Below are positions 1 to 64,000 of a stretch of DNA of 64,000 nt, one piece after another. How positions within the stretch are numbered: the first letter of the stretch is position 1; the number at the start of each line of letters is the position of its first letter. The notes under the pieces were generated by a model, which searched no databases, was not told the DNA's origin, and was given only the letters and a program-made list of their open reading frames with translations. Source of the DNA: Sulfurimonas hongkongensis (GTDB lineage: Bacteria; Campylobacterota; Campylobacteria; Campylobacterales; Sulfurimonadaceae); NCBI RefSeq assembly GCF_000445475.1, contig NZ_AUPZ01000002.1, positions 310,001-374,000 on the forward strand, given 5' to 3'. Made by a program: the position numbers and the translations under genes.

Positions 1-1598
1 GTGTTGATGTCTCTCCTGATGGTGAATATATCACAGTTTGTGGTAAGTTAGATACTCACGCTTCTGTTTATAAATGGAGTAAGATTCAAAAACTTATCAA
101 GAGCAAAAAATACGCTGGTAAAGACCCATATGGTATTCCTATCTTAGATATGAAAGAATCACTACATGGTCAAGCTGAACTAGGTCTTGGGCCATTGCAT
201 AACCAATACTCAAACGTAGATGGTGAAATCTATACTTCACTATATGTTGATTCACAAATTGTTAAGTGGAACTACAAAACTCTTAAAGTTTTAGACAAAG
301 TAAATGTTCACTACAATGTTGGTCACCTTTGTGGAATGGAAGGAAAATCTGCTGATCCTCAAGGGAAATATGTTATTTCACTAAACAAACTAGTGATTGA
401 TAGATATCAACCTGTTGGACCATTGCATCCACAAAGTCACCAGCTAATTGACATTAGTGGTAAAAAAATGGATCTTTTATATGATATGCCTATTCCATTA
501 GGTGAACCTCACCAAGCTGTTGCTATCCGTGCTGAGAAGCTTCACCCACACGTTAGATACCCAATGGGAACAAACGTAAGAACTGGTAAGATTCATGAAG
601 GTAAAACTTTGGCGGGTCAAGAGAGAATTGAGAGAGATGGTAATAAAGTTACTGTATATGCTACTGTTGTTCGTTCACACATCAACCCTGAGAGAATCAC
701 GGTTAATAAAGGTGATGAGGTAACTATGTACTTAACAAACCTTGAGAGAGCTCAAGATGAGACTCACGCATTTACAGTTAGTCAACATGATGTTCACGTC
801 TCACTAGAACCTGGTAAAACAGGAAGTGTTAAGTTTACTGCTGACTTAGAGGGAGTTTTTCCTTACTATTGTACAGAGTTTTGTTCTGCACTTCACTTAG
901 AGATGATGGGTTACTTAATGGTTAAAGATCCGAACAAAAAATATACTTCGGCTCAAAAACTAAAAATGCAAACAATGTCAAAAGATGAGTTAATAGCTGA
1001 GTACAAAAAAACTGTTGCAGTAAATGACGCTACAGATGCTGTTATTCAATCAGTTGTTAAGTTCTTAAAAGACAATAAGTTTGATAAACATAAAGTTGTA
1101 GCTGACCTTGTAACTGATGCGTTTGATCAATATAACCAAATTCCTGCTCAGAAAAAGAAAGCTGATGAAGCCTACAAAAAAGGTGATTATGAAAAAGCTA
1201 TCCTTTTTGAAAATATGATTTGGCAACTAATGGTTAAAACTGCTGATGTTGGAATTCGTGCAAAAGACGCACTAGTAAGAGAGATCGCTACTAAACAATC
1301 TGCTGCTGCTGCTAGAGGTGAAAGAGCATTTGCTGAGGGTGGTTGTAATGGATGTCATGTTATTGGTAAAGTTTCATCTGGTCCAGACTTGACAGGTGTT
1401 TTACAAAGACATGAAAATGCTGAGAAGTGGGTAAGTGACTTTATCCTACATCCAGAAAAAATGTATGAAGACCCATATGTTAAGAGCATGATTGATTACT
1501 TCAAAATAAGAATGCCGAACCAAAATATGAGTAAAGAAGAGACTAAAGACATTATCGAATACCTAAAATGGGTTGATGAAAATGCTAACTTATTCTAA
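1..1598 (+). CDS. nosZ: Nitrous oxide reductase, cytochrome c-type (cNosZ), 5'-truncated by window edge
   Basis: This is the periplasmic enzyme that reduces N2O to N2. The reading frame is open from base 3, so the start lies outside the window. What is seen is part of the seven-bladed propeller, then a cupredoxin domain with the CuA motif CTEFCSALHLEMM (codons 870-908), then a C-terminal monohaem cytochrome c domain with CNGCH at 1344-1358. The extra cytochrome domain is the hallmark of the Campylobacterota clade II enzyme described in Wolinella succinogenes and allows direct electron input from c-type cytochromes. The nosB-nosY genes follow downstream after a hairpin and a 400-bp gap. No damage is seen in the visible part. 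Identification is very secure; only the N-terminus and signal peptide are missing. Confidence 0.97.
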   Translation, partial: VDVSPDGEYITVCGKLDTHASVYKWSKIQKLIKSKKYAGKDPYGIPILDMKESLHGQAELGLGPLHNQYSNVDGEIYTSLYVDSQIVKWNYKTLKVLDKVNVHYNVGHLCGMEGKSADPQGKYVISLNKLVIDRYQPVGPLHPQSHQLIDISGKKMDLLYDMPIPLGEPHQAVAIRAEKLHPHVRYPMGTNVRTGKIHEGKTLAGQERIERDGNKVTVYATVVRSHINPERITVNKGDEVTMYLTNLERAQDETHAFTVSQHDVHVSLEPGKTGSVKFTADLEGVFPYYCTEFCSALHLEMMGYLMVKDPNKKYTSAQKLKMQTMSKDELIAEYKKTVAVNDATDAVIQSVVKFLKDNKFDKHKVVADLVTDAFDQYNQIPAQKKKADEAYKKGDYEKAILFENMIWQLMVKTADVGIRAKDALVREIATKQSAAAARGERAFAEGGCNGCHVIGKVSSGPDLTGVLQRHENAEKWVSDFILHPEKMYEDPYVKSMIDYFKIRMPNQNMSKEETKDIIEYLKWVDENANLF

Positions 1599-1626
1599 GA
1601 TAAAAGACTAAGTTATACTCAATGTA

Positions 1627-1652
1627 AGATAGAGGAGTTGCCTCCTCTATCT
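1627..1652 (+). terminator. Probable intrinsic terminator after nosZ
   Basis: A perfect 11-bp stem (1627-1637 pairing with 1642-1652) has a 4-base loop and is followed by a T-rich run. It lies 29 bases after the nosZ stop. It would separate nosZ transcription, fully or in part, from nosB onward. Confidence 0.65.
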
Positions 1653-1800
1653 CTTATTTTAACCTCTCAAATTTCATTTTAATATTTAGCTTATAAATTA
1701 CTCAGAAGATTCAACTACAAGCTTAGAAAAATCTGACTTAAAATGAAATTTGTCACTTCTTAAGAAAAAATGCCCATATCATAAATTTCCTTGATATTTC

Positions 1801-1814
1801 TTGACTTAAATCAA
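1801..1814 (+). promoter_or_regulatory. Candidate FNR/CRP-family binding site upstream of nosB
   Basis: TTGACTTAAATCAA is close to the FNR consensus TTGAT-N4-ATCAA. TATAAT lies at 1824-1829 and TATTAT at 1841-1846, so the exact promoter geometry is unclear. CRP/FNR-family regulators control nos genes in related bacteria. That this site is used is an inference. Confidence 0.45.
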
Positions 1815-1999
1815 AGTTTTGATTATAATTTTATTGCTTTTATTATAGTTTTTAAATATAATAAAATTTATAATTTATTATATTTAACTATATTATTGAC
1901 TTATGTCTATAATAAGTTAAAGTATATTTAGCTATAATAAAAACTATAATAATCAATGGCTTTAAAAGTCTAGAATTATTTTCACTCTAAGGATAACAC

Positions 2000-2782
2000 A
2001 TGCATACAAGTTTAAAAAAGGCAAGAATCTTTGCTCTTTTAGCTCTACTCATTTTAACTTTCTCGTTTACATTTCCGATGATAGCTTTTAATGGAGTTTT
2101 AACACAAATAGACAATCAAAAAGGAGATGAAGTATCACCTTTTAGTGCCAAAGTTTGGAATCTTTATAATAAAGGAAGATATAAAAGTATATCTACTCCT
2201 AAAGATGCGCACAACAATTTAGAAAAAATGATAAGTTCTGCATCAGAGATTGGTGTAGCGTCACTTCCAATTTGGGCGGTTTCACTAGAAGCTCCAAACT
2301 ATCCAAAAGAAGCATTCCCTCAAGGAATTCCTGTCTTTTTTCACTTCGATGGATTTAGTGGAGAGGTTCATGAGATGAACACGATAAATCACTATGTTGG
2401 GATGGATCCTATGTGGGTAGGTGGTGTTTTTGAGAGAGAGATTGGTATCTATGCACTACTTTTGCTCTCTCTTTTTATAATCTACTTTATAGCTTACAAT
2501 AATAAGTACTTAAATTATGTTATGCTAATCCCTGCATCTCTGCCTCTACTTTTTATAGCCGATTATTCGTACTGGTTATACTGGTTTGGACACAACTTAC
2601 ATGACTGGGGAGCGTTTAAGATAAAACCTTTTATGCCAACAGTATTTGGTGATGGTAAGATTGCACAATTTACTACTCACTCATACCCGACTATCGGCTT
2701 TTATATGTTGGTTCTTATAGGACTATTTAGCCTCTTAGCATTTTTTGCAAAACAAAAAGCACTAAAAGAGATGCAAGCGTAA
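2000..2782 (+). CDS. nosB: NosB, membrane protein of clade II nos clusters
   Basis: This 260-residue polytopic membrane protein lies directly after nosZ, the position of nosB in clade II (Wolinella-type) nos operons. It has an N-terminal membrane segment at about residues 8-30, a periplasmic region of roughly 110 residues rich in Pro, Trp and His, then about four membrane helices in the C-terminal half. An AAGGAT ribosome site precedes the ATG. NosB is needed for N2O respiration in Wolinella but its biochemical role is not settled. Recognition rests on position, topology and length rather than a diagnostic motif. It begins a tight gene run reaching nosY. Confidence 0.85.
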   Translation: MHTSLKKARIFALLALLILTFSFTFPMIAFNGVLTQIDNQKGDEVSPFSAKVWNLYNKGRYKSISTPKDAHNNLEKMISSASEIGVASLPIWAVSLEAPNYPKEAFPQGIPVFFHFDGFSGEVHEMNTINHYVGMDPMWVGGVFEREIGIYALLLLSLFIIYFIAYNNKYLNYVMLIPASLPLLFIADYSYWLYWFGHNLHDWGAFKIKPFMPTVFGDGKIAQFTTHSYPTIGFYMLVLIGLFSLLAFFAKQKALKEMQA

Positions 2783-2801
2783 ATAAAATTTAGGGTTTAA
2801 C

Positions 2802-4019
2802 ATGTTTAAAATAATCTTTAGTATTTCTTTTTTTATTACTACTCTTTTTGGAGCAAACCCGCTTCAAGAAGCAATAGATGCCGCACCAAGTGGTTCTATT
2901 TTAAAGCTTAATGCTGGTGTTTATAAAGGAAATATAATTATCAATAAACCTATCACTATTATAGGAAAAGAAAAAGGTGTTATTATTGATGCAGAAGGTT
3001 TAGGAACTGTTATAAGCATAAAAAGCTCATATGTCACTCTTAAAAATTTAAAAATCGTAGGTAGTGGTAGCAGACATGAAAATGTAGATGCGGCTATAGC
3101 TATAGCTGATGCAAAGCATTGTGAGGTTAGCAACTGCGTTATTGAAGATTGCCTATTTGGTATAGATATGCAGATGGCTAGAAACTCCATCATATCTGAA
3201 AATACCATCACTTCAAAGGATTTAGAATTAGGACTTCGTGGAGATGGGCTTAGACTTTGGTACTCAAATGACAATATCATAAAGAAAAACTCTCTTATAA
3301 AGTCAAGAGATATGGTTATTTGGTACTCTCATGGAAATGAGATAGTAGAAAATTATGGTGAGTACTGTAGATACTCTCTACACTTTATGTATGCCGGTAA
3401 AAACTTAGTAAAAAATAATACATATAAGTTTAATAGTGTTGGCATATTTTTTATGTACTCTAAAGATACAATAGCTATAGGAAACAATGTACAAAGCTCA
3501 TTGGGTGCAACAGGAATGGGTATCGGTCTTAAAGATGTCTCAAATTTTACAATCAAAGATAATACAATTATCTATTGTGCACAAGGGCTCTATATAGACA
3601 GATCCCCATTTGAGCCAGATACTAACAACTGGATTACAGGAAATAAGGTTTTATATAATTCTGAGGCTATACATTTTCACTCACTTAGTGAAAACAACAT
3701 CATAAAAGATAATGTTATTATGGGAAATATAGAAGATATTGTAAATGACAGTAGAGGAAGTAAAACCTATAAAAATGAGATAGTGGGAAACTACTGGGAT
3801 AACTATATAGGGTTTGACAGAGATGGCGATAATATTGGAGATACTCCATATAGAGTCTATCAATATGCAGATCAGATGTGGATTTACAATCCAGATGTTA
3901 AGTTTTTTTATGGCTCGCCAGTTATCTCTTTACTAAATTTTTTAGCAAAACTAGCGCCATTTACTAAGCCACTCTTTTTACTTGAAGATGAGAAACCCAA
4001 AGTTAGGATTAAAGGATAG
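2802..4019 (+). CDS. nosD: NosD, periplasmic copper-site maturation protein
   Basis: NosD is a periplasmic right-handed beta-helix protein that works with the NosFY ABC transporter to build the copper-sulfide (CuZ) site of NosZ. The 405-residue product starts with a Sec signal peptide (about residues 1-18, ending LFGA). Imperfect parallel beta-helix repeats follow, with ladders of Asn and short hydrophobic runs typical of the NosD/CASH family. The C-terminal segment NYWDNYIGFDRDGDNIGDTP is characteristic of NosD. It sits between nosB and nosG. A diverged paralogue is present at 9736-10944, so the window encodes two NosD proteins. Confidence 0.93.
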   Translation: MFKIIFSISFFITTLFGANPLQEAIDAAPSGSILKLNAGVYKGNIIINKPITIIGKEKGVIIDAEGLGTVISIKSSYVTLKNLKIVGSGSRHENVDAAIAIADAKHCEVSNCVIEDCLFGIDMQMARNSIISENTITSKDLELGLRGDGLRLWYSNDNIIKKNSLIKSRDMVIWYSHGNEIVENYGEYCRYSLHFMYAGKNLVKNNTYKFNSVGIFFMYSKDTIAIGNNVQSSLGATGMGIGLKDVSNFTIKDNTIIYCAQGLYIDRSPFEPDTNNWITGNKVLYNSEAIHFHSLSENNIIKDNVIMGNIEDIVNDSRGSKTYKNEIVGNYWDNYIGFDRDGDNIGDTPYRVYQYADQMWIYNPDVKFFYGSPVISLLNFLAKLAPFTKPLFLLEDEKPKVRIKG

Positions 4020-4021
4020 AT

Positions 4022-4762
4022 ATGCAAAAAGTACAAACAGATAGAAGAGAGTTTATGAAGTATTCCACCTTAGGGATACTAGGACTTGTTCTTGGTGGTG
4101 GGATGATATTTAGCCCATACACTCTAAGAGCAGAAAATAGACTAAGACCTCCTGGAGCTGTAGATGAGAAAAAATTTTTAGCTCTATGCATTAAGTGTGG
4201 GCAGTGTCTTCAGGTCTGCCCATATCATTCTATAAAACTAACTGACATGGCCCATGGTCATGGGGTTGGAACACCTTATATAGATGCAAATGAGAGAGCT
4301 TGTTATGCTTGTAGTGCTGTTCCATGTGTTTTAGCATGTCCAAGTGGAGCACTAGACCATCATACTGAAAAACCAGAAGATATAAAAATGGGAATAGCAG
4401 TTTTAGAACATCCAGATACATGTATCGCTATGAAAAATATTCCGATACCTGCTGGATATATGGACAAAATGAGCAAGTTTAATGACTCTGTTACAAATTT
4501 ACATGATCTTGAAGTAGAACTTTTAGAGAAGTTTTCAGAGTTTGAGGGAAAACAGTGTACACTTTGTGCAGATATGTGTCCGATACCAAATCCTCTCAGT
4601 GCTATAGCTATGGTACCAGATGCAGGTGGTGGAAATCGTCCTGAGATCTACGATGGTTGTATTGGTTGTGGTGCTTGTCAAGATGTATGTCCTACTACAA
4701 TCCCATCTATAATAGTTAAACCGCGGGTTACTTATGAAGAGTATTACGCAAGTAAAAAATAG
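4022..4762 (+). CDS. nosG: NosG, Tat-exported 4Fe-4S ferredoxin-type protein
   Basis: The 246-residue NapG-like protein carries a twin-arginine signal (DRREFMKYS near residue 7 and a hydrophobic stretch after it), so it is predicted to be exported folded with its clusters. Four cysteine clusters are visible: CIKCGQCLQVCP, CYACSAVPCVLACP, CTLCADMCP and CIGCGACQDVCP, consistent with up to four [4Fe-4S] centres. With NosH it is thought to form a menaquinol dehydrogenase passing electrons to the NosC cytochromes and cNosZ. It starts two bases after nosD ends, consistent with co-transcription. Confidence 0.93.
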   Translation: MQKVQTDRREFMKYSTLGILGLVLGGGMIFSPYTLRAENRLRPPGAVDEKKFLALCIKCGQCLQVCPYHSIKLTDMAHGHGVGTPYIDANERACYACSAVPCVLACPSGALDHHTEKPEDIKMGIAVLEHPDTCIAMKNIPIPAGYMDKMSKFNDSVTNLHDLEVELLEKFSEFEGKQCTLCADMCPIPNPLSAIAMVPDAGGGNRPEIYDGCIGCGACQDVCPTTIPSIIVKPRVTYEEYYASKK

Positions 4763-4771
4763 GAGAGTGTT

Positions 4772-5359
4772 ATGAAAGTATCTAAGATTAAAATTTCTAC
4801 ATTTGCAATAGTGTTAATGGTTGCATTTAGTGCTTGTAGTGATAGTTCGGATAAAAAAGAAGATAAGAGGCAGGCAAGCTCAAACGATGCACCTAAGATA
4901 GAGGTCGTTCAAAACAGTGATGCTCACGCTATAAAAGTTAAAGAAAAACAAAGCGATAAGTCTCAAAGCAAATCTTACTACTATGACTACAATGTAAAAG
5001 ATGCAAATGGTGATGCTTCTACTAGAGTAAAGCCTAGGACAAGTATGGAGGCTAATATGAACGTAAGAAGTCCATATGAAAAAGTAGAAATTTCTATGCT
5101 TGTAAAAAAATTAAGTAAAGATTTTATAGTAAAGTGCTCAGCTTGTCATGACGACTATGCAAATGGAATTGTAGGTCCATCACTCCTAGGAAAAGATAGC
5201 GACTTTATCTATAACAAGATTGTAGCTTTTAAAACTGGTAAAGAGTCAAATCCATTGATGAATGACCTTGTTAAAAAGATGGATGACAAAGAGATTAAAA
5301 AAATAGCTCAAGAGATATATGAGTTTAACAAAGAGATTACACGAATGAGGAACAGATAG
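4772..5359 (+). CDS. nosC1: NosC1, monohaem cytochrome c lipoprotein
   Basis: This 195-residue cytochrome c is proposed to carry electrons from the NosGH quinol dehydrogenase to cNosZ. The N-terminus has a hydrophobic segment ending in FSAC, a plausible lipobox, so it is probably a lipid-anchored periplasmic protein. A charged, Ser/Lys-rich linker leads to a C-terminal class I cytochrome domain with one CSACH haem site. A good ribosome site (TAGGAGAG) precedes the ATG. The stop codon overlaps the GTG start of nosC2 by one base. Confidence 0.9.
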   Translation: MKVSKIKISTFAIVLMVAFSACSDSSDKKEDKRQASSNDAPKIEVVQNSDAHAIKVKEKQSDKSQSKSYYYDYNVKDANGDASTRVKPRTSMEANMNVRSPYEKVEISMLVKKLSKDFIVKCSACHDDYANGIVGPSLLGKDSDFIYNKIVAFKTGKESNPLMNDLVKKMDDKEIKKIAQEIYEFNKEITRMRNR

Positions 5360-5865
5360 TGAAAAATATAGTAGTAGGTGTTTTAACACTTTTTATAGTT
5401 GGTTTAATGGTTTTTACTGCAATGGATGATGCAGTTTTTCATGGTGGGCATCAAGCAAAAGTTATTGAAGACTTTGGCGATGGAAGTAACCAGCAAGCTG
5501 CAAATTTAGCAGCATCACCAAAAGAAAAATCAGATAGAGAAAAAGAAGACGAGGCATTAAAGGCATTAAGAGACAAAGCCGGAAATGCAGGGATTTTTAA
5601 AGTAAGTAATGAGTACAAAAGCAAATGTGCTTCTTGTCACGGTGCAAATGGGTCTGGCTATCAAAATGGTAAGCCTATGATGGGACCACCTCTGTTTGGA
5701 CAAAGTGAAGAAGAGATTTACAAAAGTTTAGTTGACTTTAAAGCCGGTAGAAAAGAAAATATGGTAATGAGAGGCTTGTTGATACATCTTGAAGATGAAG
5801 ATCTAAGAAGATTTGCAAAAGAGATTGGAGAGTTTCCAGCAAGAGCAAAAGAAGAGCTAAACTAA
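5359..5865 (+). CDS. nosC2: NosC2, membrane-anchored monohaem cytochrome c
   Basis: The second small cytochrome of the cluster has 168 residues. It starts with GTG overlapping the nosC1 stop (TAGTG), consistent with translational coupling. An N-terminal hydrophobic helix (about residues 3-21) serves as membrane anchor or signal. A Lys/Glu-rich linker is followed by a class I cytochrome domain with CASCH and a methionine-rich segment with candidate distal ligands. By analogy with Wolinella it acts in the electron path NosGH to cNosZ, in parallel or series with NosC1. Confidence 0.9.
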   Translation: MKNIVVGVLTLFIVGLMVFTAMDDAVFHGGHQAKVIEDFGDGSNQQAANLAASPKEKSDREKEDEALKALRDKAGNAGIFKVSNEYKSKCASCHGANGSGYQNGKPMMGPPLFGQSEEEIYKSLVDFKAGRKENMVMRGLLIHLEDEDLRRFAKEIGEFPARAKEELN

Positions 5866-5894
5866 AAATATCTAGTATGAAATGGAGTATTTAA

Positions 5895-6800
5895 ATGGAT
5901 AAATATAACAACAGAGAAACCATTAAAAAATCAAGTTTTTTCTCTACATTTTTTGATACCACAAGAGATGGAAAAAGGATTTTTAGTTACAGAACAAAGA
6001 GATGGGTAGTTGTTATTGCTGTGCATCTCCTTTTCTTCTTATCATTTTTTATAGATTTACAGATGCTAGAAGGTACACTAAACGGCTCGAGATTTTTAGG
6101 CTTTCATATGATAGATCTATATACTACTATGCAACTTTTTTTAGCTACGCATGAGTTGCCAGTAAATGTGATCATCGGTATCACAACTATTGTTTTAGTC
6201 TATCTGTTACTTGGTGGTAGAAGCTACTGTGCCTGGGTTTGTCCTTATGGCATACTTAGCGAGATTGGTGAGAAGCTGCACAACACACTAGTAAGTAAAA
6301 AAATCATCAAAGAGAGAAAGTTTGACCATAGAGTTAGACATATCTTTTGGGCGATATTTTTAGTTTTATCTCTTACAAGTGGCTACTTAGTTTTTGAGAC
6401 ATTTAATGTAGTTGGGATACTAAGTAGGATGATAGTTTACGGTTGGTCTTTAGCATTTTTCTGGGTAGTAGTTGTTTTTGCCATAGAGGTTTTTTACTCT
6501 CGCCGCGCATGGTGTACTTACATCTGCCCAATAGGTACTACTTATGGCTACATTGGCAAAATCTCAGCTTTAAGAGTTGAGTGGAATGATAACTGTGATC
6601 ATTGTATGGTTTGTAGCGATGTATGTTTTGAAAATCAAGTACTAGAGATTACAAAAGCAAAATATGACAAACAAAGAGAAGAAAAGGGCATTACAAGAGA
6701 GTATATAACTGGTGCTGACTGTACACTTTGTGGTAGATGTATAGATGTATGTCATGCAGATGCACTAAAGTTCGACTTTAGATTAAAAAGTTTGGTGTAA
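5895..6800 (+). CDS. nosH: NosH, polytopic Fe-S quinol dehydrogenase subunit (NapH-like)
   Basis: The 301-residue inner-membrane protein has about four to five helices and resembles NapH. Paired CxxxCP motifs lie at membrane edges (YCAWVCPYG and CTYICPIGT). The C-terminal ferredoxin domain has two clusters, CDHCMVCSDVC and CTLCGRCIDVCH; in the second the usual Pro after the last Cys is His. NosH with NosG is expected to oxidise menaquinol and feed the periplasmic cytochromes. It lies between nosC2 and nosF; nosF starts four bases after its stop. Confidence 0.92.
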   Translation: MDKYNNRETIKKSSFFSTFFDTTRDGKRIFSYRTKRWVVVIAVHLLFFLSFFIDLQMLEGTLNGSRFLGFHMIDLYTTMQLFLATHELPVNVIIGITTIVLVYLLLGGRSYCAWVCPYGILSEIGEKLHNTLVSKKIIKERKFDHRVRHIFWAIFLVLSLTSGYLVFETFNVVGILSRMIVYGWSLAFFWVVVVFAIEVFYSRRAWCTYICPIGTTYGYIGKISALRVEWNDNCDHCMVCSDVCFENQVLEITKAKYDKQREEKGITREYITGADCTLCGRCIDVCHADALKFDFRLKSLV

Positions 6801-6803
6801 ATC

Positions 6804-7442
6804 ATGATAAAAATAGAAAATCTAACAAAAAAATTTGGCTCTCATGTCTCTTTAGATAGTGTAAACTGTGAGTTTAACAAAAATGAGTCCATCGCACTTA
6901 TGGGTGCAAATGGAGCTGGTAAGACTACACTTATTCGCTCTATTTTGGGGTATTATCACGCAGATGCAGGGAGTGTGTCTATCAACGGTCTTGACCCCAT
7001 AAAACAAAGGGTAGAAGTTTTAAAAGAGATAAGTTTTGTTCCACAACTTCCTCCTCCTATTAAGCTAAATATTGAAGAACTTATACACTACATCTCTGTA
7101 AGTGCAGAGGTAGATGAAGACAAAATCATGCACTATGCAAATGAGATGAAGCTTGATTTAGCTGCAAATATGAAAAAGTCTTTTTTTAAGCTTAGTGGAG
7201 GAATGAAACAGAAGCTACTAATCGCTATCTCTATAGCAAAAAGGAGTGATATTATCATATATGATGAGCCTACGGCTAACTTAGACCCTAAAGCTAGGGA
7301 TGACTTTTATAGACTGCTAAAGCAAAACGAAGATGAAAAAGTTCTTCTTTTTGTAACACATAGACTAGAAGAGGTAAAAGATCTTGTTAATCGTCAGATT
7401 TATATGGATCTAGGAAAAGTGGTTTCGGATGAAAAGTTTTAA
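6804..7442 (+). CDS. nosF: NosF, ABC transporter ATPase
   Basis: This 212-residue cytoplasmic ATPase is the energy subunit of the NosFY transporter that supports CuZ assembly with NosD. Walker A GANGAGKTT (about residues 34-42), signature LSGGMKQK, Walker B IIIYDEPTANLD and the switch histidine (FVTHR) are all intact. Slightly short for an ABC ATPase, as is usual for NosF. Its end overlaps nosL by 14 bases. Confidence 0.93.
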   Translation: MIKIENLTKKFGSHVSLDSVNCEFNKNESIALMGANGAGKTTLIRSILGYYHADAGSVSINGLDPIKQRVEVLKEISFVPQLPPPIKLNIEELIHYISVSAEVDEDKIMHYANEMKLDLAANMKKSFFKLSGGMKQKLLIAISIAKRSDIIIYDEPTANLDPKARDDFYRLLKQNEDEKVLLFVTHRLEEVKDLVNRQIYMDLGKVVSDEKF

Positions 7443-7881
7443 TCTTTTACTCATCCTTGCTATTAGCTTTTTTACTGCTTGTAACTCTACTCAACACTCT
7501 GGTGCAAAAGAACCGCAAAGTGATAGCAGAGTATGCCCAAAGTGTCATATGGAGTTAGATAAGAGCAATGCCCATAGTGCATCTATAGTAAAAAATAATA
7601 GCCTATACTACTTTGATGATATAGGTTGTCTTATCTTGTGGAGTCATGAAAATAAGCTAGATGCAAAGAGTGCAAAAGTCTTTACAAAAGATTCAGCTCG
7701 TTACATAGATGCAACAAAAGCACACTACAAGATAGGAGAGAAAACTCCAATGTCATATGGTTTTGTCGCCTTTGAAAATAGCATAGAAGAGACAATAGAC
7801 TTTGATGAAGTTAGAATCAAAATGTTAAGAGGTGAGCATATGGCAAATCCAAAAATTAGAAAACAGATACTAGGATACTAA
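7429..7881 (+). CDS. nosL: NosL, copper-binding lipoprotein
   Basis: NosL is an outer-facing lipoprotein that binds Cu(I) and supplies copper for NosZ maturation. The 150-residue product has a lipoprotein signal with Cys at residue 18 (FFTAC) and a CPKCHM motif at residues 36-41, matching the Cys/Met/His copper-binding region of the NosL family. The segment MSYGFVAFE is also typical of the family. It starts inside the end of nosF and its last base is the first base of nosY, consistent with one transcript. A second NosL-like gene lies at 8724. Confidence 0.9.
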   Translation: MKSFNLLLILAISFFTACNSTQHSGAKEPQSDSRVCPKCHMELDKSNAHSASIVKNNSLYYFDDIGCLILWSHENKLDAKSAKVFTKDSARYIDATKAHYKIGEKTPMSYGFVAFENSIEETIDFDEVRIKMLRGEHMANPKIRKQILGY

Positions 7882-8708
7882 TGAAAAATTTATACTTAAT
7901 CGCATATTTGGACCTAAAAGAGTCCCTTAGAGCTAAATGGTTTGTAGTTTACTCTCTTGTTTTTGGAGGGCTTATAGCTCTGTTTTTTATAGCAGGAGTT
8001 ACAGAGTCACAAGTTATGGGTTTTAGTGGTCTTAGCAGACTTTTGCTTATGTATATACAGATAACTATAGTCATACTGCCTATATTTATCCTCATAACTA
8101 CAGTTAGATCTATCTCTGGAGATAGAGATAACCACATACTAGAGTATATGCTCTCTTTTCCAATCTCACTAAAGCAATATTACTGGGGCAAGATTATTGG
8201 TCGTTTTATCACTGTATATCTTCCTGTTTTGTTTGCTATGGTTATTGCTATAGTCTATGGAGCGTTTAAAGGTGCAGATATTCCTTGGAATATCTTCTTT
8301 TTATATACAGGGCTTCTTTTTGCTATGAGCAGTGCGTTTTTAGGTATAGCATTTTTTATATCTTCTTTTGTAAAGTCTAGTGAGGTGGCGCTTGGAATTG
8401 CATTTTTTATCTGGATATTTCTGCTCGCTTTTATAGATATCGCGCTTATCTCACTTATGATGCAAAACAGATTTAATGAAGAGCTTATCATTTTTATAGC
8501 TATGATAAACCCTATGGAGATTTTCCGCGTGGCTGCCATCTCTCTTTTTGACCCTGAGCTTACAGTTATGGGTCCAGTCGCATTTTATATACTTGACTCT
8601 ATGAGTCAGAGTGTTTTTGTTTTACTATCCATTGCTTATCCTCTCTCTATTGGGTTGTTATTTGCATTTTTAGGTTACAAGATATTTGAAAAAAAAGATT
8701 TAGTTTAA
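7881..8708 (+). CDS. nosY: NosY, ABC transporter permease
   Basis: The 275-residue membrane permease partners NosF. Six hydrophobic segments are spread along the chain, and the early cytoplasmic segment SGDRDNHILEYMLSFPIS is typical of ABC-2/NosY permeases. Its ATG overlaps the nosL stop (TAATG). NosDFY together is the maturation machine for the copper-sulfide cluster of NosZ. It ends the canonical nos gene set; three further genes follow closely on the same strand. Confidence 0.92.
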   Translation: MKNLYLIAYLDLKESLRAKWFVVYSLVFGGLIALFFIAGVTESQVMGFSGLSRLLLMYIQITIVILPIFILITTVRSISGDRDNHILEYMLSFPISLKQYYWGKIIGRFITVYLPVLFAMVIAIVYGAFKGADIPWNIFFLYTGLLFAMSSAFLGIAFFISSFVKSSEVALGIAFFIWIFLLAFIDIALISLMMQNRFNEELIIFIAMINPMEIFRVAAISLFDPELTVMGPVAFYILDSMSQSVFVLLSIAYPLSIGLLFAFLGYKIFEKKDLV

Positions 8709-8723
8709 TATTAGGAGTTTATA

Positions 8724-9194
8724 GTGATAAAAATATTTTTAGCAGTAGTCTTAGCATATAGTGTAGCCCTTTCTTATGAGATGGATTATACAAAAGAGAC
8801 AGAGGGTTTGGTAAAAAAGTTAAAGGTTCATAAGGGGCCCAATTGGGTGGCTAAGATAGAGTTAACAAATGGTAAAAAAGTCTTTTTTGTAAGTCCAAAA
8901 GCAATGATAGAATTTTATCATCATCCAGGAAAATGGTTTGATGTGGGTGTAAAAAGTGAGGATGATTTTAAAGATATCATAGTCACAGACTTTACAACTC
9001 TTAAGCCAATAAATGCTAGAGGTGCTTTTTATGTTTATGGTTCAAACATGGTATCCCCTGCTGGAGATGACCTACCAGCTTTTGCAACATATGAAGCCGC
9101 TGATAAGTATGCAAAAGAGCATAATGGCAAAAGAATTTTAAACTTTAAAGAGATTCCAGAGGCACTTATAAAACTTTTAAATGGAAGGATATAG
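8724..9194 (+). CDS. Second NosL-like periplasmic protein
   Basis: The 156-residue product starts with GTG after a TAGGAG ribosome site and has a short Sec signal peptide (about residues 1-17). The segments YVYGSNMVSPAGDDLPAF and EAADKYAKEHNGKRI match the second half of NosL-family proteins. It lacks the CxxCHM copper motif of the neighbouring NosL, has no cysteine, and has no lipobox. A role as accessory copper or NosZ assembly factor is inferred from homology and position 15 bases after nosY. The ligand, if any, would be Met or His based. Confidence 0.7.
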   Translation: MIKIFLAVVLAYSVALSYEMDYTKETEGLVKKLKVHKGPNWVAKIELTNGKKVFFVSPKAMIEFYHHPGKWFDVGVKSEDDFKDIIVTDFTTLKPINARGAFYVYGSNMVSPAGDDLPAFATYEAADKYAKEHNGKRILNFKEIPEALIKLLNGRI

Positions 9195-9195
9195 A

Positions 9196-9720
9196 ATGAT
9201 TAAACCAACTCCAAAAGATGAAGAGATAGAACTAGACCCAAAGAGATATATTGTAAGTGAAACTGATGCAAAGGGTAAGATTACCTATTGCAATGACTAC
9301 TTTAAAGAGGTATCTGGTTATACAGAAGAAGAGCTTATAGGCTCACCTCACAATATAGTACGCCATCCTGATATGCCAAAAGTAGTATTTAAACTTTTAT
9401 GGGAGACTATATCTAGGGGGAAAAATATTAATGCAGTTGTAAAAAATCTTGCAAAAGATGGGAGATATTACTGGATTTTTACAGAGTTTGAGATAAGAAA
9501 AAACACAGACACTGGCGAAATCATAGGATATCATGCTTCAAGAAAAACAATCTCAAAATATGTAATAGGGGTTATTGCTGAGCTTTATGCAAAACTTTTA
9601 GAGATAGAAAAAACTCAAGGTGTTAAAGCGTCTCAGGACTATCTTGTAAAGTTTTTAAAAGACAAAGGCGATAATGTTGAGTTCGCTAATATCATGGAAG
9701 AAATCCACAGATTTTACTAG
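9196..9720 (+). CDS. PAS-domain sensory protein (Aer-like PAS, no output domain)
   Basis: A 174-residue cytoplasmic protein. I chose the ATG at 9196 because an AGGAT ribosome site at 9186-9190 sits just before it; a longer frame opens at 9181 inside the preceding gene. The PAS domain fills residues 15-120, with the Aer-type sequence SPHNIVRHPDMP and a following FxxLW motif. No kinase, GGDEF or methyl-accepting domain follows, only a helical tail. Such stand-alone Aer-like PAS proteins usually sense redox or oxygen through FAD or haem and signal through partners. A link to N2O or redox state is inferred only from its position in the nos run. Confidence 0.8.
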   Translation: MIKPTPKDEEIELDPKRYIVSETDAKGKITYCNDYFKEVSGYTEEELIGSPHNIVRHPDMPKVVFKLLWETISRGKNINAVVKNLAKDGRYYWIFTEFEIRKNTDTGEIIGYHASRKTISKYVIGVIAELYAKLLEIEKTQGVKASQDYLVKFLKDKGDNVEFANIMEEIHRFY

Positions 9721-9735
9721 AAGTTATAAACATAG

Positions 9736-10944
9736 ATGAAAAAACTTTTAACTCTTTTACTTTTCATCTATAATCTTGATGCGGGACTGCTTCAAGATGC
9801 AATAGACAAAGCTCCATCAGGTTCTACACTAAAGCTTTATAGCGGTGTTTATAGTGATAACATTATAATTGTTAAACCTTTAACTATAATCGGTGTTGAA
9901 GATGGAGTTGTCATAGATGGTGGTGGTGTTGGAAATGTTATTAGCATTAAAAGCTCAAATGTAACTCTTAGCAATCTTACCATCCAAAATAGTGGCTCTC
10001 TTATGCACTCACTCGATAGCGGTATCAAGGTAGAAAAAGCAAAAAATATACACATAACTAAATGCAAGATTTTAGACTCTTTGTACGGCATAGATATGTA
10101 CATGGTGCAAGACTCCTCCATCAAAGAAAACTTCATACATTCAAAAGACATTGAGATCTCCCTAAGAGGAGATGCACTAAAGATATGGCACTCGCATAAC
10201 AATCTTATCTCTAAAAACACCATCACCAATAGCAGAGACATCACTCTAAACTACTCTCATGACAACATTATTGAAGATAACAATATCTCAAACTCAAGAT
10301 TTGCTCTTAAAGTAGCTCATAGTAAAAACACTCTTATAAAGAAAAATAGCTTTAGGTATAACTCTGTATCTTTAATAATGATGATGAGTGAGCATTCCAA
10401 AATCATAAATAACTCTATACTAAGCTCAAATGGAGCTGCAGGCATCGGAGTTATGCTTCAAGGTGGCTCAACTATTTTTGACTCAAACAGACTTAGATAC
10501 AATGCTAAGGGCATCTATATAGACTCAAATCCAAATGAGAAAGAGATGAAAAGATATATCACAAACAACGACATCTCTTACAACAAAGAGGCTATAGGTT
10601 TTCATATGACCATTAGACAAAATACTATCACCAACAATATTTTTGAAGGAAATATAGATGATATTGTAAAAGGTACGGCTGGATATAAGACTATGCTAAA
10701 CAGAGTTGAGTATAACTACTGGGATAGATATGCAGGTTTTGACACAGATGGAGACAATATAGGGGATAACTCATTTTTAATCTACCAATATGCAGATAGA
10801 CTCTGGCACTACAATAACAAAGTGAAATTTTTTTATGGCTCGCCAATTATGAGTATGCTAAATTTTTTAGCACAAGTTGCCCCTTTTATAGAGCCAAACC
10901 TACTTTTAGAAGACTCTAAGCCTCTCGTTGAGAGACTTAAATAG
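9736..10944 (+). CDS. NosD-like paralogue
   Basis: The 402-residue protein resembles NosD at 2802 along its whole length. It shares the opening AIDKAPSGSTLKLYSGVY, the beta-helix with a run of Asn-rich repeats, the NYWDRYAGFDTDGDNIGDN segment, and the end FFYGSPIMSMLNFLAQ. The signal peptide is MKKLLTLLLFIYNLDAG. It is the last gene of the nos strand; one base separates its stop from the end of convergent dsbD. It may be a second NosZ maturation factor or serve another copper protein. Which of the two NosD proteins partners NosFY cannot be told from sequence. Confidence 0.85.
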   Translation: MKKLLTLLLFIYNLDAGLLQDAIDKAPSGSTLKLYSGVYSDNIIIVKPLTIIGVEDGVVIDGGGVGNVISIKSSNVTLSNLTIQNSGSLMHSLDSGIKVEKAKNIHITKCKILDSLYGIDMYMVQDSSIKENFIHSKDIEISLRGDALKIWHSHNNLISKNTITNSRDITLNYSHDNIIEDNNISNSRFALKVAHSKNTLIKKNSFRYNSVSLIMMMSEHSKIINNSILSSNGAAGIGVMLQGGSTIFDSNRLRYNAKGIYIDSNPNEKEMKRYITNNDISYNKEAIGFHMTIRQNTITNNIFEGNIDDIVKGTAGYKTMLNRVEYNYWDRYAGFDTDGDNIGDNSFLIYQYADRLWHYNNKVKFFYGSPIMSMLNFLAQVAPFIEPNLLLEDSKPLVERLK

Positions 10945-10945
10945 A

Positions 10946-12724
10946 TTAGAGTTGGTTTAAGTGAGCTAAAAACTCATCAGGCCCAATAAAACCAATAATA
11001 GTTTTAGAGTCAATAACCTTAGATGAAGCATCAAAGAAGATTAGAGCTGGAGGTCCAAAGACTCCATATTTCTTACTCAAAGCTTTTTGCTCTTTAGAAT
11101 TTTCTGTAACATCTGCTTTTATAAAGACGAACTCATTAAGCTTTTCCTTTACCCTAGCATCTGCAAAAGTAACCCCATCTAACTCTTTACAAGATGTGCA
11201 CCATGAAGCATAAAAGTCAAGCATGATTTTTTTACCCTTGTGTTTAGCTAAAAGCTCATCAAGTTCAGCTATAGACTTTACTGTAGTATACTCTAACTCT
11301 TTAGTTTGAACCTGTATCTTGTTTGTACTACTTTGTAAAAACGAAAGAGGTTTAGTCATACTAGTTGAACCTCCAAGTGCCCCAATAAACAGTGCTACAA
11401 AGTAGATGAAAGATATAAGAGCCACACTTTTCTTAAAGATATGAGACTCTCTCTCAAATGCTCCTAAGTAGATAGCAAAACCGATACCTAGCATCGCATA
11501 AAGAAGCATAGTTACATACTCATCTAGCACGCGTTCAAGCATCCAAACTGCTACAAAGAGCATCATAACACCAAAAATAGCAGAGATCATAGTCATCCAT
11601 GCCCCAGGTTTTGGCATAAATTTACCTGCGCTAACTCCAACTACAATAAGTGGAAGCCCCATACCTATACTCATAAAAAATAGGGCCAATCCTCCAAGAA
11701 CAGCATCACCAGTTTGTCCAATATAGACTAGTGCGCCAGCAAGTGGAGCAGCCACACAAGGGCCAACTATAAGAGCTGAGAGAAAACCCATAATAGCTAC
11801 ACCAACATAACCACCCCTATTGCTATTTTTACTCACCTTCGCTACAAATGAATCAGGAAGCTTTAACTCATAAAATCCAAACATGCTAAATGCTAATGCT
11901 ACAAAAACTCCAGCAAAAGCATAAATCACCCACGGAGTTTGGAGTGCTGCTTGAAGGTTTGCACCAAAAAGGCCTGCTAAAATACCGGCGATAGTGTATG
12001 CAACTGCCATAGCTAAAACATAAACAACTGACAAGGCAAAAGCTTTTCTAGTAGTAAGCCCCTCGCCTTGAGAGATAATAACTCCAGAGATGATAGGAAT
12101 CATAGGAAAAACACAAGGAGTAAGAGCTAAAAGAAGTCCAAAGCCTAAAAATGTCAGAAGTACAAGCGTAATATTTCCTGTCTTTATAGTGTTTGCTATG
12201 GCATCTGTTTCTGAGACACTATCCTCTTTAGGTACTACTTTAGATGCCACACTTTTTTGATTGTCTATAGCTAAAACATCACTCTTAAGTGTAGATGCAA
12301 GCTCAAGTTTACTTGTATCTACTTCAAAACTGTAAGTAGCACTTAGTGGTTCATAACAGAGACCTTGCTCTGAGCAACCTTGATATGAAAGCACAAATTC
12401 AATGTTTTTAATCCCACTAATATCACTATCTTTTTGCAAGGTAACTAAAAACTCTGGAGATTCTAGGTAAACCATCTCTTCATGATGCAAAATGCTTTTG
12501 GGTTTTTCTATCTCTGCTATAGAGATACCACTGCCCTCTTTTACCTCTAGTTTTAACTGCTCGGCGTAGAGATAGATATCTTTAGCAATTTCTACAGAAG
12601 CCTCTATCTGCATTGAAGAGTTTATACTAGCATTTGGCTTAAAAGCCTCATCTGGCATCAAAAACTTTGGAGCACCAAAGAGAGTGATGTTTAGGACTAA
12701 AAGGGCTATAAAGAGTTTTTTCAT
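10946..12724 (-). CDS. dsbD: DsbD, thiol:disulfide interchange protein
   Basis: DsbD moves reducing equivalents from cytoplasmic thioredoxin across the inner membrane to periplasmic thiols. The 592-residue product has the full layout. There is a signal peptide, then an N-terminal immunoglobulin-like domain with a CSEQGLC cysteine pair. A membrane domain of about eight helices carries LTPCVFPMIP and VGPCVAAP cysteines, and a C-terminal thioredoxin domain has ASWCTSCKELD. As the last gene of the sox strand it could keep SoxY, SoxW and haem-site cysteines reduced. It is convergent with the NosD paralogue. Confidence 0.95.
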   Translation of the reverse strand: MKKLFIALLVLNITLFGAPKFLMPDEAFKPNASINSSMQIEASVEIAKDIYLYAEQLKLEVKEGSGISIAEIEKPKSILHHEEMVYLESPEFLVTLQKDSDISGIKNIEFVLSYQGCSEQGLCYEPLSATYSFEVDTSKLELASTLKSDVLAIDNQKSVASKVVPKEDSVSETDAIANTIKTGNITLVLLTFLGFGLLLALTPCVFPMIPIISGVIISQGEGLTTRKAFALSVVYVLAMAVAYTIAGILAGLFGANLQAALQTPWVIYAFAGVFVALAFSMFGFYELKLPDSFVAKVSKNSNRGGYVGVAIMGFLSALIVGPCVAAPLAGALVYIGQTGDAVLGGLALFFMSIGMGLPLIVVGVSAGKFMPKPGAWMTMISAIFGVMMLFVAVWMLERVLDEYVTMLLYAMLGIGFAIYLGAFERESHIFKKSVALISFIYFVALFIGALGGSTSMTKPLSFLQSSTNKIQVQTKELEYTTVKSIAELDELLAKHKGKKIMLDFYASWCTSCKELDGVTFADARVKEKLNEFVFIKADVTENSKEQKALSKKYGVFGPPALIFFDASSKVIDSKTIIGFIGPDEFLAHLNQL

Positions 12725-12791
12725 AAATACACACCTTTTTTTTAGATAATTATAGCCAATAAAGATTTCATATCTATTGTCTTTTTACTTA

Positions 12792-13262
12792 CTATTTGTC
12801 ATCAACAAGCAGGTAAGCATAACCTCTGTTTTGCTTGTCTATAAGAGCTATAGTAGAAGTTGGTACTATCTCTACAATACTAAGCATATCTTTATCTTCA
12901 AGTCCATTTTTAGTCATTCCGACTCTACAAGCATAAAATTCAACATTGTAAGTAGTAGCAAGAGACTTTATTCTGGTATGAAGCTCTTTGTACTTACTTA
13001 AGAGTTCTTTATCATCTTTATATTTTGTCTTATTTGGATCATTTACAAAAAACCTATAAGCACTCCCATGCACTACAACTGCAACTTCTAACTCTTTAAG
13101 TATACTCTCATAGTGATTTTTATTTACAACTATAGCCTTTAGTACTCTTTTTTCAAAAGTCTCTACATTTCCGGCAGTAAGATCAATAACAAGTTTTGGA
13201 GTTATATCCTCAGCACTACTTAAACCAACCAATAGCATCAATGCTAAAATTATTTTTTTCAT
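12792..13262 (-). CDS. Periplasmic DsrE-like protein
   Basis: The 156-residue protein has a Sec signal peptide (about residues 1-17, ending SSAED) and a DsrE/YchN-type alpha/beta fold pattern. This includes VAVVVHGSAYRFF and a later VEFYACRVGM that places one conserved cysteine where sulfur-carrying DsrE proteins have theirs. Exported single-domain DsrE-like proteins are common beside sox genes. A role as persulfide carrier or binding protein in the periplasm is inferred. It sits between the DUF302 gene and dsbD; a second DsrE-like gene is at 14211. Confidence 0.72.
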   Translation of the reverse strand: MKKIILALMLLVGLSSAEDITPKLVIDLTAGNVETFEKRVLKAIVVNKNHYESILKELEVAVVVHGSAYRFFVNDPNKTKYKDDKELLSKYKELHTRIKSLATTYNVEFYACRVGMTKNGLEDKDMLSIVEIVPTSTIALIDKQNRGYAYLLVDDK

Positions 13263-13274
13263 CTTTTTCTACCT

Positions 13275-14189
13275 TTATTCTGTTATATCTTTTAGTACAG
13301 ATTCAAAGTCTTTTTGTGCTTTTAAAAGAACTTCTTTTGAATCTTTATCTTTAACTCTTGCACTACTCATCCAGTTATAAACAGCTGGAAACCCTAAAAC
13401 TATCTTGTCTTCATCTTTTTTCTTATACAACATCAACGTACAAGGAGCAAAAGCACTAGCTTCTGGGCGTGTTAAGGAGACTGTGTATATTACCTTGAGT
13501 TTACAAATAGAGTAGGACACATAGAAGTCAAATGGAGTCTTACCATTTGACACGCTCTTTATCTCATCATTGTAATCCATATAGTTTGGCATAACAAAAC
13601 CAAAAGGAGCAAAACCATTTTCAAGATTCATCTCTATCTCTTCTCTTGCTTCATCAAAATCTTCTCCATCTAACTCTAACTCAAACTTAGAGACAAGCCC
13701 TCTACTCTCTTTAAGGCTATCTTCACTTATAGAGTGTTTAGCATCTTTAAAGTTCGTTCTTATTGCTTTTAGACTCTCTTGTTCTAGTTTTTTTAGTAGT
13801 TCATCATCAACTCCTAAAATTTTTGCTTGTGCCTCAGAGGTTAAAAAAGAGAGATGTAGCACATCTTCATCCTTAGCTTGATATATACCAACGCCAAAAG
13901 GTGTAAGTACGCCAGCTTCTGGGTACTTTTTAACCAACTCTGCTGATATTGTTTTATGATATATAGTTAAAAGGTTAAAGGTTTGAAACTTTGTCTTTTT
14001 AAACTGTTTTTTATAAGGATAGTTCATCTCACTATTTACCGCTATCATAAAATCACTCTTTTTAAACGCTTCTTCGACCGTTGTTGGTGTGATGGCACCA
14101 TCTTTGTTTTGTATCTCAAAAAGATGCAAATCTCCTGCTCCAAAGAGCATACTAAAACTAAACAGCACTAGTAAAACTATTTTTTTCAT
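13275..14189 (-). CDS. Exported DUF302-domain protein (two tandem domains)
   Basis: The 304-residue product has a signal peptide (about residues 1-17, ending LFGAG). Two related regions follow, each with the DUF302 style: an induced-change segment (FMIAVNSEMNYPYKK; FDFYVSYSICKLKVI), a short strand, then Pro-rich xxxPFGVGIYQ or APCTLMLYKKKD and a final small-domain helix. DUF302 proteins often accompany thiosulfate oxidation genes in Campylobacterota, but their function is not known. One cysteine lies in each of the STSICKL and APCTL regions of the second half. Co-oriented with the flanking DsrE-like genes. Confidence 0.7.
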   Translation of the reverse strand: MKKIVLLVLFSFSMLFGAGDLHLFEIQNKDGAITPTTVEEAFKKSDFMIAVNSEMNYPYKKQFKKTKFQTFNLLTIYHKTISAELVKKYPEAGVLTPFGVGIYQAKDEDVLHLSFLTSEAQAKILGVDDELLKKLEQESLKAIRTNFKDAKHSISEDSLKESRGLVSKFELELDGEDFDEAREEIEMNLENGFAPFGFVMPNYMDYNDEIKSVSNGKTPFDFYVSYSICKLKVIYTVSLTRPEASAFAPCTLMLYKKKDEDKIVLGFPAVYNWMSSARVKDKDSKEVLLKAQKDFESVLKDITE

Positions 14190-14210
14190 GTTTTTCCTTC
14201 GTATAATACA

Positions 14211-14645
14211 TTAAGGGACTATATTTACCCAACCCTCTTTAACTCTCTCAACAATCTCAACTATCCCAGCAGTAACTATCTCGCTACCATCTATAAGCTC
14301 ACTCTTGTTTATGTTTTTTGTAGTCATTGTATTTCCACAAGCTACAAACTCAACACCAAGGAGCATCAAAGCTCTCACTCTTAGAGCTATATCTTTATGG
14401 ACACTCTGCAAGGCTTTAATACCATGATAGTAAGCTATTATTCTCATCTGGACGTTATCAGGTCCATAAAATTTTAGAACATTATTAGCACTACTTAACA
14501 CATGATGAATCTCTGCATCATCTGCACTCTTGATTGAGAAGACAATTTGTCTTGGATCAGCAAAAGATGGCTCCGGCTCGGCAAACTTTGTCTCGGCTGT
14601 GAGTATCGCACACAAGAGTAAAATTAAAGTAAAATATCTTCTCAT
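14211..14645 (-). CDS. Periplasmic DsrE-like protein (second copy)
   Basis: The 144-residue exported protein (signal about residues 1-17) has a DsrE-type core: RQIVFSIKSADD, MRIIAYYHGIKAL and VEFVACGNTM with one conserved cysteine. It resembles the 12792 gene in fold but is clearly diverged. Its ATG overlaps the stop of the upstream thioredoxin-like gene (ATGA), which suggests translational coupling. A sulfur-binding or relay role near the Sox system is inferred. Confidence 0.72.
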   Translation of the reverse strand: MRRYFTLILLLCAILTAETKFAEPEPSFADPRQIVFSIKSADDAEIHHVLSSANNVLKFYGPDNVQMRIIAYYHGIKALQSVHKDIALRVRALMLLGVEFVACGNTMTTKNINKSELIDGSEIVTAGIVEIVERVKEGWVNIVP

Positions 14646-15025
14646 TTAAGATCCTTTGTTAGTGATTTAAAGTCCTCTATATTCCATGAACCAGGGATTT
14701 TCTTTTTAATATTATCATCTATATCTATAAAAAAGAAAGAGGGAGTAAAACTCACTTTTAAACCAAGTGGAAGTGAGTCTGTATCAAGATTTACTTTAAC
14801 TGGGATAAACCTCTCTTCTATCCATAAACTCATCTCTTTATCATCAAAAACATCTCTTTGCATATCGCTACAGAAGTGGCAATTACTTCGCATAACTTCA
14901 AGCATTATAAGCTTTTTACTCTTCTTTTGAAGTATCTTTGCTTCTTCATAAGTTTTAAAATCTAGTGCCTCTAAAGTAAGGCACAAAAGGGCTAAACAAA
15001 GAGCAAGAAGCCTTAGGCTACTCAT
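14642..15025 (-). CDS. SoxW-like periplasmic thioredoxin
   Basis: A 127-residue thioredoxin-fold protein with a signal peptide (about residues 1-20). The redox site is CHFC at residues 49-52 in a thioredoxin-like context (LEVMRSNCHFCSDMQ), followed by VFDD and a cis-Pro loop SFTPSFFF. Proteins of this kind (SoxW, thioredoxin_2 family) are thought to keep SoxY reduced, receiving electrons through DsbD or CcdA, and a DsbD is encoded in the same run. It overlaps the SoxH-like gene by eight bases and the DsrE-like gene by four. Confidence 0.75.
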   Translation of the reverse strand: MSSLRLLALCLALLCLTLEALDFKTYEEAKILQKKSKKLIMLEVMRSNCHFCSDMQRDVFDDKEMSLWIEERFIPVKVNLDTDSLPLGLKVSFTPSFFFIDIDDNIKKKIPGSWNIEDFKSLTKDLK

Positions 15026-15929
15026 CGCCCCACTCCAAAGTTCTATAAGCAGTCTCTATATTTTTAGTGTGCATCTCTTTATAAAGTTTTAGATGCTCAA
15101 ACTCACTCATACGAGAGTTTGCAAGAGTGTCTGTAATATCTTGTCCTTTGTCAATAGACTCTAGCACAAACTCTTTGATGGCTTTAAGATATCTCTTTGT
15201 CATCTCTGTGCTATCTTTAAGATAAAGACTTCCATGTCCACCTATGATAAACTTACTATTCTTTGCTTCTATCTCATCTAAGACGTTAATCCAATTGTTA
15301 ATATTGCCATCACGCAAAGATAAAACCCTCTCATTAAATACTAAATCACCTGCAAATACAACACTTTTTGATGGTATAAAGACTATCATATCATTGTCTG
15401 TATGAATAGTTTTATCAAAACTCGTAAGCTCTACCTTAACACCTTCAAGATCAAGTGTTTTCACTCCTTCTATATGCTCTGTAGGAAAAACTTCTTTAGT
15501 CTTAAGAAATGCTTCTTTAGAGATAAATCGTTGCATTCTTATGGGAGTTGCTTTTGGTGTATTTGCAAATATTTTAGCACCTATGATAGTTGCACCATTT
15601 TCTTTGTAGTATCCATTTCCAAGCCAATGGTCATCATGGATATGAGTGTTTATAACAAAAGAGACTTTTTGATTTTTGATAGCTTTCATGGCTTTATGAG
15701 CATCTCTTGCATACTTATAGCTAGGTCCGCTATCTATTACTAGATAACTTTTGCCTAAATCTACAAAGCAAGAGTTGCTTATATCACCGTTGTTGTGTGT
15801 ATCCATTATCTGTGGCTTGCCAAAAAAACAGTAGATTTTAGTCTCTATTTTTTTTGGCACAAGGGTGTACTCAAAGGAGAAAAGAGAATGAAAAGCTAAC
15901 GCTACAAACAATAATGACTTCATACACAC
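15018..15929 (-). CDS. SoxH-like metallo-beta-lactamase-fold hydrolase
   Basis: The 303-residue exported protein (signal about residues 1-18, ending LFSFE) has the metallo-beta-lactamase zinc motif NTHIHDDHWLGNG, a later FAGDLVF aspartate region and GGHGS histidine. The opening segment with YCFFGKP and a cysteine-containing NSCFVD is like the SoxH or quinoprotein-relay family of periplasmic hydrolases. SoxH occurs in some sox operons but is not essential for thiosulfate oxidation in Paracoccus. Substrate unknown; a thiol ester or glutathione-like thiol is possible. Confidence 0.72.
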   Translation of the reverse strand: MCMKSLLFVALAFHSLFSFEYTLVPKKIETKIYCFFGKPQIMDTHNNGDISNSCFVDLGKSYLVIDSGPSYKYARDAHKAMKAIKNQKVSFVINTHIHDDHWLGNGYYKENGATIIGAKIFANTPKATPIRMQRFISKEAFLKTKEVFPTEHIEGVKTLDLEGVKVELTSFDKTIHTDNDMIVFIPSKSVVFAGDLVFNERVLSLRDGNINNWINVLDEIEAKNSKFIIGGHGSLYLKDSTEMTKRYLKAIKEFVLESIDKGQDITDTLANSRMSEFEHLKLYKEMHTKNIETAYRTLEWGDE

Positions 15930-15948
15930 AACCTTCTAATATTATTTT

Positions 15949-17448
15949 TTAAAACAAGTAGTTTAATTCAAAACGGTACTCATTATATGAATCTTTATCT
16001 CCACCAGTTTGACGATCATCAGCATTTACTAAACCAACACGAACTTTTGCATAAAATTCAGGTGTGATTCTTTGACGAAAATCCATATGAAGAATCATAC
16101 TATCTGCTTGATTACCTGCTACTTGCTTTGCCTCATCAAAATTTTGCATTGCAAAACGAGCAAGTGCACTAAACCCCGAAATTAGACCAGCTTTATCAAA
16201 GTCATAGTTAACTTCTGCTGATGTAGTTTTTGTATTTGCATACCAGTTATACTGAGCCATAGCACGAGTATATCCACCAGTTGGAAAACCTCTCCATGGA
16301 GCTACTATATCTGCATCATCACTAACTGCAGAGTAAGCTACTTGAGCTTTCAGTGGTCCTTTTTTTAGAACCAAACGAGCCATAGCTAGCGATGAGTCAA
16401 GAGATTGTGTGTCTGTATATCCTAAGTTTGTTGTAGGAGTTTTATCTCTTGCTAATCCACCCTTTAGTGATGCACCACCAATTACACCACCACCATCATC
16501 CATTTGGTGCATATAGCGAACACCTGGGGTAAGAGAGTAGCCATCACCAATATCTATTTTGTAGTTTATCTCACCCGTGATTGAAGAGACAACGTCTGGA
16601 ACGCTTGCATATGTTACATCAAGTTGCAGCCCTTTTATAGACTTATTTTTAGCATCTATAATAATAAGTTCATGCGAAGTGTCTTCACCAGCATTTTTAA
16701 AGTTGTTATAAGAGAGACCCTTGTGTATTGCAGAGTCATCATTATTTCCCCAGCTATCTCCAGCAGAGTCTTTAAATGTTAAAACATCATGAAACTCTGT
16801 ATGATCTCTAAGTTTTTGTCCAGTAAAGTATGCCGCGCGGATAGTTGTATCTGGAATCTCTCTCATCTCAACAACAAAACCTTCAAAAGTATTTGGAATC
16901 ATCTTTGTATCATTTGACTTTGTAAGAAAAGATTCAAATATTTGACGACCAGCAATGACTTTTGTATTAGAGATTTCATATTGCAAATTAGCCTCAGCAA
17001 GTACAGCCATATTATAGCTTCCTGAGTTTTTGACATCATAACGGCTAATTGTGTCTTTACCAGCTTTTACTTTACCTATATCATTCTCATCCATGCGTAA
17101 AGCAGAAAAGGGACTACTTGAGTAGTAAAAGGCAGCTGAACCACTTACACCTTTATAAGGTGCAGTCTTATATGCAAGGCTACCACCTAGACCAAAAGCA
17201 TAGTTATCTAAGTTACCGCCAGTCTGCTCTTCTTTCCAGTCCCATCTAAAAGCATTTGTTCTAAGTCTTCCATAAAAGATACCCTCACTAAATGCCTCAG
17301 TAATGCTATCAACACTTTTTGGTGTTTTGTTTGTTACAACCATCATGTTGTTCTTAAGCTCACGTTTTGGTTTAGACTCATCGGCACTAAGTGGTGCTGT
17401 AAGTAAACACGCTACAGCAGTTACTAAGCTTAAATGTAGTTTTTTCAT
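15949..17448 (-). CDS. Outer-membrane porin (OprD-like)
   Basis: The 499-residue protein has a signal peptide (about 1-22, ending LSADE), alternating amphipathic strands throughout, and a terminal strand ending in NELNYLF with the C-terminal Phe needed for outer-membrane assembly. The layout fits the OprD/OpdA-like porins common in Campylobacterota. Placed between soxB and the SoxH-like gene, it may admit thiosulfate or another sulfur anion. That specificity is inferred from position only. Confidence 0.8.
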   Translation of the reverse strand: MKKLHLSLVTAVACLLTAPLSADESKPKRELKNNMMVVTNKTPKSVDSITEAFSEGIFYGRLRTNAFRWDWKEEQTGGNLDNYAFGLGGSLAYKTAPYKGVSGSAAFYYSSSPFSALRMDENDIGKVKAGKDTISRYDVKNSGSYNMAVLAEANLQYEISNTKVIAGRQIFESFLTKSNDTKMIPNTFEGFVVEMREIPDTTIRAAYFTGQKLRDHTEFHDVLTFKDSAGDSWGNNDDSAIHKGLSYNNFKNAGEDTSHELIIIDAKNKSIKGLQLDVTYASVPDVVSSITGEINYKIDIGDGYSLTPGVRYMHQMDDGGGVIGGASLKGGLARDKTPTTNLGYTDTQSLDSSLAMARLVLKKGPLKAQVAYSAVSDDADIVAPWRGFPTGGYTRAMAQYNWYANTKTTSAEVNYDFDKAGLISGFSALARFAMQNFDEAKQVAGNQADSMILHMDFRQRITPEFYAKVRVGLVNADDRQTGGDKDSYNEYRFELNYLF

Positions 17449-17467
17449 TTGTATTCCTTTTTTTATT

Positions 17468-19234
17468 TTAACAACTTCTAGAGCCCTTTACTGGGCACCC
17501 ACAATCATAATCAATCAAAGTAACATTACCTTCATTGCTTACATCAACGACCTTTTTTCTTTTAATATAATCACGAGTAACATCATAAACTGCTCTTATC
17601 TTGTCTTTTTGAAGGTTTTCTCCTGCGTTTTGCAAGTTACCGCCCCAAGATGACACTATGTATGTTTTATCCAAGTCTATCGGCTCTCCTCCAATCATAA
17701 GTTTAGAAATACGCTCTCCTGCTGCATTTGCAACAGCAATAGAGTAAGTAACTCCACCCAAACGACTCATATCTCCACCTTGTTGGTAAAGAGGATTTGC
17801 ATTAAAAACATTATCTGCAATATCTTCTAAGAGAGTTGCGATTTTAGAACCCTTTAACTCAAATGTATAGACATTAGGGTAAGTGATACCACACATCTCA
17901 TATACATTATCCATCAATATATCATCACCTGCAAGAACTGTTGTTCCCCATCTATAACCAGGAGTAAAAGAGATATCACACTTCATTTCATCCATAATAG
18001 CATCATTAATCAATTGATCAAAAGTTGAGAAAAAAGTATCTCGCTTATAAAGAGTGTTCTTAGTTTTACCTAAAACTTCATTAAACTCTTTTGCAAACGG
18101 AGCATATAACTCATCTACAAGTTTCTCGCCTTGTGGATCTGCTGGAATCATATTAGAAGCGATAGGAACAAGTTTGTACTCGTAGTTATTTACTTTACCA
18201 TCTTTAGCATCTATATCTAAGCGACCAACATATTTGCCATGACTTCCTGCGATAACAATTACTGTTCCATCTATTACTATAGGTTTTGGCGATGGGTCAT
18301 GTGTATGTCCACTAAGTATAAAGTCGATGCCATGAACCATACGAGCTAGTTCTTGGTCCACACTAAAGCCATCATGAGATAAGACAACAACACAATCAAC
18401 TTTATGCTCATCTCTTAACTCATCAACATACTCTTGAAGAGTCTCAGCTCTTATGCCAAAACTCCAGCCCTCTGTAAATTCTCTAGGGTTGGCAGTTGAA
18501 GTAAAAGGAAATGATTGTCCTATAATTCCAATCTTAGCTCCACCTCTTTGCTCAATAGTATAAGGCTCAAAAATCAGCTCTTCATACTCATCTGCAAAAG
18601 GGTCATTTCCTACTACATTTTGAGAGATAAATTTAGCATCTAGCATCTCTATAAGCTCTTTTACTCTCTCTTTGCCATAAGTGAATTCCCAGTGACCAAC
18701 CATCACATCTACACCTAAGTAGTTTTGAGCTTTTACTATAGCCTCGCCTCTTGTTTTAAGTGCTACACCTGTTCCTTGCCATGTATCCCCAGAGTCTAAG
18801 AACAAGACATTCTCAGCTCCTCTTTCTTTTCTTACATGATCTAAGTAAGTCTTCATATGAGCAATTCCACCCATTTTTCCAAACTTTTTAGCTAATGTAT
18901 CAAAATCCATGTGTGTATCAAAATAAGCATCTAAACTACTAGGTTCTAGACCGTAGTGTTTAGCAAAAGCCTCTCCACATAAAAAGCCGGGAGTTCCAAC
19001 TAAGTTTGGAGCAGATATCAAAGTAGATGGTTCTCTCCAATATAGCGGTTTAATATGAGCATGAATATCGCACATATGTAACAGGGTAAAGTTTCCAGTC
19101 GCCTTAAAATCATAAATATCTTTTAGTGACACTTGTGCAGGAGTTTTAACGCTATCTTTAGAACATCCAACACTAACCGCACCTAGCCCTAAAACAGCAG
19201 CTATGTGCATAAAATCTCTTCTTGAAATATCCAT
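17468..19234 (-). CDS. soxB: SoxB, sulfate thiol esterase
   Basis: SoxB is the dimanganese periplasmic enzyme that hydrolyses sulfate from SoxY-bound cysteine S-sulfonate. The 588-residue product opens with a Tat signal (SRRDFMH, residues 4-10); a cysteine at residue 24 (SVGC) could make it a Tat lipoprotein. Metal motifs of the 5'-nucleotidase family are clear: MCDIHAHIKP, DSGDTWQGTGV, GHWEFTYG, LSHDGF and SGHTHDPSP. It follows soxA in the soxXYZAB order. Confidence 0.97.
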   Translation of the reverse strand: MDISRRDFMHIAAVLGLGAVSVGCSKDSVKTPAQVSLKDIYDFKATGNFTLLHMCDIHAHIKPLYWREPSTLISAPNLVGTPGFLCGEAFAKHYGLEPSSLDAYFDTHMDFDTLAKKFGKMGGIAHMKTYLDHVRKERGAENVLFLDSGDTWQGTGVALKTRGEAIVKAQNYLGVDVMVGHWEFTYGKERVKELIEMLDAKFISQNVVGNDPFADEYEELIFEPYTIEQRGGAKIGIIGQSFPFTSTANPREFTEGWSFGIRAETLQEYVDELRDEHKVDCVVVLSHDGFSVDQELARMVHGIDFILSGHTHDPSPKPIVIDGTVIVIAGSHGKYVGRLDIDAKDGKVNNYEYKLVPIASNMIPADPQGEKLVDELYAPFAKEFNEVLGKTKNTLYKRDTFFSTFDQLINDAIMDEMKCDISFTPGYRWGTTVLAGDDILMDNVYEMCGITYPNVYTFELKGSKIATLLEDIADNVFNANPLYQQGGDMSRLGGVTYSIAVANAAGERISKLMIGGEPIDLDKTYIVSSWGGNLQNAGENLQKDKIRAVYDVTRDYIKRKKVVDVSNEGNVTLIDYDCGCPVKGSRSC

Positions 19235-19244
19235 TATTTTAACC

Positions 19245-20018
19245 TTATCTTTTTAGTCCAGGAATTGCTATCTCGCTTCCCTTAGCTTCTTGAGTCAAAT
19301 ATACTTCGAGTCCTACCATCTCAGGCGAACCTAAAGGAATAACTGCTAACAAAGCATTATTCATACATCCTTGAAAACGACGTTGCAAAGTTCTTAATGA
19401 TGACTTTGTCATTCTATACGCTGGCCAAGTCGCAGCTGGTGCATTTCCCTTTCCACTTAAATCTGGCAATGGTTGAGTTCTTAAAATACCTCCTATCACC
19501 CGTTCTGAATGACAAGATAAGCATGAAAGCCCTCTAGAACCTCTTTTTTGTTCAAATGTTAGTTTGCCTAATTCGTACGCTTTTTTCATATGTTTGTTAG
19601 CGTTTATGTCTATTTGAAGTTTCTCTCCATTAGCAATAGACTTTGCATAAGCACTCATATCAAACATATCTGAACTCTTAAGAGCGAAAGGTTTGTGTCC
19701 ATTTTTATGCATCAGTCCTTGAAGCACTTGATCTAAAGCAACAACTTGCTTAAAATCTTCTAAATATCGCGGAAAACCTGCTATATAAGCTGGTAGTTTA
19801 TCTTCACTAACATTTAAAAACTTTGCAAGCCCAGCATCTCCACCACAATACTCTTCAAGAAGTTCCTCACCATTTCCCACCATAATATCTGCTGGATTGT
19901 CATCTAACATCTCAGCATACATTTCACGATCTGAATCACTCATAGAAAACTGCTCACTCGCAAAAGAAAGTGACCAAAGAAGAGTAAGAGATAGTGCTAT
20001 TTTGATTGTACTTTTCAT
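19245..20018 (-). CDS. soxA: SoxA, cytochrome c subunit of SoxAX
   Basis: SoxA with SoxX couples thiosulfate oxidatively to SoxY. The 257-residue product has a signal peptide (about 1-20). It has a single CLSCH haem site at residues 166-170, so it is the monohaem type, and RRFQGCMNN with Cys218, the expected haem-ligand or persulfide-forming cysteine. The N-terminal half keeps the SoxA domain but has lost the second haem site found in dihaem SoxA. Position between soxZ and soxB is canonical. Confidence 0.95.
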   Translation of the reverse strand: MKSTIKIALSLTLLWSLSFASEQFSMSDSDREMYAEMLDDNPADIMVGNGEELLEEYCGGDAGLAKFLNVSEDKLPAYIAGFPRYLEDFKQVVALDQVLQGLMHKNGHKPFALKSSDMFDMSAYAKSIANGEKLQIDINANKHMKKAYELGKLTFEQKRGSRGLSCLSCHSERVIGGILRTQPLPDLSGKGNAPAATWPAYRMTKSSLRTLQRRFQGCMNNALLAVIPLGSPEMVGLEVYLTQEAKGSEIAIPGLKR

Positions 20019-20021
20019 TGA

Positions 20022-20357
20022 TTATCCTTTTGGTTTAATCTTTGTGCTTTTTTCGTGAACTTCACCTGTACTATCACTATATGTAACACTTAATTTTCCC
20101 GCACCATTTACCTTCATATATGTAGTAAAAACTGGGTTTGTAGATAGTGACTCCCAAACATTCATAGTTGTAATAACTTTACCGTTATAGTCAAACTTAA
20201 CGCTGTTTATATACTTAGCTGGGATAATTTTTTTTGTTTTTTTATCTTTACGCATTCCAGTTTCCATCGGATGCATAACCATAAAACTGACTTTAACTAT
20301 CTCGCCGTCTTTATATTTTTTTGGCTTAATCTTAATAAGTGATTTTCTTTTTGACAT
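20022..20357 (-). CDS. soxZ: SoxZ, carrier complex subunit
   Basis: The 111-residue protein has the SoxZ immunoglobulin-like domain: KPKKYKDGEIVKVSFMVMHP near the N-terminus, the internal MRKDKKTKKIIPAKYI loop and the closing VHEKSTKIKPKG strand. It has no signal peptide of its own, as usual, because it is exported by the Tat pathway in complex with SoxY. It lies between soxY and soxA, three bases before soxA. Confidence 0.95.
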   Translation of the reverse strand: MSKRKSLIKIKPKKYKDGEIVKVSFMVMHPMETGMRKDKKTKKIIPAKYINSVKFDYNGKVITTMNVWESLSTNPVFTTYMKVNGAGKLSVTYSDSTGEVHEKSTKIKPKG

Positions 20358-20406
20358 TTCTTTTCCTTGGTTTATTTTATTTTAGATTTTGTTAAATGAT
20401 TGATTA

Positions 20407-20877
20407 TCAACCACATCCACCAATAGTTACTTTCACATTTTGACTAGCAGTTAAAAATGTGCCATCACTAAGCTCTACTACAGCAGCTACATCTTGAGTA
20501 TCTCCTAGTTTTATACGAGTAGCAAACATTGCTTTTCCGTTTGCTGGAGTTAAGTAGACATCGATACATCTAGTGTTAGCATTTTTTGTAGCTAAGATAT
20601 GTATAGCTTTTACATAGTCACTATCAGTCATAGGAGACTCTACCTCAACAGTAACAGGAACGACTGCACCATTCTCAGCGATCTCTGGAACTTTTAACTT
20701 TACTTTTGAAGACTCTGTAGCACCTTTTTTGCCAGTTATCGCATCGACTGCCGCCTTATACGAAAGTGCATTTGGACTTTTTGGACCTTTTGCCTCAGCT
20801 GCAAAACTAATCGCTGGAGAAATAGCAGCAATAGTAGCTACCGCACCTAGTTGTTTAAAAAAATCTCTTCTTTGCAT
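20407..20877 (-). CDS. soxY: SoxY, sulfur carrier protein
   Basis: SoxY carries sulfur intermediates covalently on its C-terminal cysteine. The 156-residue product has a Tat signal (QRRDFFKQL, residues 2-10) and ends in GGCG with the carrier Cys at residue 155. The swinging arm VKVTIGGCG is intact. It lies downstream of soxX (10 bases) and upstream of soxZ. Without soxCD nearby, full oxidation of the bound sulfane would need SoxCD encoded elsewhere, as in Sulfurimonas species with split sox clusters. Confidence 0.96.
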   Translation of the reverse strand: MQRRDFFKQLGAVATIAAISPAISFAAEAKGPKSPNALSYKAAVDAITGKKGATESSKVKLKVPEIAENGAVVPVTVEVESPMTDSDYVKAIHILATKNANTRCIDVYLTPANGKAMFATRIKLGDTQDVAAVVELSDGTFLTASQNVKVTIGGCG

Positions 20878-20887
20878 TTGTATATCC

Positions 20888-21406
20888 TTATTTTATTGAA
20901 ATAACATATGAAGTAATTTCACATATCTCTTTAGTTGTAAATAACTTAGTAGTTAAGTTAACAGTCATGTCTGTATTTTTGTTGTCTATACGAGGATCAG
21001 CGATTTTTTGAAAAACAAACTGATTGTCTCTGACACCACTATCTATAAACATAGCCTTATATCCTGTTAAGTCTGGACCAATATTTCCTGCACCCTTAGC
21101 ACCTTCAATATTGTGACAAGCCACACAGTTTCCATACTGTTTAGTTTTTCCCTCTTTAATAACTATACCTTTTGGTGGTTTTTTGCTTGCTTTGTTACTA
21201 TTTAGGTTGTGAAATATATAAGCACCCCTTGCAATAGCATCCTTGTCTGTTGTTATACAGCCATCAGGCATAGTATAGACTGTAGCTTTAGCTAGCAAGT
21301 CATCTTTGATTATCTTGCTCGCATTTGGCTTTTCTATCACACTACTATAATCAGCAGCAAAAAGTGAAGCACTTATTAGCAACGATATCATTACAGTTTT
21401 TCTCAT
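20888..21406 (-). CDS. soxX: SoxX, cytochrome c subunit of SoxAX
   Basis: The 172-residue product has a signal peptide (about 1-18, ending LFAA) and one haem site, CVACH at residues 94-98, in the class I cytochrome context YGNCVACHNIEGAKGAGNIGP. The DMTVNL methionine later in the chain is a likely distal ligand. It is the first gene of the sox structural block; an AGGAGGA ribosome site precedes its ATG. Upstream lie a direct-repeat operator candidate (21451-21472) and the histidine kinase gene on the same strand. Confidence 0.95.
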   Translation of the reverse strand: MRKTVMISLLISASLFAADYSSVIEKPNASKIIKDDLLAKATVYTMPDGCITTDKDAIARGAYIFHNLNSNKASKKPPKGIVIKEGKTKQYGNCVACHNIEGAKGAGNIGPDLTGYKAMFIDSGVRDNQFVFQKIADPRIDNKNTDMTVNLTTKLFTTKEICEITSYVISIK

Positions 21407-21450
21407 ACTCTGTTCCTCCTATTTTCATTTCAGTAGCAAGTGTATCTCTA

Positions 21451-21472
21451 CAATGTAAAATTAATGTAAAAT
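21451..21472 (-). promoter_or_regulatory. Direct-repeat operator candidate upstream of soxX
   Basis: Two adjacent 11-bp units read ATTTTACATTA and ATTTTACATTG on the minus strand, differing only at the last base. Tandem 11-bp-phased repeats are the usual binding pattern of OmpR/PhoB-family regulators, and one is encoded three genes upstream in the transcription direction. A TACACT -10-like element follows at 21444-21439. Binding is inferred. Confidence 0.6.
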
Positions 21473-21490
21473 GAGGTTTATTTATTAGAT

Positions 21491-22645
21491 TTATTTATTT
21501 ATAGAAGCAAATACATATAAAAACTCACTCCCTACCTTAGGAGTAGAGTTTATAATGAGTTGTATGTTTTCTTTGTCGATGATGGATTTTACAATGCTCA
21601 GGCCTATGCCAAAGCCACCCTTATTGATATTTTCTCTATAGTATCTGCTTAAAATACTCTCAACATTTTCTATCCCAACACCGTAATCTTTTATGCTTAA
21701 GTAGAGCTTTTCATCCTCTTTGTGCAAATTTACATCTATCTTTGAGTTTTCATATGAGTACTTGATGGCGTTTGAGAGAGTGTTATCTATAACTCGTTGA
21801 AGTTGTTTTGGATTCATATAAACTAGCAGTGATTCTTGTATATTTAAGTTTATAACTATATTTTTCATAAGTGCTACTTCACTAAAGTACTCTATTCTCT
21901 CTTTTAAAAACTTATCAAGATTAATATTTTGTTTTTTATACTCTAGCCTCTCATGTTTTATAAGATAGTCCATGTCATTATATATGTTAGATAAAACCTT
22001 AGATGCAGCCTTCATCCTTTGCATATACTTGTTTGGTTGATGCTTTCTGTTGTATAGGTCAATATTTACATTTATGATAGATAGCGGTGTGTTTATCTCA
22101 TGCATAGAGTCTTTGATGAAGTTATCTAACTGTTTGTTCATTCTTTGAAATGGTTTTGCAAAACTTTGTAAGAAAAATATACTAAGAGTAAAGATGAGAA
22201 TAACTATGCTAAAGAGTATATATAAAACTTTTTCATAAACAGATGCAAAAGAGAGTTTGTTTTTCACTATAAGATAAGAAGCTCCAAAATATCTATCTTT
22301 GGGGAGTTTTACTATCAAGTAAGCATCATTGTCTTCTACGTGATAACCATCTTTGAAGTAGTGTATCTTATAATCTATAAGAGAAAAAATAGGCTTAAAC
22401 TTCTCATCATAAAGCCCTGATTCAAATGTTTTAAATCGTGGATATTCAAAGTACTCTTCATGCTGGTTGTACTCTTGCATCGCTTTTATGATTAGTAGTG
22501 ATTTCTCTTTTAGTAGTAACTCATTTTCTATGGAGTGGATATTTTTCATATATATAAAGTAAAAAAAGAGTGGTGTTAAAAGAATTATAGAGACTAAAGA
22601 TGTATATATTAGTGCGTATTTTGCTGAGTATTGATTACCTTTCAA
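21491..22645 (-). CDS. Sensor histidine kinase next to sox genes
   Basis: A 384-residue membrane histidine kinase. TM1 spans about residues 11-33, a periplasmic loop of about 105 residues follows, and TM2 spans about 140-162. The dimerisation domain has the phospho-accepting His182 in MHEINTPL; the N box (NTLSNAIKYS), G1 (DYGVGI) and G2 (GFGIGLSIV) of the ATP-binding domain are intact. It overlaps the response regulator gene by 11 bases. It is co-oriented with a dCache protein gene and with soxX, whose upstream region holds an OmpR-type repeat, so control of sox expression is likely. The loop is small and has no recognisable sensor fold. Confidence 0.9.
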   Translation of the reverse strand: MKGNQYSAKYALIYTSLVSIILLTPLFFYFIYMKNIHSIENELLLKEKSLLIIKAMQEYNQHEEYFEYPRFKTFESGLYDEKFKPIFSLIDYKIHYFKDGYHVEDNDAYLIVKLPKDRYFGASYLIVKNKLSFASVYEKVLYILFSIVILIFTLSIFFLQSFAKPFQRMNKQLDNFIKDSMHEINTPLSIINVNIDLYNRKHQPNKYMQRMKAASKVLSNIYNDMDYLIKHERLEYKKQNINLDKFLKERIEYFSEVALMKNIVINLNIQESLLVYMNPKQLQRVIDNTLSNAIKYSYENSKIDVNLHKEDEKLYLSIKDYGVGIENVESILSRYYRENINKGGFGIGLSIVKSIIDKENIQLIINSTPKVGSEFLYVFASINK

Positions 22646-23291
22646 CTATATACCCTAATCCTCTTCTGTTTTGTATAACACCATCTGGGAGTTTTTTGCG
22701 TAAGTTATTGAGTTGCACTCTGATGGTAGCTGGTTCAACATACTCGCCCCAAACCTCATCTTGAAACATCTGCGTAGATACTACTGCATTTTTGTTTTTT
22801 ATCAGCACTTCTAAGAGATCTTGTTCCGTTTTTCTAAGTAAAATCTCTTCATGCCCTAAACTAAGCTTGCCTCTTTTCATATCATATGATAGCCCACTGC
22901 CAAAATGCACCAAAGAGCTATCATCTTTTAAAAAGCTAGCTAATGCTTGGTCGATGCGAAGCTCTAGCTCTTCTAAGTCAAATGGTTTTCTTATATAGTC
23001 ACAACAACCTGTTTTATAGCCTTTTTTTACTGCATCTATATCGCTCATAGAAGTTAAAAAGATAGCAGGAATTTTTTTATCATCTTCTTTTCTTAATTTT
23101 TTTAAAAGTTCAAAACCACTTAGAGATGGCACATTTACATCTAAAAGCAATATATCATAAGCTCTCTCATAGATGGCATCATAAGCCTCAAGCCCATCCA
23201 TAAAACCATCTACCTCATAGCCTATATCTGTTAAAAACTCTTCTATACTAATTCTTAGCGAATACTCATCTTCTAAAAGTAGGATTTTCAT
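22635..23291 (-). CDS. OmpR/PhoB-family response regulator
   Basis: The 218-residue product has a receiver domain with acidic pocket EDE (7-9), phospho-acceptor Asp51 (LLLDVNVP), Thr80 and Lys102 (RKPFDLEEL). A winged-helix DNA-binding domain follows, with the recognition region ATIRVQLNNLRKKLPDGV and wing RRGLGYIVE. Its ATG lies inside the end of the dCache gene (4-base overlap) and its end overlaps the kinase gene. The probable target is the 11-bp direct repeat before soxX. Confidence 0.92.
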   Translation of the reverse strand: MKILLLEDEYSLRISIEEFLTDIGYEVDGFMDGLEAYDAIYERAYDILLLDVNVPSLSGFELLKKLRKEDDKKIPAIFLTSMSDIDAVKKGYKTGCCDYIRKPFDLEELELRIDQALASFLKDDSSLVHFGSGLSYDMKRGKLSLGHEEILLRKTEQDLLEVLIKNKNAVVSTQMFQDEVWGEYVEPATIRVQLNNLRKKLPDGVIQNRRGLGYIVER

Positions 23292-24376
23292 TTTATCTTT
23301 CCATCTATTTTTTTAACTATATTTCTCTCTAACATCATCTGTATAAGCTCATCTTTTGAGTACTCATCAAACTTTTCATAAGCCTCATCTAAAAAGATCT
23401 GCCTATCTTGTTTGTCTATAACATCTTGAAGATAGACCATAGAGTTAGCCGAGTATTTATCATAAACATTATTGTTGTATTTCTCCCTTTTCACAACATC
23501 ATAGAGTCCACCTCTTGTGACATTTATGAGAAAAGATATATCATCTTCTGGATTTCTAAAGTAGTCTAGGTATTTCTCATCAAGCACAAAAACAAACCCA
23601 CCTATAGCCTTGTAGTCTCCATCATACATAGTCTCATAAAAGATATACTTATTATCTTTATATGCAAGTCTATCTAACTTTAGCTTTTGAAAATCTATCT
23701 TTTTTAAGGTTTGAATGTGGTCATAGTTGTAGTTTCTATTTGATACTATATAATCATCTACCATTAAGTTTTGCATCATAAGTACCGCAGTATCTATATA
23801 CTTTACATCCAATAAAACATAGATATCTACCCCCATGGAGTTAAAAAACTCAGTAATAGATTTAAAAAAAGAGATGACTTCTACAAAACCTAAAAACTCA
23901 GAACCTTTGTATATGGGGACTGTAGCTTTTATACCAAGACGTCTTCCTATCTCTATAGAAGTTCGTGGGACTTTGTTAGTCTCAAAGTACTTAAAGTCTT
24001 TTCTATACTCGCCTAGGGGCATTCCCGCATACATATCATCCCAACTTCTAGCAAAGATATTTAACTCTTTTGTTATGATTTGAGCTCTTACTAAGATATC
24101 TGTTTCTTTTTTTATGGTTGAAGTTATCTCTGAGAGCAGTTTGTAGCCTAAATCTTCATCATCATTTTCTAAGGCATCAACTAAAGCTTTGTTTTTAGAC
24201 AAAAATAGTGCCATCTTCAAATCATCCATCTTGTCAGATTTGAGCTTTGATTTTAAAACTATGGAGACTTGATCCATGATATGATTTATCTTTTGCTCTC
24301 TTACCTTGTCCTTGTAGTAAAACATTGCTACAACTATCAAGATTAAGATAAAAACAACTACAACTTTTTTTAGCAT
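23288..24376 (-). CDS. Membrane-anchored dCache ligand-binding protein without output domain
   Basis: The 362-residue protein has one N-terminal membrane helix (residues 4-21) and a large extracytoplasmic region that looks like a double Cache domain: long helix 25-100, then strands with FARSWDDMYAGMPLG at 109-123 and a second alpha/beta part. No HAMP, kinase, GGDEF or receiver domain follows. The last 60 residues are charged and helical. It is first in a run with the response regulator and kinase (overlaps of 4 and 11 bases), so it may act as separate sensor for that pair. The SWD-containing segment is shared with the divergent chemoreceptor at 24635 (residues 125-127). Confidence 0.75.
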   Translation of the reverse strand: MLKKVVVVFILILIVVAMFYYKDKVREQKINHIMDQVSIVLKSKLKSDKMDDLKMALFLSKNKALVDALENDDEDLGYKLLSEITSTIKKETDILVRAQIITKELNIFARSWDDMYAGMPLGEYRKDFKYFETNKVPRTSIEIGRRLGIKATVPIYKGSEFLGFVEVISFFKSITEFFNSMGVDIYVLLDVKYIDTAVLMMQNLMVDDYIVSNRNYNYDHIQTLKKIDFQKLKLDRLAYKDNKYIFYETMYDGDYKAIGGFVFVLDEKYLDYFRNPEDDISFLINVTRGGLYDVVKREKYNNNVYDKYSANSMVYLQDVIDKQDRQIFLDEAYEKFDEYSKDELIQMMLERNIVKKIDGKIK

Positions 24377-24634
24377 CTACACCTCTTACACTTCTTTGAA
24401 AGCCTCACTTGAGTTTATACATACTCTAGTTTTAGTTCGCATAGTATATCTACTTGTATTTTAAAGTCTTATGTAAAGTTATAAGAATTTATTTTAAATC
24501 TACATCTTAGCTTGATGCAAAATCTAGTTTATAAACTAATGAGAAACCTATCATATTTAGTCCTATCTTAGATTTTATATATATTTTACAAAAAACAACT
24601 ATACTCTATGATATTTTATTAAGGGGCGTAACAT
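24377..24634. promoter_or_regulatory. Divergent promoter region, sox regulators / chemoreceptor
   Basis: The 258 bases between the dCache gene (-) and the chemoreceptor gene (+) hold no coding sequence. The region is AT-rich, with a lone ATGTAAA near 24472 that matches half of the soxX upstream repeat in the plus orientation. A good AAGGGG ribosome site serves the chemoreceptor. Both promoters must lie here. Confidence 0.5.
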
Positions 24635-26614
24635 ATGTCTACAAAAAACTTTACACTTCTAAGCAAACTACTCATCGCATTGATACCAATCATACTTTTA
24701 GCATTTGTTATACTCTCATTTATTATGTACAAGCAAGTAGATTCTATACAAAATAATATATATAATAAAGAGGAACTCTCTTTAAAGAGTGACATTAAAA
24801 AAGACCTAAACACAAAGTTAGAAGCACTAAAGAACATTGTTATCTCCATCTCAAACAACTCTCTTGTAGTAAACAGCATGTATGATGAAGATCGCGAAAC
24901 TATCTTTAATGAGATATATAAACTAAGAGAAGCGCTAACCGCAAATAAATCCTTTAAAAACCCGCTTATACAAGTAGTAGATCTTATGAGTACCTCATAT
25001 GTAAAGTCTTGGGATAAGAGAGCTTACGGTGCAGATGTTGGTGTGCGTAACAGTATAAAAGCAGTTCAAAAAAAGATGACACCCTTTGTTGGCTCAGAAA
25101 TCACCAGAGGTGGTCTTATGATGGTTGCAACTGCACCTCTTATGTATGTTGTTGAAGATGAAGAGGCTGAATATACAGGAAGTGTTGACTTTATCTTGCG
25201 ATTTAATGCTCTTATCTATAAAAAGAGCGATCCACAAGATAGTCGCGATCTACTGATACTTGTAGATAAAAAGCACCTAGAAACTGCACATTATATAAAA
25301 GATCCTATAACTATCGGCTCTTACTATGTTGATCATGGGGATGACAAAGTAGATGAAACATTTTTAAAAGCGGCATCTGCTATAGACTTCAAAGCACTCA
25401 AGACAAAGGGACATCTCACCGATAAGCAATACTTTTACACCTATGAAAAGATTAAAAATAATGATGGACAAGAGATAGGTATGTTTCTCTTAGCCAAACC
25501 CCTAGATGAAGTAAAAGCAACAGCGAAAGAGGCCAGCCAAGCACTAATCTCTTTAATAATCATCTTTTTTATTGCAAGTATAATCATCTTATTTGTTCTA
25601 GTTTTTATTACAAAGGTCTTGATCTTATCTCCACTTGATGAACTCTCAGGCATCGCTAAAGAGATCTCTAGCGGTAGAGGAGATTTGACAAAAAGACTAG
25701 TTGAGAAGTCAAATGATGAGATAGGTAAAACCTCAAACTATTTCAACAGCTTTATAGAAAAAGTACAAGACATGGTCTCAAAAGTTATGCTCTCAGGGCA
25801 AAAAACATATGAAGATGTAGAGGGAGTTACAAAAAACTTAATAGAGATAAATGAACGTATGAGTCAGGAGAGAGGCTTTCTTCATAAAGCCACAGGCTTG
25901 GGCGTTGATGTTCAAAATATACTCAAAGAGTCACTAGATGATGCTATAAAGACCAGCAACAAAGTAAACCTTGCAGTTGAAAACCTCTCCGCCGCACACG
26001 ATGACATCATAAAACTTGTAGCATCTGTAAACAACGTCTCTGAAAAAGAAAACGAAATCGCTCAATCACTTGCTCAGTTAAGCAAAGATGCTCAAAATGT
26101 AAAATCAGTTCTAAATATCATAGTAGAGATAGCAGATCAGACAAATCTCTTAGCACTAAATGCTGCCATAGAAGCAGCTCGTGCAGGTGAGCATGGACGC
26201 GGTTTTGCAGTCGTTGCAGATGAAGTCAGAAAACTTGCAGAACGCACACAAAGCTCTCTTAGTGAAATCAATGCAACCATAAATGTTATAGTGCAGTCCA
26301 TCGTTGACTCAAGCACTCAAATAGATATAAATGCAAAATCAGTTGTACAACTAGTAGAGCACACTACAAATGTACAAGATAAGATACTAGAGAGTTCTGA
26401 GTACATTCAAGAAGCTGCTGTTATGGCTAGAAATTCAGAAGCTGTTTCTAAAAATCTTGCCCAAAACACTAGAAATATTATTAAAAATATAAATGATGTA
26501 GATGAGCTATCTACTCAAAACAAAGGCTCTTTAGAACAGATAGAACTAAAAGTAAAGACAGTACAAGGAAGTGCTCACGATTTAAATGAGCAACTAGGAT
26601 TGTTTAAAGTTTAG
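24635..26614 (+). CDS. Methyl-accepting chemotaxis protein with dCache-type sensor
   Basis: A 659-residue chemoreceptor. TM1 lies at residues 11-32, then a periplasmic double-Cache-like region to about 285, TM2 at about 292-318, a HAMP domain ([20 protein letters not shown] region), and the signalling domain. The conserved hairpin tip [20 protein letters not shown] and [16 protein letters not shown] is intact. No CheR-docking pentapeptide is seen at the C-terminus. It is divergent from the sox regulator operon, and its sensor shares the SWD segment (125-127) of the orphan dCache protein. A sulfur compound or a related energy-source signal is a reasonable but unproven ligand. Confidence 0.93.
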
Positions 26615-26666
26615 CAAGCTATCTATGATAGAATTAAGATAGTAAAACTTAATGAAGGGGTATATC

Positions 26667-26957
26667 ATGAAAAAAGATGAAATAGTTAAAGAAGCTAAAA
26701 AACAGTTGGCTAAATTCCAAGAAGAGATAGATGAGATTAAAGAAGCAAGTTCACATCTAAGCAAAGAAGCTAAAAAACAGTTTGATATAGGTGCAAAAGA
26801 GTTAGAGAGTCTTTATGAAGATGCGAACGAAAAATTTGACACTCTCTCGAGTAAGGCCGAAGAAAATTACAAAGAAGTAAAAGATTTTGTAGAGTTAACA
26901 AACAAAGCTCTAAAACACTCCTTTAACTACTTTATGTCGCATTATAGAAAGAAATAG
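26667..26957 (+). CDS. Small charged helical protein, unknown function
   Basis: A 96-residue, Lys/Glu-rich, almost wholly helical protein with heptad-like spacing and no signal peptide. It is a probable coiled coil of cytoplasmic location. I chose the ATG at 26667 because GAAGGGG lies just upstream; an alternative ATG at 26652 overlaps that site. The only cue of relationship is the phasin- or apolipoprotein-like composition. Part of its 3' half is duplicated as a decayed copy at 27506-27630. Function unknown. Confidence 0.65.
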   Translation: MKKDEIVKEAKKQLAKFQEEIDEIKEASSHLSKEAKKQFDIGAKELESLYEDANEKFDTLSSKAEENYKEVKDFVELTNKALKHSFNYFMSHYRKK

Positions 26958-27114
26958 AAGCCTAAATGTTTGTCAAAAACGATGTGTGAAGAGGTAGATT
27001 AGGACTTACTCGGAGTTAATTTTTAATTAATATATTCAATTTTAAAAATTTTACTTATTTTTAGAATTGGCGGAGTATAATCTAAAAATACTATAGTTTT
27101 ACAAAGGGTTTAGA

Positions 27115-27393
27115 ATGAAAAAAATTGCTTTAATGTTATTTGTAAGTAGTATCGCTCTCATGGGTGCGGTAGAACCAAAAGCTTGTGCAGCATGTCATGG
27201 TGCTAACTTTGAAAAAGCTGCACTTGGCAAATCAAAAATTGTTTCAGATTTAGCACATGAAGAGATTGCAACAGCACTAAAGGGTTACAAAGATGGAACT
27301 TATGGCGGAGCTATGAAAGCTGTAATGAAAGGTCAAGTTGCTAAATATTCTAATGCTGAGTTAGAAACATTTGCCCAAACTATCGGTAAATAA
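27115..27393 (+). CDS. Periplasmic monohaem cytochrome c (c553-like)
   Basis: The 92-residue product has a signal peptide (about 1-18, ending LMGAV) and a class I cytochrome c domain of about 73 residues. The haem site is CAACHGA near residues 24-28 and methionines in AMKAVMKGQ provide the distal ligand, as in small cytochromes c553 of Campylobacterota. It is a soluble electron carrier, plausibly between Sox, the bc1 complex and terminal reductases or oxidases. An AAAGGG ribosome site is seen. It stands alone. Confidence 0.88.
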   Translation: MKKIALMLFVSSIALMGAVEPKACAACHGANFEKAALGKSKIVSDLAHEEIATALKGYKDGTYGGAMKAVMKGQVAKYSNAELETFAQTIGK

Positions 27394-27505
27394 TTTTTAT
27401 ACATAAAAGCTTAGTGGGATTTGGTTTTGCCATTCTCTAGGGGAGTCTTTGAGTCTTGTCTATTGCGATGCATTAGTCATACTCAAAAACAAGCCTAAAA
27501 TAAAC

Positions 27506-27630
27506 GACACTCTCTCGAGTAAGTCCGAATAAAACTACAAAGAAGTTAAAAACTTTGTAGAGCTACAAAGCTCTAAAACACTCTTTGAACTGCTTTATGC
27601 TACATTATAGAAAAAGATAGAAGTCTAAAA
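27506..27630 (+). pseudogene. Decayed partial copy of the 26667 gene
   Basis: About 125 bases align with 26838-26967, the 3' end of the small helical protein gene and its first downstream bases. The shared stretch includes GACACTCTCTCGAGTAAG. The copy has an in-frame TAA after nine codons and a 5-base deletion, so it cannot encode the protein. The start of the gene is absent. The rest of the 27394-27709 gap shows no gene. Confidence 0.85.
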
Positions 27631-27709
27631 GTGTTTTGAAAGTAGCTTCTAAAGCTGGATTCAATCTCTAGGTTCTGTGTAAGTGGAATGATACATAAAA
27701 ATAAGGCAA

Positions 27710-27967
27710 ATGATGAAAACTATGAAATCATTAACCATTATACTTGGAACAGTTATATTTTTAAATACTGGATGTTTAGCTCTTAGCGCACAAGATATAA
27801 AAGATGCCATCACAACAAAAACTCCAAAAACCAAGATAGAAGAGATGAAGAGCAATTCAAAAAAGCCTGTTGATACACGACTTACTCCAAAAACTTACAA
27901 TAATCTTGACTGGATAAGAAAGAACAATAATCAAAAATACCAAAGAGGTAAAATCAAAACTCACTAA
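27710..27967 (+). CDS. Small putative lipoprotein
   Basis: An 85-residue product with an N-terminal hydrophobic stretch ending in LNTGC, a good lipobox with Cys at about residue 22-23. A basic, Lys/Asn/Thr-rich tail of about 60 residues has no recognised domain. A short AAGG element lies upstream of the tandem ATG ATG; either or the later Met at codon 5 may be used. No relation to a named family is seen. Function unknown. Confidence 0.55.
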   Translation: MMKTMKSLTIILGTVIFLNTGCLALSAQDIKDAITTKTPKTKIEEMKSNSKKPVDTRLTPKTYNNLDWIRKNNNQKYQRGKIKTH

Positions 27968-28291
27968 AAAATGTAAAATCAGGCTTTTTTAGAACTGGTG
28001 GTAAAATATTTCAATTACTATAACTTGTTTCATCAATATTAAAATAAAGAATATATCTGTATTATATAAACCACTTAGGAAATAAAGATTCACTTAGTAG
28101 GGTGTATTTTTTAGATTACTTATGCAATTTAAAAATATTGTAAGAGCTAAATTATGAAAAATAGTTTCCCTAAAATGTAATGTTATTGCTTAAATCAGAG
28201 CTATTCTTCATAGAGGTGTTATTTTAATAAAAACATATACAAATAGAGACTATAATATCAATATAAATAGTAAAAAAATTAAAGGTTTATT
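27968..28291. other. AT-rich non-coding stretch before methyltransferase gene
   Basis: The 324 bases are very AT-rich with no open frame of note, no recognisable RNA gene and no clear repeat. The stretch presumably includes the promoter of the methyltransferase gene. It marks the left edge of a two-gene accessory segment. Confidence 0.5.
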
Positions 28292-29158
28292 GTGGCTATA
28301 AAAGTAAGAGATATAACACCTTTGCGCTATCCTGGTGGAAAATCTCGTTTGGGACCATGGTTTGGTGAACTGATGCGTTATAATAATATTAGTGGTGGTA
28401 GCTATGTTGAACCTTACGCAGGTGGGGCTGGTGCGGCTATGTATCTACTGTTATCTCATTATGTGAATAATATATATATAAATGACCTTGATCCAGCGAT
28501 ATATGCTTTCTGGTATAGCGTATTAAATGACACAGATGCATTAATAGAAAAAATAGAGAATACAGAGCTAACTGTACAAGAGTGGCGTTTTCAAAAAGAT
28601 ATATATAAAAATCATGAAAATACTTCAAAGCTTGATTTAGGTTTTGCAACTTTTTTTCTAAATAGAACAAATCGTTCTGGTATTTTAACGGCGGGTGTCA
28701 TAGGCGGAAATAACCAAAATGGCAACTATAAAATGGATGCCCGCTATAATAGAATAAATCTAATAAAGAGGATACGAAATATTGCAGAGTATAGTGATAA
28801 TATACATTTATATAATTTAGACGCTCTTGATTTTATAGATAATATAAAACCTAAGCTTTCTAGCAAAGCTCTTATCTATTTCGACCCTCCATACTATGAA
28901 AAAGGTTCTCAACTTTATAGAAATCACTATAATCATAACGATCATTCTAAAATATCTGAGATTATAATATCTCTAGAAACACCCTGGACTCTTACATATG
29001 ATAATTGTTACCAAATAAAAGAGTTGTATAAAGGAAGTAAGGGTATAGAATTCTCATTGAATTATTCAACCACAAATAAAAAAGGGACAGTTGCTACTGA
29101 AGCTATGTTTTTTGGGAATATAGACCTACATGAACGCCCTAAGCTTGTGAAGTCTTAG
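28292..29158 (+). CDS. Dam-type (D12 class) N6-adenine DNA methyltransferase
   Basis: The 288-residue enzyme methylates adenine in DNA using SAM. Motif X PLRYPGGKSRLG (residues 10-21), motif I YVEPYAGGAGAA (38-49), and catalytic motif IV DPPY (198-201) are all present in the alpha-class order of Dam/DpnM. Start is GTG at 28292 after AAAGG. No restriction nuclease gene is adjacent; the neighbour is a convergent ParB-like gene whose end overlaps by four bases. It may be an orphan modifier, phage-derived, or the self-protection half of a defence pair. Target sequence unknown. Confidence 0.88.
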   Translation: MAIKVRDITPLRYPGGKSRLGPWFGELMRYNNISGGSYVEPYAGGAGAAMYLLLSHYVNNIYINDLDPAIYAFWYSVLNDTDALIEKIENTELTVQEWRFQKDIYKNHENTSKLDLGFATFFLNRTNRSGILTAGVIGGNNQNGNYKMDARYNRINLIKRIRNIAEYSDNIHLYNLDALDFIDNIKPKLSSKALIYFDPPYYEKGSQLYRNHYNHNDHSKISEIIISLETPWTLTYDNCYQIKELYKGSKGIEFSLNYSTTNKKGTVATEAMFFGNIDLHERPKLVKS

Positions 29159-30537
29159 TCTTTCCAACAGGCAACAAGAAATGGACTTGTTTGGTCCCAA
29201 AAATTATTTAATACCTGCTTGTCTGGATGAAATACATCAGAATGGACGTAGGCATGTAAAGTCCTTGCATGTAACATTGATGAATCATCATTTGTATACC
29301 TTCCTATTAATTCAAATAAATCTTCAGAAATTACATTATTATCATTCATATGAGTAATAACACTACGAATTCTAGGTACAAATTCTGCTTTTTTCGGCTT
29401 TAGATTATGTTTATTAATGTAGTAAAGTATTGAGTGTTCTACTAATGCTCTATATAACATAGCTACCGCAATAGGAGTACTGTCAACACGAAGTTTACTA
29501 AGCTCAGTAAGAATATTTTGTACTTTATTTTGATTTTCTGGCAATTTAATTGGATTTTTACTCTTCAAAAATAGCTTTGGACGATCCCATGTTGGCTTAT
29601 TATTAACTGGGTAAGTTGTAGTAGCCAGTGTGTCTGTTGGAGCAGTAGGTTTATTTGTTGGATTAGTTACTGCATTTGTTAGATTAGAACCAATTTTAGT
29701 GGAATCGTTAGTATCACTTTTAGATTCAATAATACCTTCTCCATATTCTGAACATAGCTGATCAATATAACGATCTTGATCTTTAGCTCCCAAAAGAGTT
29801 CTTGATGTTTCTTCACCCTTTGATAAATCGTTTATGATTCTTGTGACTTTTTTTATTGTAATATCTAAGTCTTTATTAGGTGAACAGTATGCTTTATCAT
29901 TATCTGCAATAATTCCAATTCTCTCCAAACGCTCAACAGACATTAATCTATCAGATAATGTTGTGAATGGAAATGTATCTTCATCAATAAATATATTACA
30001 CTCGTTTTGTGCCCAGATCAAAAAGTTTAATGCGCGTATATTTTTATCTTTATTACCGACTTGTTGATTATGTCTAGCCTTTTCTATTGTTGACCATTCT
30101 ATTTGTCCAATACCATCTTGAGAACCTTTGTGAATTTTATCTAGATATTTTTGAAGTGATTCTTCTGATTCAAATTCATGTGCCGTTTTAATTTCTAAAG
30201 AGTACTTTGGATATTTTAATTTAATTTCTTTTATTTTTTTAGTCATTTCATCCGAAGGTGCAAGATTTGGATTTTTTAAAAGTTTTAGAGCAGTAACACG
30301 TCTGTTCCCATCTCGTACTATCCACTCATCATCTTTGTTTTTTGATAAAATAATAGGGTTCGGAGTAAGTCCTTCAGAAGCTATATCTCGAATTAGATTT
30401 AGCATGTGTACTCTATTTTTATTAGCTATCGCTTCAATACACGCCTTTTCATCAGCCTGTTTACCAATTCTTGGATTTGTAATGTCTAAATTAACCTGAC
30501 TTATTCGTATTTTGGGAAGTGTTTTAAATTCGTTCAT
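29155..30537 (-). CDS. ParB/Srx-fold protein with C-terminal HEPN-like region
   Basis: A 460-residue protein. I chose the ATG at 30537 because AAGGT precedes it; the frame stays open to 30582. The N-terminal domain (about residues 5-90) has the ParB/sulfiredoxin pattern ending in VRDGNRRVTALKLL, where ParB-type NTPases and nucleases bind nucleotide. A middle helical part, then a Thr/Asn/Pro-rich linker (about 270-320), leads to a helical C-terminal domain. That domain contains RALVEH (363-368, an Rx4H pattern as in HEPN RNases) and LHAYVHSDVFHP. The two domains and the adjacent methyltransferase suggest a defence or genome-maintenance role. Function is not established and the HEPN assignment is tentative. 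Confidence 0.6.
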   Translation of the reverse strand: MNEFKTLPKIRISQVNLDITNPRIGKQADEKACIEAIANKNRVHMLNLIRDIASEGLTPNPIILSKNKDDEWIVRDGNRRVTALKLLKNPNLAPSDEMTKKIKEIKLKYPKYSLEIKTAHEFESEESLQKYLDKIHKGSQDGIGQIEWSTIEKARHNQQVGNKDKNIRALNFLIWAQNECNIFIDEDTFPFTTLSDRLMSVERLERIGIIADNDKAYCSPNKDLDITIKKVTRIINDLSKGEETSRTLLGAKDQDRYIDQLCSEYGEGIIESKSDTNDSTKIGSNLTNAVTNPTNKPTAPTDTLATTTYPVNNKPTWDRPKLFLKSKNPIKLPENQNKVQNILTELSKLRVDSTPIAVAMLYRALVEHSILYYINKHNLKPKKAEFVPRIRSVITHMNDNNVISEDLFELIGRYTNDDSSMLHARTLHAYVHSDVFHPDKQVLNNFWDQTSPFLVACWKD

Positions 30538-30678
30538 TAAATACCTTAATATATTGATTACATATTTAATCACAATTAACATTATACATTGCTGATTTAA
30601 TTATTACATCATCTTTTATGAATATCTACCCATATATTTGATATCAAATTGAAAACTAGAGAGCGTTTAAAAATACCA

Positions 30679-32076
30679 CTATAATTCCACCGCCTCTGCA
30701 TACTTAACTATCTTAGCATCTATGTTTAACTCCTCTTTTATCTTTTTAGTAAAGATTTTCATCTTGCTTTGTTCGCCATGTATTAAGTATAAATTTTTCA
30801 AATCTTTTATGTTTGACATCCACTCTATCATGTCGTTTTGTCCTGCATGTGCGGAAAAACCGTTTATGGTCTCAACTTGAGCTTTTACAATTATGTCTTC
30901 TCCATATATTTTGACATACTCATATCCATCTATAATCTCTCTGCCTAGGGTCCCCTCAACCTGAAAACCTACAAAAATGACACAGTTTTTCTCATTCCAC
31001 AGACGATGCTTTAGATGATGCATGATGCGTCCACCATGACACATTCCACTCCCAGCTATGATGATGGCTCTTTTTTTGACTTTGTTTATCAAAAGAGAGT
31101 CTTGTTTTGTTGAGCTAATGTTAAGTGAGGCAAATCTAAACGGATTGCCACTCTCCTGTGCATGAAGCTCTAACTCTTCATTTAGATGCACTGGATATTT
31201 AGCATATAGCCTTGTAGCTTTTGTAGCTAATGGGCTATCTAAAAAAACTTGGCATTTTGGTAGTTCTCCATCAGACTCCATATTATTAAGTAACCAAAGT
31301 ATCTCTTGTGTTCTCTCTAGTGCAAAAGATGGAATGATGACATTTCCATCCCTTCTTAGTGTCTTTATAATAGTCTCTTTAAACTCTTTTATACTAGCCT
31401 TTAGTGATCTATGGTTTCTATCTCCATAAGTTGACTCCATAAAGAGAGTATCAGCACTACTGAGTGTATCAAGTGGGTCTAAAATCATTCTCTCTTTACT
31501 TCCTATATCTCCTGAAAAGGCCACTCTTTTTTTACTCTCTTTATCCCTATAGTCTATCATTACAAACGCACTTCCTAAGATATGTCCAGCATCTCCAAAT
31601 GTAATAGTCACATCTTTTGAGAGTTTTAGCTCTTTGCGGTACTCAAGGGTTTGCCACTCTTTTAAAAAAACCTCTTTTACATGCTCTATCGTATATAGTG
31701 GCTCTATTATTCTCTTCTCATCGCCCCTTCTTTTAGCTTTTCTTCTTAGAGTTTTATACTCTTCTCTTAGGATTTTTGCACTATCGAGCAGCATAATATT
31801 TGCTATCTCTTTTGTTGCCTCTGTTGCAATGATAACTCCATCAAAGCCATCTTTTACAAGTTTTGGAACCCTTCCTATGTGGTCTAGGTGTCCATGAGTT
31901 ATGATAAGATAATCTATCTCTCGTACATCAAACTCAAAATCATCATAGTTTTTCTCAGCTCCAAATTCCCCTTGAAACATTCCACAATCAATAAGTATAT
32001 TCAACCCCAATAACTCCACCAAGTGACAAGATCCTGTAACATTCTGAGCAGCTCCATATGATGTAACTCTATTCAT
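30679..32076 (-). CDS. Beta-CASP metallo-beta-lactamase-fold ribonuclease
   Basis: The 465-residue product belongs to the RNA-processing beta-CASP family (YSH1/TTHA0252-like). The N-terminal lactamase fold has the zinc motif THGHLDHIG. A beta-CASP insertion includes IIPSFALERTQEILWLL, a GSGMCHGGRIMHHL segment, and the final Zn ligand histidines in NGFSAHAGQ and LIHGE. It is predicted cytoplasmic and acts on RNA. It is unrelated in arrangement to its neighbours and is divergent from the DUF255 gene. Confidence 0.9.
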   Translation of the reverse strand: MNRVTSYGAAQNVTGSCHLVELLGLNILIDCGMFQGEFGAEKNYDDFEFDVREIDYLIITHGHLDHIGRVPKLVKDGFDGVIIATEATKEIANIMLLDSAKILREEYKTLRRKAKRRGDEKRIIEPLYTIEHVKEVFLKEWQTLEYRKELKLSKDVTITFGDAGHILGSAFVMIDYRDKESKKRVAFSGDIGSKERMILDPLDTLSSADTLFMESTYGDRNHRSLKASIKEFKETIIKTLRRDGNVIIPSFALERTQEILWLLNNMESDGELPKCQVFLDSPLATKATRLYAKYPVHLNEELELHAQESGNPFRFASLNISSTKQDSLLINKVKKRAIIIAGSGMCHGGRIMHHLKHRLWNEKNCVIFVGFQVEGTLGREIIDGYEYVKIYGEDIIVKAQVETINGFSAHAGQNDMIEWMSNIKDLKNLYLIHGEQSKMKIFTKKIKEELNIDAKIVKYAEAVEL

Positions 32077-32237
32077 ATTTTTTCCTTTGTTAATAATTAT
32101 TATATTTTAAATAATTCTTTTCTTATATTCTGAGCTATTATCACATAGATTAACTAAATTATCTATTTATTTTGATTAAGCAAATCATCATCAAATTTTA
32201 CATACTCTTTTGCTATAAAAATTAAAACAAAAGAGTT
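32077..32237. promoter_or_regulatory. Divergent promoter region
   Basis: The 161 AT-rich bases lie between the beta-CASP gene (-) and the DUF255 gene (+). A short AATAATTATT palindrome is near 32094. No coding content is seen. Confidence 0.4.
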
Positions 32238-34175
32238 ATGATGTCAAATAGACTCCAAAAAGAAGATTCTCCATACTTGCAACAACACAAAGACAATCCT
32301 GTTGATTGGTATCCGTGGGGCGATGAAGCATTTACTAGAGCAAAAGAAGAGAACAAGGCTATATTTATTAGCATCGGATATAGCTCTTGTCACTGGTGTC
32401 ATGTGATGGAAGAGAATGTATTTGAGAACAAAGAGTGTGCAGATATTTTAAATGAGCATTTTATCTCTATAAAAGTTGATCGTGAGGAGCGCCCAGATAT
32501 AGACAAACACTATCAAGAGGTCTATATGCTACTAAATCGCCGCTCTGGAGGTTGGCCAACTTCTATATTTTGTACACCAGACAATAAGCCATTTTTTGCA
32601 GGCACTTACATTCCACCACACTCATCTCACAGCTCCATAGAGGGCATGGGGTTTATCGAACTTGCAAAACTCATAGGCTCAAAAATCTCTCAAAATGATG
32701 AACAAATCTTTAAAAATGCTGATGAGATAGAAGAGTTTATAAACAAAAAAGAGCATCCAAAAGAGGCAACTCTACTAAAAGAGGATTTTGCTAAAAATTT
32801 TATCCATCAAGTAAAACAAAACTATGAAACTACAGATGGAGGCTTCAGCAATGCTCCAAAATTTCCCCACGCTTCAACTCTAAATGCACTCCTTGTTGTC
32901 GATAGACTCTATGATGATAAAGCTGTAAAAGCTATGATGCTTCACACACTAGAGTCTATGAGAAAAGGTGGAATGTATGACCTTGTTGATGGAGGATTTT
33001 GCCGTTACAGTGTTGATGATAAATGGCTTGTTCCCCACTTTGAAAAGATGCTCTATGATAACGCCCTACTCTGCGATGTTTACGCAAAAGCCTACCTAAC
33101 ATACAAAGATGAGAGTTTTTTAACTACTGCAAAAGAGTGTGCTGATTTTTGGTATGAAAAGATGAGTGAGGATGATTTGTTTTACAGTGCCTCTGATGCA
33201 GATAGCGAGGGCGAAGAGGGAACTTACTTTGTTTATAGTTATGATGAAGTTTATGATGCTCTACAAAATGGTGGCTACAAAGATATAGTACCGATGTTAA
33301 AAGAGATGAACATTTCAAAAGATGGCAATTTTGAGGGTAAAAATATAGTTCGCTTTGCTGATGGTAAAATCCCAGGGTATTTTAGTGATGTAAAAAAAAT
33401 ACTCCAAGATATAAGAGCAAAAAGAGAGTACCCTTTTATAGATAAAAAAGTTCAGACTTCATGGTCTAGTATGATGATAAAAGCACTCTTTACTCTAGGA
33501 GATATTGATGAGAAATACAAACAAAGAGCTATAAAAAGTTTAGATGCACTTCTTAAGAGTATGTTTATAGACTCAAAACTTCATCACACAACACTTATAC
33601 ATAAAAAACCTAAAGTGGAGGCGTTCTTAGAGGACTATGCCTATCTAACTCAGGCTCTTATAGCTGCATTTGGCTCCACACAGAATGAGCTTTATCTTAT
33701 CCAAGCTCAAAGATTTGCAAACCTAGCACTAGAGAAGTTTTACGATCGTGGAAGTTGGAGTTTTAGCAAAGGCGAGTTTGAGACAAAAGCTGAAATAGCT
33801 GATAACACTTATACAAGTTCAGTTAGCATCATGTTAGATGCCCTACTCTCACTCTCAACTCTTTTAGAAGATGAAAAATACTCTCATTTTGCTTTTAAAA
33901 CACTAGAATACAACTCTTATGAGCTAGGGAGAAGACCTGTTATATACCCATATATGTTATCTCAAATGTTAAGATATTTAAAGGGCGACAGAGTTATAAA
34001 GTCAAATCTTCAAAACCTTGAAAATTCTGCTAAAGAGTTGGCTGCTTTAAACTATCCTTTTGTTTTAAAAAGAGCAACCGAAGATAAAGATTTTATGGTT
34101 TGTGGAGATAAATCTTGTTTTGCTAACACCTCTAAGATAAATAAAATAGATGATATAATAAGAAATAGTTTTTAA
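32238..34175 (+). CDS. Thioredoxin-domain protein of the DUF255/YyaL family
   Basis: The 645-residue cytoplasmic protein matches the DUF255 (YyaL, SPATA20-like) family: an N-terminal thioredoxin-like domain with [14 protein letters not shown] and a [11 protein letters not shown] segment, then an alpha/alpha-barrel glycoside-hydrolase-like domain ([26 protein letters not shown]). Biochemical function is not settled. The start at 32238 is a tandem ATG ATG; the second is equally possible. Full length for the family. A micro-lipoprotein gene follows 24 bases downstream. Confidence 0.9.
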
Positions 34176-34199
34176 AATAAATGCTAGATGGAGGACAAC

Positions 34200-34301
34200 A
34201 TGAGAACAATAATCTTAGCTACAATTTTGTCAATCGGAGTCATCACAATGTTTAGTGCTTGTGAGAGAAACGACTATCAACACCCTATGCATCGTAAATA
34301 A
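34200..34301 (+). CDS. 33-residue lipoprotein (entericidin-like size)
   Basis: A short frame preceded by a perfect GGAGG ribosome site seven bases before its ATG. The product begins MRTIILATILSIGVITMFSA and has a lipobox cysteine at residue 21 (FSAC), leaving a mature peptide of 13 residues, CERNDYQHPMHRK. It lies between the DUF255 gene and plsC-like gene, with spacings of 24 and 3 bases, so it is probably co-transcribed. Small lipoproteins of this size are often missed. Function unknown. Confidence 0.7.
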   Translation: MRTIILATILSIGVITMFSACERNDYQHPMHRK

Positions 34302-34304
34302 TAT

Positions 34305-35015
34305 ATGCTAGGAAAAATAGGCAAGTTCATCTTTATGATTGAACTTGGTTACAAACAGATAAAAATCTTTAAAAAAACTTACTTTCATCCTTTTATACCT
34401 CTAAAACCAGCTTATAAACAACTCTCAAAAGATAGACAATCATACTCAAATGCAGTCATAGAGTTTTTAAATATTGAGATAGAACTCATAGGCGAAGTAC
34501 CACAAAGAGACAAGGTTCTATACGCTATAAACCATCGCTCTTTGCTTGATATAATCGTGATGGAACACATCTTTGCAAAACACGATAAAAACGGAACTTG
34601 GATAGCAAAACAAGAGCTTTTTGATGCTTTTTATGGTAAATTTTTTAGATATAGTGGGTGTATTAGTGTTGATTTACAAAACAGAAGAGGACTTTTAAAG
34701 TTTTTTAAAGAGATAAAGCACACCCTAAAAAAAGTAGATGACTTTAACATCTATATATTTCCAGAGGGAGAGAGAAATAAAACCCCAGATGTTTTAGAGT
34801 TTCAAAGTGGTGCAAAAAAGATAGCAAAAGCAAATAACTTAGATGTAGTTCCTGTCTTTATAAATGACACGTTAGAGAGAACTTTTAGACAAGCTCCATT
34901 TAAAGAAAAGAGAAAAGTTCAAGTTTATTTTGGCGAGCTGATACAAGACCACGAGAAGCTTGAAGATAACTACAAAGAGTTCGTAAAAAATGTTAAAGGA
35001 AGTAAGAATGAGTAG
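34305..35015 (+). CDS. PlsC-like 1-acyl-glycerol-3-phosphate acyltransferase
   Basis: The 236-residue membrane-associated enzyme is a PlsC-family acyltransferase for phospholipid synthesis. The catalytic NHRSLLD (HxxxxD), the middle block DLQNRRGLLKF and the FPEGERNK block (EGxR variant) are all visible in order. N-terminal residues are hydrophobic. It overlaps pdxJ by eight bases. Substrate could be lysophosphatidate or another lysolipid; several paralogues usually occur per genome. Confidence 0.85.
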   Translation: MLGKIGKFIFMIELGYKQIKIFKKTYFHPFIPLKPAYKQLSKDRQSYSNAVIEFLNIEIELIGEVPQRDKVLYAINHRSLLDIIVMEHIFAKHDKNGTWIAKQELFDAFYGKFFRYSGCISVDLQNRRGLLKFFKEIKHTLKKVDDFNIYIFPEGERNKTPDVLEFQSGAKKIAKANNLDVVPVFINDTLERTFRQAPFKEKRKVQVYFGELIQDHEKLEDNYKEFVKNVKGSKNE

Positions 35016-35802
35016 TATGAAATTAGGTGTAAATATAGACCATATAGCAGTTTTAAGAGAAGCTAGACGAGTAAATGATCCAGATATTTTAGAGGCTCTA
35101 AGTGTTGCTTGTGCTAGTGGCGCCCATCAGATAACTATACATCTTAGAGAAGATAGAAGACACATACAAGATATAGATGCTAAAAATATTATGATGCACT
35201 CTAAGTTACCTGTAAACTTGGAGTGTAGTATCGATAAAGATATCTTAAATATTGTAAGTGTTTTAAAGCCTCATCGTGCTACGCTAGTTCCTGAAAAAAG
35301 AGAAGAAGTTACAACCGAGGGTGGACTTGACTTGTTCAAATATGAAGATGAGATAGCTTTTGCCATAGAACAACTTCACGACTCCATCATCCCAGTTTCT
35401 CTATTTGTTGACCCAACTATAGAGGCTATAGGGATGGCAAAAGAATTAGGAGCAGAGATGGTAGAGCTCCACACTGGACTTTTTGCAAATCTTTTTGCGA
35501 TGCTTAACTCTTCACTCCCTCACTCAAACCACTCTATAAAAGAACTTATGCTTCCTCGTTATGAGTTAGCAAGCAAACTAGAACACTCTCTTGAAGCCTT
35601 ACAAAATGCTGCAACTCACGCACAAAAACTAGGACTTCAAGTAGCAGCTGGTCACGGACTAAACTATCACAATGTATCATATATGATGGATATAAAAGAG
35701 ATAACCGAGCTAAACATCGGTCAAAGCATAGTAGCAAGAAGTGTTTTTTGTGGTTTAGCTGAGGCTATAAAAGAGATGGGAAGACTTACACAAAGAGCAT
35801 AA
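35008..35802 (+). CDS. pdxJ: PdxJ, pyridoxine 5'-phosphate synthase
   Basis: PdxJ makes pyridoxine phosphate from 1-deoxyxylulose-5-phosphate and 3-amino-2-oxopropyl phosphate. The 264-residue product has the family start KLGVNIDHIAVLREARR, IHLREDRRHI, the NLECS strand and the GHGLNYHN phosphate loop. The ATG at 35008 lies 7 bases after an AAAGGAAG site and overlaps the plsC-like stop. A farther in-frame ATG at 34990 would remove that site. pdxA does not follow; a repeat region does. Confidence 0.93.
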   Translation: MSSMKLGVNIDHIAVLREARRVNDPDILEALSVACASGAHQITIHLREDRRHIQDIDAKNIMMHSKLPVNLECSIDKDILNIVSVLKPHRATLVPEKREEVTTEGGLDLFKYEDEIAFAIEQLHDSIIPVSLFVDPTIEAIGMAKELGAEMVELHTGLFANLFAMLNSSLPHSNHSIKELMLPRYELASKLEHSLEALQNAATHAQKLGLQVAAGHGLNYHNVSYMMDIKEITELNIGQSIVARSVFCGLAEAIKEMGRLTQRA

Positions 35803-35805
35803 ATA

Positions 35806-36080
35806 CTCTTAACAATTATTAAGTTGGATCCTGAATCAAAACAAGAGAATCGCTTTTTGCTATGCAAAAATGTTTCTTTAGAGTTCAGGATGATAGTTTA
35901 CTTGTTCAGAATAACAGTTTGCTTGCTCAGGATGACAATTTTCTTGCTCGGGATGACAATTTTCTTGTTTGAAATGGCAATTTGCTTGTTTGAAATGGCA
36001 ATTTGCTTGTAGGATGACGCACATTCCGTCATTCCGTGCTTGACACGGAATCTAATTTTATATCAATCAGAAGGTTCAAT
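35806..36080 (+). repeat. Dispersed repeat, copy A (inverted partner at 42001-42151)
   Basis: Read on the plus strand, its outer parts match the reverse complement of 42001-42151 with few differences. The shared stretch runs from CTCTTAACAATTATTAAG through the TCCTGAATC and GTTCAGGATGA arms to the ATTCCGTG palindrome and AGAAGGTTCAAT. The extra length comes from a 21-bp tandem array. Short inverted arms ATCCTGAA (35828) and TTCAGGAT (35884) bound its inner part. Confidence 0.9.
35884..36009 (+). repeat. 21-bp tandem repeat, six units
   Basis: Six consecutive 21-bp units start at 35884, 35905, 35926, 35947, 35968 and 35989. The last two are identical and the others drift, each ending in the CTTG core. 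The first unit begins with TTCAGGATGA, the inner end of the repeat element, so the array looks like an expansion within copy A. The partner copy lacks it. Confidence 0.9.
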
Positions 36081-36257
36081 TTGTTGAGATTTATATGTGT
36101 TACCACGCAGAGAGACTGTGAAATGGCTCGGGAGTGAGACTTTTAGGAATGCTAACCAATGGCATTCTCCACGATAAGTCCCGCAAAAAAGCTTTAAAAC
36201 CATACAAGGCGAGGCTAAAGCCTCACCTCCAAAAGCGTGGGAACAAAAAAGAAAGTT

Positions 36258-39200
36258 TTATCTATCTTTTTTTTTATACATCAAGTAGTATCCAGCAGGT
36301 AACACAAGCAGTGTTAGTATGGTTGAACTTATGATTCCACCAGTTATAACTACTGAGAGTGGATACTGAATCTCACTTCCAACACCACTAGCATATAGAA
36401 GTGGGAGAATCCCAAAGAGTGTTGTAAAGGCTGTCATTAAAACTGGACGAAGACGAAGCAGAGCTGCATCTTTTAGTAAAATCTTCAAATCAGCATCTGG
36501 GAATTTAAGACGTAACACATCTATAAAACTGACTAAAACTATGCCATTTAAAATAGCTATAGCAAAGATAGCTAAAAACCCTACAATGGCTGAGACAGAC
36601 AAGTAAATGCCACTTGCTATAAGAGCAACAATACTCCCAATAAATCCAAAAGGTACATTTATTAAAATCAGCATCGCTTTTGAGATAGAGTTAAATGCCG
36701 TATATAAAAGGAGTATTACTAAAAATATAGTTATGGGGATGATAATCATCAACTTATTTGTAGCCTCTTGCATATTTTTAAAGTCACCTGCCCAACCGAT
36801 ATAGTAACCTGTTGGCATCTCTACTTCCTCCTCTATAAGCTTGTTTGCTTCTTTTACAAAAGAAGCTACATCTCGTCCATCTACTTCCATAGAGAGAACC
36901 ATATAGCGGCTAAGATTTTCTCGTTTGATAAATGAGGCGCCATGTGTAACCCCAATGTCACAAACTTGATCTAGTGTAACAAGTGAGCCATTTTTTGAGC
37001 GAAGAGTTACCTCTTTTAGAGCCTCTATATCCTTTTTTGCATCTTTGATCTTTGCAACGATTGGAAATCTTCTGTTACCCTCTATCATCTGGGTAACTTC
37101 TTCTTCGCCGATGCCATTGCGGATAACCTGCATAACCTCATCTACACTAATACCATAACGAGCCAGATTTAAGTAGTTTGGTTCTATCTTTATCTGCGCT
37201 TGACCGAGTTGAGTCTCTACTTCCATCCTAACAAGTCCACGAACACTGCTGATGGTTTTTTGGATACTTTTAGAGATGCCCTCTAGCTCTTTTTGGTCAT
37301 ATCCATATATCTTGATGGCGAGTTCAGAACTTACACCTTCAAGTAGCTCTTCTATCCTCATAGCTATGGGCTGTGTGGGAACAAATGCTATATGCTCAAA
37401 CCTATGTTCTAAGTCTTCATTCATCCTGTGAGTGAGTGCAGGCAAATCTTTTATGCCATCTTTTAGAGTGAGCAGAACTTCCATATAGTTAGCTTGAGCA
37501 GTCTCGCCTTTTTCACTTCTTCCTATCATAGATAAGACTGAACTAACCTCATCAGGATAATTTTTAAGTATGTGACTCTCTATCATGGAAGCATTCTCAA
37601 CTGATTGCGTAAGTGCAGTTCCTGGTATGGCTATAACTCTATACATGATAGATTCTTCATTTAACTCAGGCATAAATTCGCGACCTTGTTGTAAAAGAGA
37701 AAAAGTAAGAGCTATAAATAAAACGCTAACAGATGCTAAGATTTTTTTAGAATTTGAGAGTGAAAATATGAGTAGTGGAGCGTATGCTTTTTTTAAAGCT
37801 TCCATTAGTCTGTTCTCGGAGCTTTTAGTAGGTTTTAGCAAAAAGAGGGCTAAAGTAGGAATTAAAACCAAAGCTACAAAGATTGAGCCAAGCATTACAA
37901 AGACAATGTTAAGTGCCATCGGAGAGTATAGTTTTCCTGCTAAGTCATCAAGTGATAGAAGAGGAATAAATACAGCCACAATGATAAGAACTGCAAATGT
38001 TATAGGCTTTGCTACCTCTTTTGTAGCCTCCGCAATTACTTTTACTTTTGACTCATCTTTGCGAAGTTTGCGAAAGATATTCTCAACCACAACTATAGTA
38101 GCATCTACTATCATTCCCACCGCAATGGCTAGTCCGCTAAGAGTCATAAGATTTGCAGAGAGATTATAGTAGTCCATCAGTAAAAAGGCAATAAACAGAG
38201 ATATTGGCAGAGATAAGATAACTATAAATGCAGAACGCAGTTCAAACAAAAATAAAAACAAAACAAAGGCGACTAAAATCATTCCAGTAAGAAGTGCCGA
38301 TGTCATAGTGCTTACCGCTTTGTTAGTTATCTCTGTTCTATCATATATAGTTTCGATAGTGACATCTTCTGGAAGTGTTGAGTTTATGGTTGGGAGTCTT
38401 TTCTTTATATGCTCTACTACCTTTGCAGCATTTGTCGCGGTGCGTTGTAAAACCATCCCCATAACAGCTTCACTTGCATCAATGCTTACTGCTCCAAATC
38501 GCGGAACTGCACCAACTTCAACTTCTGCAATATCGCCAATAGTTACAGCTTGTCCTTCACCAGATTTTAGAACTGTGTTTCTAATATCCTCAAGAGATTT
38601 ATAAAGCCCTGATCCTCGGATAAGATATTGCTCGCGGTTAAACTCTAAGTATTGTCCTCCAGCAGAGAGGTTACTTTTTTCAAGGGATGTGATAATATCC
38701 TCGTAAGTGATACCAAAATTTTGAAGTTTTTTTGTATCTATAAGAACATTGTATTGCTTTTCATCTCCGCCCCAACCAATCACCTCTTCAACTCCACTAA
38801 CACCCTTAAGTAGCGGTGTAACTATGAAGTCTTGCATCTCACGAAGCTCTTGAAGTGTGTAGCTATTACTTGCATCTTGGAGTCTATACCAAAAGACTTG
38901 GCCCAGACCTGTAGTGTTTGGACCTAATTCTGGTTTACCCCAACCCTCTGGAATATCTACGCTACTAAGTCTCTCATTTACAAGCTGACGCAAAAAGTAT
39001 ATGTCCATTTCATCTTCAAAGAAAACAGAGACATATGATAAGCCAAAAAATGAGTTTGACATGATTGTCTTTACTCCTGCCATTCCTGATAGTGCTGACT
39101 CTATGGGATAGGTGATAAGTTTTTCTATATCCTCAGCAGAATTACCCCTGCTCTCGGTATAGATAACAACTTGCTTTGGCGTGATATCTGGAAAAGCATC

Positions 39201-39308
39201 TATGGGTATATCTTTGTAGGCTTTAAAACCAAAAGCACTGATGGCAATGAAGAGTGTAAGAACTAAAAACTTATACTTTAGTGAGATATCTATAAGATTA
39301 TTTAACAT
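36258..39308 (-). CDS. Heavy-metal efflux RND pump (CusA/CzcA family)
   Basis: The 1016-residue inner-membrane pump has the RND layout: TM1 near residues 12-28, a large periplasmic loop, a six-helix bundle, a second loop and a final helix bundle. The segment AVGMIVDATIVVVEN in TM4 fits the pattern AxGxxxDAxxxxxEN that I recall for the monovalent (Cu/Ag) HME type, against DFG for CzcA-like pumps. It is last in a minus-strand operon with adaptor and TolC-type genes. Exact metal is uncertain. The operon is flanked by inverted repeats. Confidence 0.9.
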   Translation of the reverse strand: MLNNLIDISLKYKFLVLTLFIAISAFGFKAYKDIPIDAFPDITPKQVVIYTESRGNSAEDIEKLITYPIESALSGMAGVKTIMSNSFFGLSYVSVFFEDEMDIYFLRQLVNERLSSVDIPEGWGKPELGPNTTGLGQVFWYRLQDASNSYTLQELREMQDFIVTPLLKGVSGVEEVIGWGGDEKQYNVLIDTKKLQNFGITYEDIITSLEKSNLSAGGQYLEFNREQYLIRGSGLYKSLEDIRNTVLKSGEGQAVTIGDIAEVEVGAVPRFGAVSIDASEAVMGMVLQRTATNAAKVVEHIKKRLPTINSTLPEDVTIETIYDRTEITNKAVSTMTSALLTGMILVAFVLFLFLFELRSAFIVILSLPISLFIAFLLMDYYNLSANLMTLSGLAIAVGMIVDATIVVVENIFRKLRKDESKVKVIAEATKEVAKPITFAVLIIVAVFIPLLSLDDLAGKLYSPMALNIVFVMLGSIFVALVLIPTLALFLLKPTKSSENRLMEALKKAYAPLLIFSLSNSKKILASVSVLFIALTFSLLQQGREFMPELNEESIMYRVIAIPGTALTQSVENASMIESHILKNYPDEVSSVLSMIGRSEKGETAQANYMEVLLTLKDGIKDLPALTHRMNEDLEHRFEHIAFVPTQPIAMRIEELLEGVSSELAIKIYGYDQKELEGISKSIQKTISSVRGLVRMEVETQLGQAQIKIEPNYLNLARYGISVDEVMQVIRNGIGEEEVTQMIEGNRRFPIVAKIKDAKKDIEALKEVTLRSKNGSLVTLDQVCDIGVTHGASFIKRENLSRYMVLSMEVDGRDVASFVKEANKLIEEEVEMPTGYYIGWAGDFKNMQEATNKLMIIIPITIFLVILLLYTAFNSISKAMLILINVPFGFIGSIVALIASGIYLSVSAIVGFLAIFAIAILNGIVLVSFIDVLRLKFPDADLKILLKDAALLRLRPVLMTAFTTLFGILPLLYASGVGSEIQYPLSVVITGGIISSTILTLLVLPAGYYLMYKKKDR

Positions 39309-39317
39309 CTCCTCTCC

Positions 39318-40442
39318 CTAGTGCCCATGTCCGCCAAGAGAAGATTTGAGTAGTTGAGATTTTACATAGTAACTCTTATCGCTAACATATCTCTCCCCTA
39401 TCTCTACTCCCTCAACCGCCACAAACTCTTCATCTTGAGCTACAATATTTACAACACGAACTTCGTAAGGTGCTTCATCTTTATCATCATGTTCATGATG
39501 GTCATCGTGAACTTTTTTATGCTCATGCTCATCATGGTCGTGAGCTTCATGTTCATCATGCTTAGAGATAAAAACCACCCACTCATTGTTAAAAAAAGAA
39601 AGAGCTGATTTTTCTACTGCTACCTGTTTTTTCGTTTTGTCAAAATATAACCTAGCACTTGTGTAAGCATTTTCATAGAGCTTATTTAAACTGCTGTCTA
39701 TGTTTGAGAGCAAAACCACTCTTTGTGTCTTTTCATCTACTTCTGGAAGTATCTTAGTCACTTTTGAGACTATCTTTTCATCACTTGCATCTATGACTAT
39801 TTTCTGTCCTATCTTAACCTTAGACGCATATTTTAGAGGCAAAAAAGATTTTAAATAGAAGGCTTGGTCTTTTGTAACTAAGATGATGGGTGTCTCTTCT
39901 TTTATGCTTGAGTGAAGTGGTTGAAGTATTTGAGACACCACTCCCTCACTATGAGCATAGAGTATGTAGTTTGATGAAGCAACTTTTAGCGTATCTGTCT
40001 CAATTGCCAAAGTATTTAGTTGAGACTTTAGAGATGTTAGTTTTGCCCTTGCTTCATCTCTTTTGATGCTCTCTTGATTTAGCTCTTGCATTGAAGTCAT
40101 TCCTTTTTCATAAAGACTCTTTGACGCTTGAAAATTTTTCTCCTGCGTTTGCAGTTGTGTTTTTAAAGAGATGAAGTTTGCTGTCATATCTGAGAGAACT
40201 ATAGACTCTATAAGAGCTATTTTTTGCCCCGCTTTTACACTCTGACCTACTTTTACATAGTAGTTTTCTATATGACCATCAACAAGGGACATGATGGATT
40301 GTTTTGCGTTTGAGAGTTGAACTATTTGTGAATTTAGCTCTATAGATTTTGAAAATTCTCTCATTTTGGCACTCTTTGTCGGTATCTCAACTGAAAAAAG
40401 CGTTAACGCTAATATGCTTGTTAGTAAAAATATCTTAGTCAT
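39318..40442 (-). CDS. RND efflux periplasmic adaptor, His-rich
   Basis: The 374-residue membrane-fusion protein has a signal peptide, lipoyl/barrel-sandwich halves around a helical hairpin (about residues 75-150), and a C-terminal beta-barrel domain. An unusual Asp/Glu/His-rich insert in the last third (from KHDEHEAHDHDEHE onward, ending near DKDEAPYEV) holds more than ten histidines, and the chain ends GGHGH. Such inserts suit metal binding. It starts inside the end of the TolC-type gene (8-base overlap) and precedes the RND pump by nine bases. Confidence 0.88.
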   Translation of the reverse strand: MTKIFLLTSILALTLFSVEIPTKSAKMREFSKSIELNSQIVQLSNAKQSIMSLVDGHIENYYVKVGQSVKAGQKIALIESIVLSDMTANFISLKTQLQTQEKNFQASKSLYEKGMTSMQELNQESIKRDEARAKLTSLKSQLNTLAIETDTLKVASSNYILYAHSEGVVSQILQPLHSSIKEETPIILVTKDQAFYLKSFLPLKYASKVKIGQKIVIDASDEKIVSKVTKILPEVDEKTQRVVLLSNIDSSLNKLYENAYTSARLYFDKTKKQVAVEKSALSFFNNEWVVFISKHDEHEAHDHDEHEHKKVHDDHHEHDDKDEAPYEVRVVNIVAQDEEFVAVEGVEIGERYVSDKSYYVKSQLLKSSLGGHGH

Positions 40443-41604
40443 TATATGCTCCTAAAAGATAGTTATTTGTGATGATGTTTTGATTTAATGTTGTCTCTAT
40501 TTTTATAAGAGACTCTTTTGTTTTGATAACTCTGTTTTTGATGTTTTGAAGTTCAAGCAGATTTACGCTTGCTATTTTATATCCATCTTCAAACATCTCT
40601 AAAAGCTCTATCTGGGTTTTTAGAGTCTGCTCATTTTTAGACTTTAAAAGCAGCAACAAATCTCTTTGCTTTTTAAGTCTGCTCATCTCTGTAGAGAGCT
40701 TTGCTTCTTGGTTTTGAATGAGGAGCTGCGCTTTGTCTGCTTCAAGTTTTGCTATGCGCCTCTCCTCCTTTGATGTGTTAAAAATAGCAAGTGGGATAGA
40801 AGCGCCTACTCTAAATATATCTTGATCTGGCTCGCTCTCATATTGAGCATTTATATCTATCCACTTAAGTTTGTTAGAGTCTATTTGTGAGGAAGCTTTT
40901 GCTTCATCTTTATAACTTAAGAGATAGTTTATCTCCGGATTATTTTTTGTTAAACTCCCTTTAGATAGTCTAAACTCATGAGTAAAATCTAGTTCTATCT
41001 CCTCTCTTGCTCCGGCAAACTCTAACAAGGCAAAGTATCTCTCTTGTATATCAAGATTTAGCGTTTGTGCTTTTATCTCTACCATCTCATACTCAACTCG
41101 CGATTGAAGCATCTCGCTTTTTGAGATGGTTCCAGCTAAGTTTCTTTGTTTTGATATCTCATAAATATGCTCTGCTATCTCTAACTCTTCCTTTGCTAAC
41201 TCAAACATTTTTTTTGTCTGTGCATACTTAGTAAAAAGAAGTGAGATATCCCGAGCAAACTCTGCGTAGGAGAGAGCGTAGTTTGAGCTAGCCTTTTTGA
41301 TAGTTGCGTTTGAGAGTGCTTGGGCATCGCTACCTACTCCCCATAGTCTGATGGGTTGAGTGATAGTTACGCTATATCCATTTTCATCTCTAGATATATC
41401 TGGCTTAAACTTTGAATATACTAAATCCAAAGATGGGTTTTTGTATCTCGTTGTCATAAGTCCTTGTTCTTTTGCTTGAGATATTTCTACTCTTGAAGAT
41501 TTCAAGTATGGGCTTTTTTTTATTGCGTTGTCTAAAAAAACATCAAAATTTTGTGCAAATAGAGATGCTGATATTAGGACAACTATTGATAATATTTTTA
41601 TCAT
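40435..41604 (-). CDS. TolC-family outer-membrane efflux protein
   Basis: The 389-residue product has a signal peptide (about 1-17, ending LFAQ) and two repeated halves of long amphipathic helices with short beta segments, as in CzcC/CusC. The region SYAEFARDISLLFTKYAQ and the later coiled-coil LIQNQEAKLSTEMSRLKK are typical. It provides the outer-membrane channel for the adaptor and pump encoded downstream. First large gene of the operon. Confidence 0.86.
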   Translation of the reverse strand: MIKILSIVVLISASLFAQNFDVFLDNAIKKSPYLKSSRVEISQAKEQGLMTTRYKNPSLDLVYSKFKPDISRDENGYSVTITQPIRLWGVGSDAQALSNATIKKASSNYALSYAEFARDISLLFTKYAQTKKMFELAKEELEIAEHIYEISKQRNLAGTISKSEMLQSRVEYEMVEIKAQTLNLDIQERYFALLEFAGAREEIELDFTHEFRLSKGSLTKNNPEINYLLSYKDEAKASSQIDSNKLKWIDINAQYESEPDQDIFRVGASIPLAIFNTSKEERRIAKLEADKAQLLIQNQEAKLSTEMSRLKKQRDLLLLLKSKNEQTLKTQIELLEMFEDGYKIASVNLLELQNIKNRVIKTKESLIKIETTLNQNIITNNYLLGAYND

Positions 41605-41653
41605 TATTGTATCCTCTAGTAAATTGTATAGTTTATTTTTTTTGTGTTAGAGG

Positions 41654-41953
41654 CTAAGAGATAGGAGGTTTATAAAATTCTAGATGTGTTTTGAAGTTGT
41701 ATGTTTCTTTATCTGTTTTGTTTGGAATAATTTTGTAGTCGATATGTTGTAAGACTACCTTTTGAGAGAGTAGATATGATTGATGGTATTCAAAATGAAT
41801 AGCACAAATATCTCCATGAGTCTGAGGTGCATCAAATTCACTAATATACTCTATCGCACTACAATGGTCATCATCATATGCGGCATAAACATACTCATGT
41901 ATGATAGAAAAACCAATGACAAAGAGAAGAGAGAGTGTGATTAGCTTTTTCAT
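41654..41953 (-). CDS. Small exported protein at head of efflux operon
   Basis: The 99-residue product has a signal peptide (about 1-24, ending YAAY). The mature part is rich in Asp, His and Tyr with two cysteines: DDDHCSAIEY and DICAIHFEYH. Its position directly before the efflux genes and its metal-ligand-rich sequence resemble small periplasmic metal-responsive proteins such as CzcI, but I see no clear family signature. A 49-base gap leads to the TolC-type gene. A promoter-like TATACT lies upstream on the minus strand. Confidence 0.6.
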   Translation of the reverse strand: MKKLITLSLLFVIGFSIIHEYVYAAYDDDHCSAIEYISEFDAPQTHGDICAIHFEYHQSYLLSQKVVLQHIDYKIIPNKTDKETYNFKTHLEFYKPPIS

Positions 41954-42000
41954 GCGCTTAGTATAACCTATAAAAATAAAGAAGAGATTTATATATATAA

Positions 42001-42151
42001 TTGAACCTTCTGGTTAATCTATAAACTAGATTCCGTGTCGAGCACGGAATGACGGAATACGCGTCATCCTGAACTCTAAAGAAACATTTTTGCATAGCAA
42101 AAAGCGATTCTCTTGTTTTGATTCAGGATCTAGCTTAATAATTGTTAAGAG
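42001..42151 (-). repeat. Dispersed repeat, copy B (inverted partner at 35806-36080)
   Basis: About 150 bases whose reverse complement matches copy A on both sides of the 21-bp array. A palindrome ATTCCGTG-TCGAG-CACGGAAT occupies 42031-42051. It lies in the gap upstream of the efflux operon, in opposite orientation to copy A about 6 kb away. No transposase gene is near. Confidence 0.9.
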
Positions 42152-42161
42152 CATTCCTTGT

Positions 42162-42248
42162 TCCCACGCTCTGCGTGGGAGTACATATGAATTTTAACAA
42201 ACGATAAAACAGATGAGCTTATATGCACTCCAACGCACAGCGTAGGAG
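42162..42248. repeat. Two REP-like palindromes
   Basis: TCCCACGC-TCT-GCGTGGGA (42162-42180) is a perfect 8-bp palindrome. CTCCAACGC-ACA-GCGTAGGAG (42228-42248) is an imperfect 9-bp one with the same core. Palindromes of this CCACGC/GCGTGG type recur in intergenic DNA of many Proteobacteria. Together with copy B they fill most of the 312-base gap 41954-42265, where no gene is seen. Confidence 0.75.
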
Positions 42249-42265
42249 CGAGTTAGAGCATTCAG

Positions 42266-44931
<2,666 letters not shown>

Positions 44932-44947
44932 CTATCTCAAAAAATAT

Positions 44948-46165
44948 TTATATACGCTGTTTTTTTGATATTAGAGCTTTTACAAGTGATTTTTTTATAG
45001 ATAAATATGAGTCCGTATTTTGTTTTAAAATCTTCTCTTGAGCTTTTATATCTCTTAAAATACTATCCATCTCTCGCTCTAGTTTTAAGTACTTTTCAAG
45101 TGTCCCTCTTTTTATCTCTTTAGCTAAGATATTTTCTATGGTTTTTTTTATATCTTTTATCTCTTGCTTTTGCTCATCTATCTCTATTCGAAACTGCTCT
45201 TTTTCTTTTGGATCTTTGATGCCATATATATCATCTATCATATCTTGAAGTACTCTAGACTCAGCTCTTAAGAGTTCTGTGAGTTTTTTTCTGTCATCTT
45301 TGCACTTTTTGTTGTAATCTACTGGCGAAATGCCATCTACAAAAAATTCTTGCATCCTTTTATCTAATCCTCTTGCATACTCTTTTATCTCTTTTATAGA
45401 TATCTTTGTTCTGATATAAACCTTAGCAACTGAGAGCATAGAGACTACATTCCACTTCATTCCTTCTTCAGTTAGCAAGAGTGGAACTTTATATTTATAA
45501 CCATCTACTATGATGATATTTAGCGAATAATATTTTAAAAACTCAACCATATAGTCGTTTGATCTTGAGATTTCATATAGCATAAATTCTGCTATACCCT
45601 CAAAAACTTCGTTAAAGTGTATCCTAAAAATATATCCACTAAAACCTCTTAAAAATTCCTCACAATGGTCAAACTCATTTACTAATTCTTGCATAATAAT
45701 GGCTTGCACATAAGAAAAAACAAACTTCTCGTACCTATCATTATCTATCTTCTCTTCTAAAAAGAATTTTCTTGTAAACTCTTTAACTATTAAGTTAAAA
45801 AACTTCCTACTCTCCGCTTTTGAAAAAAATTCTTTATAAAACTCTTTTAGTTCACTCTCATCTATACCGTTAAATCTACTAGCTACAGTATTGGCATCAC
45901 TTTTGGTTATCTTTTTCTTTTTCTCAATATCAAAAATCTTTATAAATATGTGGTCTTTTTTGATTACAACTATGTCACTCTGCTTTAGTTGCAGTGCTTT
46001 TTTTATAGAAAACCTTAGTACTTCTTTTGCATCTTGTGTGTCATCAATTATTTTATAAACACTATCCCTTAGTCTTTTTTTTAAAATAATAATTTGGTTA
46101 TTTTTATACTCCACAAGATTTTTATTTTCTTGTATGATATTTATTATCTCTTCTTGTAATTTCAT
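44948..46165 (-). CDS. Unknown cytoplasmic protein coupled to EAL gene
   Basis: A 405-residue charged protein with no signal peptide, membrane segment or motif I recognise. The middle is mixed alpha/beta. The last about 120 residues (from KCKDDRKKLTEL) form a long Lys/Glu-rich coiled coil. Its ATG overlaps the stop of the upstream GGDEF-EAL gene by four bases, so it is probably translated with it. It may be an effector or partner of that signalling protein; this is inference. Function unknown. Confidence 0.7.
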   Translation of the reverse strand: MKLQEEIINIIQENKNLVEYKNNQIIILKKRLRDSVYKIIDDTQDAKEVLRFSIKKALQLKQSDIVVIKKDHIFIKIFDIEKKKKITKSDANTVASRFNGIDESELKEFYKEFFSKAESRKFFNLIVKEFTRKFFLEEKIDNDRYEKFVFSYVQAIIMQELVNEFDHCEEFLRGFSGYIFRIHFNEVFEGIAEFMLYEISRSNDYMVEFLKYYSLNIIIVDGYKYKVPLLLTEEGMKWNVVSMLSVAKVYIRTKISIKEIKEYARGLDKRMQEFFVDGISPVDYNKKCKDDRKKLTELLRAESRVLQDMIDDIYGIKDPKEKEQFRIEIDEQKQEIKDIKKTIENILAKEIKRGTLEKYLKLEREMDSILRDIKAQEKILKQNTDSYLSIKKSLVKALISKKQRI

Positions 46166-48342
46166 ATAATCTCTATCTCTTTGTAACTGTTTATTAAATC
46201 TTTAGGGCGACCAAAATAGTAGCCTTGAAACTCATCAACTCCATACTCTTTAAGTAGCTCATAAATCTCTTTGTTCTCTACAAACTCTGCTATTGTTTTT
46301 GTTTTTAGATCTTTTGCAAAACGGATGATGCTCCTTACTAAGATTTGTGACTCATGATCTTCTAAGATATTTTTAATGAGTGATCCATCTATTTTTAAGT
46401 AGTCTGGTCTAATCTTTAAGATATGAGCATAGTTTGCATAACCACTTCCAAAATCATCTATTGCTATTAGAACCCCTTGTCTTCTAAACTCTTTTATAGC
46501 TCTATGAAGTCTATCAAAATCCTCAACACCCTCTTGTTCAGTAATCTCTAAAACAATTTTTTGCGGTGTGTCAAAAGTAGCTATCAACTCTACTAACTTA
46601 TCCATTAAAGAGTAATTAAAAAAATCATTTGGCAAAAGGTTTATAGAGATCTTTTCAGATCTTCTAGCAAAAACATCTAGTGCTTGTGAGAGTACTTCAC
46701 GTGCTACATCTATATATAAACCACTCTTGATTGCTACTGGTAAGAAATCATCTGGAAATATTATGTTCTTCCTACCATGTTCATAGTTTATGATACGAAC
46801 TAGGGCCTCATACTTAACTATAACTCCATCTCTATCAGTGATGGGTTGAAAAAATGGGATAACATTTTTATTATCCAATGCATGTCTAATAATTTTTTTC
46901 ATACCCAGTATATGCTGTGAGCTTTTTTTACTATCTACATTTTGCGAATAAGCCAGATATGGAAGTGCTTTTTCTTTAGCCTTTTTTATAGCCATCTGAG
47001 CCTGTTCAAGTGAGAGCTCATGATCAAATGAGACTCCTGAGTATATCTCCACTCTTAGAGTCTCTTCAATAAGAGGTACATAGATAGAGAGTGCATTTAT
47101 CTTTTGATGGAGTCTATCTAGTATGTCGCTATAGACATCCACCTGAATATTTTTCTCTTCTCTAAGAAGTACATACTCATCTGCAGATATCCTATATGAA
47201 CTAAAGCCGTTAGCTTTTGCAAACCTCTCATGCTCATTGGCTACTTGAATTAAAACTTCATTTCCAACATCAATACCATAGATCTCATTTAAAAGTCTAA
47301 ACTCTTTAATGTTACTAAGTATCAAAACATAAGCCTCTCCTGAGTAGAGTTTAGTATTTAATGCTTGTCTATTTTTTAAACCTGTTAGGTGATCTGTAAA
47401 GACTTGCTTTTTAAAATGCTCTAACATCATGTTAAAACTCTTATGTAGCACAATAACAAGCAGTATTGCTACGAAGACACCGATAAAAAGAAGCTTATAC
47501 ATAAAGTCTCTGTTTTGACTAACAATGCCTGAAATATCAAGACCAACTACAAGGTAACCCAAGGTTTGGTTTAGATGATTTTGTAGAGGAATATCCATGT
47601 TTACCTTGAAATTAGGTGTAGATTCTCTATCTCTAAAGTAATTCTTTAGGTTTTGGCTTCCTCGCACTAAAGTATAGTCTTTATCTATAGAAACTTTATC
47701 GTTTTCAACAATCAACTCAGATATAGGTTTTTTAATAGCTAAACCAATCTCTATATCAAAAATAAGGTTTAAGTCTTGGACAAAGTATTTTGGAGAGATT
47801 CCAAGTTCGACACTTCCAACATACCTATTTTTATAAAATACAGCTTGTGTAATCCTATAACTCATATCAAGATTATCAACTTCAAAACCGTTAAAAGATC
47901 TTTGCATATTGTTAGTATCTACTATAAGTGTTCTTTTTTTATTAAGCTTATCACCTCTAAACTCTCTTTTGTGTGCACGATAGATTGTAGTGCCATTAGC
48001 AGAGCGAAATGTAAGTATATTTATCTCTTTGTTTACTCTTTTTAGTCGTTTATAGTATGGAGTAATTATTGCATCTAACTTTTGATAGTCTCTTTGAGCT
48101 ACTGCTTTAGCTAAACCATCTGAGCTAACTATCTCATCGAGCTTAAGAGATAGTGCCATGCTCTGTGCAGTTAGCTTTGCTTTAAAGAGTTTTTGAATAG
48201 ATTGACTAATCTTTTCAAGCTCTTTATTTATAGAATTAGTAAATTGATAATTTAAAAAAAGATAACCCACTATCCACGATACTAGGAGTACACTTGTAGA
48301 GAGTAGAAGTGTCTTTTGTTTTGTCTTTTGTGGTGTATTCAC
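46162..48342 (-). CDS. Membrane c-di-GMP phosphodiesterase (degenerate GGDEF, EAL)
   Basis: The 726-residue protein has TM1 near residues 12-32, a periplasmic sensor region to about 275, TM2 near 280-300, a GGDEF-type domain and an EAL domain. The diguanylate cyclase motif is ISADEY in place of GGDEF, so cyclase activity is not expected. The EAL domain keeps YEALVRI, NLLPNDFF, LEITEQEG, DDFGSGYANY and KIDGSLI, and the C-terminal GVDEFQGYYF, so it looks catalytically competent. The sensor probably detects an extracytoplasmic ligand. Overlaps the 44948 gene. Confidence 0.9.
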   Translation of the reverse strand: MNTPQKTKQKTLLLSTSVLLVSWIVGYLFLNYQFTNSINKELEKISQSIQKLFKAKLTAQSMALSLKLDEIVSSDGLAKAVAQRDYQKLDAIITPYYKRLKRVNKEINILTFRSANGTTIYRAHKREFRGDKLNKKRTLIVDTNNMQRSFNGFEVDNLDMSYRITQAVFYKNRYVGSVELGISPKYFVQDLNLIFDIEIGLAIKKPISELIVENDKVSIDKDYTLVRGSQNLKNYFRDRESTPNFKVNMDIPLQNHLNQTLGYLVVGLDISGIVSQNRDFMYKLLFIGVFVAILLVIVLHKSFNMMLEHFKKQVFTDHLTGLKNRQALNTKLYSGEAYVLILSNIKEFRLLNEIYGIDVGNEVLIQVANEHERFAKANGFSSYRISADEYVLLREEKNIQVDVYSDILDRLHQKINALSIYVPLIEETLRVEIYSGVSFDHELSLEQAQMAIKKAKEKALPYLAYSQNVDSKKSSQHILGMKKIIRHALDNKNVIPFFQPITDRDGVIVKYEALVRIINYEHGRKNIIFPDDFLPVAIKSGLYIDVAREVLSQALDVFARRSEKISINLLPNDFFNYSLMDKLVELIATFDTPQKIVLEITEQEGVEDFDRLHRAIKEFRRQGVLIAIDDFGSGYANYAHILKIRPDYLKIDGSLIKNILEDHESQILVRSIIRFAKDLKTKTIAEFVENKEIYELLKEYGVDEFQGYYFGRPKDLINSYKEIEII

Positions 48343-48396
48343 TATGACTCTTTGTTGTTATTTTTCATTTTTGAGACACATTGTAACATTTTTCAT

Positions 48397-49703
48397 TTAA
48401 ACTTTCGTATATAGCCACTCTTTTTTTTGGTAAATATACCAATATATAATCCCTTTTAAAAGAGTTTCTATATTCATAATGATAAATATAGCTACCAAAG
48501 GTAATCCCATTTTATAGGCTATATACGATGGTAAAACTCTAAAAAGCCACAAAGACCAAAAGTTAATCTTTAGAGTTGTCTTAGTAGCCCCTGCACCTCT
48601 AAGTGCTGCAGAATAAACAAACATTATAGCAAGAGGAATTTGAGCTAAACCTACAAGTATAAGGTACTGAGATGCAACTACAATAGTAAGCTCATCTTCT
48701 GTAAAAAATGAGACTAAAAATTCTGGAAATAGAATCAAGAAAACGCCCACACTCCCCATAAACACATAGGCTATCCGTCCACTTATTACTCCCATATTAT
48801 AAGCCCTTATTTTGTCATTTGCTCCAATATTTTGACCAACTAGAGCCATGGCAGCTATAGAAAAACCAAAACCTGGCATAAAAGCTATACCCTCTATTCT
48901 AAGCCCTACTTGATAACCAGCAAGTCCCGCTGTTCCGTACGCTGCAATGATAGAGACAAAAACCAAAAAAGAGATACTAGAGATTCCGCGGTCTAACGCT
49001 GCACTCCAGCCAACTCTTAGCGCTCTTATAATATCATCTGTTTTGATGATGGGGATAAAGTTTAGTTTTGAGCTAGGTCTCTTTAGAAGAAAATAGTAGG
49101 CTACTATACTCAAAAAATAAGATATCAAGGTTGCAACTGCAGCTCCCTCAATCCCATAAGCATCAAAGCCAAAATGACCAAAGATAAGTACATAGTTAAA
49201 AAAAGCATTAACAGCAGCTGAGAAGAGTTTTATATATAGTGAGCTTGAAGTGTCTCCTGCCGCAGAGAGCGCATTGTAGAGAAGATTATCCAAAAATATA
49301 AGCACAATGCCAAGTGATAGAATTTCAAAATATTTTGAGCCAAGCAGTATTACATCTAAAGATGCTCCCATAAGTTCATAGATATAAGAGCTTCCATAAT
49401 ATCCGCCAATGCTTACAAAAATAGATAAGCATATAGCAAAAAGCCCAAGCCCATAAAGTAGTGCTGATGCTCTTTTTTTTCTACCCTGCCCAATATAGCG
49501 AGCTATAATAGCATTTCCACCAACCACATAAAGAGTCATCAAAACATTTATAATCATCATAAACTGCATACTAAGACCAACAGCGGCAAGTGCTGAGACG
49601 CTAATCATGCCCACCATAAGCATATCTATAAGAATTTGTAAAATATCTACAAGATGTTTTAGTGCCGCTGGAATTGCTAGACGAAAAACTCTTTTTGTGT
49701 CAT
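48397..49703 (-). CDS. MATE-family efflux transporter, apparent 5' frameshift
   Basis: A multidrug/toxin exporter of the MATE family, about 435 residues with 12 helices if complete. The clean frame begins at 49623 (408 residues), which lacks much of the first helix. Upstream in the same frame the sequence codes RVFRLAIPAALKHLVDILQI, typical of the MATE start, but has no start codon. An ATG at 49703 is in another frame; one more base in the T5 run at 49692-49696 (A5 on the coding strand) would join the two as MTQKRVFRLAIP. It follows the 91-residue gene by six bases. Either a sequence error, a real mutation or a phase-variable tract. Confidence 0.75.
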
Positions 49704-49709
49704 TGGAGA

Positions 49710-49982
49710 TTAGGGTTGAAAAAATTGTGCTACCTCTTGCATAGTTTTAATTAACTCAGCTTTTGTTTTAAAATGAAGAGTTTTTTTATCCTTTATCTCC
49801 TCTTTTGGAGGTGTAAAGTCAAAGACCAATATATACTCTTTTAGGTTTACTTTACCCTCATTCATCTCTATCCACTCTAAGCTCATCTCTGCCTCATCGC
49901 CTTGCATCTCTACAACTGCAGCTGGATAAAGCCTAGTCAACTTTGATAGATCAATCTCTCCGATACTTGAATTATAAATCAT
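49710..49982 (-). CDS. Small conserved-looking protein, unknown function
   Basis: A 90-residue acidic cytoplasmic product. The ATG at 49982 follows another ATG one codon upstream. It overlaps the end of the MFS gene by about 11 bases and precedes the MATE gene, suggesting one transcript. No domain is recognised; the pattern SLEWIEMNEGKVNLKEYILV suggests a mixed alpha/beta fold. Function unknown. Confidence 0.6.
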   Translation of the reverse strand: MIYNSSIGEIDLSKLTRLYPAAVVEMQGDEAEMSLEWIEMNEGKVNLKEYILVFDFTPPKEEIKDKKTLHFKTKAELIKTMQEVAQFFQP

Positions 49983-51186
49983 CACTTACATCCTTAATAG
50001 TTTGTGTTTTTAAAATCCATCTATAATATAACCCACCAAAAACAAAACCAAGACCCATAAGAGTTGCTATACTCTGTAGAGAAAGGTCATGTGTAGCTAA
50101 AAAACCTATCATAAATGAAACAAAAGCGGCTGAGCTTAAAAAAAGCATGTCATTATATGCAACCATCCGTCCATAATATTTCTCTTCTATATTTTTTTGT
50201 AAAAGAGTATAAGTGTAAGACCAAAGAGTTGTAGTAAAAAAACCAACAAGAACACTAGCAAAAAGTGAGAGATAGAAGTCCCTCATCAAAACAGCCCAAA
50301 GCCAAACCACTATAGCTTGAGCCATAAAGACATAAACTAGAGTTTTGTTATTTACCCATTTGCTAATTAGCATCGGCCCTATTACTAAACCAACTGCACG
50401 GGCAGAGTGAAGAAGACCAAGAGCTAATGAGCTAGCTATGATACTTGCATAGAACTGATCCACCATCAAAACTACTAGTGCATCAAAAGCGGTTAGCCCT
50501 ACAAAAGCGTGGATTATCATCAGATGCAAGGCTTGTGGGGTTCTTTTTATATATCTAAAAGTGTCTTTCATCATCTCAAAAATATTTTCATCTGTTTTTA
50601 TTATGTTTATATCTATTTTTAAGCTATTAAGCAAAACAAAACCAACAACAAACATCATAGCATCTATAATAAAAGCGGCTTTAACTCCAAAATAATAGAC
50701 AAAAAAACCACTTGTTGCCATACCTAGAGTGTATGAGAGTGACCAGATGATGGAGTGAAGCTCGTTGGCTTTTTGGAGTTTTTTACCCCTTAAAATCTTA
50801 GGAAGTAGTGACATCTCTGTTGTAAAGTAAAAACTAGCAGCTGCCATCTTTAAAAATATCAAAATATACAGAAGCCACATATCATCTAAAGAGGTTACAA
50901 AAATTAAAAAAAATGTTGCAAAAATCTCTATAGTTATAAGTATAAGTAAAATCTTCTTAGGCTTAAAACTATCAATGATGGAACCTGAAAAAGGAGCTTG
51001 AATAACTCCTGCTAAGAAGTGAAGCATCGCTACAAATGCTATAATTGCTGCTGATGTATCAAGCTCTAAAAGTAGTGTATAGATGGCTATATTACTAAAC
51101 CAAGCACCAAAATATGCAATAAGTTGAATGATTGATAATCTTTTAAAGATGGGTTCTGATTTTAGTAGTTCTATGTAGTCGTTCAT
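49972..51186 (-). CDS. MFS transporter
   Basis: A 404-residue major facilitator with about 12 hydrophobic segments in two halves. The N-terminal half has QLIAYFGAWFSNIAIYTLLL and an IIDSFKPKKILL loop-2/3 motif; the layout resembles the EntS/DitE-like group. Substrate is not predictable. First gene of a minus-strand run with the 90-residue protein and MATE gene. Confidence 0.85.
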   Translation of the reverse strand: MNDYIELLKSEPIFKRLSIIQLIAYFGAWFSNIAIYTLLLELDTSAAIIAFVAMLHFLAGVIQAPFSGSIIDSFKPKKILLILITIEIFATFFLIFVTSLDDMWLLYILIFLKMAAASFYFTTEMSLLPKILRGKKLQKANELHSIIWSLSYTLGMATSGFFVYYFGVKAAFIIDAMMFVVGFVLLNSLKIDINIIKTDENIFEMMKDTFRYIKRTPQALHLMIIHAFVGLTAFDALVVLMVDQFYASIIASSLALGLLHSARAVGLVIGPMLISKWVNNKTLVYVFMAQAIVVWLWAVLMRDFYLSLFASVLVGFFTTTLWSYTYTLLQKNIEEKYYGRMVAYNDMLFLSSAAFVSFMIGFLATHDLSLQSIATLMGLGFVFGGLYYRWILKTQTIKDVSDDL

Positions 51187-51251
51187 GCGTGAAAGATTAT
51201 CATACTTTTGGAAGCTTTTAAAATATATTTGATAAATTTGTGTTTTTTTAT

Positions 51252-51278
51252 TAAAGTCATCTATTTATGTGCCGATAT
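51252..51278 (+). promoter_or_regulatory. Sigma-28 (FliA) promoter of flaG
   Basis: TAAA at 51252-51255, exactly 15 bases, then GCCGATAT at 51271-51278. This matches the flagellar sigma-28 consensus TAAA-N15-GCCGATAA at all but the last base. It lies 35 bases upstream of the flaG ATG, with an AAGGAG ribosome site between. Confidence 0.85.
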
Positions 51279-51313
51279 AATATTTATAGTATTCTTTATA
51301 TAAGGAGCAAGTC

Positions 51314-51703
51314 ATGGATGGCGTAGCAAATGTTGCAAGACAACAACAATTACAAACAGATATACAAGAGACTCAAGGAAGAGGATCAACTCAAATGCCA
51401 ACTGAGGTTGAACAACCTAAACAGGTTGATTTGGTGGAGGAGATCCAAAAAGAGAGCTCTAACACAGATGTAAAGATTAACTCAAAAGAACAAGTTGAAG
51501 AGTTAGTCAAACAACTAAATGAAGCGATGTCGCCTATTAGCACAGATATCAAGTTTGGTGTTGATAGAGATGATATCTTTTATGTCTCTGTCATAGAAGA
51601 AAAAACTAACAAAATGATCAGACGATTTCCAGCTGAACAAGCTATGGAATTTCTTCCAAAGATGCAAGAAGTGGTTGGTATACTCTTTGACTCAAAAGGG
51701 TAA
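51314..51703 (+). CDS. flaG: FlaG-family flagellar protein
   Basis: The 129-residue product belongs to the FlaG family, which affects filament length and motility. The C-terminal domain has ISTDIKFGVDRDDIFYVSVI and the motif RRFPAEQAMEFLPKMQEV. The N-terminus is Gln- and Glu-rich and unstructured. A sigma-28 promoter is upstream, so it is a late flagellar gene. No fliD or fliS is adjacent, unlike many relatives, so it is a monocistronic flagellar gene. Confidence 0.88.
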   Translation: MDGVANVARQQQLQTDIQETQGRGSTQMPTEVEQPKQVDLVEEIQKESSNTDVKINSKEQVEELVKQLNEAMSPISTDIKFGVDRDDIFYVSVIEEKTNKMIRRFPAEQAMEFLPKMQEVVGILFDSKG

Positions 51704-51730
51704 AAGTGTTAAACTCCCTTTTGAATCAAA
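51686..51730 (+). terminator. Long hairpin over the flaG stop codon
   Basis: TTTGACTCAAAAGGG (51686-51700) pairs with CCCTTTTGAATCAAA (51716-51730) with one mismatch, around a 15-base loop that starts with the flaG stop. No U-tract follows, so it may be an RNA 3' structure rather than a classical terminator. Confidence 0.5.
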
Positions 51731-51829
51731 CACTCTTCGCATAAATCTACACTACACAATTTGCTAACCCGTTTTTAATCTCTTTTATTGTAAACTCGCG
51801 ACATTTATTTTGCAAAAGGGACATTTAGT

Positions 51830-53047
51830 ATGAAAAAAGAAGTTAAAAAAGTAGTCTTAGCTTATTCTGGCGGACTAGACACTAGTGTTATTTTAAAATG
51901 GCTACAAGATGAGTATAGCTGTGAAGTTGTGACTTTTACAGCAGACTTAGGTCAAGGCGAAGAGTTAGAACCTGCAAGAAAAAAGGCTTTAGAGTTTGGT
52001 ATCAAACCTGAAAATATCTTTATCGATGACTTAAGAGAAGAGTTTGTAAAAGACTATGTTTATCCTATGTTTAGAGCAAACACCATCTATGAGGGAGAGT
52101 ATTTACTAGGAACTTCTATAGCTCGCCCACTTATTGCAAAGAGACAAGCCGAAATTGCCAAAATCACTGGTGCTGATGGTGTTAGCCATGGTGCAACTGG
52201 AAAAGGAAATGACCAAGTTCGTTTTGAGATGGGTTACCTAAGCCAAGATTCAACTCTAACTATCATAGCTCCATGGAGAGAGTGGGACTTAAACTCAAGA
52301 GAAAAACTACTCTCTTATGCTAAAAAGCATGGCATCTCTATAGAGAAAAAAGGTAATAAATCACCCTATTCAATGGATGCAAATCTACTTCATATCTCAT
52401 ACGAGGGTGGCATCTTAGAAGATCCTAGTGCGGAACCAGAGGAGAGTATGTGGTTATGGTCAAATTCACCTGAGAATGCTCCTGATGAAGCTGAGTATAT
52501 TGAACTAGGTTATAAAAATGGTGATCCAATTACACTAAATGGCGAAGAGTTAAGCCCAGCTACAATGCTTAAAACTCTAAATGAGTTAGGCTCAAAGCAT
52601 GGCATCGGTCGTATAGATATTGTTGAGAACCGCTTTGTTGGAATGAAAGCTCGTGGATGCTATGAGACTCCGGGTGGAACTATCATGTTAAAAGCTCATC
52701 GAGCTATGGAGTCCATCACGCTTGACCGCGAAGCTACACACTTAAAAGATGAGATGATGCCAAGATATGCAAAACTTATCTATAATGGTTTTTGGTTCTC
52801 CCCTGAGAGAGAGATGCTCCAAGCGGCTATTGATAAGTCTCAAGAATTTGTAGAGGGAAGTGTACGTCTAAAACTATATAAAGGCAATATAATAGTTGTT
52901 GGAAGAAGCTCTAACGTTTCACTTTTCTCAGAAGAGTATTCAACTTTTGAAGAAGATGAAGTATATAACCAAAAGGATGCGGAGGGCTTTATAAAACTAA
53001 ATGCTCTAAGATTTATCATCGAAGGTAAAGCTAGAAAAAACAGATAA
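51830..53047 (+). CDS. argG: ArgG, argininosuccinate synthase
   Basis: ArgG joins citrulline and aspartate in arginine synthesis using ATP. The 405-residue product has the N-type ATP PPase motif [10 protein letters not shown] near the start, [14 protein letters not shown] and the family segment [17 protein letters not shown]. An AAAAGGGAC site precedes the ATG. Length is typical. It is followed after 15 bases by the FTR-rhodanese fusion gene. Confidence 0.96.
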
Positions 53048-53062
53048 GCAAAGGCTAAGCGT

Positions 53063-53800
53063 ATGAGCATAATAAAGATAGACATAGACTCTGATGAGTT
53101 TCAAGCTGAGTTAGAAAGAACTATAGACTTTACAGACAAAGTCATATCTAAGTTTGGATGGGAGTATAATCCAGAAGCTGAAGTGAACGAGGGTGTGCAG
53201 CTAGGTCTTGCAAGAAACAAGATGATGTATGGCAAAAGATTTTGTCCATGTTTTATGGTCGACAATAGTGGTGAAAAACCAAAAAGTGTTGATGATAGAA
53301 TCTGCCCTTGCAAACCTGCTATAGAGTATGAGATTCCTAAAGATGGAGCTTGTCACTGTGGTATCTATTGTACACCAGAGTATGCTACAAAAAAGCGTTT
53401 AGAGATGGGAATGGAAGAGATAATCCATACTCATTCCCGTGGTTTAACTAAAGATGAATGTGAACTGCTTGTAAATCAAGCTGAACTAGACGGCGAAGAG
53501 CTGCTCTCACTGTTAGAAGCTAGAGAGATAGGTATGGTAGAGTTTAAACTTATAGATGTTCGCGAACACATGGAGTGGCAGATGGGTCATATAGCTGGAG
53601 CTGACGCGCTAGTGCCAACAAGTAGTTTTTTTCAAGTGCTAGATGATGCAAAACTCTCTAAGGATGAAAATATCATATTATACTGTCATGTAGGAAGTCG
53701 CTCAGCTCACTGTGCAAGGATACTAAATGATATGGGGTACAAAAATATAGGAAACTTAACTCGTGGAATAGTCTCTTATGGTGGAGAGATCGTAAGATAA
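53063..53800 (+). CDS. Ferredoxin-thioredoxin reductase catalytic domain fused to rhodanese
   Basis: A 245-residue two-domain protein. The N-terminal part (about 20-115) has the FTR catalytic-chain pattern: CPC at 61-63, CPC at 81-83 and CHC at 97-99, with a further Cys103, which should hold a [4Fe-4S] cluster and a redox disulfide. The C-terminal part (about 155-240) is a rhodanese domain with LIDVREHMEWQMGHI and active Cys208 in YCHVGSRS. No variable FTR chain is encoded nearby. The fusion suggests reduction of a thiol or persulfide by ferredoxin. Precise substrate unknown. Confidence 0.83.
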   Translation: MSIIKIDIDSDEFQAELERTIDFTDKVISKFGWEYNPEAEVNEGVQLGLARNKMMYGKRFCPCFMVDNSGEKPKSVDDRICPCKPAIEYEIPKDGACHCGIYCTPEYATKKRLEMGMEEIIHTHSRGLTKDECELLVNQAELDGEELLSLLEAREIGMVEFKLIDVREHMEWQMGHIAGADALVPTSSFFQVLDDAKLSKDENIILYCHVGSRSAHCARILNDMGYKNIGNLTRGIVSYGGEIVR

Positions 53801-53819
53801 AAAATTTAAGGAAAATTAT

Positions 53820-54266
53820 ATGAAAGTATTATTGATTAAAGATGTAAAAAGTTTAGGAAAAAGAGGCGAAGTTAAAGAGGTAAAAGATGGCTATGGAAAA
53901 AATTTTCTTATAGCAAAAGGCTTTGCTAAACATGCTACTACTGAAATTTTAGAACAACATAGAGCCGATGAAGCACAAAAAGCTGCTGATGAAGCTGCCG
54001 AGATAGCTAGTTTAAATGAGATGGCTAAAAAACTTGATAAGTTAGAAATTATCATAACTAAAAAGGTAGGCCAAAATGGTAGTCTATTTGGTGCAATAAC
54101 TAAGGATGAAGTAGCTCAGGCACTTCTTGATCAACACAACATTGAGATAGATAAAAAGCATATAACTGATAAAGTTGCCATCAAAACTGTAGGTGAGCAT
54201 GAGCTTGACTTAAAGCTAGGTCACGCTATACACGCAAAACTTCATGTGGATGTTCAGGGAGAGTAG
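53820..54266 (+). CDS. rplI: Ribosomal protein L9
   Basis: The 148-residue protein has the L9 N-terminal domain (MKVLLIKDVKSLGKRGEVKEVKDGYGKNFL region) and a C-terminal domain with GQNGSLFGAITKDEVAQAL, joined by the long helix typical of L9. A GGAAAATT element precedes the ATG. It lies upstream of hslV. Confidence 0.96.
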   Translation: MKVLLIKDVKSLGKRGEVKEVKDGYGKNFLIAKGFAKHATTEILEQHRADEAQKAADEAAEIASLNEMAKKLDKLEIIITKKVGQNGSLFGAITKDEVAQALLDQHNIEIDKKHITDKVAIKTVGEHELDLKLGHAIHAKLHVDVQGE

Positions 54267-54268
54267 AT

Positions 54269-54385
54269 ATGATAGCTTTAGCAAAAGGAGACAGATATGA
54301 CTTTTTCTCGCCGACAAGCGAAGCTTCAGTGAGAGGAATTGAGGAGGGACTTGTTCCTCCTCAAGGAGACCTATATTATGTTTGA
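54269..54385 (+). CDS. Possible 38-residue leader peptide before hslV
   Basis: A short frame opens at 54269 after a GGGAGAG element and ends at 54385, eight bases inside hslV. A second short frame (54297-54332) also has a good GGAGA site. The region is a gap of about 110 bases in an otherwise compact run. Coding is uncertain; translation could affect the hairpin at 54341-54362 that lies before the hslV ribosome site. Confidence 0.3.
54341..54362 (+). promoter_or_regulatory. Stable hairpin upstream of hslV ribosome site
   Basis: GAGGAGGGA (54341-54349) pairs with TTCCTCCTC (54354-54362) around a four-base loop; one pair is G-U. The AAGGAGA ribosome site of hslV begins right after it. The stem also hides a GGAGG sequence, so it could regulate translation or act as a processing site. 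Confidence 0.45.
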
Positions 54386-54923
54386 TGCTACTACGATACT
54401 TGCCTATAAGGGCAAGGGCAAAGCTGTTATTGGTGGAGATGGACAGGTTACTTTTGGAAATTCTGTCTTAAAAGCAAATGCTACAAAAATTCGCACACTT
54501 CATAATGGCAAAATTCTTGCTGGTTTTGCGGGAAGTACAGCTGATGCTTTTAATCTTTTTGATATGTTTGAAGAGTTTTTAGAGGATAAAAAGGGCGATA
54601 TTTTAAAGTCTGTTATTGAGTTTTCTAAAGCTTGGAGAAAAGATAAAGTGCTTCGAAGGTTAGAAGCTATGATGATAGTTTTAAACAATGACCATATTTT
54701 TATACTCACTGGAAATGGCGATGTCGTTGAACCAGAAGATGGAGAGATTGCTTCCATCGGAAGTGGCTCAAACTACGCTCTCTCAGCTGCAAGAGCTCTG
54801 AAAAAACATTCAAATCTAGATGAAGAAGAGCTGATTCGTGAGAGCCTCTCAATAGCTGCAGACCTTTGCATCTACACAAATCACAACATAAAAGTACTAA
54901 CACTTCAAGGGGATACTCAGTGA
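54378..54923 (+). CDS. hslV: HslV, ATP-dependent protease subunit
   Basis: HslV is the proteolytic chamber of the HslUV protease. I chose ATG 54378 after an AAGGAGA site (181 residues). The catalytic threonine is expected at TTILAYKG; it is preceded by MFDA rather than by a bare Met, as in H. pylori HslV, so a short propeptide must be removed. Family segments [23 protein letters not shown] and the late [14 protein letters not shown] are intact. The last codon overlaps hslU. Confidence 0.94.
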
Positions 54924-56248
54924 ACTTAACTCCAAAAGAGATAGTAGAATATCTTGACCAATATGTAATCTCACAAAGAGATGCTAAAAAGACCATAGCC
55001 TTGGCTCTTAGAACTAGATATAGACGGATGCAGTTAAGCGAAGAACTTCAAAGCGAGATAATGCCTAAAAATATTCTTATGATAGGTTCTACTGGCGTTG
55101 GTAAAACTGAGATCTCAAGAAGACTTGCAAAGATGATGAAAGTGCCTTTTATCAAAGTTGAAGCTAGCAAGTACACTGAGGTTGGTTTTGTTGGTCGTGA
55201 TGTTGAGTCTATGATTCGTGATTTAGTTATCGCTTCTATTTCTATTGTAAAAGAGGAAAAAGAAGAACAAAACAAAGAAAAGATAGATAACTATGTACTA
55301 AACAAGATAGTAGAAAAACTTCTCCCTCCGCTACCAGATGGTGCAAGTGAGAGTAAAAAAGATGACTATCAAAGACTTCTAGAAGCAATGGAGAGAAGAG
55401 TTAGTAATGGCGAGATGGATGACAAAACTATCGAGCTTGAAGTTGATAAGATACATGTAGAGTTTAGTGATACAAATCTTCCTCCTGAGATGGCAAAAGT
55501 TCAAGAGTCATTTTCTAAAATCTTTGATTCTATGAATAAAGAAGATAGGAAAAAAGAACTAAGCGTTAAGGATGCAAAGATTATTTTAAGAACTGAGGCA
55601 AGTAACAAACTCTTAGATATGAATAGCATCAATGCTGAGGCACTTAAAAGAGCTGAGGATGGTGGCATTATATTTCTAGATGAGATAGATAAAATCGCCA
55701 TCAGTTCAAAGTCACAGGGCAGGAATGATCCAAGTAAAGAGGGAGTTCAAAGAGATTTGCTGCCTATAGTTGAGGGAAGTAGTGTTACCACTAAGTATGG
55801 AGTTATAAACACCGACCATATTCTCTTCATCGCAGCTGGTGCTTTTCATGTGACAAAACCAAGTGATCTTATACCAGAACTTCAAGGTAGATTTCCACTA
55901 AGAGTTGAGCTTGAGTCTCTGACTGAGGAGACTCTCTATAAGATACTAACTCAAACGCACAACTCGCTTTTAAAGCAGTATGAGGCTCTTCTAGGGGTAG
56001 AAGATGTAAGACTTGTTTTTGAAGATGAGGCCATAAGGGCTATAGCAAAACTCTCGCATCGTGCAAATGAGATAACTGAGGATATTGGTGCTAGACGGCT
56101 TCATACAGTCTTAGAGAGGATTTTAGAAGATGTTAGCTTTAACGCTGATGAACACAAAGGCAAAGAGTTTGTAATAAAGAGCGAACTTGTACATGAAAAA
56201 CTAGATCTTATTGTCGAAGATGACAATCTATCTCGTTATATACTATAA
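54920..56248 (+). CDS. hslU: HslU, ATPase subunit of HslUV
   Basis: HslU unfolds substrates for HslV. The 442-residue product starts at GTG 54920, overlapping the hslV stop by three bases, after an AAGGGGA site; the upstream in-frame codons belong to hslV in another frame. Walker [10 protein letters not shown], a Walker B FLDEIDK, sensor and the C-terminal [16 protein letters not shown] are intact. The I domain between the two AAA motifs is present. Confidence 0.95.
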
Positions 56249-56283
56249 TCACAAAAGATGATTTTATTAAAGGCAATTAACAT

Positions 56284-57162
56284 ATGACAAAAGCAGGCTT
56301 TGTATCTCTTATTGGGCGTCCAAATGCTGGAAAAAGCACACTTATGAACTCACTTTTGGGTGAAAACATAGCTATGGTTAGTCAAAAAGCAAACGCTACT
56401 AGAAAACGCTCAAACGCTATAGTGATGCACAATGATACTCAAATTATTTTTGTAGACACTCCTGGTCTTCATGAAAGAGAGAAGATACTAAATCAGTTTA
56501 TGCTCGATGAAGCACTAAAAGCTATGGGTGATTGTGACCTTATCGTCTACCTTGCTCCTGTGACTGACTCACTAGAGCATTATGAGAAGTTTTTAAAATT
56601 AAACAACTCTAAGGTTAAACACATTGTAGTTCTTAGTAAGATTGACCAAGTAAATCAAGCAAAACTCTTTAAAAAGATAGACTCATATAACCAGTATGGG
56701 AATGAGTTTGAAGCTTTAATCCCTGTGAGTATCTCTAAAAAAGTAGGTCATGAAGATCTCTTAAAAATCATCTCTAAACATCTTCCAGAGTCACCTTTTC
56801 TTTATGATCCAGAGGATTTAACAAGCGAGCTTGTGCGTGATATCTATGCGGGTTTCATAAGAGAGGCAATTTTTGAAAATGTTAGTGATGAAATTCCGTA
56901 TGAGTCTGATGTTCTCATAGACTCTATAGAAGAAGAAAAAGGGCTTGATAGTATACATGCTACTATCATCATAGAAAAAGGGTCACAAAAAGGCATAATC
57001 ATAGGAAAAGCTGGAAATTCCATCAAACGAATATCCTCCTCAGCTAGAGAAAAAATAGAGCGTTTGAGTGGTAAAAAAACCTACTTGAATTTAGAAGTAG
57101 TTGTTAAAAAAGGTTGGTCTAAAGACAAATCTTATCTTGAAGAAATAGGATATATATCATGA
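56284..57162 (+). CDS. era: Era, ribosome-assembly GTPase
   Basis: Era helps 16S rRNA maturation and 30S assembly. The 292-residue product has GTPase motifs GRPNAGKST (G1), DTPGLHE (G3) and LSKIDQVN (G4), and a C-terminal KH domain with IIEKGSQKGIIIGKAGNSIK. Its stop overlaps the next gene by four bases. Confidence 0.96.
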   Translation: MTKAGFVSLIGRPNAGKSTLMNSLLGENIAMVSQKANATRKRSNAIVMHNDTQIIFVDTPGLHEREKILNQFMLDEALKAMGDCDLIVYLAPVTDSLEHYEKFLKLNNSKVKHIVVLSKIDQVNQAKLFKKIDSYNQYGNEFEALIPVSISKKVGHEDLLKIISKHLPESPFLYDPEDLTSELVRDIYAGFIREAIFENVSDEIPYESDVLIDSIEEEKGLDSIHATIIIEKGSQKGIIIGKAGNSIKRISSSAREKIERLSGKKTYLNLEVVVKKGWSKDKSYLEEIGYIS

Positions 57163-58127
57163 AAATAGTTTTGTTGGTACTTATTAGCATCTCTGTCTTT
57201 GCTAGTGATTTACTCACTAATTATCGTTTAAATGGGATTGATAATATTGAGAAGCATATGGATTTAGAACTTACAAGTAAAGTTTACTGGAGCCAGCACT
57301 TAAAAGACACAGACAATACTTTTGGTTATATAGAGTCTTATAAAAATATTTTAACATGCAACAAAAACTTATCGAGTCTAGCTTTGTATTCCAAAGATGC
57401 TAACAATACCTATAAGTTAAAGAAAAAGTATAGTGCGTACACTGGAAAAGAAAAAGGCGACAAGATTAAAGAGGGAGATTTAAAAACTCCTGTTGGTATT
57501 TATAAGATAACAAAGAAACTTACAAAAGAAAATAAACTTGACTCATTTTATGGACCTCTCGCTTTTGTTACTTCATATCCAAATGAGTATGATAAGTACA
57601 GAGGTAAAAATGGCTATGGTATCTGGATACATGGTCTTCCAACTGAACAAGACAGAGATGAGTTCACACAAGGATGTATAGCTATAGACAACCCTAGTAT
57701 AGAGGTTTTAAATGAAAATATAGACGTGCGAAACACTCTTCTTATAATAAATGGCGATGAGGTCAAACAAGACATCTCAAAAGATATTTTAATTTCGATT
57801 CTATCTGAACTTTATAGTTGGAGATATAGTTGGCTCTATGATAATATAGATGCTTATCTTGATTTTTATGCAAAAGAGTTTGTAAGATTTGATGGTATGG
57901 GTTTTGATAGATTTAAAAAGTACAAAACAAGAGTCTTTAAAAAAATAGAGAAAAAAACAATCTTATTTAAAGATATAAATGTTGTTCCATATCCTGATAC
58001 AAAAGATATTTATCAGATAACTTTTTATGAGTATTATAAATCAGACACTTTTGAATTTAGTGGAGACAAGACACTTATTGTAAGACTTGATGAGTCTAAC
58101 AAGATGAAAATTTTAACAGAAAAATAA
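57159..58127 (+). CDS. csd6: Csd6/Pgp2-like peptidoglycan hydrolase (YkuD fold)
   Basis: The 322-residue exported protein (signal about 1-15) has a YkuD (L,D-transpeptidase) domain with GIWIHGLPTEQDRDEFTQGC: the conserved His and Cys of the catalytic HG...GC pattern. In H. pylori and C. jejuni this family (Csd6, Pgp2) acts as an L,D-carboxypeptidase trimming tripeptides to dipeptides and sets helical cell shape. Followed directly by a csd4-like gene. Identification by motif and pairing; the symbol is by homology. Confidence 0.82.
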   Translation: MKIVLLVLISISVFASDLLTNYRLNGIDNIEKHMDLELTSKVYWSQHLKDTDNTFGYIESYKNILTCNKNLSSLALYSKDANNTYKLKKKYSAYTGKEKGDKIKEGDLKTPVGIYKITKKLTKENKLDSFYGPLAFVTSYPNEYDKYRGKNGYGIWIHGLPTEQDRDEFTQGCIAIDNPSIEVLNENIDVRNTLLIINGDEVKQDISKDILISILSELYSWRYSWLYDNIDAYLDFYAKEFVRFDGMGFDRFKKYKTRVFKKIEKKTILFKDINVVPYPDTKDIYQITFYEYYKSDTFEFSGDKTLIVRLDESNKMKILTEK

Positions 58128-58128
58128 A

Positions 58129-59424
58129 ATGATATACAAAAAGCTATTTGTATCTTTTTTTTTACTCTTATATATAAGTCTCTGTGCATCTTCAGAGGTC
58201 CAACTTATAAAAAAACAAAACAGTGATTCAAACACTACTCTATTAGTTATTGGAGGTATCCACGGAGATGAACCTGGTGGATACTTCGCAGCTTCTGTTC
58301 TTGCAACTCATTATAAGATACTCTCTAAAAATCTTTGGATAGTCCCAAATCTAAATAAACCTAGCATTCAAGCCAACCAAAGAGGCATACATGGAGATAT
58401 GAATAGGAAATTCTCTTTTCTCAAAGATAGCGATAAAGACAAAAAGGTTGTAAAAGAGATTAAAAAGATTATTTTAGAAAAAAACATCTCTTTGGTTTTA
58501 AACCTTCATGATGGAAATGGCTTTTATAGAAAAGAGCATCAAGGAAATATCTTCAACCCAAACGCATGGGGGCAAACTTGCGTAATAGATCAAAACAGAC
58601 TCCAACAAGTTCAAGAGTTTGGAAATCTTGACTCTATAGCATCTATTGTTACAAAAAACATAAATAAAAAACTTATAAAAAAACATCATACTCTTGGTGT
58701 TAGAAATACAAATACAAAATTTGAAGATGAGGCTATGCAGCTCTCACTTACATATTTTGCAGTTACAAACAATACACCAGCCTTTGCTATAGAGACAAGT
58801 AAACACCTTCCAACTCTATCTCAAAAAGTTTTTTATCAACTCTTAGCCATAGAGGAGTTTATGAAAATTATGGATATAGACTATAAAAGAGAGTTTGATT
58901 TAAATGAAAAAGAGCTTAGCAAAATACTCTCACAATATGGCATTTTAAACATCAATAACAATATATCATTAAATCTGCATGATATAAAACCTTACTTAAG
59001 TTATATTCCGATAAAATCTACGCAGAATGTATTTGAGTTTTCTCATCCACTAGGTAGTGTTAAGAAAATTAATGGCAATTTTGTTGTCTATATTGGCAAT
59101 AAAAGAGTTACAACATTAAGACCTCAATACTTTGAAATTATGAAAAATGGTGGAGAAAAGTTTGATGTTATCATAGATGGTAAGTTAAATTCTGTTGATT
59201 TTACTTCAACTTTTTTTGTAACTGACGATTTTAACATAGTTGATGACAGTAAGTTTCGTGTAAATGTTATAGGTTATAGATCAAATGTCAGTGAAACTGG
59301 AGTTGATATCAATCTAAAAAATTTAGATAAAAGCTTTTCTGTTGATAAGAGTCAAAAACTATATAGGGTAGAATTCTACAGGGATGGTAGATTTTATGCT
59401 ATGGCAATGGCTTACTTTAAATAG
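58129..59424 (+). CDS. csd4: Csd4/Pgp1-like D,L-carboxypeptidase (M14 family)
   Basis: The 431-residue periplasmic protein (signal about 1-20) is an M14-type zinc carboxypeptidase. Visible are VIGGIHGDEPGGYFA with His and Glu ligands, MNRKFSF, the NLHDGNGFYR histidine and the later FAIETSK glutamate. The C-terminal region has beta-rich domains as in Csd4. Csd4/Pgp1 trims tripeptides from peptidoglycan and is needed for helical shape. One base separates it from the csd6-like gene. Confidence 0.82.
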   Translation: MIYKKLFVSFFLLLYISLCASSEVQLIKKQNSDSNTTLLVIGGIHGDEPGGYFAASVLATHYKILSKNLWIVPNLNKPSIQANQRGIHGDMNRKFSFLKDSDKDKKVVKEIKKIILEKNISLVLNLHDGNGFYRKEHQGNIFNPNAWGQTCVIDQNRLQQVQEFGNLDSIASIVTKNINKKLIKKHHTLGVRNTNTKFEDEAMQLSLTYFAVTNNTPAFAIETSKHLPTLSQKVFYQLLAIEEFMKIMDIDYKREFDLNEKELSKILSQYGILNINNNISLNLHDIKPYLSYIPIKSTQNVFEFSHPLGSVKKINGNFVVYIGNKRVTTLRPQYFEIMKNGGEKFDVIIDGKLNSVDFTSTFFVTDDFNIVDDSKFRVNVIGYRSNVSETGVDINLKNLDKSFSVDKSQKLYRVEFYRDGRFYAMAMAYFK

Positions 59425-59435
59425 GATTTTAAGTA

Positions 59436-60977
59436 ATGAAGAAAAAAACAAAACACTCTTTTTCAAGTGTGATTTCTGTTAATCCATACAACGAGAGCTA
59501 TTTTAGTGGCGCATCTAGCTTCCTTTCTCAAAATAATTCGCCAAAATACGCTAAAGACCAATACGCGATTTCTTACCTAAATACTAAAAGTTTCATAACA
59601 TCGCAGATATCGATATCTAAAAACATATCAGATGAAGATTTATATGATGCGATAAACAGCAAGGTTTACGATGAATTAGCGCTTGACCAAGCGGTAAGTT
59701 ATAAGATACAGTTCATAGAAACATTTAACTCGCTTGATGAAAATGACAGAAACTTCCATGTCTTTATAGTTGACCCCTTAGAAATTGAAGAAACATTTGC
59801 TAATGTTGTCTCGAAAATTAAGTATATAGACACCATCATCCCCTCTCCTTTGCTACTTAAATCTCTCTATGAAAAAGAGATTGTAGAGTCTAATGGTGTA
59901 AATGCTTTTATATATTTTCAAGAAAATGATGCTTCTATTACGATATATAATGAACAAGAATTTCTATATACAAAATCTATAAACTTTTCATTTTTACAGA
60001 TGTATGAGAGATTTTGTGAACTCTATGGTGAGAGAGTTTTGTATGAAGATTTTATGGATTTTCTTAGCAATCATAACTTAAAAGATACTCTTAGTGATTA
60101 TAAAGATTATTTTATAAAGCTCTATAAAGAGATATTTGCAAACATTAGTGATATTTTAACTTATGTAAAAAGGGCTTATGAACTAAAAAAGATAGAGCAT
60201 ATATATATAGACTCTCAAGTTCAAACTATCACAAAATTAGATGAGATGAGTGAGGTAGAACTTGGTGTTGAGTCTAGCAGTTATGAATTTGATTATGGGT
60301 TAAAGAGCGATAATATTTACATAGACCAACTTCACTCTTTGATGCATATTTATGCAACACTACCAAAAGAGCACAAATATAACTGTAATTTTACACCATA
60401 TCATAGACCTCCAGAGTTTATGCAAAGAGAGAGTGGTAAGCTAGTCATCTTAAGCGTTGCTTCTTTTATTATTGCTTTTTTATACCCTTTTACATATTGG
60501 ACATTAACATATGCACAAAATTTGCAATATGAACTACTAAAAGCAGAGTACGCAGAGCTTCACAATATAAAAATCACAAGAGAAGCGATTATTAAAAATA
60601 AAGAAGCAGATAAAGCAAAAGTTTTTGCTCTTCTTAAAAAGCAAAAAGATAATTATGCAGAAAAAAAAGCAACTCTTGTAAAGATTCACGATGTTAAAGT
60701 GAACTATCCTATGAAAGCAAAACTACTATCTATGTTTACAAAAGATTTAAATAAGTTTAGAATAAAAGTAGACTCTATAACTTATAAAGAAGATGAAGAT
60801 AAAAACAAAAAAATTTTTACACTAAATCTGATCTCTAAAAAAGACAAAAAGATAACTCAGATGGTAGAGTACTTAACAAAAGTATATGAAGGAAAATATG
60901 ACTTTTTTCTAAGACGCATAGAGCTTAAAAATGATCCAAATCAGTACTTTAGTGAGCTAAAGGTGGTTATATTATGA
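59436..60977 (+). CDS. PilM-PilN-like (GspL-like) assembly platform protein
   Basis: A 513-residue single-span protein. Residues 1-330 look like a degenerate actin-like PilM/GspL cytoplasmic domain (no nucleotide site that I can identify). A membrane helix lies at about 333-356 (LVILSVASFIIAFLYPFTYW), then a coiled coil and a small periplasmic domain as in PilN. GspL-type layout of the type II secretion and type IV pilus family. It heads a run with PilO-like, PilP-like, secretin and ATPase genes. Confidence 0.65.
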   Translation: MKKKTKHSFSSVISVNPYNESYFSGASSFLSQNNSPKYAKDQYAISYLNTKSFITSQISISKNISDEDLYDAINSKVYDELALDQAVSYKIQFIETFNSLDENDRNFHVFIVDPLEIEETFANVVSKIKYIDTIIPSPLLLKSLYEKEIVESNGVNAFIYFQENDASITIYNEQEFLYTKSINFSFLQMYERFCELYGERVLYEDFMDFLSNHNLKDTLSDYKDYFIKLYKEIFANISDILTYVKRAYELKKIEHIYIDSQVQTITKLDEMSEVELGVESSSYEFDYGLKSDNIYIDQLHSLMHIYATLPKEHKYNCNFTPYHRPPEFMQRESGKLVILSVASFIIAFLYPFTYWTLTYAQNLQYELLKAEYAELHNIKITREAIIKNKEADKAKVFALLKKQKDNYAEKKATLVKIHDVKVNYPMKAKLLSMFTKDLNKFRIKVDSITYKEDEDKNKKIFTLNLISKKDKKITQMVEYLTKVYEGKYDFFLRRIELKNDPNQYFSELKVVIL

Positions 60978-61606
60978 AAATAAATATCGAAGACTACTTA
61001 CAAAGCATAGATGCTTCTTTTAAAAATAAAAGTCAAAAAGATATATATATGACATATATTATGATTTTTAGTGTAATTTTTGCATTTTCATATCTTCTTT
61101 TTTGGGATAGTTCAGAAGCCGCATTTAAAGAAAAAAATGATCAGATAAACAAAATTACTTCTAAAATAAATGCCGATAAAGCTTACTTGCAGATAAATCC
61201 AGAGAGTAAAATAGCTAGCTTAGACCATGAGATTAAAAGACTAAATCGTGATCTTGAGATATATAAAGAGAACAACGCATATATCAAAAGTAAAATAGAG
61301 ACTATCTCTTCACTCATTTATGATGAGAGAGTTTGGGGTGAATATCTACACTCTATCTCTACTAATGCCAAAAAATATGGTATTAAAATCATAGACTTTA
61401 CAAATGAATATGCAAGCACTAACAAGGCTTTTGGGCATATTCTAGATATAGATTTAAAAACAACCGCAAACTATAAAAACTCACTTAAGTTTATAAACTC
61501 ACTAGAACAGAGTGACTTAGTGGTAGACATTCATAAACTAGGGATAAAAGCAAATAAGAGACTAGATACAAATCTATCTATTTCAGTTTGGGGGATTACA
61601 TACTAA
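60974..61606 (+). CDS. PilO-like inner-membrane protein
   Basis: The 210-residue product has one membrane helix at about residues 27-45, a coiled coil (about 50-105) and a C-terminal alpha/beta domain, as PilO or GspM. It overlaps the preceding gene by four bases and shares its stop with the start of the next (TAATG). It forms the inner-membrane alignment complex with the PilM/N-like and PilP-like products. Confidence 0.65.
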   Translation: MKINIEDYLQSIDASFKNKSQKDIYMTYIMIFSVIFAFSYLLFWDSSEAAFKEKNDQINKITSKINADKAYLQINPESKIASLDHEIKRLNRDLEIYKENNAYIKSKIETISSLIYDERVWGEYLHSISTNAKKYGIKIIDFTNEYASTNKAFGHILDIDLKTTANYKNSLKFINSLEQSDLVVDIHKLGIKANKRLDTNLSISVWGITY

Positions 61607-62049
61607 TGAAGGCATACAAAATCATCACTGCATCTCTCTTACTTTTTCAAGTTACACTTAGTGCAAATGAATTATCGTGGGTTGATACCCAAGTAGATGC
61701 AATCAAGCCGGCAAGAGTTGGAATGAACAATTCTGAAACTCTAAAGTTGCAAGACCCTTTTATATTCTATAAAAAAGGGTCGGCAAAAAACAAAAAAGCA
61801 ACTAATGTTGCCAAATCAAGTATTAGAAAGTCTTCTGATGCTACTATAAAAAAGGGACCTAAACCCATGAAACTTACTGCTATTATAAACAACTCTGCAC
61901 TAATAAATGGAGAGTGGTATAGAGTAGATCAAAATATAGCAGGTTTTATGGTATCAAGCATAACAAGAACGAATGTTGTTTTAACAAAAGGCAAAAAAAA
62001 GTTAGTTCTTACAACTAACGACCAAAATAAAAATCTAAAATTCAAATAA
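61606..62049 (+). CDS. PilP-like small periplasmic protein
   Basis: The 147-residue product has a signal peptide (about 1-22, ending LSANE). I chose the ATG at 61606, overlapping the PilO-like stop; a longer frame starts at 61588. A basic linker leads to a C-terminal beta domain (MKLTAIINNSALINGEWYRV) of the PilP/GspC homology-region type, which connects the platform to the secretin. It is immediately upstream of a secretin gene. Confidence 0.65.
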   Translation: MKAYKIITASLLLFQVTLSANELSWVDTQVDAIKPARVGMNNSETLKLQDPFIFYKKGSAKNKKATNVAKSSIRKSSDATIKKGPKPMKLTAIINNSALINGEWYRVDQNIAGFMVSSITRTNVVLTKGKKKLVLTTNDQNKNLKFK

Positions 62050-62063
62050 AACAGGATAAGAGA

Positions 62064-63710
62064 ATGAAATTTATTAAAAAAATAGTTTACGGGTCACTTT
62101 TTACACTTCTTTTATCAAGTAGCTTAAATGCTGATTGTTCTTATGAGCTCTTTAGCATAAGTTCTACAAAAGATACAAAGATTATAGATTTTATAGAACA
62201 ACTTAGTGATGAGTGTGAGTTTAGTATCGTTGTAACAGATCCTCATGCCCAAGAGTTTTTAAGGAGTTCATTAAATAAGACAAACTTAAAAAATCTAACT
62301 ATAAATGAAGTCTTAAATATTATACTAAAAGAGAATAACCTTACATATACTCTTGAAAATAATATCCTTAGAATCTCATACCTAAACACAAAAATGTTTA
62401 GCATAGATTATATTCTATCACAAAGAAAAGGTGAGTCAAATACAGATATAACTCTCTCTTCTGAGGGAGCAGGAAAGGCAACTACTAGAACTGTTTCAAG
62501 TACAAATGAAGATTCAAAAGGTGGTGGCGATGCTGGCAAGTCTGGGATGAAGATTGAAAGTACAGATGAAGTTCAATTTTGGCATGAGCTAGATTTAGAG
62601 TTACAACAAATTTTAAATGTACCACAAGATAGATATAAAGCAGAGGCTCCAATTATAAATAAAAATGCAGGAATTATCACAGTTACTGCAACTCTTAAAC
62701 AGTTAGAGAGGCTGGAGAAATATCTTAAAAATCTTCAAGAAAAAGTTGAGCTTCAAGTTTTAATTGATGTACAGTTGCTACAAGTTACCATGAGCGAGGG
62801 TAAAACTACTGGAGTTGATTGGTCACAACTTTATAAACTTCAAAATATAGATATGAGTTTTGATTATATTAGCAAAAATAATCTAATCGAACTAACTAAT
62901 GAAGGTGGTGTCTTAGGAACTACATCATTTGACCAAATGGGGGATCAAGCTGTCAATACTGCTCATGCATTTCAGTTGTCAGCAAAAGGCAGTTTAAATG
63001 AGGTTATAAAATTTCTTAAAACCCAAGGTGATGTTAGCTCTATTTCAAATCCAAAGGTTTTAACTCTTAACAATCAACCAGCTCTCATAACTGCAGGAAC
63101 AGAGTATTTTTATAAAATAAGAAGCACTGAGACACTGGTAGGAACACAAAGCACCCAAAGTTCAAGTGAGGATGTCCAATCAGTTTTTGCAGGTGTTCTT
63201 TTAGATATAACTCCTGAAATTTCAGAAGAGAATGCAGTTACACTCAAGATTAATCCCTCTCTTTCTGAAACAATAAGTAGTACCTTTATAGATACTGGAT
63301 CTTCTGAGAGAACTATGCCACCAGATTTGAGCCGTCGTCAACTCTCATCAGTTGTAACAGTTAAAGATGGTGATCGTATTATTCTTGGTGGTTTGATAAC
63401 TACATCAGACTCTATAGATGTTAATAAAGTTCCTATTTTAGGTGATATTCCTATTCTTAATTACCTTTTTAAATATGAAAATAAGCTCAAAACAGTTACA
63501 GAACTTGTAATTGTTATAACGCCACATATTATAAGAAAAGATAATAATAATCTTTCTTTGTCTGATTTGGGATATGAAGGTATAACAGACGCTCTAGTTG
63601 GAATAAAAAACAACTCTGTCTCAAATGTTACTAAGGGTTTTCAAGCCGATATTCAAACAGAAGTAAAATCTAAGAAAATTCAACTAGCGAAAGAGGAAGA
63701 TGAAAAATAA
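62064..63710 (+). CDS. Secretin (MshL/PilQ/PulD family)
   Basis: The 548-residue outer-membrane secretin has a signal peptide (about 1-23), N-terminal STN/secretin-N domains (residues 30-110) and a later N-domain. The conserved C-terminal secretin domain has VDVQLLQVTMSEGKTTGVDW, SNPKVLTLNNQPALI, LDITPEISEENAV, DRIILGGLITT and PILGDIPILNYLF. Best fit is the MSHA-type MshL. Consistent with a type IV pilus or competence-type system. Confidence 0.88.
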   Translation: MKFIKKIVYGSLFTLLLSSSLNADCSYELFSISSTKDTKIIDFIEQLSDECEFSIVVTDPHAQEFLRSSLNKTNLKNLTINEVLNIILKENNLTYTLENNILRISYLNTKMFSIDYILSQRKGESNTDITLSSEGAGKATTRTVSSTNEDSKGGGDAGKSGMKIESTDEVQFWHELDLELQQILNVPQDRYKAEAPIINKNAGIITVTATLKQLERLEKYLKNLQEKVELQVLIDVQLLQVTMSEGKTTGVDWSQLYKLQNIDMSFDYISKNNLIELTNEGGVLGTTSFDQMGDQAVNTAHAFQLSAKGSLNEVIKFLKTQGDVSSISNPKVLTLNNQPALITAGTEYFYKIRSTETLVGTQSTQSSSEDVQSVFAGVLLDITPEISEENAVTLKINPSLSETISSTFIDTGSSERTMPPDLSRRQLSSVVTVKDGDRIILGGLITTSDSIDVNKVPILGDIPILNYLFKYENKLKTVTELVIVITPHIIRKDNNNLSLSDLGYEGITDALVGIKNNSVSNVTKGFQADIQTEVKSKKIQLAKEEDEK

Positions 63711-64000
63711 CATCTTTGAAAGCTCTAAGAGTGTTTTTCTTGACTCTGTTAATGCAAAAGACTATGTTCAACTAGATCGCGTATCGACAATATACCAATC
63801 TTTAAAAGATTCGGTTAAAAAACCTCTAAAGATGATTCTTTTGTTTGGCAAACCAGGTACGGGTAAGAGCATGTTTTTAAACAAACTCTACCATGATCTC
63901 TCAACTTTGCAAAAAGTAGTAATATACCAAACCCCTATTCTTGATGAAAATGAATTTGTAAAATCTCTTGCACAAGATCTTTTTAATGTGAAGTATCAAG
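63700..64000 (+). CDS. AAA ATPase (MshM/ExeA-like), 3'-truncated by window edge
   Basis: The frame opens at ATG 63700, inside the last codons of the secretin gene, and stays open to the edge. Only about 100 residues are visible. A Walker A motif GKPGTGKSM appears at about residue 56, after a helical start. ATPases of the MshM/ExeA type follow secretins in MSHA and type II secretion clusters. Assignment to family is by position and Walker A. Confidence 0.7.
   Translation, partial: MKNNIFESSKSVFLDSVNAKDYVQLDRVSTIYQSLKDSVKKPLKMILLFGKPGTGKSMFLNKLYHDLSTLQKVVIYQTPILDENEFVKSLAQDLFNVKYQ

Follow-up and report, generated by a model that had tools for sequence, protein, structure and literature searches.

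A putative three-component control system for sulfur oxidation genes in Sulfurimonas hongkongensis and its relatives

Which regulator controls the sox genes of sulfur-oxidizing Campylobacterota, which are important as primary producers at vents and redoxclines? Of all Campylobacterota species 30.7% have Sox systems, and the repressor SoxR is reported to be strictly confined to Proteobacteria (PMC10451225). A search of the open-access literature, with subscription papers outside its scope, found no sox regulator for Campylobacterota. We examined this question in a 64,000-nucleotide stretch of the Sulfurimonas hongkongensis genome (contig NZ_AUPZ01000002.1, positions 310,001 to 374,000), hereafter the window, in which an earlier sequence-only reading had suspected a three-component sensor controlling sox. 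Since three signaling genes lie beside sox, and a matching switch precedes sox almost everywhere that this trio occurs, the trio is probably a control system for sulfur oxidation, and probably one so far unreported in this group. It supplies a candidate regulator that can be named for Campylobacterota sox, together with an exactly located operator and a regulon open to test.

The signaling genes and the repeats upstream of soxX

The trio lies head to tail on the minus strand upstream of soxXYZAB. It comprises dC (23288-24376), a membrane-anchored periplasmic dCache protein of 362 aa; RR (22635-23291), an OmpR/PhoB-type response regulator of 218 aa; and HK (21491-22645), a sensor histidine kinase of 384 aa with a TTG start. 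Adjacent genes overlap by 4 bp (dC/RR) and 11 bp (RR/HK). Next on the same strand are soxX (20888-21406) and then soxY, soxZ, soxA and soxB (17468-20877), and all five equivalogs exceed their NCBIfam cut-offs (TIGR04485 for soxX; TIGR04488, TIGR04490, TIGR04484 and TIGR04486 for the others). The overlapping run of genes followed by soxX, as first described, is therefore confirmed by coordinates, Pfam and NCBIfam. The remainder of the sox cluster (12792-17448, minus strand) encodes an OprD-like porin, a SoxH-like metallohydrolase, a SoxW-like thioredoxin, a DsrE-like protein, a DUF302 protein and a second DsrE-like protein. At the far end of the cluster (5895-12724), translations read by eye indicate a nos-type accessory cluster on the plus strand and, after it, a DsbD-like gene (10946-12724, minus strand).

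RR has a receiver domain and a C-terminal winged helix (Pfam Response_reg and Trans_reg_C, both over cut-off), which places it in the OmpR/PhoB family, and it fell below the cut-offs of all named NCBIfam regulator models. The best-scoring of these was TctD, but an assignment as TctD was rejected because 119.6 bits is far under the equivalog cut-off of 337. SoxR was also rejected as an identity for the sox-linked regulator, since SoxR is an ArsR-type repressor. HK (HisKA and HATPase_c) has two transmembrane segments, and neither HAMP nor a Pfam sensor domain was detected in it. Its sensor loop, previously judged to be small, is not trivially so: the periplasmic loop covers approximately residues 34-138, where AlphaFold2 predicts a five-strand domain. 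A structure search with HK matched kinase cores only and carried no information on the loop.

The third protein, dC, belongs to the dCache_3 family by both profile match (Pfam, E 6e-9) and structure prediction. Its AlphaFold2 model (mean pLDDT 78.7) is closest among PDB folds to the dCache sensor domains vpHK1S-Z8 and DctB, with moderate TM scores. The single membrane helix and the lack of an output domain expected from the sequence were both recovered, the former as one N-terminal hydrophobic segment and the latter in the Pfam profile search. Residues R110 and W112 are invariant, paralogs included. The ligand carboxylate in amino-acid-binding dCache_1 domains is contacted by an arginine, R126 in PctA (PMC10104139); by analogy, our guess is that the R-x-W of dC could be an equivalent ligand arginine, which would suit an anionic ligand. 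We propose that dC is the signal receptor of the trio. The protein also has a conserved C-terminal tail, SKDELIQMMLERxxVKKIDGKIK (23288-23420), that is retained even in paralogs, with K341, E343, L344, I345, G359 and I361 invariant; this tail is a candidate contact surface.

Two abutting 11-bp direct repeats just upstream of soxX had been noted as a possible operator, and both are exact on the minus strand (ATTTTACATTA at 21462-21472 and ATTTTACATTG at 21451-21461) and conserved before soxX in relatives. A -10-like hexamer of the putative soxX promoter, TACACT (21439-21444, minus strand), begins 6 bp past the end of the repeats and 32 bp before the soxX start; in relatives the spacing between it and the second TTTACA is constant at 9 bp. 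Shuffled windows, when up to 3 mismatches are allowed, are expected to contain 0.01 repeat pairs per window, and likewise 0.01 of the 34-bp pattern (repeat, N9 and TAnACT). The 2.3-Mb genome has two sites within 1 mismatch of ATTTTACAnnnATTTTACA-N9-TAnACT, one at soxX and the other at a divergent chemoreceptor, and the 34-bp pattern with 3 mismatches allowed yields four sites, versus two for a reversed control. Pairs of TTTTACA at arbitrary spacing of 0-18 bp number roughly a dozen per genome, so discrimination rests on the 11-bp period together with the fixed -10 distance.

The abundance of such freely spaced pairs, and the resemblance of TTTACA to a -35 box, would favor a reading in which the repeats are bound by some other regulator, or belong to a strong housekeeping promoter in a genome rich in AT, and the neighboring trio serves another task. 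We regard this as very improbable. Only two sites with the full architecture exist in the genome, the 9 bp to the -10 element are too few for a usual -35, and 11-bp direct repeats are the very pattern expected of a PhoB-type regulator; further evidence on this alternative is given with the comparisons below.

An 18-bp pattern with 1 mismatch was rejected as a discriminator, its count being equal to that of the reversed control. A match with 3 mismatches at 14602-14635 was taken as chance, as it lies within the signal-peptide codons of a DsrE-like ORF (14211-14645). Between the -10 element and the soxX start (21407-21438), a CTCCT-GAA...AGGAGG pattern is kept in relatives. The CTCCT could pair with the ribosome-binding site, or the conservation may merely reflect the start-site region.

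Conservation of the trio, soxX and the operator

Among 100 genomes of the genus, 37 have an RR ortholog (66% identity or more) and 36 have soxX. Both were present in 35, RR alone in two, soxX alone in one and neither in 62 (Fisher 2e-23, uncorrected for the relatedness of the genomes, which inflates such p-values). In all three exceptions, G020 and G089 with RR only and G070 with soxX only, the locus is cut by a contig edge. The order dC-RR-HK-soxXYZAB is kept in the genus orthologs with enough contig, except in G043, where the trio lies among unrelated genes, unlinked from sox. The pattern ATTTTAYAnnnATTTTAYA-N9-TAnACT was found upstream of soxX in 36 of 36 soxX genomes; G043 is among them, the operator and -10 pattern staying at soxX on another contig than the trio. 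Altogether, 36 of the 37 genomes with RR have the site compared with 8 of the 63 lacking RR, one of these 8 being the soxX genome cut at a contig edge. The connection of RR with the operator is a correlation, and many of the relatives compared are MAGs. The rarity of the site in genomes lacking RR argues against another regulator or a housekeeping promoter.

Conservation extends beyond the genus. Searching named genomes with the dC alignment identified 80 loci, spread over Sulfurimonas, Sulfuricurvum, Hydrogenimonas, Nitratiruptor, Sulfurospirillum and Arcobacter. In essentially all of them dC precedes RR and then HK, with contig ends and one deletion locus (L167) as the exceptions; the gene of the proposed receptor is constantly linked to kinase and regulator genes, as befits a three-component system. 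Across 76 distinct soxX promoters, conservation of the two TTTTACA cores is 90-100%, the period is 11 bp and the distance to soxX is mostly 29-33 bp, although these figures are somewhat inflated by choosing each site as the best pattern match. The trio and a drifted operator recur in Sulfuricurvum, where the -10 element has become TAnAAT, as well as in Hydrogenimonas and other families. Long-type soxX genes in other families of the order have the same promoter architecture, and a full-length dC gene lies within 6 kb on the same strand at 36 of the 48 long-type soxX genes in the order; the short-type SoxX of other families is operon-internal and has no promoter to compare.

Two single loci bear on the pairing of regulator and site. 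At L214 both half-sites are altered alike (TTTCACA) and the recognition-helix region is divergent; from the sequences of this single case, a joint change of half-sites and recognition helix is suggestive. At L167 (6001-7679, Sulfurimonas MAG SI060_bin9) a deletion joins RR codon 20 in frame to the soxX start, so that the RR body, HK and the operator are missing together. Their joint loss would speak against the trio as a mere neighbor of a promoter used by another regulator, but the deletion may be either natural or an assembly artefact.

Further sites and the putative regulon

The other site in this genome, absent from the sequence-only reading and the sole second one, is ATTTTATATATATTTTACA-N9-TATACT (24572-24605, plus strand), 29 bp before a chemoreceptor (MCP) gene (24635-26614, plus strand). 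The sensor region of this chemoreceptor shows a distant similarity to dC (25% over 260 aa, E 2e-9), and the same site precedes the orthologs of two relatives (L130 and L133). Over the genus set, extra sites beyond soxX number 22 in the 37 genomes with RR versus 7 in the 63 without (P about 2e-5, rising to 4e-4 once near-duplicate species are merged).

Fifteen of the 22 extra sites in genomes with RR are upstream of sulfur- or dCache-related genes; three of the 22 (one on contig C3 of G048 and two in G093) were assigned through their identity with sites in G031 and G011. Five precede chemoreceptors, namely the MCP of the window, its orthologs in G062 and G073, in which the site is kept though unlinked from sox, and a second dCache type in G045 and G082. 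Three precede transporter genes of the YeeE/YedE family (Pfam Sulf_transp), whose E. coli member YeeE takes up thiosulfate (PMC11073785). Another three are at DUF302-DsrE pairs and one at a SoxW-like thioredoxin gene. These are relatives of genes downstream in the sox cluster of the window, so the site is also carried by such genes where they lie apart from the cluster. The last three are at DsrE-dC-RR-HK operons, from which we infer that the trio may be autoregulated in several species; a site before the trio's own operon speaks against binding by another regulator. The remaining seven precede winged-helix, AAA-type and hydrolase genes with no clear sulfur role.

Gene context in the genomes lacking RR covers five of the seven extra sites, the other two being that in G059, which has the same sequence as that in G030, and that in G077. 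Those in G030, G049 and G085 are inside ORFs, and that in G072 is upstream of thiC. The site in G087 is upstream of a dCache chemoreceptor, and a few such 1-mismatch sites in the absence of RR count against the proposed control of sox by RR. As a separate observation, operator-like sites at L127:1763 and L139:1333 precede a protein of 142-147 aa that ends in an OmpR-like winged helix; no obvious receiver domain was seen in it.

Taken with co-occurrence, synteny, phylogenetic footprinting and the unlinked case, this coherent regulon gives good support, from sequence comparison, to the proposed control of sox by RR through the operator. The suggestion of a locally encoded system held in that the trio adjoins sox, but not in full, as unlinked genes in relatives, and here the divergent chemoreceptor, appear to be controlled too. 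In Sulfurimonas the regulon at this site would comprise dCache chemoreceptors, YeeE/YedE transporters, DsrE/DUF302 proteins, a SoxW-like protein and, in several species, the trio operon; the shared site would tie lithotrophy to chemotaxis. soxCDYZ of this genome would be outside the regulon, as a search there found no operator site. This fits its different response in Sulfurovum indicum, in which soxABXY1Z1 transcripts are higher on thiosulfate and soxCDY2Z2 transcripts on S0 (PMC10045233); the same source also cites differential sox regulation in S. denitrificans. Control by the trio could explain the different responses of soxXYZAB and soxCDYZ to sulfur compounds.

Proposed mechanism, signal and relation to known systems

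In the proposed mechanism, a periplasmic sulfur-related signal would bind the membrane-anchored dC, and dC would alter HK activity through the periplasmic loop of HK. HK would then phosphorylate the PhoB-type RR, as is usual for these families. RR would bind the two 11-bp repeats, located by phylogenetic footprinting, in the -35 position and recruit RNA polymerase to soxX, presumably as a class II activator rather than a repressor. We consider it likely that the trio is one signaling unit that activates sulfur (thiosulfate) oxidation via RR at the repeats before soxX. A wider version can be put forward tentatively, as quite possible: dC, acting in trans with HK, would sense thiosulfate or a sulfur anion related to it. 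The trio would then be the ancestral, order-wide master regulator of Sox-based lithotrophy in Campylobacterales, and would jointly switch on the enzymes of oxidation, the transport of sulfur and those chemoreceptors whose sensor domains are related.

The HK loop could take part in sensing, judging from its predicted fold. If the loop were the real sensor, RR and HK would control sox while dC served as an accessory modulator or adaptation protein that binds no ligand. The predicted five-strand domain and the good conservation of the loop among orthologs (79% in close and 62% in middle ones) would suit this arrangement, but dC is almost always present as the third gene throughout the order. When the sox trio is compared with its paralog, identity is 29% in the dCache domain, 40% in the HK loop and 62% in the HK DHp domain; the dCache domain as the most diverged region suits the part that sets specificity, which is suggestive at most. 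We think it unlikely that the loop is the sensor and dC the accessory, and prefer dC as the receptor.

The signal itself we infer to be a sulfur compound, which fits the regulon and the gene neighborhoods. Regulon content and a paralogous dC2-RR2-HK2 trio, which adjoins split YeeE/YedE genes, a DsrE-like gene and a porin, both point in this direction. Alternatively, the trio might respond to a correlated cue, for instance nitrate, an organic acid or some other redox-related ligand, so that the regulon concerns sulfur oxidation and sensing is indirect. The closest dCache folds of solved structure have ligands such as dicarboxylates, amino acids and uric acid, and we know of no dCache domain that binds thiosulfate. 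Against such a cue are the sulfur-related regulon, the YeeE/YedE and DsrE genes beside the paralogous trio, and the thiosulfate-dependent expression of soxXYZAB in a relative (PMC10045233). We see a non-sulfur signal as possible but doubtful. The paralogous trio, found at L071:4634-11387 and at L072, L222, L224 and L225 beside a porin and DsrE-like gene (at L071 and L072 also beside the split YeeE/YedE genes, behind a divergent MerR-like gene), is possibly a second sulfur-sensing system. Its porin promoter was dropped as support for the operator because its TTTTACA words have a 12-bp period.

The pho box places two 11-bp repeats directly before the -10 element. The sox site shares with it an OmpR/PhoB-type regulator and direct repeats that replace the -35, but differs in its repeat (ATTTTACAnnn), kinase architecture, regulon and third dCache component. 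TctC or BctC with TctD-TctE are three-component systems with an extracytoplasmic binding protein. They too have a separate periplasmic receptor gene beside a kinase and an OmpR-type regulator, but the receptor of the trio is a membrane-anchored dCache rather than a solute-binding protein, and its genes concern sulfur rather than tricarboxylate uptake. Control of this kind is established in the phylum by PceS/PceP of Sulfurospirillum, with an OmpR-family regulator that binds direct repeats overlapping the -35 in a respiratory gene region (PMC7755780). That system differs in its repeat (CTATW-N17-CTATW) and its kinase with seven transmembrane helices, and the passages considered mention no dCache third protein (PMC7755780). 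SoxR/SoxT1B of Proteobacteria shares sox control by sulfur compounds and a YeeE-like protein tied to regulation (PMC10451225, PMC11582611), but SoxR is an ArsR-type repressor, whereas the trio has a PhoB-type regulator with a kinase and is probably an activating system. RsrS-RsrR of Acidithiobacillus caldus is likewise a two-component control of inorganic sulfur oxidation, but it acts on the tetrathionate intermediate pathway in another phylum (PMC5093147). Taken singly, the parts of the trio are all of known types; what appears to be undescribed is their combination, in which a PhoB-type system linked to sox constantly includes a stand-alone, membrane-anchored dCache protein as its third component. 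The trio would be an example of dCache sensing in trans, and a sulfur biosensor might come from it. Stand-alone dCache proteins also recur in pairs in genomes of one other family, f20, about 17 kb apart on opposite strands (e.g., G287:C1:298708 and 316748).
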